A program made the position numbers and the translations under genes. The notes under the pieces are model-generated. The model did not search any database and was not told the origin of the DNA. It was given only the letters and a program-made list of their open reading frames with translations. This document shows, one piece after another, positions 1 to 44,235 of a stretch of 44,235 bases of DNA (its first letter is position 1; every line of letters begins with the position of its first letter). Origin of the DNA: Lentisphaerota bacterium (GTDB taxonomy: Bacteria > Verrucomicrobiota > Kiritimatiellia > PWTM01); the NCBI GenBank assembly GCA_016873715.1, contig VGWF01000019.1, forward strand, positions 1 through 44,235, in the 5' to 3' direction.

Positions 1-742
1 AAAAGCCGGAGAAGTCGAAGTAGATCTGGAAGGCGTAGCAGACCACGCCCGCCCACGCGACGGAGGCCGGCAGCCCCGCGGCGGGCATCGCGAAGACGCG
101 GTCCGCCACGGCGCCCATGACGTTCGCGACGAGCACCTTCTTCCCGAGCCCCAGGCCGAAGCGCCAGATGCCGTCCAGGAACCGCCCCGGATCGTGGATG
201 CGGCCGCGGATCTGTTCCGCGACGTCATGGTAGCGGACGATCGGGCCCGCGATCAGCTGCGGGAAGAGGACCACGTAGAGCAGGTAGTCGTGGAAGCCGC
301 GCGCCGGCGCCGTGAGACCGCGGTGGACGTCCACGAGGTAGCTCATCCGCTGGAACGTGAAGAAGCTGATCCCGATCGGCAGCGCGACCTGCGTCCACGC
401 CACCGCCCCCCACCCCGCCGCCGCCAGCAGCGCGTTGACGCTCTCCACCGCGAAGTTGGCGTACTTGAACCACGCGAGCGTCGCGACGTTGAGGCCGAGC
501 GACACGACCAGCGCGGCGCGGCGGCGGCGCGGCGCGGCCCCGGGCGGCAGCCACCGGCCGAGGGCGAAATCGACCGCGCACCCGCCGATCAGCACGAAGA
601 CGAACTTCGGCGCGCCCCAGGCGTAGAAGAAGAGGCTCGTCCCCAGCGCCACCCAGTTTCGGAGTCGCGGCGGGCACAGGACGTAGGCCAGCAGCGTCAG
701 CGGCAGGAAGGCGAACAGGAAGGTGTAGGAGCTGAAGACCAT
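1..742 (-). CDS. MBOAT-family O-acyltransferase, AlgI-like (3' end off window)
   Basis: The first 247 residues of a polytopic membrane protein are present; the C-terminal part, including the catalytic His expected in this family, lies beyond base 1. The start is the ATG at 742, one base after the stop of the upstream AlgJ-like gene. The N-terminus (MVFSSYTFLFAFLPLTLLAY) and the later segments SLFFYAWGAPKFVFV, ISFFTFQRMSYLVDVHRG and LFPQLIAGPIVRY are characteristic of the alginate O-acetyltransferase AlgI branch of the MBOAT family. Such proteins carry acetyl groups across the inner membrane for transfer to an exported polysaccharide by an AlgJ/AlgX partner, and the partner is directly upstream here. 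Which polysaccharide is modified cannot be told; no alginate synthesis genes are visible. Confidence 0.9.
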   Translation of the reverse strand, partial: MVFSSYTFLFAFLPLTLLAYVLCPPRLRNWVALGTSLFFYAWGAPKFVFVLIGGCAVDFALGRWLPPGAAPRRRRAALVVSLGLNVATLAWFKYANFAVESVNALLAAAGWGAVAWTQVALPIGISFFTFQRMSYLVDVHRGLTAPARGFHDYLLYVVLFPQLIAGPIVRYHDVAEQIRGRIHDPGRFLDGIWRFGLGLGKKVLVANVMGAVADRVFAMPAAGLPASVAWAGVVCYAFQIYFDFSGF

Positions 743-743
743 C

Positions 744-1991
744 CTACTTCGGGCCTCCCGGTGCGGGCGCGGCGCCGCGCGCGCGAGCCGTGTGCGCGAG
801 GGCGCCGGTGAGGAAGCCGCGGTTCACGGTGGGCAGCGACATCGCCGAGTAGACGATCACGACGGCGTCGCGGCCGAAGACGTCGCGGTCCCAGTCGAGC
901 CGGGCCCTGTCGAGCGGCGTGTCGGTCCCGTCGGGCCACGTCTGGCGCCGGTTGAAGTAGAAGAACGTGTCGCGCCGGCGGTAGCAGTCCATCGCCTCGA
1001 GGTGCGGCGTCAGGCCGAAGATGAAGCTGTCGCCGACGAACAGGATGTCCGGCCGCAGCGCGTCCGCGGGCGCCTCGGGCTCGAGCACCGGGTGCACCTG
1101 CGGCCCGGCGAGGCCGCGACGGTTCCAGATGTTCATCAGGTCGACGATGTCGGCGTCGAGCCCCGCCGGGCGGTCGTCGACGACGGCCCCGGCGACGCGG
1201 AACTTCGCGAGGGTCCGTCCGCCCATCTGCGGCTCGATCCGGTCGAGGATCCTCCGTGCGGCGACCGCCGCGCCGTAGTGCGACCAGTGGATGCCGCCGC
1301 GGGAGAACAGCGGATGCGGGCCGTCGTCGCGGTGCTCCGCGAACCAGGCGTGAAGGTCGAGCAGCCGGACGCCCTCGCGCTCGAGGTGCGGCAGAAGCTG
1401 CTGGTAGCCGGACCGCCGCGACTCCCGGCCCGGCGCGAAGAGGTAGGGCGGGACGAACTCCGCGTAGATCTCGGCCTTGTTCGGCGCGATCACGAACAGG
1501 AAGGCCCTGCCGCGACGGTCCATCTCGTCCTGGAACGCCCGCACCTGTCGCGCGGCCTCGGCAAGCTTCGCCTCCTCGAAGACCTTCGCGCGGTCCGCGG
1601 CGCGCACGTAGCCGCGGATGAAGAGCCAGCCGTCGCGCCCGATGACGACATCGTCCGCATGCGCCCCGGTCGACTGCCGGAACAGCGAGTAGCGGATCTG
1701 GTTGGCCGTCCGGATCCAGAAACCGCGCAGGCCGGTCTTTCGAACGAACGCCGCCTCGAACCGGTTCTGGAACTTCCCGCCGAACCAGCCGGCCACGGTC
1801 CGCGGCGGCGACGGCGCCGGCACCTCGACGCCGCCGAGCACGACCTCGGGAAACAGCCCGGCGGCCTTCTGCGCGACCGGCGTCCACAACAGCGCGACGA
1901 ACGCCACGCAGGCGGCCATCGCCGCGCGACGGCGGAGAGGGGTGGCCGCGGCGGACGGGGACGTCCCGGATGGAGCGGGCTCCGGGTTCAT
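744..1991 (-). CDS. AlgJ/AlgX-like SGNH acetyltransferase, membrane anchored
   Basis: A 415-residue protein with one N-terminal membrane segment or uncleaved signal (about residues 25-45, AAMAACVAFVALLWTPVA) followed by an extracytoplasmic SGNH-type domain. The serine block is visible as ILFVGDSFIFG and the downstream-type His motif as GGIHWSHYG, matching the AlgJ/AlgX/DltD-like group that works with an MBOAT protein to O-acetylate exported polysaccharide. Segments such as VIGRDGWLFIRG and FLFVIAPNKAEIY are also typical. The start ATG (1991) overlaps the stop of the upstream gene by four bases, and the MBOAT gene follows after one base, so the three genes are probably translationally coupled. 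The polysaccharide substrate is unknown. Confidence 0.85.
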   Translation of the reverse strand: MNPEPAPSGTSPSAAATPLRRRAAMAACVAFVALLWTPVAQKAAGLFPEVVLGGVEVPAPSPPRTVAGWFGGKFQNRFEAAFVRKTGLRGFWIRTANQIRYSLFRQSTGAHADDVVIGRDGWLFIRGYVRAADRAKVFEEAKLAEAARQVRAFQDEMDRRGRAFLFVIAPNKAEIYAEFVPPYLFAPGRESRRSGYQQLLPHLEREGVRLLDLHAWFAEHRDDGPHPLFSRGGIHWSHYGAAVAARRILDRIEPQMGGRTLAKFRVAGAVVDDRPAGLDADIVDLMNIWNRRGLAGPQVHPVLEPEAPADALRPDILFVGDSFIFGLTPHLEAMDCYRRRDTFFYFNRRQTWPDGTDTPLDRARLDWDRDVFGRDAVVIVYSAMSLPTVNRGFLTGALAHTARARGAAPAPGGPK

Positions 1992-2671
1992 CCGCCCCGC
2001 TTGTGCGACTGGACGAGCGCGAAGAAGCGGTCCTCGTAGTCCTTGAACAGCCCGCGGGCCCGCAGCAGGTCGGCGAGCGGGGCGATCTTGGAGCGGTCCT
2101 TCGACGCGGCGCGGAAGGCCGCCTCGACCTCGTGCCGATCGCCGGAGGGGTCCTCGCGCAGGACGCGCGCGTGCTCGGGGCCGGAACGCTGCACCATTTC
2201 GACCATCAGCTTGACGAGGCACACCTCCCACGGCTCGTCGACGCCGCGCACGAGCGCGCCCAGCGGGTTCGCCCTGGCCTTCAGGTCCGCCCGGACGCGG
2301 TCGACCACCGCCTCGAGGGCGTCGTGGACGATCTGCTCGCGGACCTCCTCCTTGCGGATCCGGAACCCGTACCGGAGGATCAGCAGCTCCTTCGCATTCT
2401 CGCGCAGCCATTCCGCGTAGCGGCCGGCGGCCTCCTCGTGGAAGCCCTCGAGAATCGACTCCATGTAGGCCGCCGGGGTCAGGATCTCGGGACGGAAGGC
2501 CTGGATGCGCCCCTCGCGCACGCGCACGCCGTTGACCTCGTCCATCAGCTCGCTGACGAGATGATAGTCGAGGACCGTCGAGCCGAAGGTCTCGAGGCGG
2601 CGCGGCGGCAGCATCAGGATCTCGGTGTTGCTGACCGCGTACCAGAAATCGAATGGATCGCCCGCAGGCAT
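1988..2671 (-). CDS. Conserved-looking hypothetical, first gene of the O-acetylation operon
   Basis: A 227-residue soluble protein that I do not recognise. It starts MPAGDPFDFWYAVSNTEI, has no signal peptide or membrane span, and is rich in charged helices (for example EEAAGRYAEWLRENAKELLI and DALEAVVDRVRADLKAR). The start at 2671 is chosen because the composition changes there to normal protein and because a -35/-10 pair lies just upstream. It overlaps the AlgJ-like gene by ATGA, so it is likely co-expressed with the two acetylation genes. The N-terminal stretch with LPPRRLETFGSTVLDYHLV suggests a small regulatory or accessory protein of the surface-polysaccharide locus, but this is only guilt by association. 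Confidence 0.7.
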   Translation of the reverse strand: MPAGDPFDFWYAVSNTEILMLPPRRLETFGSTVLDYHLVSELMDEVNGVRVREGRIQAFRPEILTPAAYMESILEGFHEEAAGRYAEWLRENAKELLILRYGFRIRKEEVREQIVHDALEAVVDRVRADLKARANPLGALVRGVDEPWEVCLVKLMVEMVQRSGPEHARVLREDPSGDRHEVEAAFRAASKDRSKIAPLADLLRARGLFKDYEDRFFALVQSHKRGG

Positions 2672-2681
2672 GATTCGCGCG

Positions 2682-2711
2682 AGTCTTGCAGAAGACGCCG
2701 GCGTTGTCCAA
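2682..2711 (-). promoter_or_regulatory. Putative promoter of the O-acetylation operon
   Basis: On the minus strand TTGGAC (2711-2706) and AAGACT (2687-2682) are separated by 18 bases. The -10 box ends 10 bases before the ATG at 2671, so the leader would be only a few bases long and no Shine-Dalgarno is present. Confidence 0.4.
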
Positions 2712-2797
2712 CGACCGCCGCCCCGGGCGGACCGGGCGGCGCGCACGATGGTTCTGCAGGGCGTTCCGTCCCGGATCGCCGGAGCCGGCCTCCCGTA

Positions 2798-2818
2798 GCC
2801 GCGATCGCTGATCGCGGC
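2798..2818. repeat. Palindromic repeat, 9-bp arms
   Basis: GCCGCGATC-GCT-GATCGCGGC is a perfect inverted repeat with a three-base loop. It contains CGATCG and resembles a REP-type dispersed hairpin. It lies between two divergent genes, so it is not acting as a simple terminator. Confidence 0.65.
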
Positions 2819-2963
2819 ACGCCTTGCGCACGGGACACAGGACGGATGCCGCGTGGCCCGGCCGCCAACGGGGCTGGGATGCGGGGGGGGCGGTCTCTTC
2901 CTGGCGCCGCCGGCGGGCGGGGATCCGGGGGCGGGGTCCCGTGCATCGCGGCGGCGGCGGGTG

Positions 2964-2969
2964 TACACT
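2964..2969 (+). promoter_or_regulatory. Putative -10 box (TACACT) of the amrS-like gene
   Basis: TACACT, inside TGTACACT, ends six bases before the GTG start at 2976. The matching -35 position (GTGCAT at 2941-2946) is weak. If used, transcription would begin at or next to the start codon, giving a leaderless message; there is no Shine-Dalgarno in front of 2976. Confidence 0.35.
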
Positions 2970-2975
2970 GGCGGC

Positions 2976-3962
2976 GTGAGCGCGGCGGCCGGCAGCGTGG
3001 TCTGCGAGCTGTGCCCGAGGATGTGCGAACTCGCCCCCGGGCGGCGCGGGGATTGCCGCATCCGCGCGAACCTCGACGGGAAGCTCACGGCGCTCACCTA
3101 CGGGCTGCCCTGCTCGGTGCACGTCGACCCGGTCGAGAAGAAGCCGCTGTTCCACTTCCTGCCCGGCACGCCGATCCTCTCGATCGCCACCGCCGGGTGC
3201 ACCCTGCACTGCCGGAACTGCCAGAACTGGGAGATCTCGCAGGCGAACCCGGAGGACCTCGACGTCGCGGCGCTGCCGCCGGAGGACGTTGTCGCGCTGG
3301 CGCGGCGGACGGGCTGCCCGTCGATCGCCTATACCTACACCGAGCCCCTCGCCTACTTCGAGTACACGCTCGACGCCTCCGCCCGGGCGCGGGAGGCGGG
3401 GCTGCGCAACGTGCTCGTCACCGCGGGCTACATCAACGAGCCGCCGCTGCGCGAGCTGGCGCGCGTGACGGACGCGGCGAACATCGACCTGAAGTTCATG
3501 AGCGACCGCCTCTACCGGGAGGTCTGCGACGGGACGCTGGCGCCGGTGCTGAAGGCGATCGAGCTGTCGAAGTCGCTCGGCGTATGGGTCGAGGTGACGA
3601 ACCTCGTGATCCCGACGCTGAACGATTCCGACGACGCGCTGCGGGACGTCGCCCGCTGGATCCGCCGCACGCTCGGCCCGGACACGCCCCTCCACTACTC
3701 CGGCTTCCACCCGCAGCACCGGATGCGCAACCTGCCGCCGACGCCGGCGGATACGCTGCGCCGCGCGCGGCAGATCGGCCTCGCCGAGGGGCTGCGCCAC
3801 GTCTACGCGGGCAACGTCACGGTCGAGGACGGCGAGACGACGCACTGCCCCGCCTGTCGCAAGCCGGTCCTGCGGCGCGTCCGCTTCGAGGTCGTCGAGC
3901 GCCATCTCGCGGGCGGCGCGTGCGGATGGTGCGCGGAGTCGATCGCGGGGGTGTGGAAATGA
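2976..3962 (+). CDS. amrS: AmmeMemoRadiSam system radical SAM enzyme, AmrS-type
   Basis: A 328-residue radical SAM protein. The iron-sulfur cluster motif CxxxCxxC is at C75, C79 and C82 (AGCTLHCRNCQNWEISQ), typical of the AmrS/PflA-like branch. An N-terminal cysteine block (CELCPRMCELAPGRRGDC, residues 10-27) and a C-terminal CPxC zinc-like motif (HCPACR) are both diagnostic of AmrS. The middle region has IAYTYTEPLAYFEYT and NIDLKFMSDRLY as in the family. The substrate of AmrS enzymes is not firmly established, and the usual partners AmrA and Memo-like AmrB are not in this window. The GTG at 2976 is chosen over an upstream ATG because the family begins here. It overlaps the following mini-gene by four bases (ATGA), implying coupled translation. 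Confidence 0.88.
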   Translation: MSAAAGSVVCELCPRMCELAPGRRGDCRIRANLDGKLTALTYGLPCSVHVDPVEKKPLFHFLPGTPILSIATAGCTLHCRNCQNWEISQANPEDLDVAALPPEDVVALARRTGCPSIAYTYTEPLAYFEYTLDASARAREAGLRNVLVTAGYINEPPLRELARVTDAANIDLKFMSDRLYREVCDGTLAPVLKAIELSKSLGVWVEVTNLVIPTLNDSDDALRDVARWIRRTLGPDTPLHYSGFHPQHRMRNLPPTPADTLRRARQIGLAEGLRHVYAGNVTVEDGETTHCPACRKPVLRRVRFEVVERHLAGGACGWCAESIAGVWK

Positions 3963-4135
3963 AACGGCGCGTCTTCCTCCGTTCGCTGGCGGCGGCCGCC
4001 GCCGGGACGGCCGCGGGCGGCGCGGCCGGCCGGCCGGTTCGGTGGTCGCGCGCGCGCGCCGGCCGAGGGGTTGCCCGCCGGATCCTGCCGCTCGATCCCG
4101 CCGCCGTCCTGCGCCCCGCGCGGTGGGCGGGCTGA
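3959..4135 (+). CDS. 58-residue Tat-signal mini-protein coupled to AmrS
   Basis: The ATG overlaps the amrS-like stop codon (ATGA). The 58 residues begin MKRRVFLRSLAAAAAGTAAG, a twin-arginine-type signal (RRVFLRS followed by an Ala/Gly-rich stretch), and end with a short tail RILPLDPAAVLRPARWAG. No folded domain is possible in a tail this short, so the exported product would be a peptide of some 20-35 residues. It ends four bases before the convergent nitrilase-like gene. The tight coupling to a radical SAM gene makes it a candidate substrate or accessory peptide of that enzyme, but this is inference. It could also be the decayed remnant of a larger Tat protein. Confidence 0.6.
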   Translation: MKRRVFLRSLAAAAAGTAAGGAAGRPVRWSRARAGRGVARRILPLDPAAVLRPARWAG

Positions 4136-4139
4136 CCGC

Positions 4140-4994
4140 CTACGCCGGCGTGTCGTCGGCGCGGCGGCGGACCTCCCGCACCATCGCCCGCCAGTGCTTC
4201 GCGAGGAACGGCGGGTTCCGCAGGCTGTCCAGCACGTAGGCCCGGTCGGCGCGGTCGAGGTCGAGGACGGCCGTGATCATCTCCTCCCGGTGGAAGCCGG
4301 CCTCGGCGAGCGGGATGCCGCCCGGCTCGCGGATGAACGACGAGCCGCTCGACGTCTGCTTCCCGTCCGGCGCCTCGCCGATCGTGTTCGCGACGCAGTG
4401 GAAGATCCGGCTGTTCGGCCCGACCGGCTGCTGCGCGCGCCCGGCCGTCCGCTTCCAGCACACGGCCTCGATCTCGTCCGAGCTGCACGAGGGGTGGAAC
4501 AGGATCCGTGCGCCGGCCATGGCGGGGATGCGGTAGAGCTCCGGGTGGCGGCCGTCGCGGCAGATGACGAGCGTGCAGGGGATGCCGTCGATCTCGAAGA
4601 GCGAGAGCTTGTCGCCGCCGCGGCAGTACTTCACCTCGTCGCGGCCGGCCATGTGGACCTTCGCGTACTCGTGGACGATGCGGCCGGCCGGCGAGATGAC
4701 GTGCGCGAGGTTGAGGTGGCGCTCGCCCGCCCGCCGGATCGTTCCGGCGATGACCCAGATCCGGCGCCGCTTCGCCTCGGCGCAGGTCGCCCGCAGCGCG
4801 GCCTTCACCGCCGCCGGGACGAGGCGGACCACGTCGGGGAAGTAGTAGCCGGTCAGGCTGGCCTCGGGGAACAGGACCACGCGGCTGCCGGCCTCCGCCG
4901 CGGCCCGGATGTAGTGCCGCGTCCGCTCGAGGTTGAACGCGAGCGGCTTCGCCCAGTGCAACTGCACGCACGATACCTGAAGCGTCTTCCTCAT
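4140..4994 (-). CDS. Carbon-nitrogen hydrolase (nitrilase superfamily)
   Basis: A 284-residue cytoplasmic enzyme with the complete Glu-Lys-Cys triad of the family: E44 in LFPEASLTGY, K112 in HEYAKVHM, and C145 in LVICRDGRHPE. Family members hydrolyse amides or nitriles, or condense amines, through a thioester on the Cys; the substrate here cannot be read. The Cys environment (CRDGRHPELYR) is of the general amidase or N-carbamoyl type. The ATG at 4994 is preceded by a clear ribosome site (GGAGGGG about seven bases upstream). It is convergent with the AmrS/mini-protein pair and lies 88 bases downstream of the iron-sulfur protein gene on the same strand, so it may be co-transcribed with that gene. 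Confidence 0.88.
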   Translation of the reverse strand: MRKTLQVSCVQLHWAKPLAFNLERTRHYIRAAAEAGSRVVLFPEASLTGYYFPDVVRLVPAAVKAALRATCAEAKRRRIWVIAGTIRRAGERHLNLAHVISPAGRIVHEYAKVHMAGRDEVKYCRGGDKLSLFEIDGIPCTLVICRDGRHPELYRIPAMAGARILFHPSCSSDEIEAVCWKRTAGRAQQPVGPNSRIFHCVANTIGEAPDGKQTSSGSSFIREPGGIPLAEAGFHREEMITAVLDLDRADRAYVLDSLRNPPFLAKHWRAMVREVRRRADDTPA

Positions 4995-5082
4995 GCCTTC
5001 CCCTCCGCGCCGGCCCGTCCGGCGGATGCCAGCCCACGCAAGGAATGCGCCGGTGCGAAGCGCACGCCCGGGGGCCCCCGGT

Positions 5083-6486
5083 TCACTTCTCCGTCGCGTC
5101 GCCGTAGTCCGACGCGCTCAGGTGCACCTTGCCCTGCGCGGCGAGCCGCTTGCGCTTCGCGATGCGGCGGTTGACGAGGAAGACGCCGATCGGGCCCAGG
5201 CCGATCCGCAGCAGCAGCTGCTGCCAGGCCCGGGAGAAGGAGTTGAGCCTCGTCAGGAGGAAGAGGATGTCCTTCCGCCGCTGCTTCGCGGTCGTCGCGG
5301 GCAGCGGCATGGGGTACCGCGGCACGGGCAGGCCGAGGCGGCGGCGGACGCGGAGGCGGAAGGCGACGCGCGCCTTCTTCTCGGTCAGCATCGCGTGCTG
5401 GCCCTCGGCGATCTCGGCGACGGGCAGCGGGCGGAGGTCCAGCGCGTCCGCGGAGCGGAGGGCGTCGACCAGCCGCGCGCCCTGCTCGGTGTGCGGGACG
5501 ATCGTCGAGTCGCCCTCGACGGAGTGGTACTTCCACTCGCCGTCCTTCCCGCGGATCCACGGATCGCCGATGGCGAAATCGGAGAACTCCGCGGCGCCGT
5601 CCATGCACATCAGGCAGCGGCCCAGCGGCGACACGCGGGAGAGCACGTTGAAGGTCGGCGACGACGCGTGCGGCGAGCGCCACGTCGACCCGCCGCTGAA
5701 CGTGAACTCGTAGGTGCTCGCCGGCCACCCGCGCTCGTCGCGCTGGCGGAAGCGGACGTGCGTGACCTTCTCCCCGCGCGGCGCGAGCATCGCGCCGGTG
5801 AGCTTCGTCGTTTCCCACGGCAGGTTGTAGTGGCAGAAGAGGCCGATCGTGTACGGAACGCGCCGGGCCCAGCGCGGGTCGACGAGCTGCCGCTTGCGCA
5901 GCGCGTGGATCTGGCACGGCAGGCCGACCGCCGCGAAGGGGCCGTCCTCGTCCCGGATCTCGAGCAGCGCGGCCAGCGAGGGCGCCGTGGTGTAGCGCGA
6001 CTGCGCGGCGCGCAGGACATCCTCCGGCGTGCGCGCGATGATGCCGCGGCCCATCGAGGGTTCGTCCGGATCCCCGACCGTGACCAGCGCCCCCTTGATG
6101 AAGCCGGTCTTCAGCCAGTGCACGAGGATCGCGGTCACCACGCCGCCGCTTGCGCCGCGCGACCGGATGTCCGGGTCCGACGCGTGGGCCAGCCACGCGC
6201 CGCGGGTCGTGCCGAGGAGGCCGCCGAAGGCGTAGTCCGGCCCGAGCAGGGCCTTCCCGATCGCCGGGTAGTCCACCGCGAGCCCCGAGCAGACCCCGAC
6301 GCAGATGTTGCAGTGGATGCAGTCGTTGACCGGGTCCGGGTAGCCGGCCTTCGTCGCGTAGGTGCCGACCGGGCAGAACCCGACGCAGGCCCCGCAGCGG
6401 TGGCAGAGACCCTCGCGGACGACGCGCAGGATCCCGTCCGTGTCGCGGTAGGGATCGGCTTCGAAGTGCTGGAGCCGTTCGGACAC
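5083..6486 (-). CDS. Coenzyme F420 hydrogenase/dehydrogenase beta-subunit family iron-sulfur protein
   Basis: A 467-residue protein with two N-terminal ferredoxin-type clusters: C28-x2-C-x2-C-x3-C38 (CHRCGACVGFCPVG) and C56-x2-C-x2-C-x3-C66 (CIHCNICVGVCSG). The FrhB-type domain follows, with SRGASGGVVTAILVHWL, AVGLPCQIHALRK and GLFCHYNLPWETTK. In this family the domain binds a flavin and passes electrons between iron-sulfur centres and an organic acceptor. In non-methanogens it is often found in polysaccharide loci or fused to other redox modules, and F420 use is not implied. The C-terminal 100 residues are very basic (RVRRRLGLPVPRYP, NRRIAKRKRLAAQGK). The GTG start at 6486 is chosen from the onset of conserved sequence and a -35/-10 pair ending seven bases upstream. 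Confidence 0.85.
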   Translation of the reverse strand: MSERLQHFEADPYRDTDGILRVVREGLCHRCGACVGFCPVGTYATKAGYPDPVNDCIHCNICVGVCSGLAVDYPAIGKALLGPDYAFGGLLGTTRGAWLAHASDPDIRSRGASGGVVTAILVHWLKTGFIKGALVTVGDPDEPSMGRGIIARTPEDVLRAAQSRYTTAPSLAALLEIRDEDGPFAAVGLPCQIHALRKRQLVDPRWARRVPYTIGLFCHYNLPWETTKLTGAMLAPRGEKVTHVRFRQRDERGWPASTYEFTFSGGSTWRSPHASSPTFNVLSRVSPLGRCLMCMDGAAEFSDFAIGDPWIRGKDGEWKYHSVEGDSTIVPHTEQGARLVDALRSADALDLRPLPVAEIAEGQHAMLTEKKARVAFRLRVRRRLGLPVPRYPMPLPATTAKQRRKDILFLLTRLNSFSRAWQQLLLRIGLGPIGVFLVNRRIAKRKRLAAQGKVHLSASDYGDATEK

Positions 6487-6493
6487 GCCCCGC

Positions 6494-6522
6494 AGTCTAC
6501 CCGACGGCGCGGCGCGCCTCAA
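6494..6522 (-). promoter_or_regulatory. Promoter of the FrhB-like gene, leaderless type
   Basis: On the minus strand TTGAGG (6522-6517) and TAGACT (6499-6494) are spaced by exactly 17 bases. The -10 box ends seven bases before the GTG start, so the message should have essentially no leader. Confidence 0.55.
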
Positions 6523-6540
6523 GGAATCGCCCCGCCCCGG

Positions 6541-6570
6541 CATAGCGCCGACGGAGCGGCGCCCTCCAGG
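6541..6570. repeat. Dispersed 30-bp repeat, copy 1
   Basis: This 30-base element is identical, except at its fourth base, to 39699-39728. It contains GGCGCC-type boxes around GACGGAGC, so it can form a hairpin. It sits upstream of the FrhB-like gene promoter, in the gap to dapL. Confidence 0.75.
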
Positions 6571-6627
6571 GTCTCCGCCCGCAGTTCCGACGGGCACGAT
6601 GCCCCAGACACCCCGGCCCGGCGGCGA

Positions 6628-7854
6628 TCAGTCGAACCGCAGTCGAGCGGAGGCGAGGCGGCGGCCGAGTTCGGCAAGGACGCGGTCCTCGTCGGCCTCG
6701 TCCTTCGCCTCGAACGTCGACGAGAACCGCAGGAACGCGCCGACGTCATCCCATGGGACCGTCGACACCGACTGCTCGCGGATCAGGTACTGCGAGGCGT
6801 CCTCGGCGGACCCGAACTCCGCGGCCCCGGCGCCCTTCGGCGCGGGCATGTACATGAAGAACGTCCCGCCGGGCATCCGGGCGTCGAACCCGGCGGCGCG
6901 CAGAACCCTCACCATCTTCTCCAGCCGCCGCCGGTAGTGCTCGCGGATGGCCTCCGAGAGCGCGACGTCGGCGATGCCGGCGCAGGCCGCGATCTGGATC
7001 GCCTTGAACTGGCCGGAGTCGATGTTGTCCTTCACCTCGGCGAAGGCCCGGATGGTCCGCTTCGCGCCGGCGACGAATCCGAGGCGCCAGCCGGTCATGT
7101 TGTAGGACTTGCTCATCGAGTGCAGCTCGATGGCGCAGTCCTTGCCGCCGGGGCGGCCGAGGATCGACAGGCGCGGGCCGCCATGGACGAGGGTCGCATA
7201 GGCGGCATCCTGCACGACCAGGATGTTGTTCCGGTGCGCGTAAGCGATCAGCCGGTCGAAGAACTCCGCCGTCGGCGCGGCGCCGGTCGGGTTGTTCGGG
7301 TAGTTGACGTAGAAGAGCTTGGCGCGGGCCGCGACGGCCGGGTCGATCGCGTCGAGGTCCGGGAGAAAGCCGTTCTCGCGCCGCAGCGGGAGCTTCACGA
7401 CCTCGCCGCCGAGGTAGCGCGCGTGGGTGCCGAGCACGGGGTAGCCGGGCACGGTCAGCAGCACCGCGTCGCCGGGATTGACGAAGCAGAGCGGCAGCAG
7501 CGCCAGCGCCGGCTTCGAGCCGATGCTGTGGTTGATCTCGGTGTCGGGATCGAGATCCGTCACGCCGAAGAACGACGCCATGTAGCGCGCGGCGGCGACC
7601 TTGAACTCGCGGATGCCGTTGTCGGCGTAGCCGCGGTTGGAGGGATCGTCCACCGCCTTCTTCAGCGCCTCGCGGATCGGGGCCGGGGCCATGCGGTCGG
7701 GCTCGCCGACGCCGAAGTCCAGCAGTTCGACGTCCGGCCGGGCGGCCTTCGCGGCGGCCTTCGCCCGCTTGATCTTCTCGAACTTGTAGATCTCGGTCGA
7801 CTCGCCGAACTTCGCCCCGCCGATGCGCTCCGCGAACAGTGTCTGCAGGTCCAT
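6628..7854 (-). CDS. dapL: LL-diaminopimelate aminotransferase (class I/II, PLP)
   Basis: A 408-residue aminotransferase whose length matches DapL (about 410). It shows the DapL signature regions: the N-terminal segment with LLDFGVGEPDRMAP, RGYADNGIREFKVAAARYM, the PLP-pocket NYPNNPTGA and the Schiff-base Lys at K249 in HSMSKSYNMTGWRLGF. DapL converts tetrahydrodipicolinate directly to LL-diaminopimelate using glutamate, supplying lysine and peptidoglycan in PVC bacteria, chlamydiae and plants. The SKSYNMTGWR form fits the DapL2-like subgroup. A ribosome site (GGAAGGG) precedes the ATG at 7854, and a possible -10 TACACT lies at 7890-7885. It is transcribed away from the rpmH cluster. A related aminotransferase specificity is possible but less likely. 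Confidence 0.87.
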   Translation of the reverse strand: MDLQTLFAERIGGAKFGESTEIYKFEKIKRAKAAAKAARPDVELLDFGVGEPDRMAPAPIREALKKAVDDPSNRGYADNGIREFKVAAARYMASFFGVTDLDPDTEINHSIGSKPALALLPLCFVNPGDAVLLTVPGYPVLGTHARYLGGEVVKLPLRRENGFLPDLDAIDPAVAARAKLFYVNYPNNPTGAAPTAEFFDRLIAYAHRNNILVVQDAAYATLVHGGPRLSILGRPGGKDCAIELHSMSKSYNMTGWRLGFVAGAKRTIRAFAEVKDNIDSGQFKAIQIAACAGIADVALSEAIREHYRRRLEKMVRVLRAAGFDARMPGGTFFMYMPAPKGAGAAEFGSAEDASQYLIREQSVSTVPWDDVGAFLRFSSTFEAKDEADEDRVLAELGRRLASARLRFD

Positions 7855-7988
7855 GCCCGTCCCTTCCGTCGTTGAAAGCGGCGCAGTGTAGCGGAACCGT
7901 CGGTTTCGAGCCAGCCGGGAACCCGGGCCGGGGCCGGCGGGCCGTCCGGCGGGCCGGTCGCGGGCGGGTTTGCGCTGGTTTTGCGTGA

Positions 7989-8017
7989 TTGACGCCAACC
8001 CCCGGGATGGGTAATCT
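7989..8017 (+). promoter_or_regulatory. Sigma-70-type promoter of the rpmH cluster
   Basis: TTGACG (7989-7994) and TAATCT (8012-8017) are spaced by 17 bases, the best housekeeping promoter match in the window. It is followed by a short leader and a GAGGA ribosome site (8033-8037) ten bases before the rpmH ATG. Confidence 0.75.
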
Positions 8018-8047
8018 GACCGGCTTGCAAACGAGGAATGGACGATC

Positions 8048-8182
8048 ATGAAGCGTACGTACCAGCCCCATCGTAAGAAGCGGCAGCGGAAGCACGGGTT
8101 CCGCAAGCGCTCGGCGACGAAGAACGGGCGAAAGGTGCTGTCGCGCCGGCGGGCCACGGGCCGCAAGCGCCTCAGCATCTGA
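8048..8182 (+). CDS. rpmH: 50S ribosomal protein L34
   Basis: The 44-residue product has the unmistakable L34 sequence: [20 protein letters not shown] at the N-terminus and [18 protein letters not shown] at the C-terminus. L34 is a small, very basic protein of the large ribosomal subunit. It is the first gene of the conserved rpmH-rnpA-yidD-yidC-jag cluster and has its own promoter and ribosome site. The product carries two extra basic residues at positions 9-11 relative to the usual YQPSNRKRKR but is otherwise ordinary. The dnaA gene that often lies beside rpmH is not present; its place is taken by divergent dapL. Confidence 0.97.
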
Positions 8183-8192
8183 GGACGCGCCC

Positions 8193-8597
8193 ATGAGCGG
8201 CGGCCCCGGGGCGGTGGCGACCCGCGGGAACGCGGCGGGTCCGGACCACGGGCTTCCGCGGACCCGGCGCCTGACCCGGTCCTCCGGCTTCCAGGAGGCC
8301 TACGGGCAGGGCCGAAAGTTTGTGGGGCGATACATGGTGCTTTTCCTGCGCAGCGGCCCGGATGCCGCCCTGCGACTGGGCGTCGTCTCCAGCCGCAAGG
8401 TCGGCGGAGCCGTCGCGCGCAACCGCGCCCGTCGCCGGATTCGCGACATCTTCCGCCGCGAGCGCCCGGGGCTGGCGGGGACCGACGACCTGGTCCTGGT
8501 CGCCCGCTTCTCCCGTCGCGAGCCGCCGATGGCGGACCTCCGCGCCGACTTCCTGGCCCTCGCCGCGCGGGCCGGGCTGAGGAGCCCGTCGCCATGA
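8193..8597 (+). CDS. rnpA: Ribonuclease P protein component
   Basis: A 134-residue basic protein that binds RNase P RNA and helps 5' processing of tRNA precursors. The diagnostic RNA-binding motif is present as [15 protein letters not shown], preceded by [12 protein letters not shown], and the N-terminal [20 protein letters not shown] matches the family. The first twenty or so residues form a glycine/alanine-rich extension before the conserved part. The gene begins ten bases after rpmH and its stop overlaps the yidD start by ATGA. Confidence 0.94.
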
Positions 8598-8836
8598 GGC
8601 ACGTCCTGGTCCTCCTGATCCGTCTCTACCAGTGGACGATCTCCCCCTGGCTCGGACCGGCCTGCCGGTTCTACCCCTCGTGCTCGTCCTACGGCATCGA
8701 GGCGATCCGCGTCCACGGCTGCCTGCGCGGCCTCTGGATGGCGGCCGCCCGCATCCTCCGCTGTCATCCGTGGAACCCGGGCGGCTACGATCCCGTGCCC
8801 GCCCGCCCCGGCACCATCGAAAGCAGGGTTTCATGA
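8594..8836 (+). CDS. yidD: Membrane protein insertion efficiency factor YidD
   Basis: An 80-residue protein with the family signature [20 protein letters not shown], then [15 protein letters not shown] and [15 protein letters not shown]. YidD is a small membrane-associated protein encoded between rnpA and yidC that aids insertion of inner-membrane proteins through YidC. All conserved cysteines (three, in ACRFYPSCS and LRCHPW) are present. Start and stop overlap the neighbouring genes by four bases each, so rnpA, yidD and yidC are translationally coupled. Confidence 0.95.
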
Positions 8837-10605
8837 ACCGCAAAGACCTCCCCATCCTTGTCGCCCTGGTCGGCCTGATCCTTCTGCTGCCGATCATCGA
8901 CCGCACCCTGATTGCGCCGCACTTCCCCAAGCCCGCGCGGCCCGCCCAGGCCCGCGCGTCGACGAACACCCCGGCCGCCGCCGCGACCGGCGCCGTCGCG
9001 CGCGCGACCCCGGAGCTGGCCGCCGCGCCTGCGCCCGCCGTCCCCGCCCCGGCCCCGGCCGGCGCGAACGACGAGCCCGCCTCGGCGGCCGCGCCGACCT
9101 ACGTGACGCTCACGAACGAGGCCGTCACCCTGAAGTTCTCGAGCCACGGGGCCGCGCTCGTCTCGGCCACGATGAACAAGTACCCGCTCTCCCAGGCCGC
9201 GACCGGCGGCCCGGTGGTCCTCGACTTCGAGGCGGCGCCGGCCCTCGCCTACGAGGGCATCGGCGGGCTTGGCGACGCCCACGCGTTCGAGACGCATCCG
9301 GGCGCGGACGCCCGCTCCGTCCGCTTCGAGCGCCGCAACGCGCAGGGTCTCCAGATGACCCGCACGGTGGAGCTCGCATCCAACGGCTTCACCGTTGCGG
9401 TTCGCGACGAATTCCGCAACGGCGGCACGTCGCCCGCCCCGCTCGCGGCCACCTGGATCCGGTTCGGCGAGATGGACCACCTTCCGGGCGAGTCGCTGAT
9501 GAGCGGGATCGCGCTCCTCGGCATCGACACCCTCCCCGCGGGCGACAAGGTCAAGTTCTGGGGGACGAAGCTGGCGGGCCTGTTCAAGGACGCCGGCGGC
9601 GAGCGCCCGCCCGCGACCGCGTCCGCCGAACTGCCCGCGGACGGCGGGGCGGCGGAGTGGGCCGCCGTGAAGAACAAGTACTTCGTGCAGCTGCTCAAGC
9701 CCGACGAGCGTTTCGAGAGGATCGAGGCCCGGATGGCGAGGATCGTCCGGCCGAACGAGAAGGCCAAGGCCCGGATCGACCTCCAGGCGGTGGCCGCCGC
9801 GGCCCTGTGCGCCCCGCGCACGGTCGAGCCGGGCGGATCGGTCGCCCGCGCCTACGAGCTCTTCATCGGCCCCAAGAAATACGATGCCCTCAAGCAGCTC
9901 GACGCCCGGCGGGTCGACGTCATGGACTTCGGCTGGGCCGGATCGATCGGCAAGGCGCTGCTCGTCACGCTGAACTGGATCCACGGCGTGATCCCGAACT
10001 ACGGCATCGCGATCATGCTGCTGACCATCATCATCCGCATCCTCTTCTGGCCGCTCACGCACAAGAGCACCGAGAGCATGAAGCGGATGCAGGAGGTCGC
10101 CCCGCTGGTCAACGATCTGCGCGCGAAGTTCAAGGACAACCCGCAGCGGCAGCAGCAGGCAATCATGCAGCTGTACAAGGAGAAGAAGATCAACCCGCTG
10201 AGCGGCTGCCTTCCGATCCTCGTGCAGCTCCCGGTCCTGATCGCGCTCTTCAACGTGCTGCGCGGCGCCATCGAGCTTCGCTTCGCGCCCTTCCTGTGGA
10301 TCGCCGACCTCAGCGAGCCGGAGAACCTGCTCGCCGGCATGCTGCCTTTCGGCCTGGCGCTGAACCCCCTGCCGCTGGTCATGACCGCGATGCAGGTCTG
10401 GCAGACCAAGCTCACGCCGTCCGGCGGCGACCCCGCCCAGCAGAAGATGATGCTGTGGATGCCGGTCGTGATGCTGTATTTCTTCTACAGCTTCCCGGCG
10501 GGACTCGTGCTGTACTGGACGACCAACCAGGCGTTGATGATCGCGCAGATGCTGCGCCAGCGGATGCGCACGGCCGCGCACGCGAAGGGAGCGACGAAAC
10601 CATGA
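8833..10605 (+). CDS. yidC: Membrane protein insertase YidC
   Basis: A 590-residue insertase of the Gram-negative long form. Residues 5-25 form the first membrane span ([16 protein letters not shown]); a Pro/Ala-rich linker and a periplasmic beta domain follow (about 60-365); the conserved insertase core occupies about 370-590. In the core, [19 protein letters not shown] carries the essential membrane-embedded Arg, and the cytoplasmic loop [17 protein letters not shown], the segment [20 protein letters not shown] and the last span [14 protein letters not shown] are all intact. It inserts inner-membrane proteins alone or with SecYEG. The ATG at 8833 overlaps the yidD stop, and its own stop overlaps jag. 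Confidence 0.96.
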
Positions 10606-11126
10606 GCGACCCGATGACGACCGACGAAGCCGTTGCGAAGACCAGGGCCCTGCTCGAAGGACTCCTCAGGAGCATGGAGTTCGAGGCCACCGTCACCGCG
10701 CGGTCCCAGGGCGACGCCGGCATCCTGCTGGCCGTCGACTCCCCCGACGCCCCCGCGCTGATCGGCGACGAGGCCCAGCTCCTCGAGGCGATCCAGTACA
10801 CGATGAACCGCATGCTCCGCCGCACGCTGGGCGAGGAGTGGTTCTGCGTCCTCGACATCGGCGGCTACCGCGAGCGCCGCCGCGACGTCATGGCGAAGGA
10901 GGCCCGCGACATCGCCGCCCGGGTGCGGCAGACCGGCCGCCCCTTCACCTTCCCGGCCCTCAGCGCCTCCGACCGCCGCGCCGTGCATCGCGCCCTGGCC
11001 GACGACGCGGACCTGGAGACCGTCTCCCTCGAGCCCTCGGTCGATGGCTTCAAGCGCCTCGTCATCCAGCTCCGCCCGGCCCCGGCACCCGCAGCGCCCG
11101 CACCGCAGGACGCCCCCCCGGCCTGA
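10602..11126 (+). CDS. jag: Jag-like RNA-binding protein (KH and R3H domains)
   Basis: A 174-residue protein at the usual position after yidC (ATGA overlap). A KH-type domain covers about residues 35-95 (ALIGDEAQLLEAIQYTMNRM) and an R3H-type domain about 100-155 with the Arg-x3-His core in DRRAVHRAL. The KH loop reads IGDE rather than the more common IGKRG, so RNA binding may be altered. The N-terminal Jag domain of Firmicutes proteins is absent, as in most Gram-negatives, and the tail is a short Pro/Ala-rich stretch. Jag/KhpB proteins bind RNA and influence cell division and envelope growth in some bacteria. Confidence 0.85.
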   Translation: MSDPMTTDEAVAKTRALLEGLLRSMEFEATVTARSQGDAGILLAVDSPDAPALIGDEAQLLEAIQYTMNRMLRRTLGEEWFCVLDIGGYRERRRDVMAKEARDIAARVRQTGRPFTFPALSASDRRAVHRALADDADLETVSLEPSVDGFKRLVIQLRPAPAPAAPAPQDAPPA

Positions 11127-11140
11127 CGCCGTTCGCCGGG

Positions 11141-11168
11141 TTGAAATCCGCCCGGCGTGGGGTAGCTT
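11141..11168 (+). promoter_or_regulatory. Possible promoter upstream of the MGMT-like gene
   Basis: TTGAAA (11141-11146) and TAGCTT (11163-11168) are spaced by 16 bases. A transcript from here would have a leader of about 125 bases containing both inverted repeats described below. Confidence 0.35.
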
Positions 11169-11173
11169 CCATC

Positions 11174-11231
11174 AGACGGTGCGCGTTTTCCTATGGGTTC
11201 CCCACCCAGACCTCCTTGGCGCGCACCGTCT
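11174..11231. repeat. Inverted repeat, 12-bp perfect arms
   Basis: AGACGGTGCGCG (11174-11185) is exactly complementary to CGCGCACCGTCT (11220-11231). The 34-base loop contains a smaller GGGT/ACCC hairpin. It could be a transcribed structured leader of the MGMT-like gene or a mobile palindromic element. It also lies where a jag terminator would be expected, but no T-run follows. Confidence 0.6.
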
Positions 11232-11240
11232 ACTTGTTTC

Positions 11241-11265
11241 TCTGTCCCCCCGCGGCGGGGACAGA
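11241..11265. repeat. Inverted repeat TCTGTCCCC / GGGGACAGA
   Basis: Perfect 9-bp arms with a seven-base loop. The motif GGGGACAGAGA occurs again nearby at 11279-11289, inside the MGMT-like gene (11530-11540) and in reverse at 29063-29073 inside the serine hydrolase gene. Repeated GGGGACAGA boxes in GC-rich genomes suggest a REP-like or transposon-derived element. Confidence 0.55.
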
Positions 11266-11302
11266 CACGTGCGCGGAGGGGGACAGAGATGGGAGGTCCG
11301 TC

Positions 11303-11632
11303 ATGCCAAGATCAAACGTAACAGACTTTCAAAAAGCGGTTTATGATTCCATCTCCCGGGTGCCACGCGGCCGGGTAACGACCTATGCCCTTCTCGCCCA
11401 ATCGATTGGGTGCCGAAGCCCACGGGCTGTCGGACAGGCGCTTCGACGCAACCCGTTCGCCCCCAAGGTCCCGTGCCACCGGGTGATCGCATCCGCCCTG
11501 ACCCCGGGCGGCTTCAACGGGGCCAAGGCGGGGACAGAGATCGCGCGGAAGCTCCGCCTCCTGGCCGCCGAGGGGGTGGTGTTCCGGGACGGCCGGCTTG
11601 CGGACCCGTCACGGATCGTCCGGCCCTGCTAA
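11303..11632 (+). CDS. MGMT-family methylated-DNA-cysteine methyltransferase-like protein, small
   Basis: A 109-residue protein matching only the DNA-binding/active-site domain of O6-alkylguanine alkyltransferases. The helix-turn-helix segment (GRVTTYALLAQSIGCRSPRA) is followed by VGQALRRNPFAPKVPCHRVI with the acceptor Cys present at C58, so it should be a true alkyl acceptor rather than an inactive ATL protein. The full-length Ada/Ogt N-terminal domain is absent, as in many stand-alone MGMT-like proteins. The first third of the gene is clearly less GC-rich than its surroundings (AAGATCAAACGTAACAGAC near the start) and inverted repeats precede it, which suggests acquisition by transfer. A GGAGG ribosome site lies about six bases before the ATG. 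Confidence 0.82.
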   Translation: MPRSNVTDFQKAVYDSISRVPRGRVTTYALLAQSIGCRSPRAVGQALRRNPFAPKVPCHRVIASALTPGGFNGAKAGTEIARKLRLLAAEGVVFRDGRLADPSRIVRPC

Positions 11633-11714
11633 GTTTCGACCGGATCGCCGCATCACCCTCCGCGTGAACCCATCGGATCCAGCACCCGGGGGCGGCCTTC
11701 CCGACGCGCACACG

Positions 11715-12209
11715 ATGCGCGTCCAACAGCTCTTCGTCGCCCACCAGACGTCGGTCAAGGCCTTCGTCCTGTCCCTGCGACCGGACTTCACCGAGGCGGC
11801 GGACATCCTGCAGGAGACCTTCCTGACCGTCACCCGCAAGGCCGCGGAGTTTCGCGAGGGGTCGAACTTCACCGCCTGGGCCTTCGCGATCGCCCGGTTC
11901 AAGGTGCTTGAGTCCGGCCGGGTGCGGCGTCGGGAGACGGACCTCTCGGACGAGGTCCTCGACGCCCTTGCGGCCGATGCGCCGCCGGCCCCGTTCTTCG
12001 ACCGCCGCCTCGAGGCCCTCCGCGCCTGCCTCCGCCGCCTCGCGCCTCGCGCGCAGGAAATCGTCCGCCTCCGCTACCACTCCGGCCACGGTCCCGAGGA
12101 GATCGCCCGCTGCGTGTCATGGTCCGCCAACGCCGTCAATGTCGCGCTCTCCCGCGCACGGACCGCCCTGCGGGACTGTGTCCGCCGGACCGCCGGGGAG
12201 GTCGCATGA
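11715..12209 (+). CDS. ECF-type sigma factor (sigma-70 family, PVC type)
   Basis: A 164-residue sigma factor from the ATG at 11715. Region 2 is visible as FTEAADILQETFLTVTRKAA and NFTAWAFAIARFKVL, region 4 as CLRRLAPRAQEIVRLRYH followed by the helix-turn-helix GPEEIARCVSWSANAVNVAL. It resembles the Verrucomicrobium/Rhodopirellula-type group of ECF factors. An in-frame GTG at 11664 is an alternative start but has no ribosome site and would add a Pro/Gly-rich leader. The stop overlaps the next gene (ATGA), which encodes a FecR-like anti-sigma protein, so the pair should form a sigma/anti-sigma switch for the downstream glycosidase operon. Confidence 0.85.
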   Translation: MRVQQLFVAHQTSVKAFVLSLRPDFTEAADILQETFLTVTRKAAEFREGSNFTAWAFAIARFKVLESGRVRRRETDLSDEVLDALAADAPPAPFFDRRLEALRACLRRLAPRAQEIVRLRYHSGHGPEEIARCVSWSANAVNVALSRARTALRDCVRRTAGEVA

Positions 12210-13948
12210 ACCCGCGCCGCCTCACCGATCTGATCGACCGGCATCTCGACGACCGCCTTGCGCCTGCGGAGCGGGCGGAACTCGAGGCGGAACTGCTGGC
12301 CTCGGCCGACGCGCGGCGGGCCTTCTGGGACCAGGCCTCACTTCACGGCCTCACCCACGAGGCGGTCCGGCTCGCGTGGAGCGACGAGGAGCCCGCACCG
12401 GCCCACGCCGGATTCTTCGAACGCATCGCCGCGTGCTTCGCACCGCCGCACCGCATCTTCGCGGTCGTATCGCTGGCTGCCGCACTGGCGGCGCTGGTGC
12501 TGGTCCTTCTGCCCGGGCGCAGCCCGCCGCCTGCCGCCGCCGGGCCGCGGTTCGCCGCCGTCGAGGGCCGGACCGAAGTGGTCCGCCGCGACGCGACGAT
12601 CGCGGTCGCGACGGGCGATGCGGTGGCCTCGGGCGATGCCATCCGCGTGGCGGACGGCGCCGGGGCGCGGCTCGCGTTCCCCTGCGGCACCGTCGTGCGG
12701 CTCGGCGGCGGAGCCTCGATCGTCGTCGGGGACGCCGACGCGCTCCGTATCGAACTCCGGGCCGGCGTCCTCGAGGCCGAGGTCAGCCCGCGTCCCGCGG
12801 ACCGTCCGATGATCGTACGCACCCCGCTCGCCCGCGCCACGGTCCATGGCACGGTCTTCGCGCTCCGGGCGGACGCGTCGTCCACCCGGCTCGATGTCCG
12901 CGAAGGCCGCGTGCGCATCGCCCACGCCCGGCGCGACAGCGAGGTCGAGGTCGGGAGTGGGGAGTACGCGGTGGCCGCGGCCGATGCCGACGTGCGGGCC
13001 GGCCTCGCGCCGTCGCGCGCAGCCCCGGCGCATCCGCGCGGCGCGGCGGAGGCGCGCGATCCGGCGTTGCATCCGTTCGCATCCGACAGTCCGTGGAACA
13101 CGTCGATCGGCTCCCGCGCGGTCTTCGAGCCCGTCCGCGCCGCCGCCTTCCACGCGGCCCCGCGGGCCGTCGTGCTGCCCGCGTCGCACGACCGCGCGGT
13201 CATCCTCGCGCGGACGGAGGACCCCGAGACGGCCGTGCTTGACCGCTACACCGGCATGGAATTGGCGCGCCTGCGCGTGCCGGCCGGCGTTCCGCCGCAG
13301 GGCCGACGGCCGGCGCCCTGCACGATCGTCGATGCCGCCACCGGCCGGGCGTGGGAGCTGGCGCAGGCGGGTCGGGACGGAACCGCGCTCGTGGCGTCGG
13401 CGTGCGAGCCGGTCGACCTGCGCGGGTCCGGCGTGCCGCCGCAGCAGAGCGGACTGACCTTCTCCGGCCTTCCGCAGATCGCGGGGATCATCCGCGCCGG
13501 CGAATGGACCGGCGGGATCCGCCACGCGCTCTCGGCGTATGTCGTCCACGCGGCCCTGTCGCGCGCGCCGTCCGGCGACGCCTTCGTCCGGCCCGCGCGG
13601 CACACGCCGATGGAGACGAAGATGCTCGATGCGATGGGCGCGGACGGAAACCTCCACTACGGGACGCTGCTGGCGCTCCCGCCGGACGTCGATCCCGCCA
13701 CGCTCGGCCTCGACCCCGCCGGCCCGGCGATGGCCATCGCCCGCGCGCTTCAGGACCACGGCGTCTACCTCGTCCACAGCTTCCGTGGCGCGGACGGCTC
13801 CGCCGCGGCCGGCTGGACGCCGCCCGCTCTCCAGCTCTTCGCCGAGGAACTCCCCGGCGGCGACCCGCACGATCTCGCCGCGGAGGTGTCCCGCCTGGTT
13901 CCGCTGCTCCGGGTGGTTGCGGACCGCGGGCTGGAGCGCGCGCCATGA
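12206..13948 (+). CDS. FecR-type anti-sigma protein fused to an unknown extracytoplasmic domain
   Basis: A 580-residue protein. The cytoplasmic N-terminus (residues 1-80; LTDLIDRHLDDRLAPAERAE) looks like an anti-sigma binding region. A single membrane span follows at about 84-103 (IFAVVSLAAALAALVLVLLP), then a FecR-like beta domain at about 113-275 (VRTPLARATVHGTVFALRAD and DVREGRVRIAHARRDSEVEV). From about residue 288 a further 290-residue domain begins with HPFASDSPWNTSIGSRAVFE and contains SGLPQIAGIIRAGEWTGGIR and FVRPARHTPMETKM. This looks like a separate secreted domain of unknown function, reminiscent of exported proteins with SPWN and RPARH motifs. It may sense a glycan outside the inner membrane. 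It is coupled by ATGA to both neighbours. Confidence 0.78.
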   Translation: MNPRRLTDLIDRHLDDRLAPAERAELEAELLASADARRAFWDQASLHGLTHEAVRLAWSDEEPAPAHAGFFERIAACFAPPHRIFAVVSLAAALAALVLVLLPGRSPPPAAAGPRFAAVEGRTEVVRRDATIAVATGDAVASGDAIRVADGAGARLAFPCGTVVRLGGGASIVVGDADALRIELRAGVLEAEVSPRPADRPMIVRTPLARATVHGTVFALRADASSTRLDVREGRVRIAHARRDSEVEVGSGEYAVAAADADVRAGLAPSRAAPAHPRGAAEARDPALHPFASDSPWNTSIGSRAVFEPVRAAAFHAAPRAVVLPASHDRAVILARTEDPETAVLDRYTGMELARLRVPAGVPPQGRRPAPCTIVDAATGRAWELAQAGRDGTALVASACEPVDLRGSGVPPQQSGLTFSGLPQIAGIIRAGEWTGGIRHALSAYVVHAALSRAPSGDAFVRPARHTPMETKMLDAMGADGNLHYGTLLALPPDVDPATLGLDPAGPAMAIARALQDHGVYLVHSFRGADGSAAAGWTPPALQLFAEELPGGDPHDLAAEVSRLVPLLRVVADRGLERAP

Positions 13949-16548
13949 AACGCAGAACGATCCCGCCCGTCCTCGTTCTCGCCGCCGTGCTTGACCTGCA
14001 TGCCGCAACGACGATCACGCTGGGGACGAACGTGGCGGTGTCCGGCGTCCGCCCGTTTGGCATCAACCTTGCGCAGGTGAACTACTACGACTCGGGCCAG
14101 ATGATGAAGGAGCTGCTCTTCCGCAACCCGGGTTTCGAAGGGATGCTGTTCCAATCGGTCGTCCGCATCGGCTCCGGCACAGCCTCCCGGGCGGTGGAGG
14201 ACCAGCCCTTCACGCAGTGGCCGAGCGGATTCTGGGACGGAGCCGCCTGCGAGTTCGCGTGGGGCGTGGCGTCCGGCCGCGCGGACGTCGTCACGCACTC
14301 GATGGCGCCGAACCGGGCCGGCATGCCGAACGATCCGGCGGGCGACACGAACGGGACGACCTACGTCTTCGGCGGGAGCGGCGTCGCGGCGGCGGCGGGC
14401 GACTACCTGATCCTCCGCAAGACCCACATCGGCGGGACCAACAGCGGGGCGGCGTTCGGGAGCTGGGCCGTCGGGACCGGCGGCGTGGGCAGCGTCTCCA
14501 GCGAGACGAACGACCTTCCGTCCGGCACCGAGGGCCGGCAGTGCGTGCGGCTCACCGCGCTCGGCGCCGGCGACCAGGCATCCGTCAGCGGCCAGTTCGA
14601 CACGCTGGCCACGCGCTTCGTGCTCCTCAACGGCTCGTTCCGCCTCGCCTTCAAGGCGCGCGGCGCCGGCGGCGCCAACCGCATGGTCGTCACCGCGCAG
14701 CGCGGCAATCTGACCCCGTACCTCAGCCAGACCGTGCAGCTTCCGGCCGGGTGGACGAACTGCGAGCTGCCGTTCTCGGCGGCGGAGACCTCCACGGTGA
14801 CGGACAGCATGACCGTCCGCCTCGCCGCGACGGGCCAGAGCGAGGTGCTGCTCGACGATGTGAGCCTCCGGCAGACCGGCGGCGACGCGACCAACCCGAC
14901 CGCGTTCCGCGATCCGGTCGTGCAGGCCCTGCGCGAGCTGCGGCCCGGCATCCTGCGCTATCCGAACTGGCAGTCGATGGGCGAGTCGCTCGACAACGAG
15001 CTTGCGCCGCTCTTCGGCCGCATGCGTTCCGGCTACTCGGTCTACAACACCGGCGAGAACAACATGCGGCCCGGGCTGCACGAGTTTCTCGAGCTGTGCG
15101 GGCACATCGGCGCGGAGCCCTGGTACAGCGTGCCGCCGGTGTTCTCGATCGCCGAGGCGACGAACCTCGTCGAGTACCTGGCGGGCGGCGCGGACACGGC
15201 GTACGGGGCGCGTCGGGCGTCGCGCGGCCATCCGGCGCCGTGGACCGACGTCTTCCCGCGGATCCATCTCGAGTTCGGCAACGAGAACTGGAACAACGGC
15301 AGCTACCGCGGCGGCGCCATCACGGTGCCGGTCCCCTGCGGCAACCGGGCGTCCGGGCTCTTCGCGGCGATGAAGGCGGCCGCCGGCCCCGCGACGAACC
15401 GGTTCCATCTCGTTCTCGGCGGCAACCCGGGGATGAGCGGCATGAACGTGCAGCTCCACAACGCGAGCCCGCACCACGACGCGTTCACGCTGGCGCCGTA
15501 CATGGCCTACCGCGTCGACACCTACGCGGACACCGAGGCGCTGTTCGGGACGCTCTTCGCGGAGCCCGAGTGGTGGTCCACGCGCCCGTCGCCGACCTCG
15601 GGCCTGATGCGGCTCACCCACGACCTGCTCCAGGCCTCGCCGCGCCCTGTGCCGCTGTCGGTCTACGAGGTGAACCTCCACACGACCGAGGGCGCGATCT
15701 CGCAGGCGGTGCTCGATGCCTTCACGCCGTCGGTCGGCGCCGGCATCGCGGTGGCCGGCCACATGTTCTCGATGCTGCGGCACGTCGGCATCCGCGACCA
15801 GGTCTTCTTCTCGCTGCCCGGCCACCGCTACACGCGCGGCGACGGCAAGACCGCCGCGCTGTGGGGCGCCGCGCCGGACTACGGCGTCAGCGGCCGCCGC
15901 CGCCCGCAGTTCTTCTCGCAGGTGCTCGCCAACGAGGCGCTCGCGCTGCGGGGCGATCTGGTCGGGACGATCCACTCCGGCGACGACCCGACCTGGAACC
16001 AGCCGTACATGAACCGCATCACCTACACGAACGCGCACCATCTGCAGTCGTTCGCCTTCGCGAACGGACCGGACCGCGCGCTCGTCGTGTTCAACTACCA
16101 TCGCACGTCGCCGCTCGACGTCACGTTCGCGGGCGCCGCGCCGCCGCTCGGCGCCGTCGCGGTGAGGCAGCTCACGTCGGGGAACGTGACGGACCACAAC
16201 GAGACCAACGCCGTCGTTGCGGTCGTGACGCAGGAGTTCGGGACGTTCGATCCCGGCGCGCCGATGGCGCTCCCGCCGTTCTCCATGACCGTGTTCCACT
16301 GGTCGACCGTCGGACCGCCGGTCTCCATCGCGTCGGCGAACGCCGGCGGGGCGGTGCGGATCGAATGGGACGGAGCGGCGGGACGCGAGTACCAGGTGCA
16401 GACCAGCCGCGACTTCGTCGTGTGGAGCGACGCCGGCCCCCGCGTCCCCGGCGCCGGCGGTCCGACCGTATTCCTCGACGACGGAACCCACACCGGCACC
16501 CCGCCGTCCCAAACCGACCGCCGTTTCTACCGCGTGTTCCTGCCGTAG
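13945..16548 (+). CDS. Secreted clan GH-A-like glycoside hydrolase (arabinofuranosidase-like)
   Basis: An 867-residue exported protein with a signal peptide (MKRRTIPPVLVLAAVLDLHA). A carbohydrate-binding-like beta domain occupies about 60-315 and ends with EVLLDDVSLRQTG. The catalytic barrel follows, with GILRYPNWQSMGESLD, then the acid/base motif at E447 in EFGNENWNNG and the probable nucleophile at E575 in VPLSVYEVNLHT. This pairing is typical of clan GH-A families such as GH51, GH39 or GH79; the exact family is uncertain. The C-terminal 80 residues form a small beta domain (GREYQVQTSRDFVVWSDAG) common at the end of PVC exported proteins. It is the last gene of the sigma/FecR operon and is probably its regulated output. 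Confidence 0.72.
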   Translation: MKRRTIPPVLVLAAVLDLHAATTITLGTNVAVSGVRPFGINLAQVNYYDSGQMMKELLFRNPGFEGMLFQSVVRIGSGTASRAVEDQPFTQWPSGFWDGAACEFAWGVASGRADVVTHSMAPNRAGMPNDPAGDTNGTTYVFGGSGVAAAAGDYLILRKTHIGGTNSGAAFGSWAVGTGGVGSVSSETNDLPSGTEGRQCVRLTALGAGDQASVSGQFDTLATRFVLLNGSFRLAFKARGAGGANRMVVTAQRGNLTPYLSQTVQLPAGWTNCELPFSAAETSTVTDSMTVRLAATGQSEVLLDDVSLRQTGGDATNPTAFRDPVVQALRELRPGILRYPNWQSMGESLDNELAPLFGRMRSGYSVYNTGENNMRPGLHEFLELCGHIGAEPWYSVPPVFSIAEATNLVEYLAGGADTAYGARRASRGHPAPWTDVFPRIHLEFGNENWNNGSYRGGAITVPVPCGNRASGLFAAMKAAAGPATNRFHLVLGGNPGMSGMNVQLHNASPHHDAFTLAPYMAYRVDTYADTEALFGTLFAEPEWWSTRPSPTSGLMRLTHDLLQASPRPVPLSVYEVNLHTTEGAISQAVLDAFTPSVGAGIAVAGHMFSMLRHVGIRDQVFFSLPGHRYTRGDGKTAALWGAAPDYGVSGRRRPQFFSQVLANEALALRGDLVGTIHSGDDPTWNQPYMNRITYTNAHHLQSFAFANGPDRALVVFNYHRTSPLDVTFAGAAPPLGAVAVRQLTSGNVTDHNETNAVVAVVTQEFGTFDPGAPMALPPFSMTVFHWSTVGPPVSIASANAGGAVRIEWDGAAGREYQVQTSRDFVVWSDAGPRVPGAGGPTVFLDDGTHTGTPPSQTDRRFYRVFLP

Positions 16549-16645
16549 ACCGGTCCAGCCTCCCCCGCGCTTCGTGCCTCCACGTTCGGCCGCAGGGCTT
16601 GTCGCACCGGAGCGCGGCGAAGGCGGAGCCGGCCACCCTCCCGGC

Positions 16646-16670
16646 ACTCGCCACCCGACACCCGCCACTC
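16646..16670. repeat. Heptanucleotide tandem repeat, short array
   Basis: Four heptamers ACTCGCC-ACCCGAC-ACCCGCC-ACTC are the reverse complement of the units at 44146-44220. They lie in the 147-base gap between two convergent genes. Confidence 0.7.
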
Positions 16671-16695
16671 TGCTCCGCCCCCGCCTCGATCCGGC

Positions 16696-19284
16696 CTATT
16701 CCTTGCGCGGGATCTGCAGCAGCTTCACCTCCCACGGGCCGAACGCCTCGCGGCGGTCGAGTCCGGGGCGGCGGAGGGTGGCGGCGTGGGGGGTGGAGGA
16801 GGCGTTGACGGCGATGACCGCCTCGCGGCCGTCGGGGGCGCGGAAGGCGCCGAGCGCGAGACGCCCGGGCGGATCGGCGACGGGCGGCGGCAGCGAGACG
16901 CCCATCTGGAGGAACGGCCGGCCCTCGCCGTGGTAGAGCGCGACCCACTGGCGGTAGAGATCGTGCTGCGGCGGCAGGCCGTCGCGCATCGGCGCACGCA
17001 CGGCGCCGTCGGCGAGGATCTCCAGGAGGCGGACATCGTCGACCCACACGCGGCCCGCGCCCTCGACGTGGATCATCAGGCGGACGACCTCCGACTCGGC
17101 CGGCGGCTCGATGTCGGCCGACACCTCCCGCCAATCGCCCGGCGCCGGGAACGCGAGACGCCACGAACCGAGCCCCTTGAGATTGTCGCCCAGCGCCGCG
17201 ATGCCGATGGCCGCGGGTCGCGCGAGCGAGCCGGTCTTCATCCACGCCGAGATCCGGTAGCGGCGTCCGGGCACGAGGCCGCCGGGACCGACCGGCACGT
17301 TGCGCGAGACCTGCGTGATGACGCCGTTCGTCGCGTGCTCGATCCGCAGGCTCGCGGCGCCGCCGTGACGGACCTCCGCGTCCCGGGCGGGCCGCCCCGC
17401 GTAGACCCGGTCCTGCCATCCTGCAACGCGGTCCCACCCGGCGGGCGCGGCGCCGGTCCATTCCTCGAAGCCGCCGTGGTCGAACAGCTCCGACGGCTCG
17501 ACCGGCCAGTGCGGCACGAGGTGCGGCATCTGGCCCGACACGATGCAGTGGGCGGTCATGTCGCGGTCGGTCGCGCGCGGGTTGCTCTGAAACAGCGGGA
17601 CGAACTCGTGGTAGACGTGGCCGAAGACCGATTCCACCCGGTGCCCGGCCGCCCGCGGCTTCCCGGCGACCTCGTAGTCGCGGTAGTCCTGGATGCCGAC
17701 CGATTGCAGGAACAGTTCCTGTGGTTCCTCGAAGCCGAGGACGAGGCTTCCGCCGCCCCTGCGAGCCGCCGCGTGGAGTTCCTCCATCTGCCGGTGGGCG
17801 GCCTGCGTGTCCCAGAGGCCCGGGCCCGGCGGATGGCCGTGCGTGGTCGCGCGGCAGTCGCCGCCGCCGTACATCGCCGCGCCGACGACCTGGTCGATCT
17901 GGAACATCTCCGCGCCGCGGCGGACCGAGCCCTCGGCGATCGAGGCGAACCACGCGCGCGTCCACGGGTCGCCGCGGCAGAGCGTCGCGGCCTCGCCGCC
18001 GACGTACCAAGGCGAGTTCGCGGTCTGAAACGCACCGTCCCGCTTCACGATCGCATGCGGCGCGGCCTCCCGCGTGAAGCGTTCGCGGCCGTCCCATTCG
18101 AACGTGCCGTCCGGCCGCTTCGAATAGGTCAGGCACCACTGGTAGCCCGACGGCCACAGGAAGACGTGTCCGCCGGCGCGGCGCACGGCATCGACGCAGC
18201 GCTTGAAGCCCTCTTCGGACGGATACGGCGGGAAGTAGTCCGGCGGCGCCCACGTGCCGACGCCCTCCCAGCCCCAGAAGGTGACGATCAGCGGCACGCC
18301 GGGGAAGTGCTTCTTCCAGTAGCCTTCGAGCCAGCCCTCGATCCGTTCCGGACGCGCGAGCGCGTCGCGCGAGAACCGCACCTGCGCCGGGCCGTCGCGC
18401 AGCCACGCGGGCAGATCGTCGCGGAGGTCGAACGTGCGCGCGCACCATGGCTGCGCGAGCGCCCAGGTCTTGTAGAGCGCCGCCGCGTCGCGCCAGTCGG
18501 CCGGCGCGCCGTCCGCGCCGCCGAAGACGCCGGCGACGACCGGGAACGCGGGGTCGATCGGGGTGGCGAGGTCGTGCAGCATCGGACGCGCCCACGCCAG
18601 CGCGAGGCCTTCGCCGGTGCGCGTCGCCGCGAGCGATTTCGGATGGCCGGCGGGGTCCTCGCTCCACGTGACCAGACCGCCGCGCGGGCCGTAGGCGCAG
18701 CCGAACTGCGCCGCGAGCGAGCCCGGCTGGTTGGCCGAAACCGTGGTCCCCGGCTTCCACTGGTGCGGCCGATCGAAGACGCCGCCCTTGGTGGTGCCGA
18801 GCACGAGCCGGTCGCCGGCGCCGTCGCCCTCCAGCGGCGCGCCAACGGGGAGGATCGGGTGCGTCACGCGCTCGACGACGACGCCCGCGCCGCCCTCGAC
18901 GCGGATCCGGAAGCGGAAGAAGCCCGGCGCCGCAGGCTCGACGCTGCAGACCGCCGCGAGGTCGAGTCCGCCGAGGCGCTCGTAACGGAACGTGACGCCC
19001 GCGGCCGACGCCTCGCGCCGCACCGCGCCCGCCTCGCGCGCGGACAGTTCGAGCGGCTTCGCGCGGTCGCCGCCCGGCGGGATCACCGTCAGCCGGAACG
19101 GCGTCACCGTCGCCCCGCCCCGCCACGGCACGGCCTCCGCGCCCGCCAGCCGCGCGATGGCGCCGCCGGCCGGATCGAACGCGAGCCCGGCCGCGCCGCT
19201 GCGCAGTTCCACCATCTCCGCCCCTGCCGCCGTGGCGGCGAGCAGGAGCCCGGCGATTCCTCGGGCAGGCGCGGGGAAAGACAT
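16696..19284 (-). CDS. Exported DUF6259-type putative glycoside hydrolase
   Basis: An 862-residue protein with a signal peptide (MSFPAPARGIAGLLLAATAA). An N-terminal beta-sandwich region (about 25-260; VELRSGAAGLAFDPAGGAIA) precedes a TIM-barrel-like centre with PLIVTFWGWEGVGTWAPPDY, GGHVFLWPSGYQWCLTYSK and EMFQIDQVVGAAMYGGGDC. A carbohydrate-binding-like beta domain follows (about 615-770; GRRYRISAWMKTGSLARP to GRVWVDDVRLLEI), then a C-terminal beta domain. This layout fits the DUF6259 family found in PVC bacteria and Bacteroidota, probably a glycosidase of unassigned specificity; likely catalytic acids include the Asp of FQIDQ and the Glu of GFEEPQE, but this is inferred. The start at 19284 gives the signal peptide and lies seven bases after a -10-like box. 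Confidence 0.68.
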   Translation of the reverse strand: MSFPAPARGIAGLLLAATAAGAEMVELRSGAAGLAFDPAGGAIARLAGAEAVPWRGGATVTPFRLTVIPPGGDRAKPLELSAREAGAVRREASAAGVTFRYERLGGLDLAAVCSVEPAAPGFFRFRIRVEGGAGVVVERVTHPILPVGAPLEGDGAGDRLVLGTTKGGVFDRPHQWKPGTTVSANQPGSLAAQFGCAYGPRGGLVTWSEDPAGHPKSLAATRTGEGLALAWARPMLHDLATPIDPAFPVVAGVFGGADGAPADWRDAAALYKTWALAQPWCARTFDLRDDLPAWLRDGPAQVRFSRDALARPERIEGWLEGYWKKHFPGVPLIVTFWGWEGVGTWAPPDYFPPYPSEEGFKRCVDAVRRAGGHVFLWPSGYQWCLTYSKRPDGTFEWDGRERFTREAAPHAIVKRDGAFQTANSPWYVGGEAATLCRGDPWTRAWFASIAEGSVRRGAEMFQIDQVVGAAMYGGGDCRATTHGHPPGPGLWDTQAAHRQMEELHAAARRGGGSLVLGFEEPQELFLQSVGIQDYRDYEVAGKPRAAGHRVESVFGHVYHEFVPLFQSNPRATDRDMTAHCIVSGQMPHLVPHWPVEPSELFDHGGFEEWTGAAPAGWDRVAGWQDRVYAGRPARDAEVRHGGAASLRIEHATNGVITQVSRNVPVGPGGLVPGRRYRISAWMKTGSLARPAAIGIAALGDNLKGLGSWRLAFPAPGDWREVSADIEPPAESEVVRLMIHVEGAGRVWVDDVRLLEILADGAVRAPMRDGLPPQHDLYRQWVALYHGEGRPFLQMGVSLPPPVADPPGRLALGAFRAPDGREAVIAVNASSTPHAATLRRPGLDRREAFGPWEVKLLQIPRKE

Positions 19285-19291
19285 GCTCGCG

Positions 19292-19320
19292 ATGCTGCGG
19301 GGCGTCCCGAACGCGGTCAA
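19292..19320 (-). promoter_or_regulatory. Putative promoter of the DUF6259-type gene, leaderless type
   Basis: On the minus strand TTGACC (19320-19315) and CAGCAT (19297-19292) are spaced by 17 bases. The -10 ends seven bases before the ATG. The -35 is strong and the -10 weak. Confidence 0.4.
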
Positions 19321-19346
19321 GCCGATTGCGTCCCATTCCCCGGTCG

Positions 19347-19416
19347 GGGGCGCATCTCCGGTTCATGGACCTGATCCTGCGGGCGGCTTCGCTGCACAGG
19401 ACCGGAGATGCGCCCC
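19347..19416. repeat. Inverted repeat, 15-bp perfect arms
   Basis: GGGGCGCATCTCCGG (19347-19361) is exactly complementary to CCGGAGATGCGCCCC (19402-19416), with a 40-base loop. A diverged copy of the right arm and flank is at 19556-19585. Confidence 0.65.
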
Positions 19417-19463
19417 TCCGGCCATCACCCCGCGCAAGATCGGCGGTGGCCCCGCAGGGTAGT

Positions 19464-19525
19464 CATCACGCTCCGCGTGATGGTAATCCGGATTGCGAAG
19501 ATGTCCTCACGCGGAGCGTGAGGAC
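19464..19525. repeat. Pair of related REP-like hairpins
   Basis: CATCACGC-TCC-GCGTGATG (19464-19482) and GTCCTCACGC-GGA-GCGTGAGGAC (19503-19525) are perfect hairpins with three-base loops. They share the core TCACGC/GCGTGA and are in opposite loop orientation, like paired REP elements. Confidence 0.7.
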
Positions 19526-19622
19526 TACGTTGGCACCCGCCCCCGGCCGTCACCCTGCGCAGGACCGGAGAGGCGCACCCCCGGTCGGCGGGGCCGCCGC
19601 CCCTCCCTTTCCCGGCCGACCC

Positions 19623-19666
19623 GGTCTTACATCTGATGATGCGATCGCATCATCAGATGTAAGACC
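19623..19666. repeat. 44-bp perfect palindrome centred on GCGATCGC
   Basis: Each 22-base arm is the exact complement of the other with no loop; the left arm runs GGTCTTACATCTGATGATGC (19623-19642) and the centre is GCGATCGC (19641-19648). It is lower in GC than its surroundings. It could be cut as a cruciform, bound as an operator or terminate transcription in both directions, but there is no T-run. Confidence 0.85.
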
Positions 19667-19707
19667 CGGAGGAGGGTCGGAGCGCTCTTCGCCCTGCTTC
19701 GTGGGGC

Positions 19708-21099
19708 TCAGTACACCGCGAGGCGGCGGATGCGGGGGGTGCCGCGGGCGCGGGCGACGACGAGGCGGACGGCGGCGACCTCGACCGGATCGAAGGCGTG
19801 CAGGCGGCGGTGGCCGACCGACTGTCCCGCCGCGAGCGGCTTCCACGTGTCGGCGCCGACGTGGCCCTCGACGCGGTACTCGCGGATGCGTTCGCCGTGC
19901 GCGATGTCCTCGGCGATCGACACCCGCTCCACGCGCGCCGGCTTCGGCAGGCGCACCTCGATCGAATCGCCGTCGCCCGCGCCGGCGGCCGCCTCGCGCC
20001 CGTAGCGCGCCTGCACCGCGCGGCCGAACTCCGCGAGACGCACCGCGTCGGGTTCCGGCAGGCGGCCCTTCGGGTCGACGACGGCGCCGACGGTGAAGAC
20101 GCTGTTGCGGCCGACGGACTGCTCGTACATCCGAAGAAGGGTCTCGACCGGCTCGATCCCCTTTTCGCGGTCCGGGCGCCAGAGCCAGTCGTGGACGCCG
20201 TTCGTCCCGCGCAGCGGCACGTCGACCATGCCGGGCGACCACACCGTGCCGTCGGGATCGCCGGAGGCGAGGAGCGGCTTCCACGCGGCCGCGTTGTGCG
20301 ACACCTCGCCGCCGGGCATCGTCGCCCAGCACGGGTCGCCGGCGAATCCCTTCTCGTTGCCGATCCAGCGGTGGTCGGATCGCTGCCGCGAGTGATAGAA
20401 GACGGAGTCCGGCTGGTGCTTCTCGAAGATGGGCAGCACGTCGGGGCCGTCCTCGGCCGGCGTCTTCACGCCCGCGTCGTACCAGATCTGCACGAGCGGG
20501 CCGTAGCGCGAGCAGAGTTCCTCGGTCATCCGCTCCGAGGCGCGGCAGAAGGCCTTCTGCTTCTCCGTCCCCCGCCCCGCGCCCCCATCGACGTAATGGC
20601 CCCACGCGGTCCACCACGCATTCCGGTGCGTGCTGAAATAGATCCCGGGCAGGAGGTCCGCGCGCCGGCAGGAGGCGACGAAGTCCGCGACGACATCGCC
20701 CTTGCCGCCGCGCCACTTCGCCTGGCGGAGGCCGTAGGGATAGGCGTCGCTCTGCCACTGGAGGAAGCCGTTGAAGTGCGTCGCGGTGAAGACGGCGTAG
20801 CGTGCGCCGGCGGCCTTCGCGGCGGCGGCCCACGCGTCGGTGTCGAGCGCCTCCGGGTTGTAGAGGCTGGGATCGAACGTCGTTCGGATCTCGTTGTTCG
20901 GCGCGAAGGCCCCGGCGGCGACGGGCATGTCGAAGTGGAAGATGACGCCGACCTCGCACTGCTGCCAGCGCAACTGCGCCGGCGTCGGACGCGGGCCGGC
21001 GGCCGCGTCGTCCGCGCCGCGCGACGTCCAGCCGCCCGCGAGCCAGGCCGCGCCGGCCGCGCCCTGTCCGAGGAATCTCCTGCGCGATGACGCCGTCAT
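19708..21099 (-). CDS. Alpha-L-fucosidase, GH29, Tat-exported
   Basis: A 463-residue protein. The N-terminus (SSRRRFLGQGAAGAAWLAGG) is a twin-arginine signal. The GH29 barrel shows FTATHFNGFLQWQSDAYPYG (family KHHDGF-like region) and the nucleophile Asp D208 in VQIWYDAG. The C-terminal 100 residues (about 365-463) form an F5/8-type beta domain (RVERVSIAEDIAHGERIREY). GH29 enzymes remove L-fucose from host or algal glycans; the ATHFNGF in place of KHHDGF places it in a divergent subfamily. A strong ribosome site (GGGAGG) precedes the ATG. It is divergent from the GH109 gene, with which it shares a 188-base intergenic region holding a promoter for each. Confidence 0.85.
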   Translation of the reverse strand: MTASSRRRFLGQGAAGAAWLAGGWTSRGADDAAAGPRPTPAQLRWQQCEVGVIFHFDMPVAAGAFAPNNEIRTTFDPSLYNPEALDTDAWAAAAKAAGARYAVFTATHFNGFLQWQSDAYPYGLRQAKWRGGKGDVVADFVASCRRADLLPGIYFSTHRNAWWTAWGHYVDGGAGRGTEKQKAFCRASERMTEELCSRYGPLVQIWYDAGVKTPAEDGPDVLPIFEKHQPDSVFYHSRQRSDHRWIGNEKGFAGDPCWATMPGGEVSHNAAAWKPLLASGDPDGTVWSPGMVDVPLRGTNGVHDWLWRPDREKGIEPVETLLRMYEQSVGRNSVFTVGAVVDPKGRLPEPDAVRLAEFGRAVQARYGREAAAGAGDGDSIEVRLPKPARVERVSIAEDIAHGERIREYRVEGHVGADTWKPLAAGQSVGHRRLHAFDPVEVAAVRLVVARARGTPRIRRLAVY

Positions 21100-21126
21100 G
21101 CGGTCCTCCCGGTCCGGTTTGCGCCA

Positions 21127-21155
21127 AGGCTATGCGCGCATCCCGCGCACGGCAA
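21127..21155 (-). promoter_or_regulatory. Putative promoter of the GH29 gene
   Basis: On the minus strand TTGCCG (21155-21150) and TAGCCT (21132-21127) are spaced by 17 bases. The leader is about 20 bases and includes a GGGAGG ribosome site. Confidence 0.45.
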
Positions 21156-21201
21156 TTCCGATCGGAGCCCCGTAATCCGCCACGTTGTGAACATTTCGGC
21201 G

Positions 21202-21230
21202 TTGACGCGGCCGGGGGCCGGGAGTATGTC
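21202..21230 (+). promoter_or_regulatory. Promoter of the GH109 gene
   Basis: TTGACG (21202-21207) and TATGTC (21225-21230) are spaced by 17 bases, followed by a leader of about 50 bases with a GGGGTGA ribosome site before the ATG at 21288. Confidence 0.6.
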
Positions 21231-21287
21231 CGGCGGAGTGCGCGGAAGGGCCGCGCGTGCGGAGCGACCGAACCACGGGGTGAGACC

Positions 21288-22640
21288 ATGGAGCGACGGG
21301 ATTTCCTTCGGACGGCGATGGGCGTGGGCGCGGGGCTGGTGGCGGGCGGGTGCGCGTCGGTGACCGGCGCGGCGCCGGCGGCCGGATCCGGCGTGGCGAA
21401 CATGAAGACCGCGCCGCTGCAGACGGTCCGCGTCGGCTTCATCGGCGTCGGCGCGCGCGGCAGCGGCCACGTCGGCGACTACCTCAAGCTCGACGGCGTC
21501 GAGGTGAAGGCGATCTGCGACATCCACGAGCCCGCGGCCGCGGCGGCCAAGGCGCGCGCGGAAAAGGCCGGCAAGCCGGCGCCGGAGCTCTACACGAAGG
21601 GGCCCGAGGACTACCGCCGCATGTTGGAGCGGACGGATCTCGACATGGTCGTCATCGCCACGCCGTGGGAGCTTCACGCGCCGCAGGCCGTCGCGGCGAT
21701 GAAGGCCGGCAAGCATGCGTTCACCGAGGTGCCGGCCGCGCTGACGGTGGACGAGTGCTGGGAACTGGTCGACACCTCCGAGCGGACGCGCCGCCACTGC
21801 ATGATGCTGGAGAACGTCTGCTACGGCCGCGAGGAGTTGATGGTGCTGAACATGTGCCGGATGGGCGTGTTCGGTGACCTGCTCCACGGCGAGGCGTCCT
21901 ACATCCACGAACTGCGCGGGCAGATGAACCAGGTCGAGCGCGGCACCGGTTCGTGGCGCACGCTGCACTACGCGAAGCGCAACGGCAACCTCTACCCGAC
22001 GCACGGGCTCGGGCCCGTCGCGCAGTACATGAGCATCAACCGCGGCGACCGCTTCGACTACCTCTCGTCGGTCGCCTCGCCCGCCCTCGGCCGCGCCGCC
22101 TTCGCGAAGGCGAAGTTCCCGCCGGACCACAAGTGGAACCGGATCGCGACGTGGAACTGCGGCGACATGAACACGACGATCGTGAAGACCGCGCTCGGAC
22201 GCAGCCTGATGATCCAGTGGGACGAGACCTCCCCGCGCCCCTACAGCCGCCTGAACCTCATCCAGGGCACCAAGGGCACGTTCGCCGGATTCCCGAACCG
22301 TCTCGCGATCGAAGGCAAGACGCCGAACACGCACGCGTGGGTCGAGGGCGACGCGCTGAAGCCCTACTTCGAGGAGTTCGACCACCCGCTGTGGAAGCGG
22401 ATGAGCGAGGCGGCGAAGGGCGGCGGCCACGGCGGCATGGACTTCATCATGAACTGGCGCATCGCCTACTGCCTGCGCAACGGCGAGCCGCTGGACCAGG
22501 ACGTCTACGACGCCGCAAGCTGGTCGGTCATCGGGCCGCTGAGCGAGAAGTCCGTCGCGAACCGCAGCGCGTCCGTCGACGTCCCCGACTTCACCCGCGG
22601 GCGGTGGAAGACCACCCCGCCGCTGGGCATCGTTTCGTAG
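21288..22640 (+). CDS. Gfo/Idh/MocA-fold glycosidase, GH109-like, Tat-exported
   Basis: A 450-residue protein. A twin-arginine signal (MERRDFLRTAMGVGAGLVAG) is followed by a possible lipobox Cys (GGCAS, C22). The Rossmann domain begins with VRVGFIGVGARGSGHVGDYL, and the family features EVPAALTVDECWELVDTSER, MMLENVCYGREELMVLNMC and LLHGEASYIHELRGQMN closely match GH109. These enzymes use bound NAD+ to cleave alpha-N-acetylgalactosamine by an oxidation-elimination route. A stand-alone sugar oxidoreductase is the alternative, but the Tat signal and the EVP region favour GH109. The divergent fucosidase next door suggests joint action on fucosylated, GalNAc-containing glycans such as mucins. Confidence 0.87.
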   Translation: MERRDFLRTAMGVGAGLVAGGCASVTGAAPAAGSGVANMKTAPLQTVRVGFIGVGARGSGHVGDYLKLDGVEVKAICDIHEPAAAAAKARAEKAGKPAPELYTKGPEDYRRMLERTDLDMVVIATPWELHAPQAVAAMKAGKHAFTEVPAALTVDECWELVDTSERTRRHCMMLENVCYGREELMVLNMCRMGVFGDLLHGEASYIHELRGQMNQVERGTGSWRTLHYAKRNGNLYPTHGLGPVAQYMSINRGDRFDYLSSVASPALGRAAFAKAKFPPDHKWNRIATWNCGDMNTTIVKTALGRSLMIQWDETSPRPYSRLNLIQGTKGTFAGFPNRLAIEGKTPNTHAWVEGDALKPYFEEFDHPLWKRMSEAAKGGGHGGMDFIMNWRIAYCLRNGEPLDQDVYDAASWSVIGPLSEKSVANRSASVDVPDFTRGRWKTTPPLGIVS

Positions 22641-22814
22641 CGGACCGCGGCGCACGCCCCGCCGCCCGTCCCCGGGGCCGTCATCAACGACAACCGGGTC
22701 CCCGGGCGCGGGCCGGGGGGCGGCCGCCTGGAACAGCCCGACACCCGGGTCGGTCCCGGAGCCCCGGCTTCACCGCCGCCAGGCCGTCCGCCGATCCCTC
22801 CCGGCCGGTCGGGA

Positions 22815-22843
22815 TTGTGCGCCGCGGGCGGACGCGCCATTCT
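22815..22843 (+). promoter_or_regulatory. Putative promoter of the GH20-like gene, leaderless type
   Basis: TTGTGC (22815-22820) and CATTCT (22838-22843) are spaced by 17 bases. The -10 ends six bases before the GTG at 22850, the same arrangement as at 2976 and 6486. Confidence 0.4.
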
Positions 22844-22849
22844 TCCGCC

Positions 22850-24676
22850 GTGCCGGACGGCTTTCCCATCCTGCTGCCCGCGCCGCGCCGGGTGCGCCCC
22901 GTCGGCGGCTCTTTCCGCATTCCGGACCGGCCGCGCGTCGACGCGCCCGACGGCTGCACGCGCGCGCGCGACGCGTTCGTCCAAGCCTTGGAAGAACCCG
23001 GCGCCATGGTTTCCAAGGATTGGAAACCCTCCGGCACGGTTGCCGCAACGCTCGCCCTCGATCCCGCCGCCGCGTCCCCGCCGGAGGGGTACCGCCTCGT
23101 CGTCGCGCCGGACGGCGTCCGCGCCGCCGCGCCGGACGAGGCCGGCCTCCTGCGCGCCGCCGCGACGCTGCGGCAGATTGTCCGCGCCTCCGGCCGCACG
23201 CTGCCGTGCGCGGAGATCGATGACGCCCCCGCCTTCCCCGTTCGCGGCGTCCTCCTCGACATCAGCCGCGACAAGGTGCCGGCGATGGACACGCTCCGCG
23301 GCGTCGTGGCCCTCCTCGCGGAGCTGAAGTTCAACCGGCTCGAGCTCTACACCGAGCACACCTTCGCCTACCGCGCGCACCCGGAGGTCTGGGCGGAGGC
23401 GAGCCCGGTCACGCCGGACGAGATCCGCACGCTCGACGGCTGGTGCCGCGACCTCGGCATCGAGCTGGTCCCGAACCAGAACTCGTTCGGCCACATGGAG
23501 CGCTGGCTCCGCCATCCGCGCTACGCCCCGCTGGCCGAGGCGCCGGACGGCTGGGTGCCGCCGTGGGGCGGGCCGCGACGCGGACCGTCCACGCTCGATC
23601 CGGCGAATCCGGCGTCGCTGGACCTCGTCCGCGGACTCTACGACGCGTTGCTCCCCTGCTTCACGAGCCGCACCTTCAACCTCAACTGCGACGAGACGTG
23701 GGAGCTCGGCCAGGGCCGGAGCCGCGCGCGCTGCGAGGCCGTCGGACGCGGCCGCGTCTACCTCGAGTTCCTGCTCGCCCTCCATGCCGATGTCCGCGCC
23801 CGCGGCTTCGTCGCGCAGGCGTGGGGCGACATCGTTCACCAGCACCCCGACCTGATCCCGGAGCTTCCGCGCGACCTGGCGATGCTCGAGTGGGGCTACG
23901 AGGCCGCGCACGACTTCGACGGCCGCTGCGCTCGCTTCGCCGCCGCGGGCGTTCCGTTCCTCGTGTGTCCCGGGACGTCGACGTGGAACTCCGTCGCCGG
24001 CCGCTGGACCAACGCGCTCGGCAACCTCGCCGCGGCGGCGCGGGCCGGGCTCGCACGCGGCGCGCAGGGCTACCTCGTCACCGACTGGGGCGACGGCGGC
24101 CACTGGCAGCCCTGGCCCGCGAGCTGGCTGCCCCTCGCGGCGGCCGCCGCATGCGCGTGGAGCGGCGCGCCGCCCGCCGAACCGGACCTCCTGCGCGCCG
24201 CCGATGTGCACATCTTCCGCGACGAGGCCGGCGCGGCCGCGACGATCGCCCGCGACCTCGCCGACGCATACCGGCTTGCCGGCCGCGAGCCGGACAACGC
24301 CAGCCAGCTCTTCAAGTGGCTCCAGCCGGACGTGCCCGAGGCGCTGCGGACCGGCCTCGATCCCGCCCGCATCCGCGCGGCCGGGGAGCGGATCGGCGCG
24401 ATCGCCGCGCGGCTGTCGCGGCTGAGCCTGCGGCGCGACGACGCGGCGCAGGTGCGCGACGAGCTCGCCCAGGCCGCGCGCCTCCTGCGCCTCGGCGCGG
24501 AACGCGGCGCGGCGCTCTGCGAGGGACGTCCCGATGCCGACGCGCGCGCCGCGATCGCGCCGGATCTGCGCGCCGCCGCGGACGAACACCGCCGTCTGTG
24601 GCTCCTCCGCAACCGACCCGGCGGCCTGCGCGACAGCGTCGCGCGGATGGAGGCGCTGCTGCCGGCTTGCGATTGA
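22850..24676 (+). CDS. GH20-like beta-N-acetylhexosaminidase family protein
   Basis: A 608-residue protein. An N-terminal GH20b-like domain (about 1-125; PILLPAPRRVRPVGGSFRIP) leads into a barrel with GVLLDISRDKVPAMDTLRGV, ELKFNRLELYTEHTFAYR, LVPNQNSFGHMERWL and the paired acids D281-E282 in NLNCDETWELG, the usual substrate-assisted Asp-Glu pair of GH20. The C-terminal 150 residues are helical. No signal peptide is visible from the GTG at 22850, which is chosen because it lies six bases after a -10-like box; another in-frame GTG at 22817 would not add one. It may act on imported oligosaccharides in the cytoplasm. Residues about 44-61 are encoded by a palindromic insertion (22980-23028). Confidence 0.78.
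   Translation: MPDGFPILLPAPRRVRPVGGSFRIPDRPRVDAPDGCTRARDAFVQALEEPGAMVSKDWKPSGTVAATLALDPAAASPPEGYRLVVAPDGVRAAAPDEAGLLRAAATLRQIVRASGRTLPCAEIDDAPAFPVRGVLLDISRDKVPAMDTLRGVVALLAELKFNRLELYTEHTFAYRAHPEVWAEASPVTPDEIRTLDGWCRDLGIELVPNQNSFGHMERWLRHPRYAPLAEAPDGWVPPWGGPRRGPSTLDPANPASLDLVRGLYDALLPCFTSRTFNLNCDETWELGQGRSRARCEAVGRGRVYLEFLLALHADVRARGFVAQAWGDIVHQHPDLIPELPRDLAMLEWGYEAAHDFDGRCARFAAAGVPFLVCPGTSTWNSVAGRWTNALGNLAAAARAGLARGAQGYLVTDWGDGGHWQPWPASWLPLAAAAACAWSGAPPAEPDLLRAADVHIFRDEAGAAATIARDLADAYRLAGREPDNASQLFKWLQPDVPEALRTGLDPARIRAAGERIGAIAARLSRLSLRRDDAAQVRDELAQAARLLRLGAERGAALCEGRPDADARAAIAPDLRAAADEHRRLWLLRNRPGGLRDSVARMEALLPACD
22980..23028. repeat. Palindromic element inside the GH20-like coding region
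   Basis: TCCAAG-C-CTTGGA (22980-22992) is followed by GGTTTCCAA-GGA-TTGGAAACC (23008-23028), two hairpins sharing TCCAA/TTGGA. They encode QALEEPGAMVSKDWKPS, in frame and without a stop, and this stretch is less GC-rich than the surrounding gene. The arrangement recalls protein-coding palindromic elements such as those of Rickettsia. Confidence 0.65.
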
Positions 24677-25259
24677 TCCCGGAACGACGGGCCGCGCCCG
24701 CGCACCCTGTGATGTCCGTTGAGAGGATCGTTGACAGCGCCCCCGCGACCTTGCGTCGCGGGACGCGCCCGGATCTGTCCGTTGAGGGAATCACTGGCCG
24801 CGCCCCGGCGACCTTGCGTCGCGGGACGCGAAGATGTCCGGCTCCGCCGGCACAAGGCCGGCGGGCGCCAGCACCCATACTCCTCGCAAGGCCGGCGGGC
24901 GCCTGTGAGTGGGGGCGTCCCAACACTTCTCGCAAAGCTGGCTCGCGCCCCCTCCCCTGTGATCGCTGGGACGCGCCCGGATCTGTTAGTTGGGAGGATC
25001 GCTGGCCGCGCCCCCGCGACCTTGCGTCGCGGGACGCGAAGATGTCCGGCTCCGCCGGCACAAGGCCGGCGGGCGCCTGCACCCATACTCCTCACAAGGC
25101 CGGCGGGCGCCGACGGGTGGGGGGAGGCCAACACGCATCGCAAGGCCGGCGGGCGCCTGTGAGTGGGGCGGCCTAACACTCCTCGCAAGGCCGGCGGGCG
25201 CCTGCCCAACACCCCTTCGCAAGACCGGCGGGCGCCTGCGAGCATGCGGAGCGACGGCG
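24677..25259. repeat. Intergenic repeat array (583 bp) with two interleaved units
   Basis: No gene is supportable. Unit a, present three times (near 24720-24775, 24780-24835 and 24990-25045), contains the hairpin CGACCTTGCGTCG. Unit b has the core GGCCGGCGGGCGCC at 24856, 24890, 25064, 25098, 25144 and 25189, with a variant at 25223. Copies of b are 34 or 45-46 bases apart and are linked by semi-conserved text such as CACCCATACTCCTC. A larger block (a plus two b) appears duplicated: 24780-24905 resembles 24990-25115. The spacing is irregular and the inter-copy text is related, so this is not CRISPR. Confidence 0.75.
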
Positions 25260-26282
25260 TCACTTCTTCGGCGCGGCGGGGGGCTTGGCTTCCGGCGGCA
25301 GATCGGCATGTCCCTCCGCCGCCTGTTTCTTGAGGGGCTGGCCGGCCGGATCGAGCAGGCGGGCGGAGATGAAGGCGTAGGTGAGCTCGGTGCCGCCGGA
25401 GTTCGGCATGGTGCCGGCGACGACGGTTTCGCCGTCCCACAGCACGATGGACGTGGTCAGGTTGCGCGAATGGAAGCGCGGCACCCGCATGTGGCTCTGC
25501 GTTTCCTTGCCGTCCGCGCCGGTGAGGCCGATGCCGGCATTGTCCCAGTCGAGCATCTCGCACAGCTCGGGCACGAGGGTCAGGTCGATCGTATGGCCGT
25601 CCGGCCCGACGGTCGGCGTGACGTTATGGATGAACCCGATCTCGCGGGTCTCGAAACCGGCCGGCACCGCGTTCAGGGCATCGGCAACGCCGTTGCTGCG
25701 GGTGGTGGCCTCGTACTCGGTCGCGTAGATCACCTCGTCGACGCCCTTGCTCTGCGCGTTCACGCCGCTGCGGGTCACGATCTTGGACGTTCCGGCGATC
25801 TTCCCCTTGCCCTCGCGCCAGAGGGCCTTGATCTCCTCGCCCGTCGGCGCGGCGCGGTCGGACTTCCGGGCGGTCTCCTCGATCAGCGCGAGGTCGAACG
25901 CGACGAAGGTGACGTCGATCTCGACCTGGTTCGGGACGACGTCCAGCGCCTGCAGGACCCGTTCGAAGATCTCCGTGTTCTCCGGCGTGTTCCGGAAGAC
26001 GACCTGCGAGGTCGTCGGGTTGTAGCTGATGCTGCTGCCCGGCGGGAACGGAATGCCCATGTCCTCGAAGAACTTCTGCATGTCCGTCGACCGCCGGGAC
26101 CCGGCCTCGCCGCCCCCGCCGACGAACACGCCGCGGTTGGTTTCCGCGCCACTTCCCCGTTCGCTCACGATCTCCGCGATCGAAGGCAGCACCGGGTAGC
26201 GCCGCGTGACCATCGCCGGGTCGGCGGCAATGGCGGCGGACGTCCACAGGGCGGCGGCGAGAAGGACGGCGAACGGCTTCAT
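25260..26282 (-). CDS. Small exported secretin-like protein (unknown role)
   Basis: A 340-residue protein with a clear signal peptide (MKPFAVLLAAALWTSAAIAA). Residues 66-130 (MQKFFEDMGIPFPPGSSISY and VVFRNTPENTEIFERVLQAL) look like a secretin N-domain of the type II/III secretion family, followed by VEIDVTFVAFDLALIEETA and a short secretin-like beta region (GFIHNVTPTVGPDGHTIDLT to LVPELCE). It is far shorter than an outer-membrane secretin (usually over 500 residues), so it is probably a periplasmic or pilotin-like relative rather than a pore. Residues 28-55 carry the motif YPVLPSIAEIV...GVFVGGGG, which reappears in the VWA protein at 39958-43515. A GGAGG site precedes the ATG and lies in a palindrome. 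Confidence 0.65.
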   Translation of the reverse strand: MKPFAVLLAAALWTSAAIAADPAMVTRRYPVLPSIAEIVSERGSGAETNRGVFVGGGGEAGSRRSTDMQKFFEDMGIPFPPGSSISYNPTTSQVVFRNTPENTEIFERVLQALDVVPNQVEIDVTFVAFDLALIEETARKSDRAAPTGEEIKALWREGKGKIAGTSKIVTRSGVNAQSKGVDEVIYATEYEATTRSNGVADALNAVPAGFETREIGFIHNVTPTVGPDGHTIDLTLVPELCEMLDWDNAGIGLTGADGKETQSHMRVPRFHSRNLTTSIVLWDGETVVAGTMPNSGGTELTYAFISARLLDPAGQPLKKQAAEGHADLPPEAKPPAAPKK

Positions 26283-26287
26283 GGGAA

Positions 26288-26307
26288 CCTCCGGTCTCGA
26301 CCGGAGG
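26288..26307. promoter_or_regulatory. Palindrome over the ribosome site of the secretin-like gene
   Basis: CCTCCGGTC-TC-GACCGGAGG has perfect 9-bp arms and on the minus strand covers the GGAGG ribosome site five bases before the ATG. A candidate promoter (TTGAAA at 26333-26328, AATCCT at 26310-26305, spacing 17) places the -10 at its edge. It could therefore be an operator at the transcription start or, with a start further upstream, a hairpin that hides the ribosome site. Confidence 0.55.
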
Positions 26308-26367
26308 ATTCGCGTTTCCCGCCGGGCTTTCAAGGCGAAACCGCCGGCCGCGGGACGGGTCGTGAGG

Positions 26368-26410
26368 CCCCTCGTCCCCCCGCCCCTCGTCCCTCGCCCC
26401 TCGTCCCCGC
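26368..26410. repeat. Heptanucleotide tandem repeat (CCCCTCG type)
   Basis: About five units of seven bases (CCCCTCG, TCCCTCG and variants) lie between the divergent secretin-like and sialate esterase genes. The same unit type occurs at 39898-39942. Confidence 0.7.
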
Positions 26411-26417
26411 TTTCGTC

Positions 26418-26446
26418 GTGACGCGGAAGGGCGGGCGCGCTACACA
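26418..26446 (+). promoter_or_regulatory. Possible promoter of the sialate esterase gene
   Basis: GTGACG (26418-26423) and TACACA (26441-26446) are spaced by 17 bases, 29 bases before the ATG at 26476, with GGGGGAT as the ribosome site. Confidence 0.3.
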
Positions 26447-26475
26447 TGAGGGGCCGTTCAACCGGGGGATCCGCC

Positions 26476-28026
26476 ATGCTGCGCCGTACGATCGTCCGCC
26501 TGCTGCTCGCGTTCGCCCTGCTGCCGCTCGCATCCTCGCGGGCCAACCTGAAGCTCCCGTCGTTCTTCAGCGACCACATGGTCGTGCAGCGGGAGAAGCC
26601 GGTCGCCGTGTGGGGCTGGGCGGGCGAGAACGCGAAGGTGACGGTGGCCCTCGCCGGCGCGAAGGCGGTGGCGACGGCCGACGCCGAGGGGAAATGGAAG
26701 GCCTCGCTGCCCGCGCAGAAGGCGGGAGGGCCGCACACGCTGGTCGTCAGCGACGGCGCGCAGACCGTGACGATCAACGACGTGCTGGTCGGCGATGTCT
26801 GGATCTGCTCCGGCCAGTCGAACATGGCCTTCCCGGTGTCGCGGTCGAGCGACACGGCCGACGCCGCGACGACGGACCTGCCGCTGCTGCGGGCCTTCGC
26901 GACGACCGCGCAGCCCGCGCCGAAGCCGCAGGACGACCTGCCCGGCTCGTGGTCCGCCGCGACGACGCCCGCGGTGACGAACTGGTACGCGACGGGATTC
27001 TACTTCGGCCGGAAGCTCCAGCGGGAACTCGGCGTGCCGGTGGGCCTGCTGATGGTCGCCTGGGGCGGCACGCCGGCCGAGGCGTGGCTTCCGCGCGGGG
27101 ACCTCGAGAAGCTGCCGTTCGCGGCGCAGTTCATCAAGGACAGCGACACCTACCCCGAGCGGTATCCCGACATCCTGAAGGGCTACGAGGAGCAGAAGGT
27201 TCGCCTGACGGAGAAGGGCGACGCGGAGGCGCTGCGGAAGCTGAGGCGTCCGCAGGAGCCGGAGAAGAACCCGTCCCTCGCGGCGGTGCAGTACAACAAC
27301 CGCATCGCGCCGTTCGTCGGCTTCCCGGTCCGCGGCGCGATCTGGTACCAGGGCGAGGCCAACGCGGGCGGCGTGCGCGCGACGCAGTACGGCGACCTGA
27401 TGAGCGGCCTGATCCGCTCGTGGCGCGGCCTGTGGAAGGACGACTTCCCCTTCGGCGTCGTGCAACTGACCGCCTACAAGGCCGCCGTGCCCGAGCCGGT
27501 CCAGGCCGGCAGCGCATGGGCGGCGCTGCGCGAGCAGCAAGTCAGGATCGCGCGGACGGTGCCCGGCGCCGGGCTGGCGGTGATCATCGACCACGGCGAG
27601 GCGGACGACATCCATCCGAAGAGCAAGACCGCGGTCGGCGAGCGGCTCGCGGCGTGGGCGCTGCACGAGGCGTACGGCCGGACGGGCGTCGTGCCCTGCG
27701 GCCCGCTCTACAAGGCGATGAAGAAGGAGGGCGGCGCGATCCGCGTTGCGTTCGACCACGCGGCCGGCCTGCGCACGGAGGGCGACGGGGTGAAGGCGCT
27801 GGCCGTCGCGGGGGCGGACAGGGTCTTCAAGGCCGCCGCCGGCCGCATCGAGGGCGACGGCCTGGTCGTGTCGTCGCCCGAGGTCGCCGACCCGGTCGCG
27901 GTGCGCTACGGCTGGGCCGACAACCCGCCGTGCAATCTCTTCAACGGCGCGGGCATGGCCGCCTCGCCGTTCCGCACGGACGACTGGCCGCTGGACGAGG
28001 TGGTCAATCCGCGGCCGGCGAGGTAG
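26476..28026 (+). CDS. Sialate O-acetylesterase (SGNH family), exported
   Basis: A 516-residue protein with a signal peptide (MLRRTIVRLLLAFALLPLAS). A beta domain (about 25-105; PSFFSDHMVVQREKPVAVWG) precedes the SGNH catalytic domain: S115 in CSGQSNMAFPV, then GGTPAEAWLP, IWYQGEANAG and the Asp/His pair in ADDIHPKSK (H380). This is the standard layout of the sialic acid 9-O-acetylesterase family widespread in glycan-degrading PVC bacteria and Bacteroidota; several members act on other acetylated sugars such as xylan, so the substrate is not fixed. The normal family end (ASPFRTDDWP) is followed by 13 extra residues. Its last 121 bases overlap the convergent serine hydrolase gene. Confidence 0.88.
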   Translation: MLRRTIVRLLLAFALLPLASSRANLKLPSFFSDHMVVQREKPVAVWGWAGENAKVTVALAGAKAVATADAEGKWKASLPAQKAGGPHTLVVSDGAQTVTINDVLVGDVWICSGQSNMAFPVSRSSDTADAATTDLPLLRAFATTAQPAPKPQDDLPGSWSAATTPAVTNWYATGFYFGRKLQRELGVPVGLLMVAWGGTPAEAWLPRGDLEKLPFAAQFIKDSDTYPERYPDILKGYEEQKVRLTEKGDAEALRKLRRPQEPEKNPSLAAVQYNNRIAPFVGFPVRGAIWYQGEANAGGVRATQYGDLMSGLIRSWRGLWKDDFPFGVVQLTAYKAAVPEPVQAGSAWAALREQQVRIARTVPGAGLAVIIDHGEADDIHPKSKTAVGERLAAWALHEAYGRTGVVPCGPLYKAMKKEGGAIRVAFDHAAGLRTEGDGVKALAVAGADRVFKAAAGRIEGDGLVVSSPEVADPVAVRYGWADNPPCNLFNGAGMAASPFRTDDWPLDEVVNPRPAR

Positions 28027-29153
28027 AGCCGGATCAGCGCCGACGCAGCCTCGTCGGCCGCCCCGGCCGCGCGATCGCCGGCCTGGTTGACGCAGACGAT
28101 CACCGCGAAGCCGCGCAGAGGCGCGACCCACGCGACCGAGTAGTTCATGGTGTTGCAGCCCGCGTGCGTCAGGACCGTCCCCCCGCCCCACGGCCGCTCC
28201 GCGGTCACCCATCCGGCGGCGTACTCTCCGCCGAGGGCCGGGGTGTGGAGGTTCCGGCAGGCTGCCGCCGGCAGCAGGGCGGGCCCGCCGCGCGCGCCGC
28301 GGAGCTGGTCGGCGACGAAAAGCGCCCAATCGTGCAGCGTCGCGTGGACGCGACCGGCCGGACCGAGCACGGGCGGGTTGTCCATGGCCGGCCCGTTGGA
28401 GCGAACCGGCCTGCCGTTCTCCGTGTGCCCCCAGGGCTGATCCAGTTCGCCCGGGGTGCCGGTGCCGCCGAAGCCGGTGCGCTTCATGCCGAGCGGATCG
28501 AAGACCTCGCGGCGGATGGCCTCCTCCCAGGGGGCGCCGGCGGCCTGCTCCACGGCGGCACCGACGATCACATAGCCGAGGTTGGAGTACTCGTAGGCCG
28601 AACCCGGCGGCGAGCGCGGCGCGGCGGCGAGCGCCTGGCGGACGACGGCGATCCTCTGGTCCGCGACCGGCGCCCCGCCGCGGCCGAAGGAGGCCCAGTC
28701 CAGGTTGGCCGGGAGCCCGGCGCGATGCTCGACGAGGTGGCGCATCGTCACGTTCGTCCAGCCCGGATGAAACGAGCCGGCGACCCCGGGGAGCGCCCCG
28801 GCCAGCGGGGTTTCCCATCCCGGGCCGCCCTTCTCCGCCAGGCGCGCCACCAGCGCGGCCGTCATCGCCTTCGTGCAGGAGCCGAGGTGCCAGAGATCGT
28901 TGGTGGTCGCGGGGGCTTCGGCGCCCCGGCGGCGGGTGCCGACCGCCGCGGCGCGGTCGAGGCCGCCGGTGGTGACGATGGCGCCCGCCAGCGCGGGCAC
29001 GTCGCGCCGGAGGCGGATCGCGTCCAGCGCCTCCGCCAACTCGCGGGTGCCGTCCGCAAGGGTCTCTGTCCCCACAAGGGCGACGACCATCCAGAACCGG
29101 AGAAGCGGCCGGAAGGTCAGCGGCGGCACGTTCCGTTCATGTCGGTTCCGCAT
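27906..29153 (-). CDS. Serine hydrolase, beta-lactamase/DD-peptidase (class C-like) family
   Basis: A 415-residue protein. An N-terminal hydrophobic segment (FRPLLRFWMVVALVGTETLA, about 14-33) is a probable signal peptide. The family triad is visible: S92-x-x-K95 in HLGSCTKAM, the Tyr motif in YEYSNLGYVIVGAA, and HAGCN in place of the KTG box. Such proteins include class C beta-lactamases, DD-peptidases and esterases; the function here is unknown. The ATG at 29153 is preferred over one nine bases upstream because an AGGAG ribosome site lies nine bases before it. The C-terminus continues about 35 residues past the expected end (LIRLYLAGRG) into the convergent esterase gene, an unusual overlap of 121 bases. 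Confidence 0.82.
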   Translation of the reverse strand: MRNRHERNVPPLTFRPLLRFWMVVALVGTETLADGTRELAEALDAIRLRRDVPALAGAIVTTGGLDRAAAVGTRRRGAEAPATTNDLWHLGSCTKAMTAALVARLAEKGGPGWETPLAGALPGVAGSFHPGWTNVTMRHLVEHRAGLPANLDWASFGRGGAPVADQRIAVVRQALAAAPRSPPGSAYEYSNLGYVIVGAAVEQAAGAPWEEAIRREVFDPLGMKRTGFGGTGTPGELDQPWGHTENGRPVRSNGPAMDNPPVLGPAGRVHATLHDWALFVADQLRGARGGPALLPAAACRNLHTPALGGEYAAGWVTAERPWGGGTVLTHAGCNTMNYSVAWVAPLRGFAVIVCVNQAGDRAAGAADEAASALIRLYLAGRGLTTSSSGQSSVRNGEAAMPAPLKRLHGGLSAQP

Positions 29154-29217
29154 CGGGGTCATCTCCTGTCCGCCCGGACGGCCGGGAGCCCGGGGTTGCC
29201 GGCCTTCCGGTGCGCAC

Positions 29218-29247
29218 TTGCCGATTGATCCGGGAGGTGCATATTGT
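29218..29247 (+). promoter_or_regulatory. Possible promoter of the histidine kinase gene
   Basis: TTGCCG (29218-29223) and TATTGT (29242-29247) are spaced by 18 bases, leaving a leader of only about ten bases before the ATG at 29263. Confidence 0.35.
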
Positions 29248-29262
29248 GCTGTCTCGGGTGCC

Positions 29263-30231
29263 ATGAATCTGAACGATGTCAAGGCTGGAGGGAAGCGCTC
29301 GCGCAGCTTCCTTCCATCGAGCGCGACCCCCGGCCGCACGGCCACCATGCTGGCGATCACCTACGGGGCACTCTCGCTGGCCTACATCTTCGTGTCGAGC
29401 TACCTGGCCGGCGCCCTGGCGGTGTCCAAGCTCCAGCTGACCGAGATCGAGTTCTGGAAGGGCATCGCCTTCGTCATCACGACGAGCGTGATCGTGTTCG
29501 CGCTGGCCTTCTCGATCCTCCGCCGCGTGACGGAGCGCGAGCAGGAGCTGGCGCATAACCGGCAGGCGCTGGTGGTCGCGGAGCGGCGGGCGTTGTCCGG
29601 CGTCTTCGCGGCGGCGGTCGCCCACGACATCAACAACACGCTCTCGGTCTTCCACGGCGGGCTGGACGAGCTCGCGGCGGGGGGAACGTCCGAGCCCCTC
29701 CGGAACATGCATCTGGCGTTGGATGGCCTGCAGAGGATGACCACGCAGCTCCTGCAGGCGAGCCGCGACGACGGGTTCACGGACCTGGTGGCCTCCGACC
29801 TGGCGGCGATCGTGCGCGACGCCGTCAGCTTCGGGCGCATCCATTCGCGGATCCGCCACTGCCGGATCGAGGAACGGATTCCGGCCGAGGCCCCCTGTCA
29901 CGCGCATCCGGCGCTGCTGCGGCAGATGATGCTGAACCTCCTGCTCAACGCGGCGGAGGCGACGGGCGGGACGGGGCGCATCCTCGTCATCCTGTTCAGC
30001 GGGCCGGCGGGCTACGTGCTGTCCGTCGGCGACGACGGCCCGGGCGTGCCCCGGGAGTATCTCGACCGGCTCTTCCAGCCCTTCTTCACGACGAAGCACA
30101 GCGGGACGGGACTCGGGCTGCTGTCCGTCAAGGCCGCCGCCCAGGCCCACGGGGCGGCGGTGGACTACACGATCTCCGAACTCGGCGGCGCCGGCTTCCG
30201 CGTCACGTTCCCGGCCCGGTTCAAGGACTGA
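29263..30231 (+). CDS. Orphan membrane histidine kinase
   Basis: A 322-residue sensor kinase. Two membrane spans (about 28-50 and 66-87) flank a very short external loop, so a large periplasmic sensor is absent. A short coiled linker (RREQELAHNRQALVVAERR-like, about 88-110) leads to the phosphoacceptor His H121 in AAAVAHDINNTLSVF, then the N box (MLNLLLNAAEATG), G1 box (VGDDGPGVP), F box (LFQPFFTTKHSG) and G2 box (GTGLGLLSVK). All catalytic boxes are intact. No response regulator gene is next to it in this window. It may sense membrane state or an interacting protein. Its 3' end overlaps the convergent ccsA-like gene by 11 bases. Confidence 0.88.
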   Translation: MNLNDVKAGGKRSRSFLPSSATPGRTATMLAITYGALSLAYIFVSSYLAGALAVSKLQLTEIEFWKGIAFVITTSVIVFALAFSILRRVTEREQELAHNRQALVVAERRALSGVFAAAVAHDINNTLSVFHGGLDELAAGGTSEPLRNMHLALDGLQRMTTQLLQASRDDGFTDLVASDLAAIVRDAVSFGRIHSRIRHCRIEERIPAEAPCHAHPALLRQMMLNLLLNAAEATGGTGRILVILFSGPAGYVLSVGDDGPGVPREYLDRLFQPFFTTKHSGTGLGLLSVKAAAQAHGAAVDYTISELGGAGFRVTFPARFKD

Positions 30232-31993
30232 GCGGCGGCCGCGCCTGCGGCGCGCCCGTCCGGATCAACCCCGCCATGACCGCCACGAACGCGCCCTCGA
30301 CCGCCGCGATCGCCATCAGCCAGAACGCCGCGCCGGAGGTGAAGCCGTAGGAGTGAAGCCCCACGCCGAGCAGGTTGACGCCCTGCCAGGCGACCGCGAC
30401 GACCACGATCCCGAGGATCGCCCCCGCCGCCATGCCGGCGTCGCCGATGATCCGGGGCCCGCGCGCGTGCAGCACCGCCGCCGTCCACAGCACGATCAGC
30501 AGCGCCCCGTTCTCCTTGGGATCCCAGCCCCAGAAGCGGCCCCACGACTGGTCCGCCCACACCCCGCCGAGCATCGTTCCGAGGAAGGTGAAGACCAACC
30601 CCAGGCCCAGCAGTCCCCGCACCGCGCGCGCCACGCCCGCCGCGGCATCCGCGCCCTGCCGCCAGTGCTTCACGAGCTGGACGTGCGCCGCCGCGCCGGC
30701 CATCAGGCATCCGGCGTAGCCGACCATGATCGTCAGCACGTGGACGGTGAGCCAGAAATTGGAGTCGAGCACGGCGACCACCCGCTGCATCGTGTCGCCG
30801 TCGAGTTCGTACCGCACGGCCACGGCCAGCAGCACCGCCGCCGTCGCCCCGCCGGACAGCAGGCCCAGCCCGTCGCGCCGCGCGCGCTCGACGCCGAGGC
30901 CGATCAGCGCGCTGCACCACGCGACGAAGACGAAGGTCGAGTAGAGGTTCGTCACCGGGGGCCGGCCCATCACGAACGTGCGGAGCGCCAGCCCCGCCGT
31001 ATGGACCAACAGGGCCAGCCCGACCAGCACCGCGGCCGCGGCGGCGGTCCGGCGGCGACGCGGATCGAGCGCCACCCAGAAGCCGAGGATGCCCGCCACG
31101 AGGTAGGCCTGCAGCGCACGCGAGAACGGCCGCAGGCGGCCGAGCGTTTCCTCGCCCCCCAGCCGCGCCCCCGCCTTCGGATCGTCGACACCCCGCAGCA
31201 CCGCCGCGCGGACCTCCTTCGCGGCCGCCGTGAACGCCGCATCATCGCGGGCCCGCCACGCGGCGCGCATCGTCTCCCACCCGGCGGACACCGCGCGGGC
31301 GGCTTCGTCCGTCTCGGTGGCGGCCTCCGAGGGCGCCAGCCACGCGCCGTGCCCGCCGTCGCGCGGCAGCAGGCCCGGGTGGTCGCCGCGGGAGAACGCC
31401 GCGTAGAGGGCGACGGCCGAGCCGAGTTGCACGAGGTCCCGGTCGGCCGGCGTGCGGTCCGCCGGCTTCAGTTCCATCGCGCGGGTCGTCAGATCGTGCA
31501 GCTTCGCCAGGACCGGCTCGAGCTCCGCGTAGGCCACGCGCCGCCGGGGCTTGTCGGTGGCGATCCCCAGCGCGTCGAAGGTGTCGGGGTGCGAGACGAG
31601 GAAGACGGCGTCGTTCGTCGTCGCGTCGGATTCGAACAGCGCCCGCGCCAGCCACAGCGACGCCGGCCCGCCCTGCCACGTCCCCCGCCCCGCCATCTGG
31701 AGCATCGCGACCCGCGCGTAGGCCGACATCGGCATCGGCCGCCCGCCCTCCAGGACCGGAATCGACCCGAAGGCGCGCAGGTCGAGCGGCGACTGCGGCG
31801 CCGCCCGCGCCGCGAGTGCGGTCAGGGCCGCAAGGACGACGGCGCCGCGAACACCGAACATCGAACATCGAACACCGAACATCGAAATAAGGTCCCGAAT
31901 CCGCGCGCGGAGCCCACTGTGGTCCGCCCGAACGCCGACGTCTGACGTTCGGTGTTCGATGTTCGATGTTCGATGTTCGGAGTTCTCCCTCAT
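30221..31993 (-). CDS. ccsA: Cytochrome c biogenesis protein CcsA with large N-terminal extracytoplasmic region
   Basis: About 590 residues if started at the ATG that overlaps the resB stop (31993). The N-terminal region up to about 340 contains a signal-like segment (RGAVVLAALTALAARAAPQS, about 49-68) and a helical extracytoplasmic domain. From about 340 to the end is the CcsA/CycK membrane domain, with the haem-binding Trp-rich motif in SWGRFWGWDPKENGALL and conserved His in VLTIMVGYAG-adjacent VHV and LLVHTAG. With ResB it forms the system II haem-delivery and ligation complex. Residues 1-45 are encoded by heptamer repeats (31849-31985), so the true start may be one of the ATGs at 31882 or 31861, which would give a tidy signal peptide MFGVRGAVVLAALTALAARA. 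Confidence 0.85.
   Translation of the reverse strand: MRENSEHRTSNIEHRTSDVGVRADHSGLRARIRDLISMFGVRCSMFGVRGAVVLAALTALAARAAPQSPLDLRAFGSIPVLEGGRPMPMSAYARVAMLQMAGRGTWQGGPASLWLARALFESDATTNDAVFLVSHPDTFDALGIATDKPRRRVAYAELEPVLAKLHDLTTRAMELKPADRTPADRDLVQLGSAVALYAAFSRGDHPGLLPRDGGHGAWLAPSEAATETDEAARAVSAGWETMRAAWRARDDAAFTAAAKEVRAAVLRGVDDPKAGARLGGEETLGRLRPFSRALQAYLVAGILGFWVALDPRRRRTAAAAAVLVGLALLVHTAGLALRTFVMGRPPVTNLYSTFVFVAWCSALIGLGVERARRDGLGLLSGGATAAVLLAVAVRYELDGDTMQRVVAVLDSNFWLTVHVLTIMVGYAGCLMAGAAAHVQLVKHWRQGADAAAGVARAVRGLLGLGLVFTFLGTMLGGVWADQSWGRFWGWDPKENGALLIVLWTAAVLHARGPRIIGDAGMAAGAILGIVVVAVAWQGVNLLGVGLHSYGFTSGAAFWLMAIAAVEGAFVAVMAGLIRTGAPQARPPLSP
31849..31985. repeat. Heptanucleotide repeats in inverted arrangement across the ccsA 5' end
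   Basis: Left arm 31849-31886 consists of GAACATC/GAACACC units; right arm 31947-31985 is its reverse complement type (GTTCGATGTTCGATGTTC). The arms match over 38 bases with few differences and enclose a 60-base centre. Possible start codons of ccsA (31993, 31882, 31861) lie within or next to the arms. Confidence 0.85.
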
Positions 31994-33081
31994 GTCCGCC
32001 GCCTCCCCGGCAGGTAGTGGACCACCATGCCGGCGAACATGATGAGGGTGGCGGCATAGGGCAGCAGGCGGGCGTGGTTCTCGCTGACGGCCAGCACCGA
32101 GACTTCCGCGCCGCCGTGGGGGTTGTCCATGTAGGAGGACTGGAAGAACGTGAACGCGCCGTGGCGGTACGGCCGGTTCATCGAGATCGTCACCTCGCGC
32201 GGGCCGCCGCCCGCATCGACCTCCACGCGGCTGGAGAAGCTTCGCGGGATGCTGCTGTTCGGGTGGAACTTCCTCTCGAAGTCCAGAAGCCTCATCGTCA
32301 CCGGCAGCGGCAGCCGCGCCCGGCGGACGTGCAGGTGCGCCTCGCCCCCGCCGCCGAGCCCCATCCCGACCGCCGGCCCCTCGCCGAGCAGCACGCTGCT
32401 CCCGCCGGCGGCGCGCAGCACGACCGCCGGACGCGCCCTGCGCGGATCGCCCGCCGGACGCGCCTCGGTCACCTGCTCCGGCGCCGGCGTCTCGCCCGCC
32501 TCCGGCGGAACGGATGCCGCCCGGACGACGCGCACCACCTCGACCGATTCCGCCGCGCCGGGGATCGCGAGCGACTGCCCCGGCCGCAGGGCGCGGAGGT
32601 CGTGGGCACGGACGTCGCGTCCGCCCGCGGCGCCGGGCGTCATCACCGCCAGCTCCCACTGCGTCTCCGATACCGACATCGACGCGGACTCGCCCTCCGC
32701 CAGCACCAGCGTCGTCTCGCGCCCGAACCGGCGGCTCAGGATGCCGCCGAGGAACAGGACCACGAGGCCGCCATGGACGATCCAAAGCCCGAGCCAGCGC
32801 GGCGACGCGCCGAACCGCGTCAGCATCGATGCGAACAGGTTCGCGAGGAAGACGACCGACGTCCCCTGGACGCCCGGCAGCGGCACGGCCCCGCCGGCCA
32901 GGAAGAACCACGAGTGGAAGAACCGCTGCACCGCGCCGTGGAGGCCGTGGACGGGGTCCGCCTGGACCAGCGTCCCCCAGACCGTCAGCACGGCGAACCA
33001 CAGCAGGCACGCGATCGTGACGTGCGGCGCGCCGGCCGCGCGGAGCACCCGCCCGGCCCGCGAGGCCCGCCATCCCGACAT
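31990..33081 (-). CDS. resB: Cytochrome c biogenesis protein ResB (CcsB)
   Basis: A 363-residue membrane protein with three N-terminal spans (about 15-40, 55-75 and 95-125; ACLLWFAVLTVWGTLVQADP, SWFFLAGGAVPLPGVQG, GLWIVHGGLVVLFLGGIL), a large extracytoplasmic domain containing NRPYRHGAFTFFQSSYMDNP, and a final span (LLPYAATLIMFAGMVVHYLP). These are ResB features; it partners CcsA in system II haem attachment to c-type cytochromes. The ATG at 33081 is chosen over 33099 because GGAGGA lies six bases upstream. The stop overlaps ccsA by ATGA. No c-type cytochrome gene is in the window. Confidence 0.87.
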   Translation of the reverse strand: MSGWRASRAGRVLRAAGAPHVTIACLLWFAVLTVWGTLVQADPVHGLHGAVQRFFHSWFFLAGGAVPLPGVQGTSVVFLANLFASMLTRFGASPRWLGLWIVHGGLVVLFLGGILSRRFGRETTLVLAEGESASMSVSETQWELAVMTPGAAGGRDVRAHDLRALRPGQSLAIPGAAESVEVVRVVRAASVPPEAGETPAPEQVTEARPAGDPRRARPAVVLRAAGGSSVLLGEGPAVGMGLGGGGEAHLHVRRARLPLPVTMRLLDFERKFHPNSSIPRSFSSRVEVDAGGGPREVTISMNRPYRHGAFTFFQSSYMDNPHGGAEVSVLAVSENHARLLPYAATLIMFAGMVVHYLPGRRRT

Positions 33082-33184
33082 GGTTTCCTCCGGGGACATG
33101 AGCCCCAGAGACTACGCCCTCCCGCACATTCCGCCAACTGCGTCCGCGCGACGCCCGCACGGGGGGCGCCGAACCGGACGCGCG

Positions 33185-36100
33185 TCACGCGGCGCGGCGC
33201 GCCGGGCCGAGCCAGAGGCGCGCGGCGAGACCTAGCGCCGCCGCCAGAGCCGCAAGGATCCCCGCGGTCGCGAGCGCCCCGCCCCACGGGCCGCCCGCGG
33301 CGCGGAACGTCACGAGCATCTCGGCGCCGGGCTGGATCTGGAGGTCGCGCCGGAAGACCATCCGGCGGCCCTGCACGGGCACCGTGATGCGGATCGGCCG
33401 GATCTCCGCGCCGGCGGCCTGCTGCTGCTCGATCAGCTTCTCGGCGACGACGCCGAGGCTCTCGCTCTCCTTCGCGCCGAGGCTGGCCTCGACCTTGCTC
33501 GCGTAGTCGGCGCTCCAGTTGCCGTCGTTGAACCCGCGCAGCTGCTCGCGGCCGGAATCGTCGACCGCGTTGTTCGCCGCCTTGAGCGCGTTGCGCCGGT
33601 TGGCGAGCACGACCACCGCCTGCTGCTTCGCGAGGTTGCGGAACTGGATCCGCGCGTCCTCGTTGAGGTCCTGCTGACCCTGCGACCAGGCCACCGCGGA
33701 CTCGAACGCCTGGCGCGCCTCGACCGTCTGCCCCTTGCGCCACAGCTCCGCGCCCTGCTCGAGCACCTGGACCGCCATCCCGTTGTTGGCGGCGATGAGC
33801 TTCTTGTTCATCCGGTCGTAGTCCTCGGGCCGGAACGCGACCGCCTCGACCGCGCCGCCCGGCGCCGGGACGAGCGTCCCGCCGAAGCCGAGGTAGCGGT
33901 ACTGCGGCGGCAGGTAGAGCTCCCACTCGATGTCCGCCAGCGGCAGATTGAACGACGGCCCGCGCACCTCGCGCCGCGCCCACAGCCCGCCCGCCCCGCC
34001 GCGGTGGCCGACGATCACGTCGACCGACGCCGCCCCGGTCCCGCCCCGCTCGAGCGGGATCAGGTGCCGGCCGTTCTCGAACAGCGGCGACACCGCGCGC
34101 CCGTCGAGGAACACGCTCCACACCTCGCCGCCCTCGGGCGCCGTCATCTCGAGGAACCGCAGCGTGCCGGGATCGAGCGTCAGCATCGTGCGCGTCACCA
34201 TCTGGCCGTCGTCGGACACGACCGACGTCAGCCGCGCCGACCGCACGCGCCCGGGCAGCACCTCGGCCGCCGCGTGACGGAGGATCGACAGCGGCAGCGG
34301 CGACGAGAGGTCCGTCGCCCGGTAGCACAGCACCGCGCCGGACAGGTCGCCCGCGCCGAACGACGCCGGGATCCCGCGCGCGTCCTCCGCGCGCAGCCCC
34401 GCGGGGGTCTCGCCGGGCTTCACCTGCAGCCGGCCGCCCGCGAAGATCACGATCCACGCCTTCTCCGCGTCCACGCCCTCCGCCCGCAGCGGCACGACCG
34501 CCACGCCGTTGGTCGTCGGGTCGAAGGCGTCCTGGAACGTCACGTCGAGCGCGTAATCGGTCTCGACCTTGCCGTGCAGTTCGACCTCCCACAGGCCCGC
34601 CGCGGCGTCGGTCTCCTGCACGCGCGCGATGTTGCGGCCGGCGATCATCAGCGGCAGGCCCGGACGCGGCGCCTTCAGCCGGAAGAGCTTCACGCCGGCG
34701 TGCTCGATGCCGTAGCGCACGTGCGCGCGGACCCGCAGCAGGCCCTCGGAGACGTCGACGCGGTGGACGAGGTCGCTCTTGACCACCGGCTGCAGCACCT
34801 CGGTCTTCAGCGTCACCGCCCAGTCGGGCCGCAGCAGCCGGAACGCCGCGCAGCCGGGCTGCTGGATGCCGAGGTCGCGCGGGTTGACCTCCGTCACGCC
34901 GTCGCGCGAGGCCGTCACGAACCGCAGCCCGCGCTCGCCGCTGACGACCAGCGTCCCGGCGTGCTTCGCGGCGCCGTCGACCGCCAGCCGCGGCACGCGC
35001 AGCTCGGGCTCGACCCGCTTCTCGGCGCGGCTGAGGACGAGGTTCAGCTGCGTGTCGCCCAGCACCTGCCGCGCGAAGTTCACCGTCACGCCGCGCGCGG
35101 CGCCGTCGCGGACCTCGTCCCAGTGGCTGACGTCCTTCCCGGTCAGCGCATCGACATCGAAGCCCTCCGGCACCGCCAGCTTCACCGAGAAGACCCCGGC
35201 GCGGGAGATCTGCACCGCGAGCCGCGAGGTCAGCACGACGCGCTCGTCGGAGACGTCCACCTGCGCCTCCTCCGTCACCCGCACCTCCGGCAGCACGCGC
35301 ACCGCCGACACCTTCGCCGACGCCGGGAGCTGGTGGTAGCGGTAGGCGCGACGGACCTCCGGCACCGCGGCCGCCGAGGCGGTCTTCAACGCCATCTGCG
35401 CGACCTCGGCCGGGAAGTCGGACACGTTCATCAGGCTCATGCCCGGCGTCTCGCCGGGCGACACCTGCACCTCGGGCGTCGACGCGACCGCCAGCGTGCC
35501 GCGCTGGCGCGAGGCGCCGACCACCTCCGGCTCGCGCATCTCGGCCTCGTAGGGCAGCCCCTCGAACGCGCGCTGCGCGACCACCGTCAGCGCGTACGTC
35601 CCCGCCGCCGGCTTCTCGAGCAGCGCGTCGATCACCCGCGTCGCCGGATCGAATCGCCACGTGCCGAGGCCCGCGCCGGCCACCGCCGTCACGCTGACGC
35701 CCTCGGGCATCTTCAGCTGAAGCGCCTGCAGCTCGCCCTGGGCGATCTGGTAGCGGATCGAGTGCGTGATCCCCGCCAGCCCCGGCTGCAGCACCGCGCA
35801 GGTGTTGATCTCGGCGAAGAACACCGCCTTCTCGGTCTCGGTCTTGCGCTGCCGCGGCCGCCACGCGATCGACATCGCGCTCGCGGGCCCGGCGACGAGC
35901 TTCGCCACCGTGCCCCCGCCCTCCTCGCGGCTCTCCAGCCAGACCGACTGGGCCGACTCGACCTCCCAGCCCGCGGTCGGCAGCGCCAGCGTCACGCCGT
36001 TCTCCACGCACTCGGGGAGCCACAGGTCGACGTGCCACGCGCCGTCCTTCTCGACCACCGGCACGAGGTTCGTCAGCGAGACCCGGTACTCGCCCGCCCG

Positions 36101-39100
36101 GTCGGCGTGCAGCATCACGCCGGCCTCGGACGGAACGAGCCGCAGGTTCGACGACCCCAACGCGGCGCCGGTCAGCACGCGCGGCGCGGGCAGCACCAGC
36201 AGGTTGGTCGACGTCCCGGCCTTGAACGCGATCATCATCGCGATCCGCGCGTTCCGGGGCTCGGGTTTCGCGACGTCCGGGGCCTCGACCGAAACCTCGA
36301 CGCGTTGCACGAGCGCGGCGGCCGGCGCGGCCGGCGGCGTCGGCGCCTGCACGGCCTGCGCGGCCTGCGCGGGCGGCGCAACATCGGCGCGCGCCGCGCC
36401 GAGGGCCGCGAGCATCAGCGCCACCGCCGCGCCCGCCGCAGCGGACGCGGAGGGCGGCGGGGCCGGCGGATCGGACGGAGGCACGGGCGGCGGAATGCGC
36501 GCGGCGAAGGAGTCGCCCGCGGGCGGCTCGGGCGGCGGCTGCACCGCGGCGCGACGCCGGCCGGCGTTGCGCATCCACCGCAGCCAGGCGACCAGCGGCG
36601 ACAGCGCAAGCGCAGCGCCCAGCGCGGCGGCCGTCCACGGCAGCGCCACCGGGATCGACGCCACGGCCCACGCGAGGAGCGCCAGCCCCGCCGCCCAGCC
36701 GGCGATGCGCCGGCCGCGGCGCGCGCCGCGACGGACCAGCACCACGCCCGCCACGAGCGCCGCCAGCACCGCCGCGCCCATCCGCGACGCCGCGAACGCA
36801 TCGCGCGTCACCGCGAGCGACACGGCAAGACCGCCGTCGGCCAGCGTCACCGGCTTCGTGAACTCCCACTGGCGGTCGGCCGCGAAGCCGGCCGGAACCT
36901 CGGACCCGCCGGGGCCCCACGCATCGGTGCCGAGCATGAGGAGGACGACCAGCGCGGCGCCGATGACGGCCGACACCCAGGTCGTCCACGCCAGCGGCCG
37001 GTGCCGGCCGATGTTGAACGCGATCGGCGCGCCGGCGAACGCGATCACGACGCCGAGAAGGATCCACCCGAAGCCGACGCGCGCCAGGCCGCGGAAGAAC
37101 CCGCCGAGGTGCATCGCAAGCCCGGCCGGGCCGGACGGCGGACGCGACGGCGCCATCATCGTCCCGCCGCCGGCCGCGATGTGGAAGCCCTCCGGCGTCG
37201 TGAACGTCCACCGCGCGAACACCGTCCGCGTGTCGAACGCCGGCGCCGCGAACGCGAGCCGGTTGCGCCAGCCCAGCTTCGGGGTCTGCTGCGCGTAGGT
37301 CAGGCCGATCCGCAGCGGCTGGTTCGGGTCGAGGCGTCGCTCGACCGGCACCAGCACCGCGCCCTCGCCGCGGTCCAGCGCCTGCACGGCCGTGCCGTCG
37401 ACCGTCGCGGACCACAGCGCCGCGCCGGGCGGCAGCTTCACGCCGAGGTACTGCTGCGACGTGTTCTTCACGAAGCTCGTGATCTCCGTCACCGCCTCGC
37501 CGTCGCGGCTGAGCCGCGTCTCGAGCGTCGTGTGGTCCGCCACCTGCCCCACCGGCGCCAGCGTCGGCAGCCGCCGCACCTTGACGACCGCCTCGTGCGG
37601 CCCGCCGACGTACTTCGACGCGTGGAGCACGCGGTCGGTGACGAGCAGCGCGTATTCCCGCGGCAGCTCCTCCGGCGTGATCGGCAGGATCGCCGGGTCG
37701 CGCCGGCTCTCGCCCGCGAACGCCAGGCTCGCCGAGCCGGCCAGGACGAGGTAGCCCGTCTCGCTCTCGGGCCCGATCGTCCGGATGCCGCCGAGTGCGA
37801 CCTCGCCGCCCTCGAACGCCGCCGGCTGCTGGTAGGTGACGAGCAGCGTGTAGTCGCCGTGCACCTTGTCCTGCAACTGCACCGTCCACACGTCGCCGTC
37901 CTGCTGCCGCGCGCGGATGTCGCGGCCGGTGATCTCGACATTCCGCAGCCCGGCCGGGATGCGCACGCGCAGCGTCCGGGTCGGCGCGCCGGCGATGAAG
38001 TAGGTGATGGAGCAGCTCCCGAAGAGCCCGCTCTCGCCCAGCGTCGCCAGGTGGAACAGCTCCGCGTGCAGCGCGGGCTCCTCGCGCTCGATCGTCGCGG
38101 CGAGCGCCCAGTCGCCGTCCTTGAACCGCCACGCGCGCTGCGCGCCGGGCACCGCGACGGGCAGCGAGCCGGTGTGCATCTCGCGCAGGTTGGTCGCCGT
38201 GGCGGGCTCGAGCCGCACGCCCTTCTCCGCGCGCAGCACGACGTGGCCGCGCTCGGTGCGGGCGCCGGTCACGCGGACCTTCGGCACGTCGAACATCAGG
38301 TCCGCATCCTTCAGCGTCCGCTCGAGCCGCAGCTCGACCAGCCCGCGGCCGGACAGCTCCTGCTTGAACACCACGCGCACCTTCCGCACGCCGCCCTCGT
38401 CGCGGATGTCGCTGTCGCCGACGTTCTGGCCGGTGACCTGCGCGACGGTCCACGCCGGGTCGGTCTCGATCGTGATCTCGCGGGCCGGGGCGTCGCGGAC
38501 GTCCAGCTCGATCGCCGCGGCAATCGAGAGGTCGTTGTCGGCCAGCGACACGATCAGCCGCTCCTCGGCGTGCACCGCCGTGACGATGTCGTCGGCGCTC
38601 ATCTGGAGCTGCACCGGCAGGTTCGCAAACTGGTAGGCGTAGGCGCTGCGCGTCGGCGCGGCGCGGCGCGGAATGCCCTCGCTCTTCACCTCCGGCAGCG
38701 CGGCGCGGTCGATCTGCGTCAGGCCCGCGGCCTTCGCGACCACCAGCTTGATCGCGCCGTCCGCCCCGGCGAGCAGGAAGCCGCTCGCGCGGATCACGTC
38801 GCGCGGCGCGGGGATCGCGAGGTCGAACGTCGCCGGGAACGCGGGCAGCGCGGTCTCGCCCTCGATGCCGAGCTGGTACACCTTCTCCTGCGGACGGCTC
38901 AGCGCCACCGCCAGCCGCCGCGCGCCGCCCTCGCCGGGCTCGATCCGCCATTCCCGGATGTCGATGCCGCGGACCTGCGTCACGTTGAGGCCGGCGGGCA
39001 GGTCGATCGAAAGCGCCTGCAGCGAGCCCTGCACCACGCGGTAGGTCAGCAGCGAGTCGATCCGCAGCGCCCCGACGCCGGCGACGGCGATGGTATGGAG

Positions 39101-39688
39101 GTCGCACGACGCGGCGAGGTCGCCGGTCAGCTTTGCGACCTTCGGCCGCCAGCGCATGTCGAGCGGACTGCCGGCGCCGAGGAAGGCCGTCGCGACCGTC
39201 CCGCCGTCGGGACCGGGGGCGCTCTCGACGTTCAGCGCGCCGTCGAACTTCAGGTCGAGGTCGGCGCGGTCGCTGGCGACGCGCACGCGGCGGATCGTCG
39301 CGTCGGGCAGCTCGAGTCGCGCGCGGCGGAGGTCGCCCTCGGCCGCGGCCTGGACCGCGAAGCGGAACGCGACCTTGTGCAGCCCGCGGCGGTCGAACGC
39401 GAGGATGTAGTCGCCGGCCCTGCGCTCGAGCGTCACGCCGCGCGGCAGCGCGGGCGACGCGGCGTCGCCGGCGAGCAGTGAGAGCATGCCGCGCGCGACG
39501 CGCAGCTCGACGCCGGCCTTTCGGACGTCCGCCTCGAAGGAGACGCCGACCGTCAGGTTGTCGCCCTTGATCTCGCCCGCGACCGTGAGCTCGCGGATCT
39601 CGAGGTCCGGCCGGTCGTCCCGCGCCTGCGGCGTCACGCACGACACCAGCATCGCCGCCATCGCCCACAAGGCCAGGTTCGTCTTCAT
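33185..39688 (-). CDS. Giant 2167-residue lipoprotein-like envelope protein, two related halves
   Basis: I do not recognise a named family. The N-terminus (MKTNLALWAMAAMLVSCVTP) is a lipoprotein signal with C17. Residues about 25-850 are a chain of beta-rich domains. Several membrane spans follow (about 866-920 and 963-1041), then a Pro-rich linker and an internal signal-like hydrophobic stretch (AAVALMLAALGAARADVAPP, about 1084-1104). A second beta-rich half runs to about 2120, and a C-terminal span lies at about 2137-2160. A helical segment with NKKLIAANNGMAVQVLEQGA precedes the end. Residues 212-250 (RVVQGSLQALSIDLPAGLNV...REWRIE) and 1309-1347 (QIAQGELQALQLKMPEGVSV...GTWRFD) are clearly related, indicating duplication or fusion of two similar genes. 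It is the third gene after an ECF sigma factor and an anti-sigma/VWA fusion. A GGAGA site precedes the ATG at 39688. Confidence 0.8.
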   Translation of the reverse strand: MKTNLALWAMAAMLVSCVTPQARDDRPDLEIRELTVAGEIKGDNLTVGVSFEADVRKAGVELRVARGMLSLLAGDAASPALPRGVTLERRAGDYILAFDRRGLHKVAFRFAVQAAAEGDLRRARLELPDATIRRVRVASDRADLDLKFDGALNVESAPGPDGGTVATAFLGAGSPLDMRWRPKVAKLTGDLAASCDLHTIAVAGVGALRIDSLLTYRVVQGSLQALSIDLPAGLNVTQVRGIDIREWRIEPGEGGARRLAVALSRPQEKVYQLGIEGETALPAFPATFDLAIPAPRDVIRASGFLLAGADGAIKLVVAKAAGLTQIDRAALPEVKSEGIPRRAAPTRSAYAYQFANLPVQLQMSADDIVTAVHAEERLIVSLADNDLSIAAAIELDVRDAPAREITIETDPAWTVAQVTGQNVGDSDIRDEGGVRKVRVVFKQELSGRGLVELRLERTLKDADLMFDVPKVRVTGARTERGHVVLRAEKGVRLEPATATNLREMHTGSLPVAVPGAQRAWRFKDGDWALAATIEREEPALHAELFHLATLGESGLFGSCSITYFIAGAPTRTLRVRIPAGLRNVEITGRDIRARQQDGDVWTVQLQDKVHGDYTLLVTYQQPAAFEGGEVALGGIRTIGPESETGYLVLAGSASLAFAGESRRDPAILPITPEELPREYALLVTDRVLHASKYVGGPHEAVVKVRRLPTLAPVGQVADHTTLETRLSRDGEAVTEITSFVKNTSQQYLGVKLPPGAALWSATVDGTAVQALDRGEGAVLVPVERRLDPNQPLRIGLTYAQQTPKLGWRNRLAFAAPAFDTRTVFARWTFTTPEGFHIAAGGGTMMAPSRPPSGPAGLAMHLGGFFRGLARVGFGWILLGVVIAFAGAPIAFNIGRHRPLAWTTWVSAVIGAALVVLLMLGTDAWGPGGSEVPAGFAADRQWEFTKPVTLADGGLAVSLAVTRDAFAASRMGAAVLAALVAGVVLVRRGARRGRRIAGWAAGLALLAWAVASIPVALPWTAAALGAALALSPLVAWLRWMRNAGRRRAAVQPPPEPPAGDSFAARIPPPVPPSDPPAPPPSASAAAGAAVALMLAALGAARADVAPPAQAAQAVQAPTPPAAPAAALVQRVEVSVEAPDVAKPEPRNARIAMMIAFKAGTSTNLLVLPAPRVLTGAALGSSNLRLVPSEAGVMLHADRAGEYRVSLTNLVPVVEKDGAWHVDLWLPECVENGVTLALPTAGWEVESAQSVWLESREEGGGTVAKLVAGPASAMSIAWRPRQRKTETEKAVFFAEINTCAVLQPGLAGITHSIRYQIAQGELQALQLKMPEGVSVTAVAGAGLGTWRFDPATRVIDALLEKPAAGTYALTVVAQRAFEGLPYEAEMREPEVVGASRQRGTLAVASTPEVQVSPGETPGMSLMNVSDFPAEVAQMALKTASAAAVPEVRRAYRYHQLPASAKVSAVRVLPEVRVTEEAQVDVSDERVVLTSRLAVQISRAGVFSVKLAVPEGFDVDALTGKDVSHWDEVRDGAARGVTVNFARQVLGDTQLNLVLSRAEKRVEPELRVPRLAVDGAAKHAGTLVVSGERGLRFVTASRDGVTEVNPRDLGIQQPGCAAFRLLRPDWAVTLKTEVLQPVVKSDLVHRVDVSEGLLRVRAHVRYGIEHAGVKLFRLKAPRPGLPLMIAGRNIARVQETDAAAGLWEVELHGKVETDYALDVTFQDAFDPTTNGVAVVPLRAEGVDAEKAWIVIFAGGRLQVKPGETPAGLRAEDARGIPASFGAGDLSGAVLCYRATDLSSPLPLSILRHAAAEVLPGRVRSARLTSVVSDDGQMVTRTMLTLDPGTLRFLEMTAPEGGEVWSVFLDGRAVSPLFENGRHLIPLERGGTGAASVDVIVGHRGGAGGLWARREVRGPSFNLPLADIEWELYLPPQYRYLGFGGTLVPAPGGAVEAVAFRPEDYDRMNKKLIAANNGMAVQVLEQGAELWRKGQTVEARQAFESAVAWSQGQQDLNEDARIQFRNLAKQQAVVVLANRRNALKAANNAVDDSGREQLRGFNDGNWSADYASKVEASLGAKESESLGVVAEKLIEQQQAAGAEIRPIRITVPVQGRRMVFRRDLQIQPGAEMLVTFRAAGGPWGGALATAGILAALAAALGLAARLWLGPARRAA

Positions 39689-39698
39689 GTCCGTTCTC

Positions 39699-39728
39699 CA
39701 TGGCGCCGACGGAGCGGCGCCCTCCAGG
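39699..39728. repeat. Dispersed 30-bp repeat, copy 2
   Basis: Same element and orientation as 6541-6570, differing at one base. It lies 11 bases upstream of the giant gene start codon, so it is probably within its leader or promoter region. Confidence 0.75.
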
Positions 39729-39857
39729 TCTTCGGTCCCAGGCAGTGTTCCGAGGGTGTTGGGGCCGTTCCGGCTTCCAGCCCGTCGGGTTCGTTGAACG
39801 TTCTGACCGGTTTCGCTCATCGCGTGGTCATGGAATTGTCATGGAGGTGAAAAGAAA

Positions 39858-39942
39858 GTGTCGAGTGTCGAGCGGCGAGTGTCCCGGAATGTCCGCCGCC
39901 CCTCGCCCCTCGACCCTCGTCCCTCGCCCCTCGCCCCTCGAC
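39858..39942. repeat. Two heptanucleotide arrays (GTGTCGA and CCCCTCG types)
   Basis: GTGTCGA-GTGTCGA-GCGGCGA units (39858-39885) are followed by six CCCCTCG-type units (about 39898-39942). The second set is roughly the reverse complement of GGCGAGG-like units, so the whole may fold back. It lies in the 269-base gap between the VWA protein gene and the giant gene. Confidence 0.75.
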
Positions 39943-39957
39943 ATCTGAAACCTCGCC

Positions 39958-42900
39958 TCAGTAGGGCAACCCCTGCGCCGTCTGGGCCAGGCGCACCAGC
40001 TCCTGGACCTGCGGATCGATCGAAAGCTCCATCGCCACCGGCCGCAGCACGCCCAGCGCGTCGGCGAGATCGCGGCCCTGCGAGAAGGTGTGGGGGCTCA
40101 GTCGCAGCAGCTCGGCGAACTCCGCGACGCCGGCGGCGAGACGGAAGCGCGGGGCGGCGGCGGCGAAGTCGCGCGTGAAGTCGCGCGCCGTGATGCGCCG
40201 CTCGATCTCCTCGACGCGGCCGGTCTCGGCGTCGCGGTAGCGGACGCGGACCGTGCCGATCCACTCGGAGGCGATGCCCTCGAGCCGGACGTCGTAGAGC
40301 GCCGTCACCGACTGCCCCGAGCCGACCTCGCCCGCGTCGACGGTGTCGTCGCGGAACTGCTCCTTCGTCAGCGCGCGGTTCTCGTAGCCGAGCTGGCGCC
40401 AGCGCTGGACGCGGCGCGGGTTGAACTCGACCTGGATCTTCACGTCCGACGCGATCACGTGCAGCGTCGCGGCGAGGTTGTCGACGAGCACCCGCCGCGC
40501 CTCCTCCTCGGAGTCGATGAAGGTGTAGGCCCCGTCGCCCTTGTCCGCGAGGCTCTCCAGCATCGCGTCGTCGTACGCGCCGGTGCCGAAGCCGAGCACG
40601 GTCAGCCGCACGCCCTGCTTCCGGTGCGCCTCGACGGTCGCGAGGATCGCGGCGGCCTCGGTCGCGCCGAGGTTGGCGACGCCGTCGCTCATCAGGATCA
40701 CCCGGTTCGACGCGCCGCTGCGGAAGGCCTTCGCCGCGACCTCGTAGCCGAGCTTCAGCCCGCCCTCGAGCTGCGTCGAGCCGACGGTCTCCATCGAGTC
40801 GATGACCTTGAGGATCTGCTCCTTCTGCGCGACCGGCGTCGGCTCGAGCCGCAGCGCCGCCTTCGAGCCGAACTGGACCACCGCCACGCGGTCCTCGGGG
40901 TCGAGCTGGTCGACGAGCAGCCGCAGCGAGCGGCGGATCAGGCCGATGCGGTCGTCGGTCTGCATCGAGCCCGACGTGTCGATCACCAGCGTCAGGTTCG
41001 ACGGAACGTGCTGGTCGCGCCCGATCCGCCGGCCCTTGATGCCGATGCGGAGGACGTCCATCGACGTCCGGAACGGCGACGGCGCGCCGTCCACATGGAT
41101 CGCGAAGGCGCCGCGCGCCGGCGGCGCGTAGTCGTAGTCGAACGCGTTGACAAACTCCTCCGTCCGCACCGACTCCGGCTCCGGCCGCTTTCCCTCCAGG
41201 ATCGACCGCCGCGCCATCGTGTACGACGCCGTGTCCACGTCGATCGAGAACGTCGAGAACGCGTTCTCCGCCGCCTCCACCACCGGGTTGAACCCGGCGG
41301 GCTTGAAAGTGGGCGCGACAGGGTGTCCAGCCGGCTCCTCCCGGGCCTCTTCCAGTTTCTTCTCCATGTCGGCGAGGACCGCCACTTCCTGGCCGGCCGT
41401 GTCGAGCCCGGTCTTTTGGGACTGGGGCTTGGACTCCGGTTGGGCGGCGAGGGCATTGACGAGCACGCCGGCGTGGACGGTGCCGTCAGGGGCCGGCATC
41501 GACTCGCGTCCGCTTTCGCTGAGAACGGAGAGCGCCTCGTTCCTCACGAGCGGCTGCGGGTTCTTCGCCGCGGCGCCGTCGCCGTCGGTGTCGACGGCTT
41601 GCGTGTCGCTCTTCCGCCGCAGCTCGTCGACCGGTGCGCGGCTGCCCCGGCGCGCGTCGGTTGCGTCCCAGCGGTCGCCGAGTTGCTCCTTCATGTCCTG
41701 CGCGGCGTACCGGTATCCCATCGCAACGTTGCGGTCGCGCTCATCCGATTCGTTCGTGCGCACGATGCCCGACCTGGTGACGGCATCGTCCATGGTGGCG
41801 GTCGCGGCCTGCTTCTTTTCCGTCGCGACTCCGCTCAGGTTGAGCGCTTCGCCGGCCTGCGCCTTGCCTTCGGCCAGAACGCGGCGCGCGCGGGCGCCGG
41901 CCTCGCGGGCGGCCTCGACCTGGCGGTCGAAGAGCGAGACGTCCGCGGCCCCGCCGCCACCGTAGCCGGCGGCGCCGCCCATCGTGACGAACTCGCCGCG
42001 GCTGATGCCCGCGTCGTTCACGGGCTTCGCGGTGACAATCTCGGTGACCGAAGGCTGGACCGGGTACGGCTTCGTGGCCATCCGCTCCTCCGCGGTCGCC
42101 GCGGGTGCATCCGCCGCGGATGCCTGTCCCAGCTCGCGCAGCCTCGAGCGGCTGGAGACGGCCGCGCCGCTGGAGAGCAGGGTGCCACCGTTCAGGGCCA
42201 ACTCTGCGGTCGGGGCGGCACCCGGCCCTTCCGATGCGCGGTTGCTGTACCGGTCGATGCCGTCGACCGTCAGCACGCCGGCGCCGGCTTTCGCAAGGGC
42301 CGGCTCTGCGGCCGGGGTGGCACCCGGCCCTCCCGCTGAGCTGGCGCCGCTCCATTTCTTCCCGTCGACCGCGAGCGTGCCGGCGCTGATGGCGGTGGCA
42401 CCCGGCCCGACCGGAGGCTTGCCGGCGGACGGAAGCCCCGGCGCGAGATCGAGGTTCTTGTCACCCCGAGAGAGCGCGAACCATCCGGCGGACGTGTCCT
42501 TCGCCTTCTCTTCAACGGAAAACCGCGTCTTGGCGGCGTCGGTGCCGGCGACGTTCTGCTTCGGCTCGCCGATGATGATCCGCGGCTGCGGGGTGCCCGC
42601 GGGCTCGAGATTCGGGACCTTCGCCCCGACCGGCGTGCCGACGAACATGGGCTTGGGGATCTCGCGCTTGAGCTCCTCGCCTTCCTTGTACTTGTATTCG
42701 TCCCCTCCGGACGCCGGGGCGGTCTTCGCCGGAGCGGCGACGACCGGCGGCGCGGCCTGGGCGAGGGAGCGCGCCGGTGCGGCGGACGCGGGCATCGGGA
42801 CCGGCGTCGAGACGGGCTCGGCGCCGCGCATGAGGCGTCCGAGCACGGGCACGTCGCCCGGCGCGGGAAGCTCGGCCGGCGTGGCGGGCGCCGATGCGAC

Positions 42901-43515
42901 CGCGGGTGGGGCGCCCGCGGCACGCCCTTCGCCGGCGACCTGGGTGTCCCTGAAGTAGTAGGCCCCCGCCTCCGCGCCCTCTCGGCCCCGAACGCCGCCG
43001 TCGGCCGGCGCAGCCGGCGGGGTGCTGGCGAACAGATCGGCCACCTCGGCGGTCCCGAACCGGCGGACCGAGTTCTCGGCCGGTGCGGCGAAGGGGTCGG
43101 CGGCAGAGGTCTCGGCTTCCAGCCGGGCGAGTTCGACCGACCGGGCCGTGCCACCGGAGTACTGAATCGCCGGCATCATCAGCGCGGCCAGGATCAGGGC
43201 CGGGACGACGACGAAGATCGCGGCGCGGGCGAGCGGGACGAGCCAGGCGTCGAGCCAGATCGTCGTCCGCGACGGCCGGGCGGCGAGGATCGCGGCGCGG
43301 CGGGCGGAGTCGAGGCGCTCGGGGACGGCCGGGGACGCTGCCAGGGCGCCGCGCAGCAGGTCGAGGGTGGTCGCCAGTTCCTGCGCAGACGCCCGGCAGC
43401 CTTCACACCGGGCCAGGTGGTCGCGGATCGCCGCCGCGCGGGCCGCGGGCAGGTCGCCCGTCAGGTACGCGGTCAGATCCGGTTCGATCTTCGGACATTC
43501 GGGATGCGGTTTCAT
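39958..43515 (-). CDS. Zinc-finger anti-sigma / YfbK-type von Willebrand A domain fusion
   Basis: A 1185-residue protein. Residues 1-70 contain an anti-sigma zinc-finger motif H33-x3-C37-x2-C40 (RDHLARCEGCRAS). One membrane span lies at about 90-115 (ARAAIFVVVPALILAALMMP). About 600 residues of Pro/Ala/Gly-rich, mostly disordered sequence follow, including a tandem repeat (about 365-440) and a YPVQPSVTEIV motif (484-494) shared with the secretin-like protein. The C-terminal 400 residues match YfbK-type proteins: the N-terminal segment AENAFSTFSIDVDTASYTMA, a VWA domain with an intact metal site D846-x-S-x-S (VIDTSGSMQ) and SDGVANLGA, and the YfbK C-terminal region. It should hold the sigma factor inside while the VWA part faces the periplasm. 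It starts one base after the sigma gene stop. Confidence 0.85.
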   Translation of the reverse strand: MKPHPECPKIEPDLTAYLTGDLPAARAAAIRDHLARCEGCRASAQELATTLDLLRGALAASPAVPERLDSARRAAILAARPSRTTIWLDAWLVPLARAAIFVVVPALILAALMMPAIQYSGGTARSVELARLEAETSAADPFAAPAENSVRRFGTAEVADLFASTPPAAPADGGVRGREGAEAGAYYFRDTQVAGEGRAAGAPPAVASAPATPAELPAPGDVPVLGRLMRGAEPVSTPVPMPASAAPARSLAQAAPPVVAAPAKTAPASGGDEYKYKEGEELKREIPKPMFVGTPVGAKVPNLEPAGTPQPRIIIGEPKQNVAGTDAAKTRFSVEEKAKDTSAGWFALSRGDKNLDLAPGLPSAGKPPVGPGATAISAGTLAVDGKKWSGASSAGGPGATPAAEPALAKAGAGVLTVDGIDRYSNRASEGPGAAPTAELALNGGTLLSSGAAVSSRSRLRELGQASAADAPAATAEERMATKPYPVQPSVTEIVTAKPVNDAGISRGEFVTMGGAAGYGGGGAADVSLFDRQVEAAREAGARARRVLAEGKAQAGEALNLSGVATEKKQAATATMDDAVTRSGIVRTNESDERDRNVAMGYRYAAQDMKEQLGDRWDATDARRGSRAPVDELRRKSDTQAVDTDGDGAAAKNPQPLVRNEALSVLSESGRESMPAPDGTVHAGVLVNALAAQPESKPQSQKTGLDTAGQEVAVLADMEKKLEEAREEPAGHPVAPTFKPAGFNPVVEAAENAFSTFSIDVDTASYTMARRSILEGKRPEPESVRTEEFVNAFDYDYAPPARGAFAIHVDGAPSPFRTSMDVLRIGIKGRRIGRDQHVPSNLTLVIDTSGSMQTDDRIGLIRRSLRLLVDQLDPEDRVAVVQFGSKAALRLEPTPVAQKEQILKVIDSMETVGSTQLEGGLKLGYEVAAKAFRSGASNRVILMSDGVANLGATEAAAILATVEAHRKQGVRLTVLGFGTGAYDDAMLESLADKGDGAYTFIDSEEEARRVLVDNLAATLHVIASDVKIQVEFNPRRVQRWRQLGYENRALTKEQFRDDTVDAGEVGSGQSVTALYDVRLEGIASEWIGTVRVRYRDAETGRVEEIERRITARDFTRDFAAAAPRFRLAAGVAEFAELLRLSPHTFSQGRDLADALGVLRPVAMELSIDPQVQELVRLAQTAQGLPY
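42194..42410. repeat. Imperfect tandem repeat (~100 bp unit) inside the VWA protein linker
   Basis: Copies begin near 42194, 42295 and 42388 (the last partial). Each has a GC-rich core (GGTGGCACCCGGCCC type) followed by a segment coding for VDG. The protein unit is roughly GPGATPAAEPALAKAGAG then VLTVDG, about 33 residues. The core itself is partly palindromic (GGGCCGG ... CCGGCCC). Confidence 0.65.
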
Positions 43516-43516
43516 G

Positions 43517-44074
43517 TCACAGCACTCCCGCCCGCTTGAGGTTCGCGGACAGTTTTCTGACGGCGTGGTGGAGGAGGCAGCCGACGTTGCCGACGGTGCG
43601 GCCGGTGGCGCGGCTGATGTCCTGGTAGGAGAGGCCCTCCTGGAGGCGGAGCACGAGCACCTCGCGTTCGCCCGGGGCCAGCCGGGCGAGATGCTCGAGG
43701 GCGAGGCGGGTGCGTTCGGCGGGATCGTCGGTCGCGGGCAGGGTCACGGGCGGGCCGGCGTCCTCGACCGCCTTCTCGTGGAGCTTGCGAAGCCGTTCCT
43801 CGCGGCGGATGAAGTCGACGGCCGCGTTGTGGGTCGTGCGGTAGAGCCAGGGCAGGATGTGGTCGCCCTCCGGCCCGCCGGGGCCCCAGCGGCGGTGGAG
43901 GCGGATGAAGGTCTCCTGCACGACGTCCTGCGCCGCGTCCGCGTTGTTCAGCAGGCGCGCGGCGTACCGCAGCAAGGCTGTCTCGTGCAGGGCCATGACG
44001 TCCTCGAACGCCGGCGGTTGGGCCGGTTCTCCGGGTTTCGGTCCGCTCGTCTCGTCGCGTGCTTCGTCCGCCAT
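43517..44074 (-). CDS. ECF-type sigma factor of the VWA/giant-protein operon
   Basis: A 185-residue sigma factor. Region 2 is seen in LLRYAARLLNNADAAQDVVQ followed by ETFIRLHRRW and HILPWLYRTTHNAAVDFIRR; region 4 in LAPGEREVLVLRLQEGLSYQ followed by the helix-turn-helix DISRATGRTVGNVGCLLHHA. The ATG at 44074 has a GAGGGGTG ribosome site six bases upstream; an earlier in-frame ATG at 44110 would overlap the -10 region and is rejected. Its partner is the anti-sigma/VWA fusion that begins one base after its stop. Promoter recognition sequences for this sigma cannot be deduced from one operon. Confidence 0.9.
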   Translation of the reverse strand: MADEARDETSGPKPGEPAQPPAFEDVMALHETALLRYAARLLNNADAAQDVVQETFIRLHRRWGPGGPEGDHILPWLYRTTHNAAVDFIRREERLRKLHEKAVEDAGPPVTLPATDDPAERTRLALEHLARLAPGEREVLVLRLQEGLSYQDISRATGRTVGNVGCLLHHAVRKLSANLKRAGVL

Positions 44075-44109
44075 TCGTTCACCCCTCGACCTGTACGCGT
44101 CGGACAACA

Positions 44110-44115
44110 CTTATA
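44110..44115 (-). promoter_or_regulatory. Possible -10 box (TATAAG) of the sigma/VWA operon
   Basis: TATAAG on the minus strand, 35 bases before the ATG at 44074. No convincing -35 hexamer is found at 17 bases, so it may be an alternative-sigma promoter, perhaps autoregulated. Confidence 0.35.
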
Positions 44116-44145
44116 CGCCTCCCGGGACCGCTCTATTCGGAAAAA

Positions 44146-44220
44146 GTGGCGAGTGTCGGGTGGCGAGTGGCGAGTGGCGGGTGACGAGTGACGGGTGGCG
44201 GGTGGCGAGTGGCGGGTGGG
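44146..44220. repeat. Heptanucleotide tandem repeat, about 10.7 units
   Basis: Units GTGGCGA, GTGTCGG, GTGGCGG, GTGACGA and GTGACGG follow one another without interruption, upstream of the sigma factor operon promoter region. The shorter array at 16646-16670 is the same family on the other strand. The window ends in a G-rich tract. Confidence 0.9.
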
Positions 44221-44235
44221 AAGGGGGGGGGAGAG

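What the first reader, a model, noticed from the sequence alone, without database searches (positions are those of the whole stretch)
33185..44074. Sigma factor, anti-sigma/VWA fusion and giant two-half lipoprotein: candidate undescribed envelope system
Seen: three tightly ordered minus-strand genes, an ECF sigma factor, a protein whose zinc-finger anti-sigma motif and YfbK-type VWA domain (intact DTSGSM) are joined by a membrane span and a long linker, and a 2167-residue lipoprotein-like protein. Known: anti-sigma zinc fingers sequester ECF sigma factors and VWA domains bind protein ligands through a metal site. Inference: the VWA domain outside the inner membrane may monitor a ligand, possibly the giant protein, and relay this to sigma release, forming a one-polypeptide envelope sensor.
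Basis: partly seen in the sequence, partly recalled or inferred. Interest (0 to 1): 0.8.

Follow-up and report, generated by a model that had tools for sequence, protein, structure and literature searches.

The report
Sigma/VWA-anti-sigma/giant membrane protein cassette
Three neighbouring genes that occur together across the bacterial phylum Verrucomicrobiota appear to form a self-controlled sensing unit: a gene-switch protein, a membrane protein that probably holds it back and carries a metal-dependent binding domain outside the cell membrane, and a giant membrane protein built from about ten repeats of a fold known from aminopeptidases and ribophorin I, with no counterpart in protein-family libraries.

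Summary
An ECF sigma gene, a zf-HC2/TM/linker/VWA-YfbK gene and a giant gene (2167 aa) lie in that order in 56 non-redundant loci from three classes of Verrucomicrobiota; flanking genes show no recurring partner in the loci listed. VWA domains next to giants form their own clade (100/100 branch), apart from ordinary YfbK-type VWAs, which here also usually follow an ECF sigma. The VWA metal site (DxSGS plus D) is invariant in 72/72. The giant has no Pfam or NCBIfam family. It is less a lipoprotein than a probable 7-TM inner-membrane protein with two homologous periplasmic arms of about five modules each, folding like the N-terminal domain of M1 aminopeptidases and ribophorin I. A promoter-like motif precedes sigma in 46/61 loci (about 4% of random windows); its strict form gave 10 sites in 14 genomes, 7 at this operon, which suggests autoregulation and a small regulon. 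Best reading: an autoregulated sigma/anti-sigma switch whose VWA sensor probably contacts the giant. That contact, and what is sensed, remain inference. New variant of a known kind.

The parts
44113..44137 (-). predicted sigma-dependent promoter (AATA-N16-CGTAT)
   Evidence: motif AA[GT][AG]-N15-17-[CT]GT[CA][TA] precedes sigma in 46/61 related loci against 3.5 expected in shuffles and 3.75% of random windows; window instance found. Consensus match only, no transcript data.
43517..44074 (-). ECF sigma factor (region 2 + region 4)
   Evidence: Pfam/NCBIfam hits; tree places giant-linked sigmas apart from those of ordinary YfbK pairs
39958..43515 (-). anti-sigma/VWA fusion: zf-HC2 43393-43497, TM 43165-43221, linker ~41308-43164, vWF_A 41050-41307, VWA 40501-40998, YfbK_C ~39976-40470
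   Evidence: Pfam; single TM in 56/59 and HxxxCxxC in 40/59 relatives; metal site DxSGS and D invariant in 72/72
33185..39688 (-). giant 2167-aa membrane protein with two homologous arms
   Evidence: 34-member alignment with 140 positions conserved in at least 85%; halves homologous, E 4.5e-87; no Pfam family shared by the members except weak TPR matches in a few
37103..39625 (-). N arm, about five beta modules resembling the M1 aminopeptidase N-domain / ribophorin I
   Evidence: AlphaFold2 pLDDT 88.7; VIA-align Z 11-12, rmsd 3.5-4 A to M1 N-domains at model 1-162, 170-347, 348-515; ribophorin I Z 14.3 over 349-706, rmsd about 21 A across the two modules
36392..37072 (-). central membrane segment, about six TM helices
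   Evidence: hydropathy in the window and relatives; positive-inside pattern puts both arms in the periplasm
33254..36331 (-). C arm, about five beta modules, the last with a helical TPR-like insertion (33413-33829)
   Evidence: AlphaFold2 pLDDT 85.6; last module matches M1 N-domain Z 14.3, rmsd 2.9 A; Ost1 Z 15.8 over 514-1017; TPR-like sequence match
33221..33277 (-). C-terminal TM helix
   Evidence: hydropathy; present in most relatives

Best explanation
The three genes form an autoregulated envelope-signalling cassette. Steps shown by sequence: sigma, anti-sigma/VWA and giant genes are kept together; the metal site of the VWA is invariant; the giant is, by prediction, an inner-membrane protein with two periplasmic arms of M1-N/ribophorin-I-like modules; a shared promoter-like motif sits before sigma. 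Steps inferred: the zinc-finger (or, in relatives, zinc-less) domain holds sigma at the membrane; the periplasmic VWA domain, through its metal site, docks on the giant (or on something the giant presents); a change in that contact frees sigma, which mainly transcribes its own operon and so restores the amount of VWA and giant. The giant would then be both the monitored partner and the main product of the switch.
For: Order sigma-VWA-giant in 56 non-redundant loci, with 6 more where the contig ends before sigma and 3 without sigma upstream. Flanking genes show no recurring partner in the loci listed (its output was cut). 45 of 48 genomes with a core giant also carry a YfbK_C gene against 58 of 241 without one (Fisher 2e-20, genomes treated as independent). 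VWAs beside giants form one side of a 100/100 branch; in G160 two VWAs stand in tandem and the one next to the giant belongs to the giant clade. 16 of 18 canonical-pair sigmas form a clade with none of 67 giant-linked sigmas. MIDAS invariant in 72/72. Promoter motif 46/61 against 3.75% background; the strict form gave 10 hits in 14 genomes, 7 of them by position at the cassette's own sigma gene. Topology.
Against: No physical interaction was tested; no complex prediction was available. Ordinary sigma/VWA-YfbK pairs occur without a giant, so the VWA need not sense the giant. In two genomes (G114, G086) VWA and giant are on separate contigs with room between, and a few giants (G124, G149, G176) stand without the cassette. 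The promoter pattern was chosen from the same loci it was scored on, and loci are related by descent. A strict pattern can miss regulon members, so the small regulon is a lower bound.
Confidence: 0.55

Rival explanations
1. The VWA senses another ligand (a cell-surface, matrix or stress signal), and the giant is only the output: a scaffold or adhesive envelope protein made when sigma is released.
For: Ordinary sigma/VWA-YfbK pairs exist without a giant; the giant is the last gene of the cassette; modular beta arms resemble extracellular scaffolds such as integrin legs by Foldseek.
Against: VWAs beside giants form their own clade and keep to giants, which fits matched partners better than a generic sensor.
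Confidence: 0.3
2. The giant is a periplasmic folding or secretion scaffold, working like ribophorin I near the translocon, and the sigma/VWA pair is a quality-control stress response for exported proteins.
For: Modules match ribophorin I/Ost1 best among multi-domain proteins (Z 14-16); the last module carries a helical insertion with TPR-like sequence.
Against: Fold likeness only; sequence identity about 10%; no Ribophorin_I Pfam match; no secretion genes recur next to the cassette in the loci listed.
Confidence: 0.1
3. The giant is a passenger: a co-transcribed structural protein with no part in signalling, kept by operon inheritance.
For: Solitary and split relatives of the giant exist without sigma or VWA.
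Against: The pairing persists across three classes while flanks change, and phylogeny of VWA follows giant linkage.
Confidence: 0.05

Closest known systems
ECF sigma factor with membrane zf-HC2 (class I) anti-sigma factor
   Same: adjacent genes, region 2 + 4 sigma, predicted cytoplasmic zinc-finger domain, single TM, promoter-like motif before sigma
   Different: the periplasmic part is a long linker plus vWF_A-VWA-YfbK_C with an invariant metal site, and a giant membrane protein is the third gene
YfbK family (PF12450-PF00092-PF12034)
   Same: all three domains present in order; metal site intact
   Different: fused to an anti-sigma domain and TM; giant-linked members form a separate clade and score lower on YfbK_C (105.6 bits for the best piece here against up to 261 in the phylum)
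M1 aminopeptidase N-terminal domain and ribophorin I/Ost1
   Same: module fold: Z 11-14, rmsd 2.9-4 A per module; ribophorin I Z 14-16 over two modules
   Different: about ten modules in one chain, membrane segment in the middle, no HEXXH in 33 of 34 giants, no sequence-family match

Membership tests
ECF sigma factor | sigma-70 regions 2 and 4 only | tested here: met
   Sigma70_r2 and r4 hits, about 185-aa protein
class I anti-sigma factor | zinc-binding anti-sigma domain next to its sigma gene, before a TM | tested here: met
   zf-HC2 above cut-off, adjacency, one TM; 19 of 59 relatives lack the zinc motif (one of these, L169, is cut short)
class I anti-sigma factor | binds and inhibits the cognate sigma | not testable with these tools
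   needs an experiment
YfbK/VWA | vWF_A-VWA-YfbK_C with intact MIDAS | tested here: met
   Pfam above cut-off; DxSGS and D invariant in 72/72
M1 aminopeptidase | catalytic gluzincin domain with HEXXH | tested here: not met
   no HEXXH in 33 of 34 giants and no peptidase Pfam hit
ribophorin I | Pfam Ribophorin_I sequence match | tested here: not met
   none listed for any of 34 members up to E 0.1
ribophorin I | part of an oligosaccharyltransferase complex | not tested
   no OST partner genes were searched for
bacterial lipoprotein | lipobox at the N-terminus | tested here: met
   LVSC in the window protein, but in only about 5 of 34 relatives

The most novel reading that the evidence does not exclude
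A bacterial envelope receptor with integrin-like logic: a MIDAS-bearing VWA domain on one membrane protein engages a long multi-beta-module partner on another, and the contact is read directly by an ECF sigma factor that controls the pair's own operon.
Probability: 0.2. Interest if true: 0.85.

Novelty: new variant of a known kind. Interest (0 to 1): 0.62.

Why it matters
It describes a conserved protein family of about 2100-2400 residues that has no entry in the libraries searched, gives it a predicted fold and topology, and ties it to a specific regulator. If the VWA-giant contact is real, it would be a new way for a bacterium to couple a metal-dependent adhesion-type domain to transcription. 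Cultured Pontiella sulfatireligans carries the cassette (L099), so it can be tested.

Tried and rejected
Lipoprotein as the defining feature of the giant: rejected, lipobox in few relatives. ResB/CcsA genes downstream as part of the unit: rejected, flanks vary. M1 peptidase activity: rejected, no HEXXH. Plasmid searches found nothing. Promoter pattern TGAAGRT-N12-VMVACGTMT was built with a spacing one base too long and told nothing. Literature: the papers listed were not seen to describe this fusion; only three were opened (term search), and an ECF reclassification paper was not held. Structure matches: Foldseek ranks integrin alpha ectodomains first for the N arm with high rmsd; treated as a likeness of layout only. 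Motif in front of the giant: 9 of 80, only slightly above background, so no second promoter is claimed.

Full report
Check of the observation. The sigma factor, the zf-HC2/TM/VWA-YfbK protein and the 2167-aa giant are present as described. Two details change. The giant has about six central and one C-terminal TM segment in the window and most relatives, with charges that place both arms in the periplasm, and a lipobox is not a shared trait. Its two halves are homologous (E 4.5e-87 over 801 columns) and each contains internal repeats of roughly 175-180 residues.

Synteny. A search for YfbK_C in 289 genomes of the phylum found 103 with a match. I fetched 40 loci, chosen because their YfbK_C match was divergent and their frame long, and compared all ORFs: sigma, VWA and giant lie in order in most of them. 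With the loci of a scan of 84,980 species genomes (the named hits are Verrucomicrobiota in the NCBI or GTDB sense, including cultured Pontiella sulfatireligans) and further regions, 65 non-redundant loci have VWA next to giant; 56 of them also have sigma upstream, 6 end at a contig edge, and 3 lack sigma upstream. Neighbouring genes beyond the three show no recurring partner in the loci listed; the output of that call was cut, so some loci were not read.

Distribution. A profile of the C arm matches 62 of 289 genomes, 48 of them with more than 500 bits; 45 of these 48 also have a YfbK_C gene, against 58 of the other 241. More distant relatives occur as adjacent genes of about 1180 and 2440 residues, or alone, without sigma or VWA nearby.

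Phylogeny. Of 93 VWA domains, those beside giants fall on one side of a 100/100 branch (65 of 71 rows; of the other six, four lie at contig ends and two are real separations), ordinary YfbK-type VWAs on the other. One ordinary-type VWA counts as beside a giant only because it stands in tandem with a giant-type VWA, in G160. Ordinary YfbK genes are themselves preceded by an ECF sigma at 18 of 20 loci examined. Sigmas of ordinary pairs form their own clade (16 of 18, local support 0.94) with none of the giant-linked ones; the two exceptions are Pontiellaceae-related loci.

Structure. AlphaFold2 models of both arms are confident locally (pLDDT 88.7 and 85.6; pTM 0.51 and 0.43, so the arrangement of modules is not settled). 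Single modules match M1 aminopeptidase N-terminal domains (Z 11-14) and pairs match ribophorin I/Ost1 (Z 14-16, with rmsd near 20 A because the two modules are set at another angle). The catalytic motif is absent, and no Pfam family is shared by the 34 members except weak TPR matches in a few.

Promoter and regulon. A bipartite motif precedes sigma in 46 of 61 loci; dinucleotide shuffles gave 3.5 on average (maximum 11 of 61 in 200), random windows of the same loci 3.75%, regions before the giant 9 of 80, and regions before ordinary-pair sigmas 7 of 18. The pattern was read off the same loci, so these figures overstate its independence. A strict form searched in 14 genomes gave 10 sites, 7 by position at the cassette's sigma gene; 5 genomes had none. 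This suggests, without proving, that the operon is the main target.

Mechanism. Shown: gene order, domains, invariant metal site, topology by prediction, motif. Inferred: sigma binding by the N-terminal domain, VWA-giant contact, release of sigma, feedback. I give the whole chain 0.55; an output-only role for the giant 0.3; a ribophorin-like quality-control role 0.1; a passenger 0.05.

Literature. Searches of the held library showed no paper that I recognised as describing a VWA/anti-sigma fusion or this giant. I judged most of the listed papers from titles and opening lines of abstracts, and looked inside only three: PMC7406223, PMC12057145 and PMC7356697, by term search. The library lacks most subscription papers, so this is weak evidence of novelty.

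Noticed in passing
window 31848-31886, 31947-31985, 39897-39940, 44145-44219: Short tandem arrays with a 7-base period (CGAACAT, GTTCGAT, CGCCCCT, AGTGGCG), the last two in the gaps before the giant and before sigma; a few similar arrays occur in related loci.
   Followed up: partly
L072 (G160) 11870-16330: Two anti-sigma/VWA genes in tandem between sigma and giant; the first belongs to the ordinary YfbK clade, the second to the giant clade.
   Followed up: partly
L180-L189: Distant relatives of the giant as two adjacent genes (about 1180 and 2440 aa) with no sigma or VWA nearby; several begin with a motif like YVPYEEL...VFLPYEEF.
   Followed up: partly
window 30221-33099: ResB-like and CcsA-like cytochrome c assembly genes directly downstream of the giant, not seen beside it in the other loci listed.
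   Followed up: partly
window 11502-13948 (+): A second ECF sigma gene followed by a FecR-domain gene, a separate sigma/regulator pair.
   Followed up: no
L044 15131-17152: In G239 another sigma and a short zinc-finger anti-sigma gene lie just downstream of the giant, while only a weak or short sigma hit lies before the VWA.
   Followed up: no
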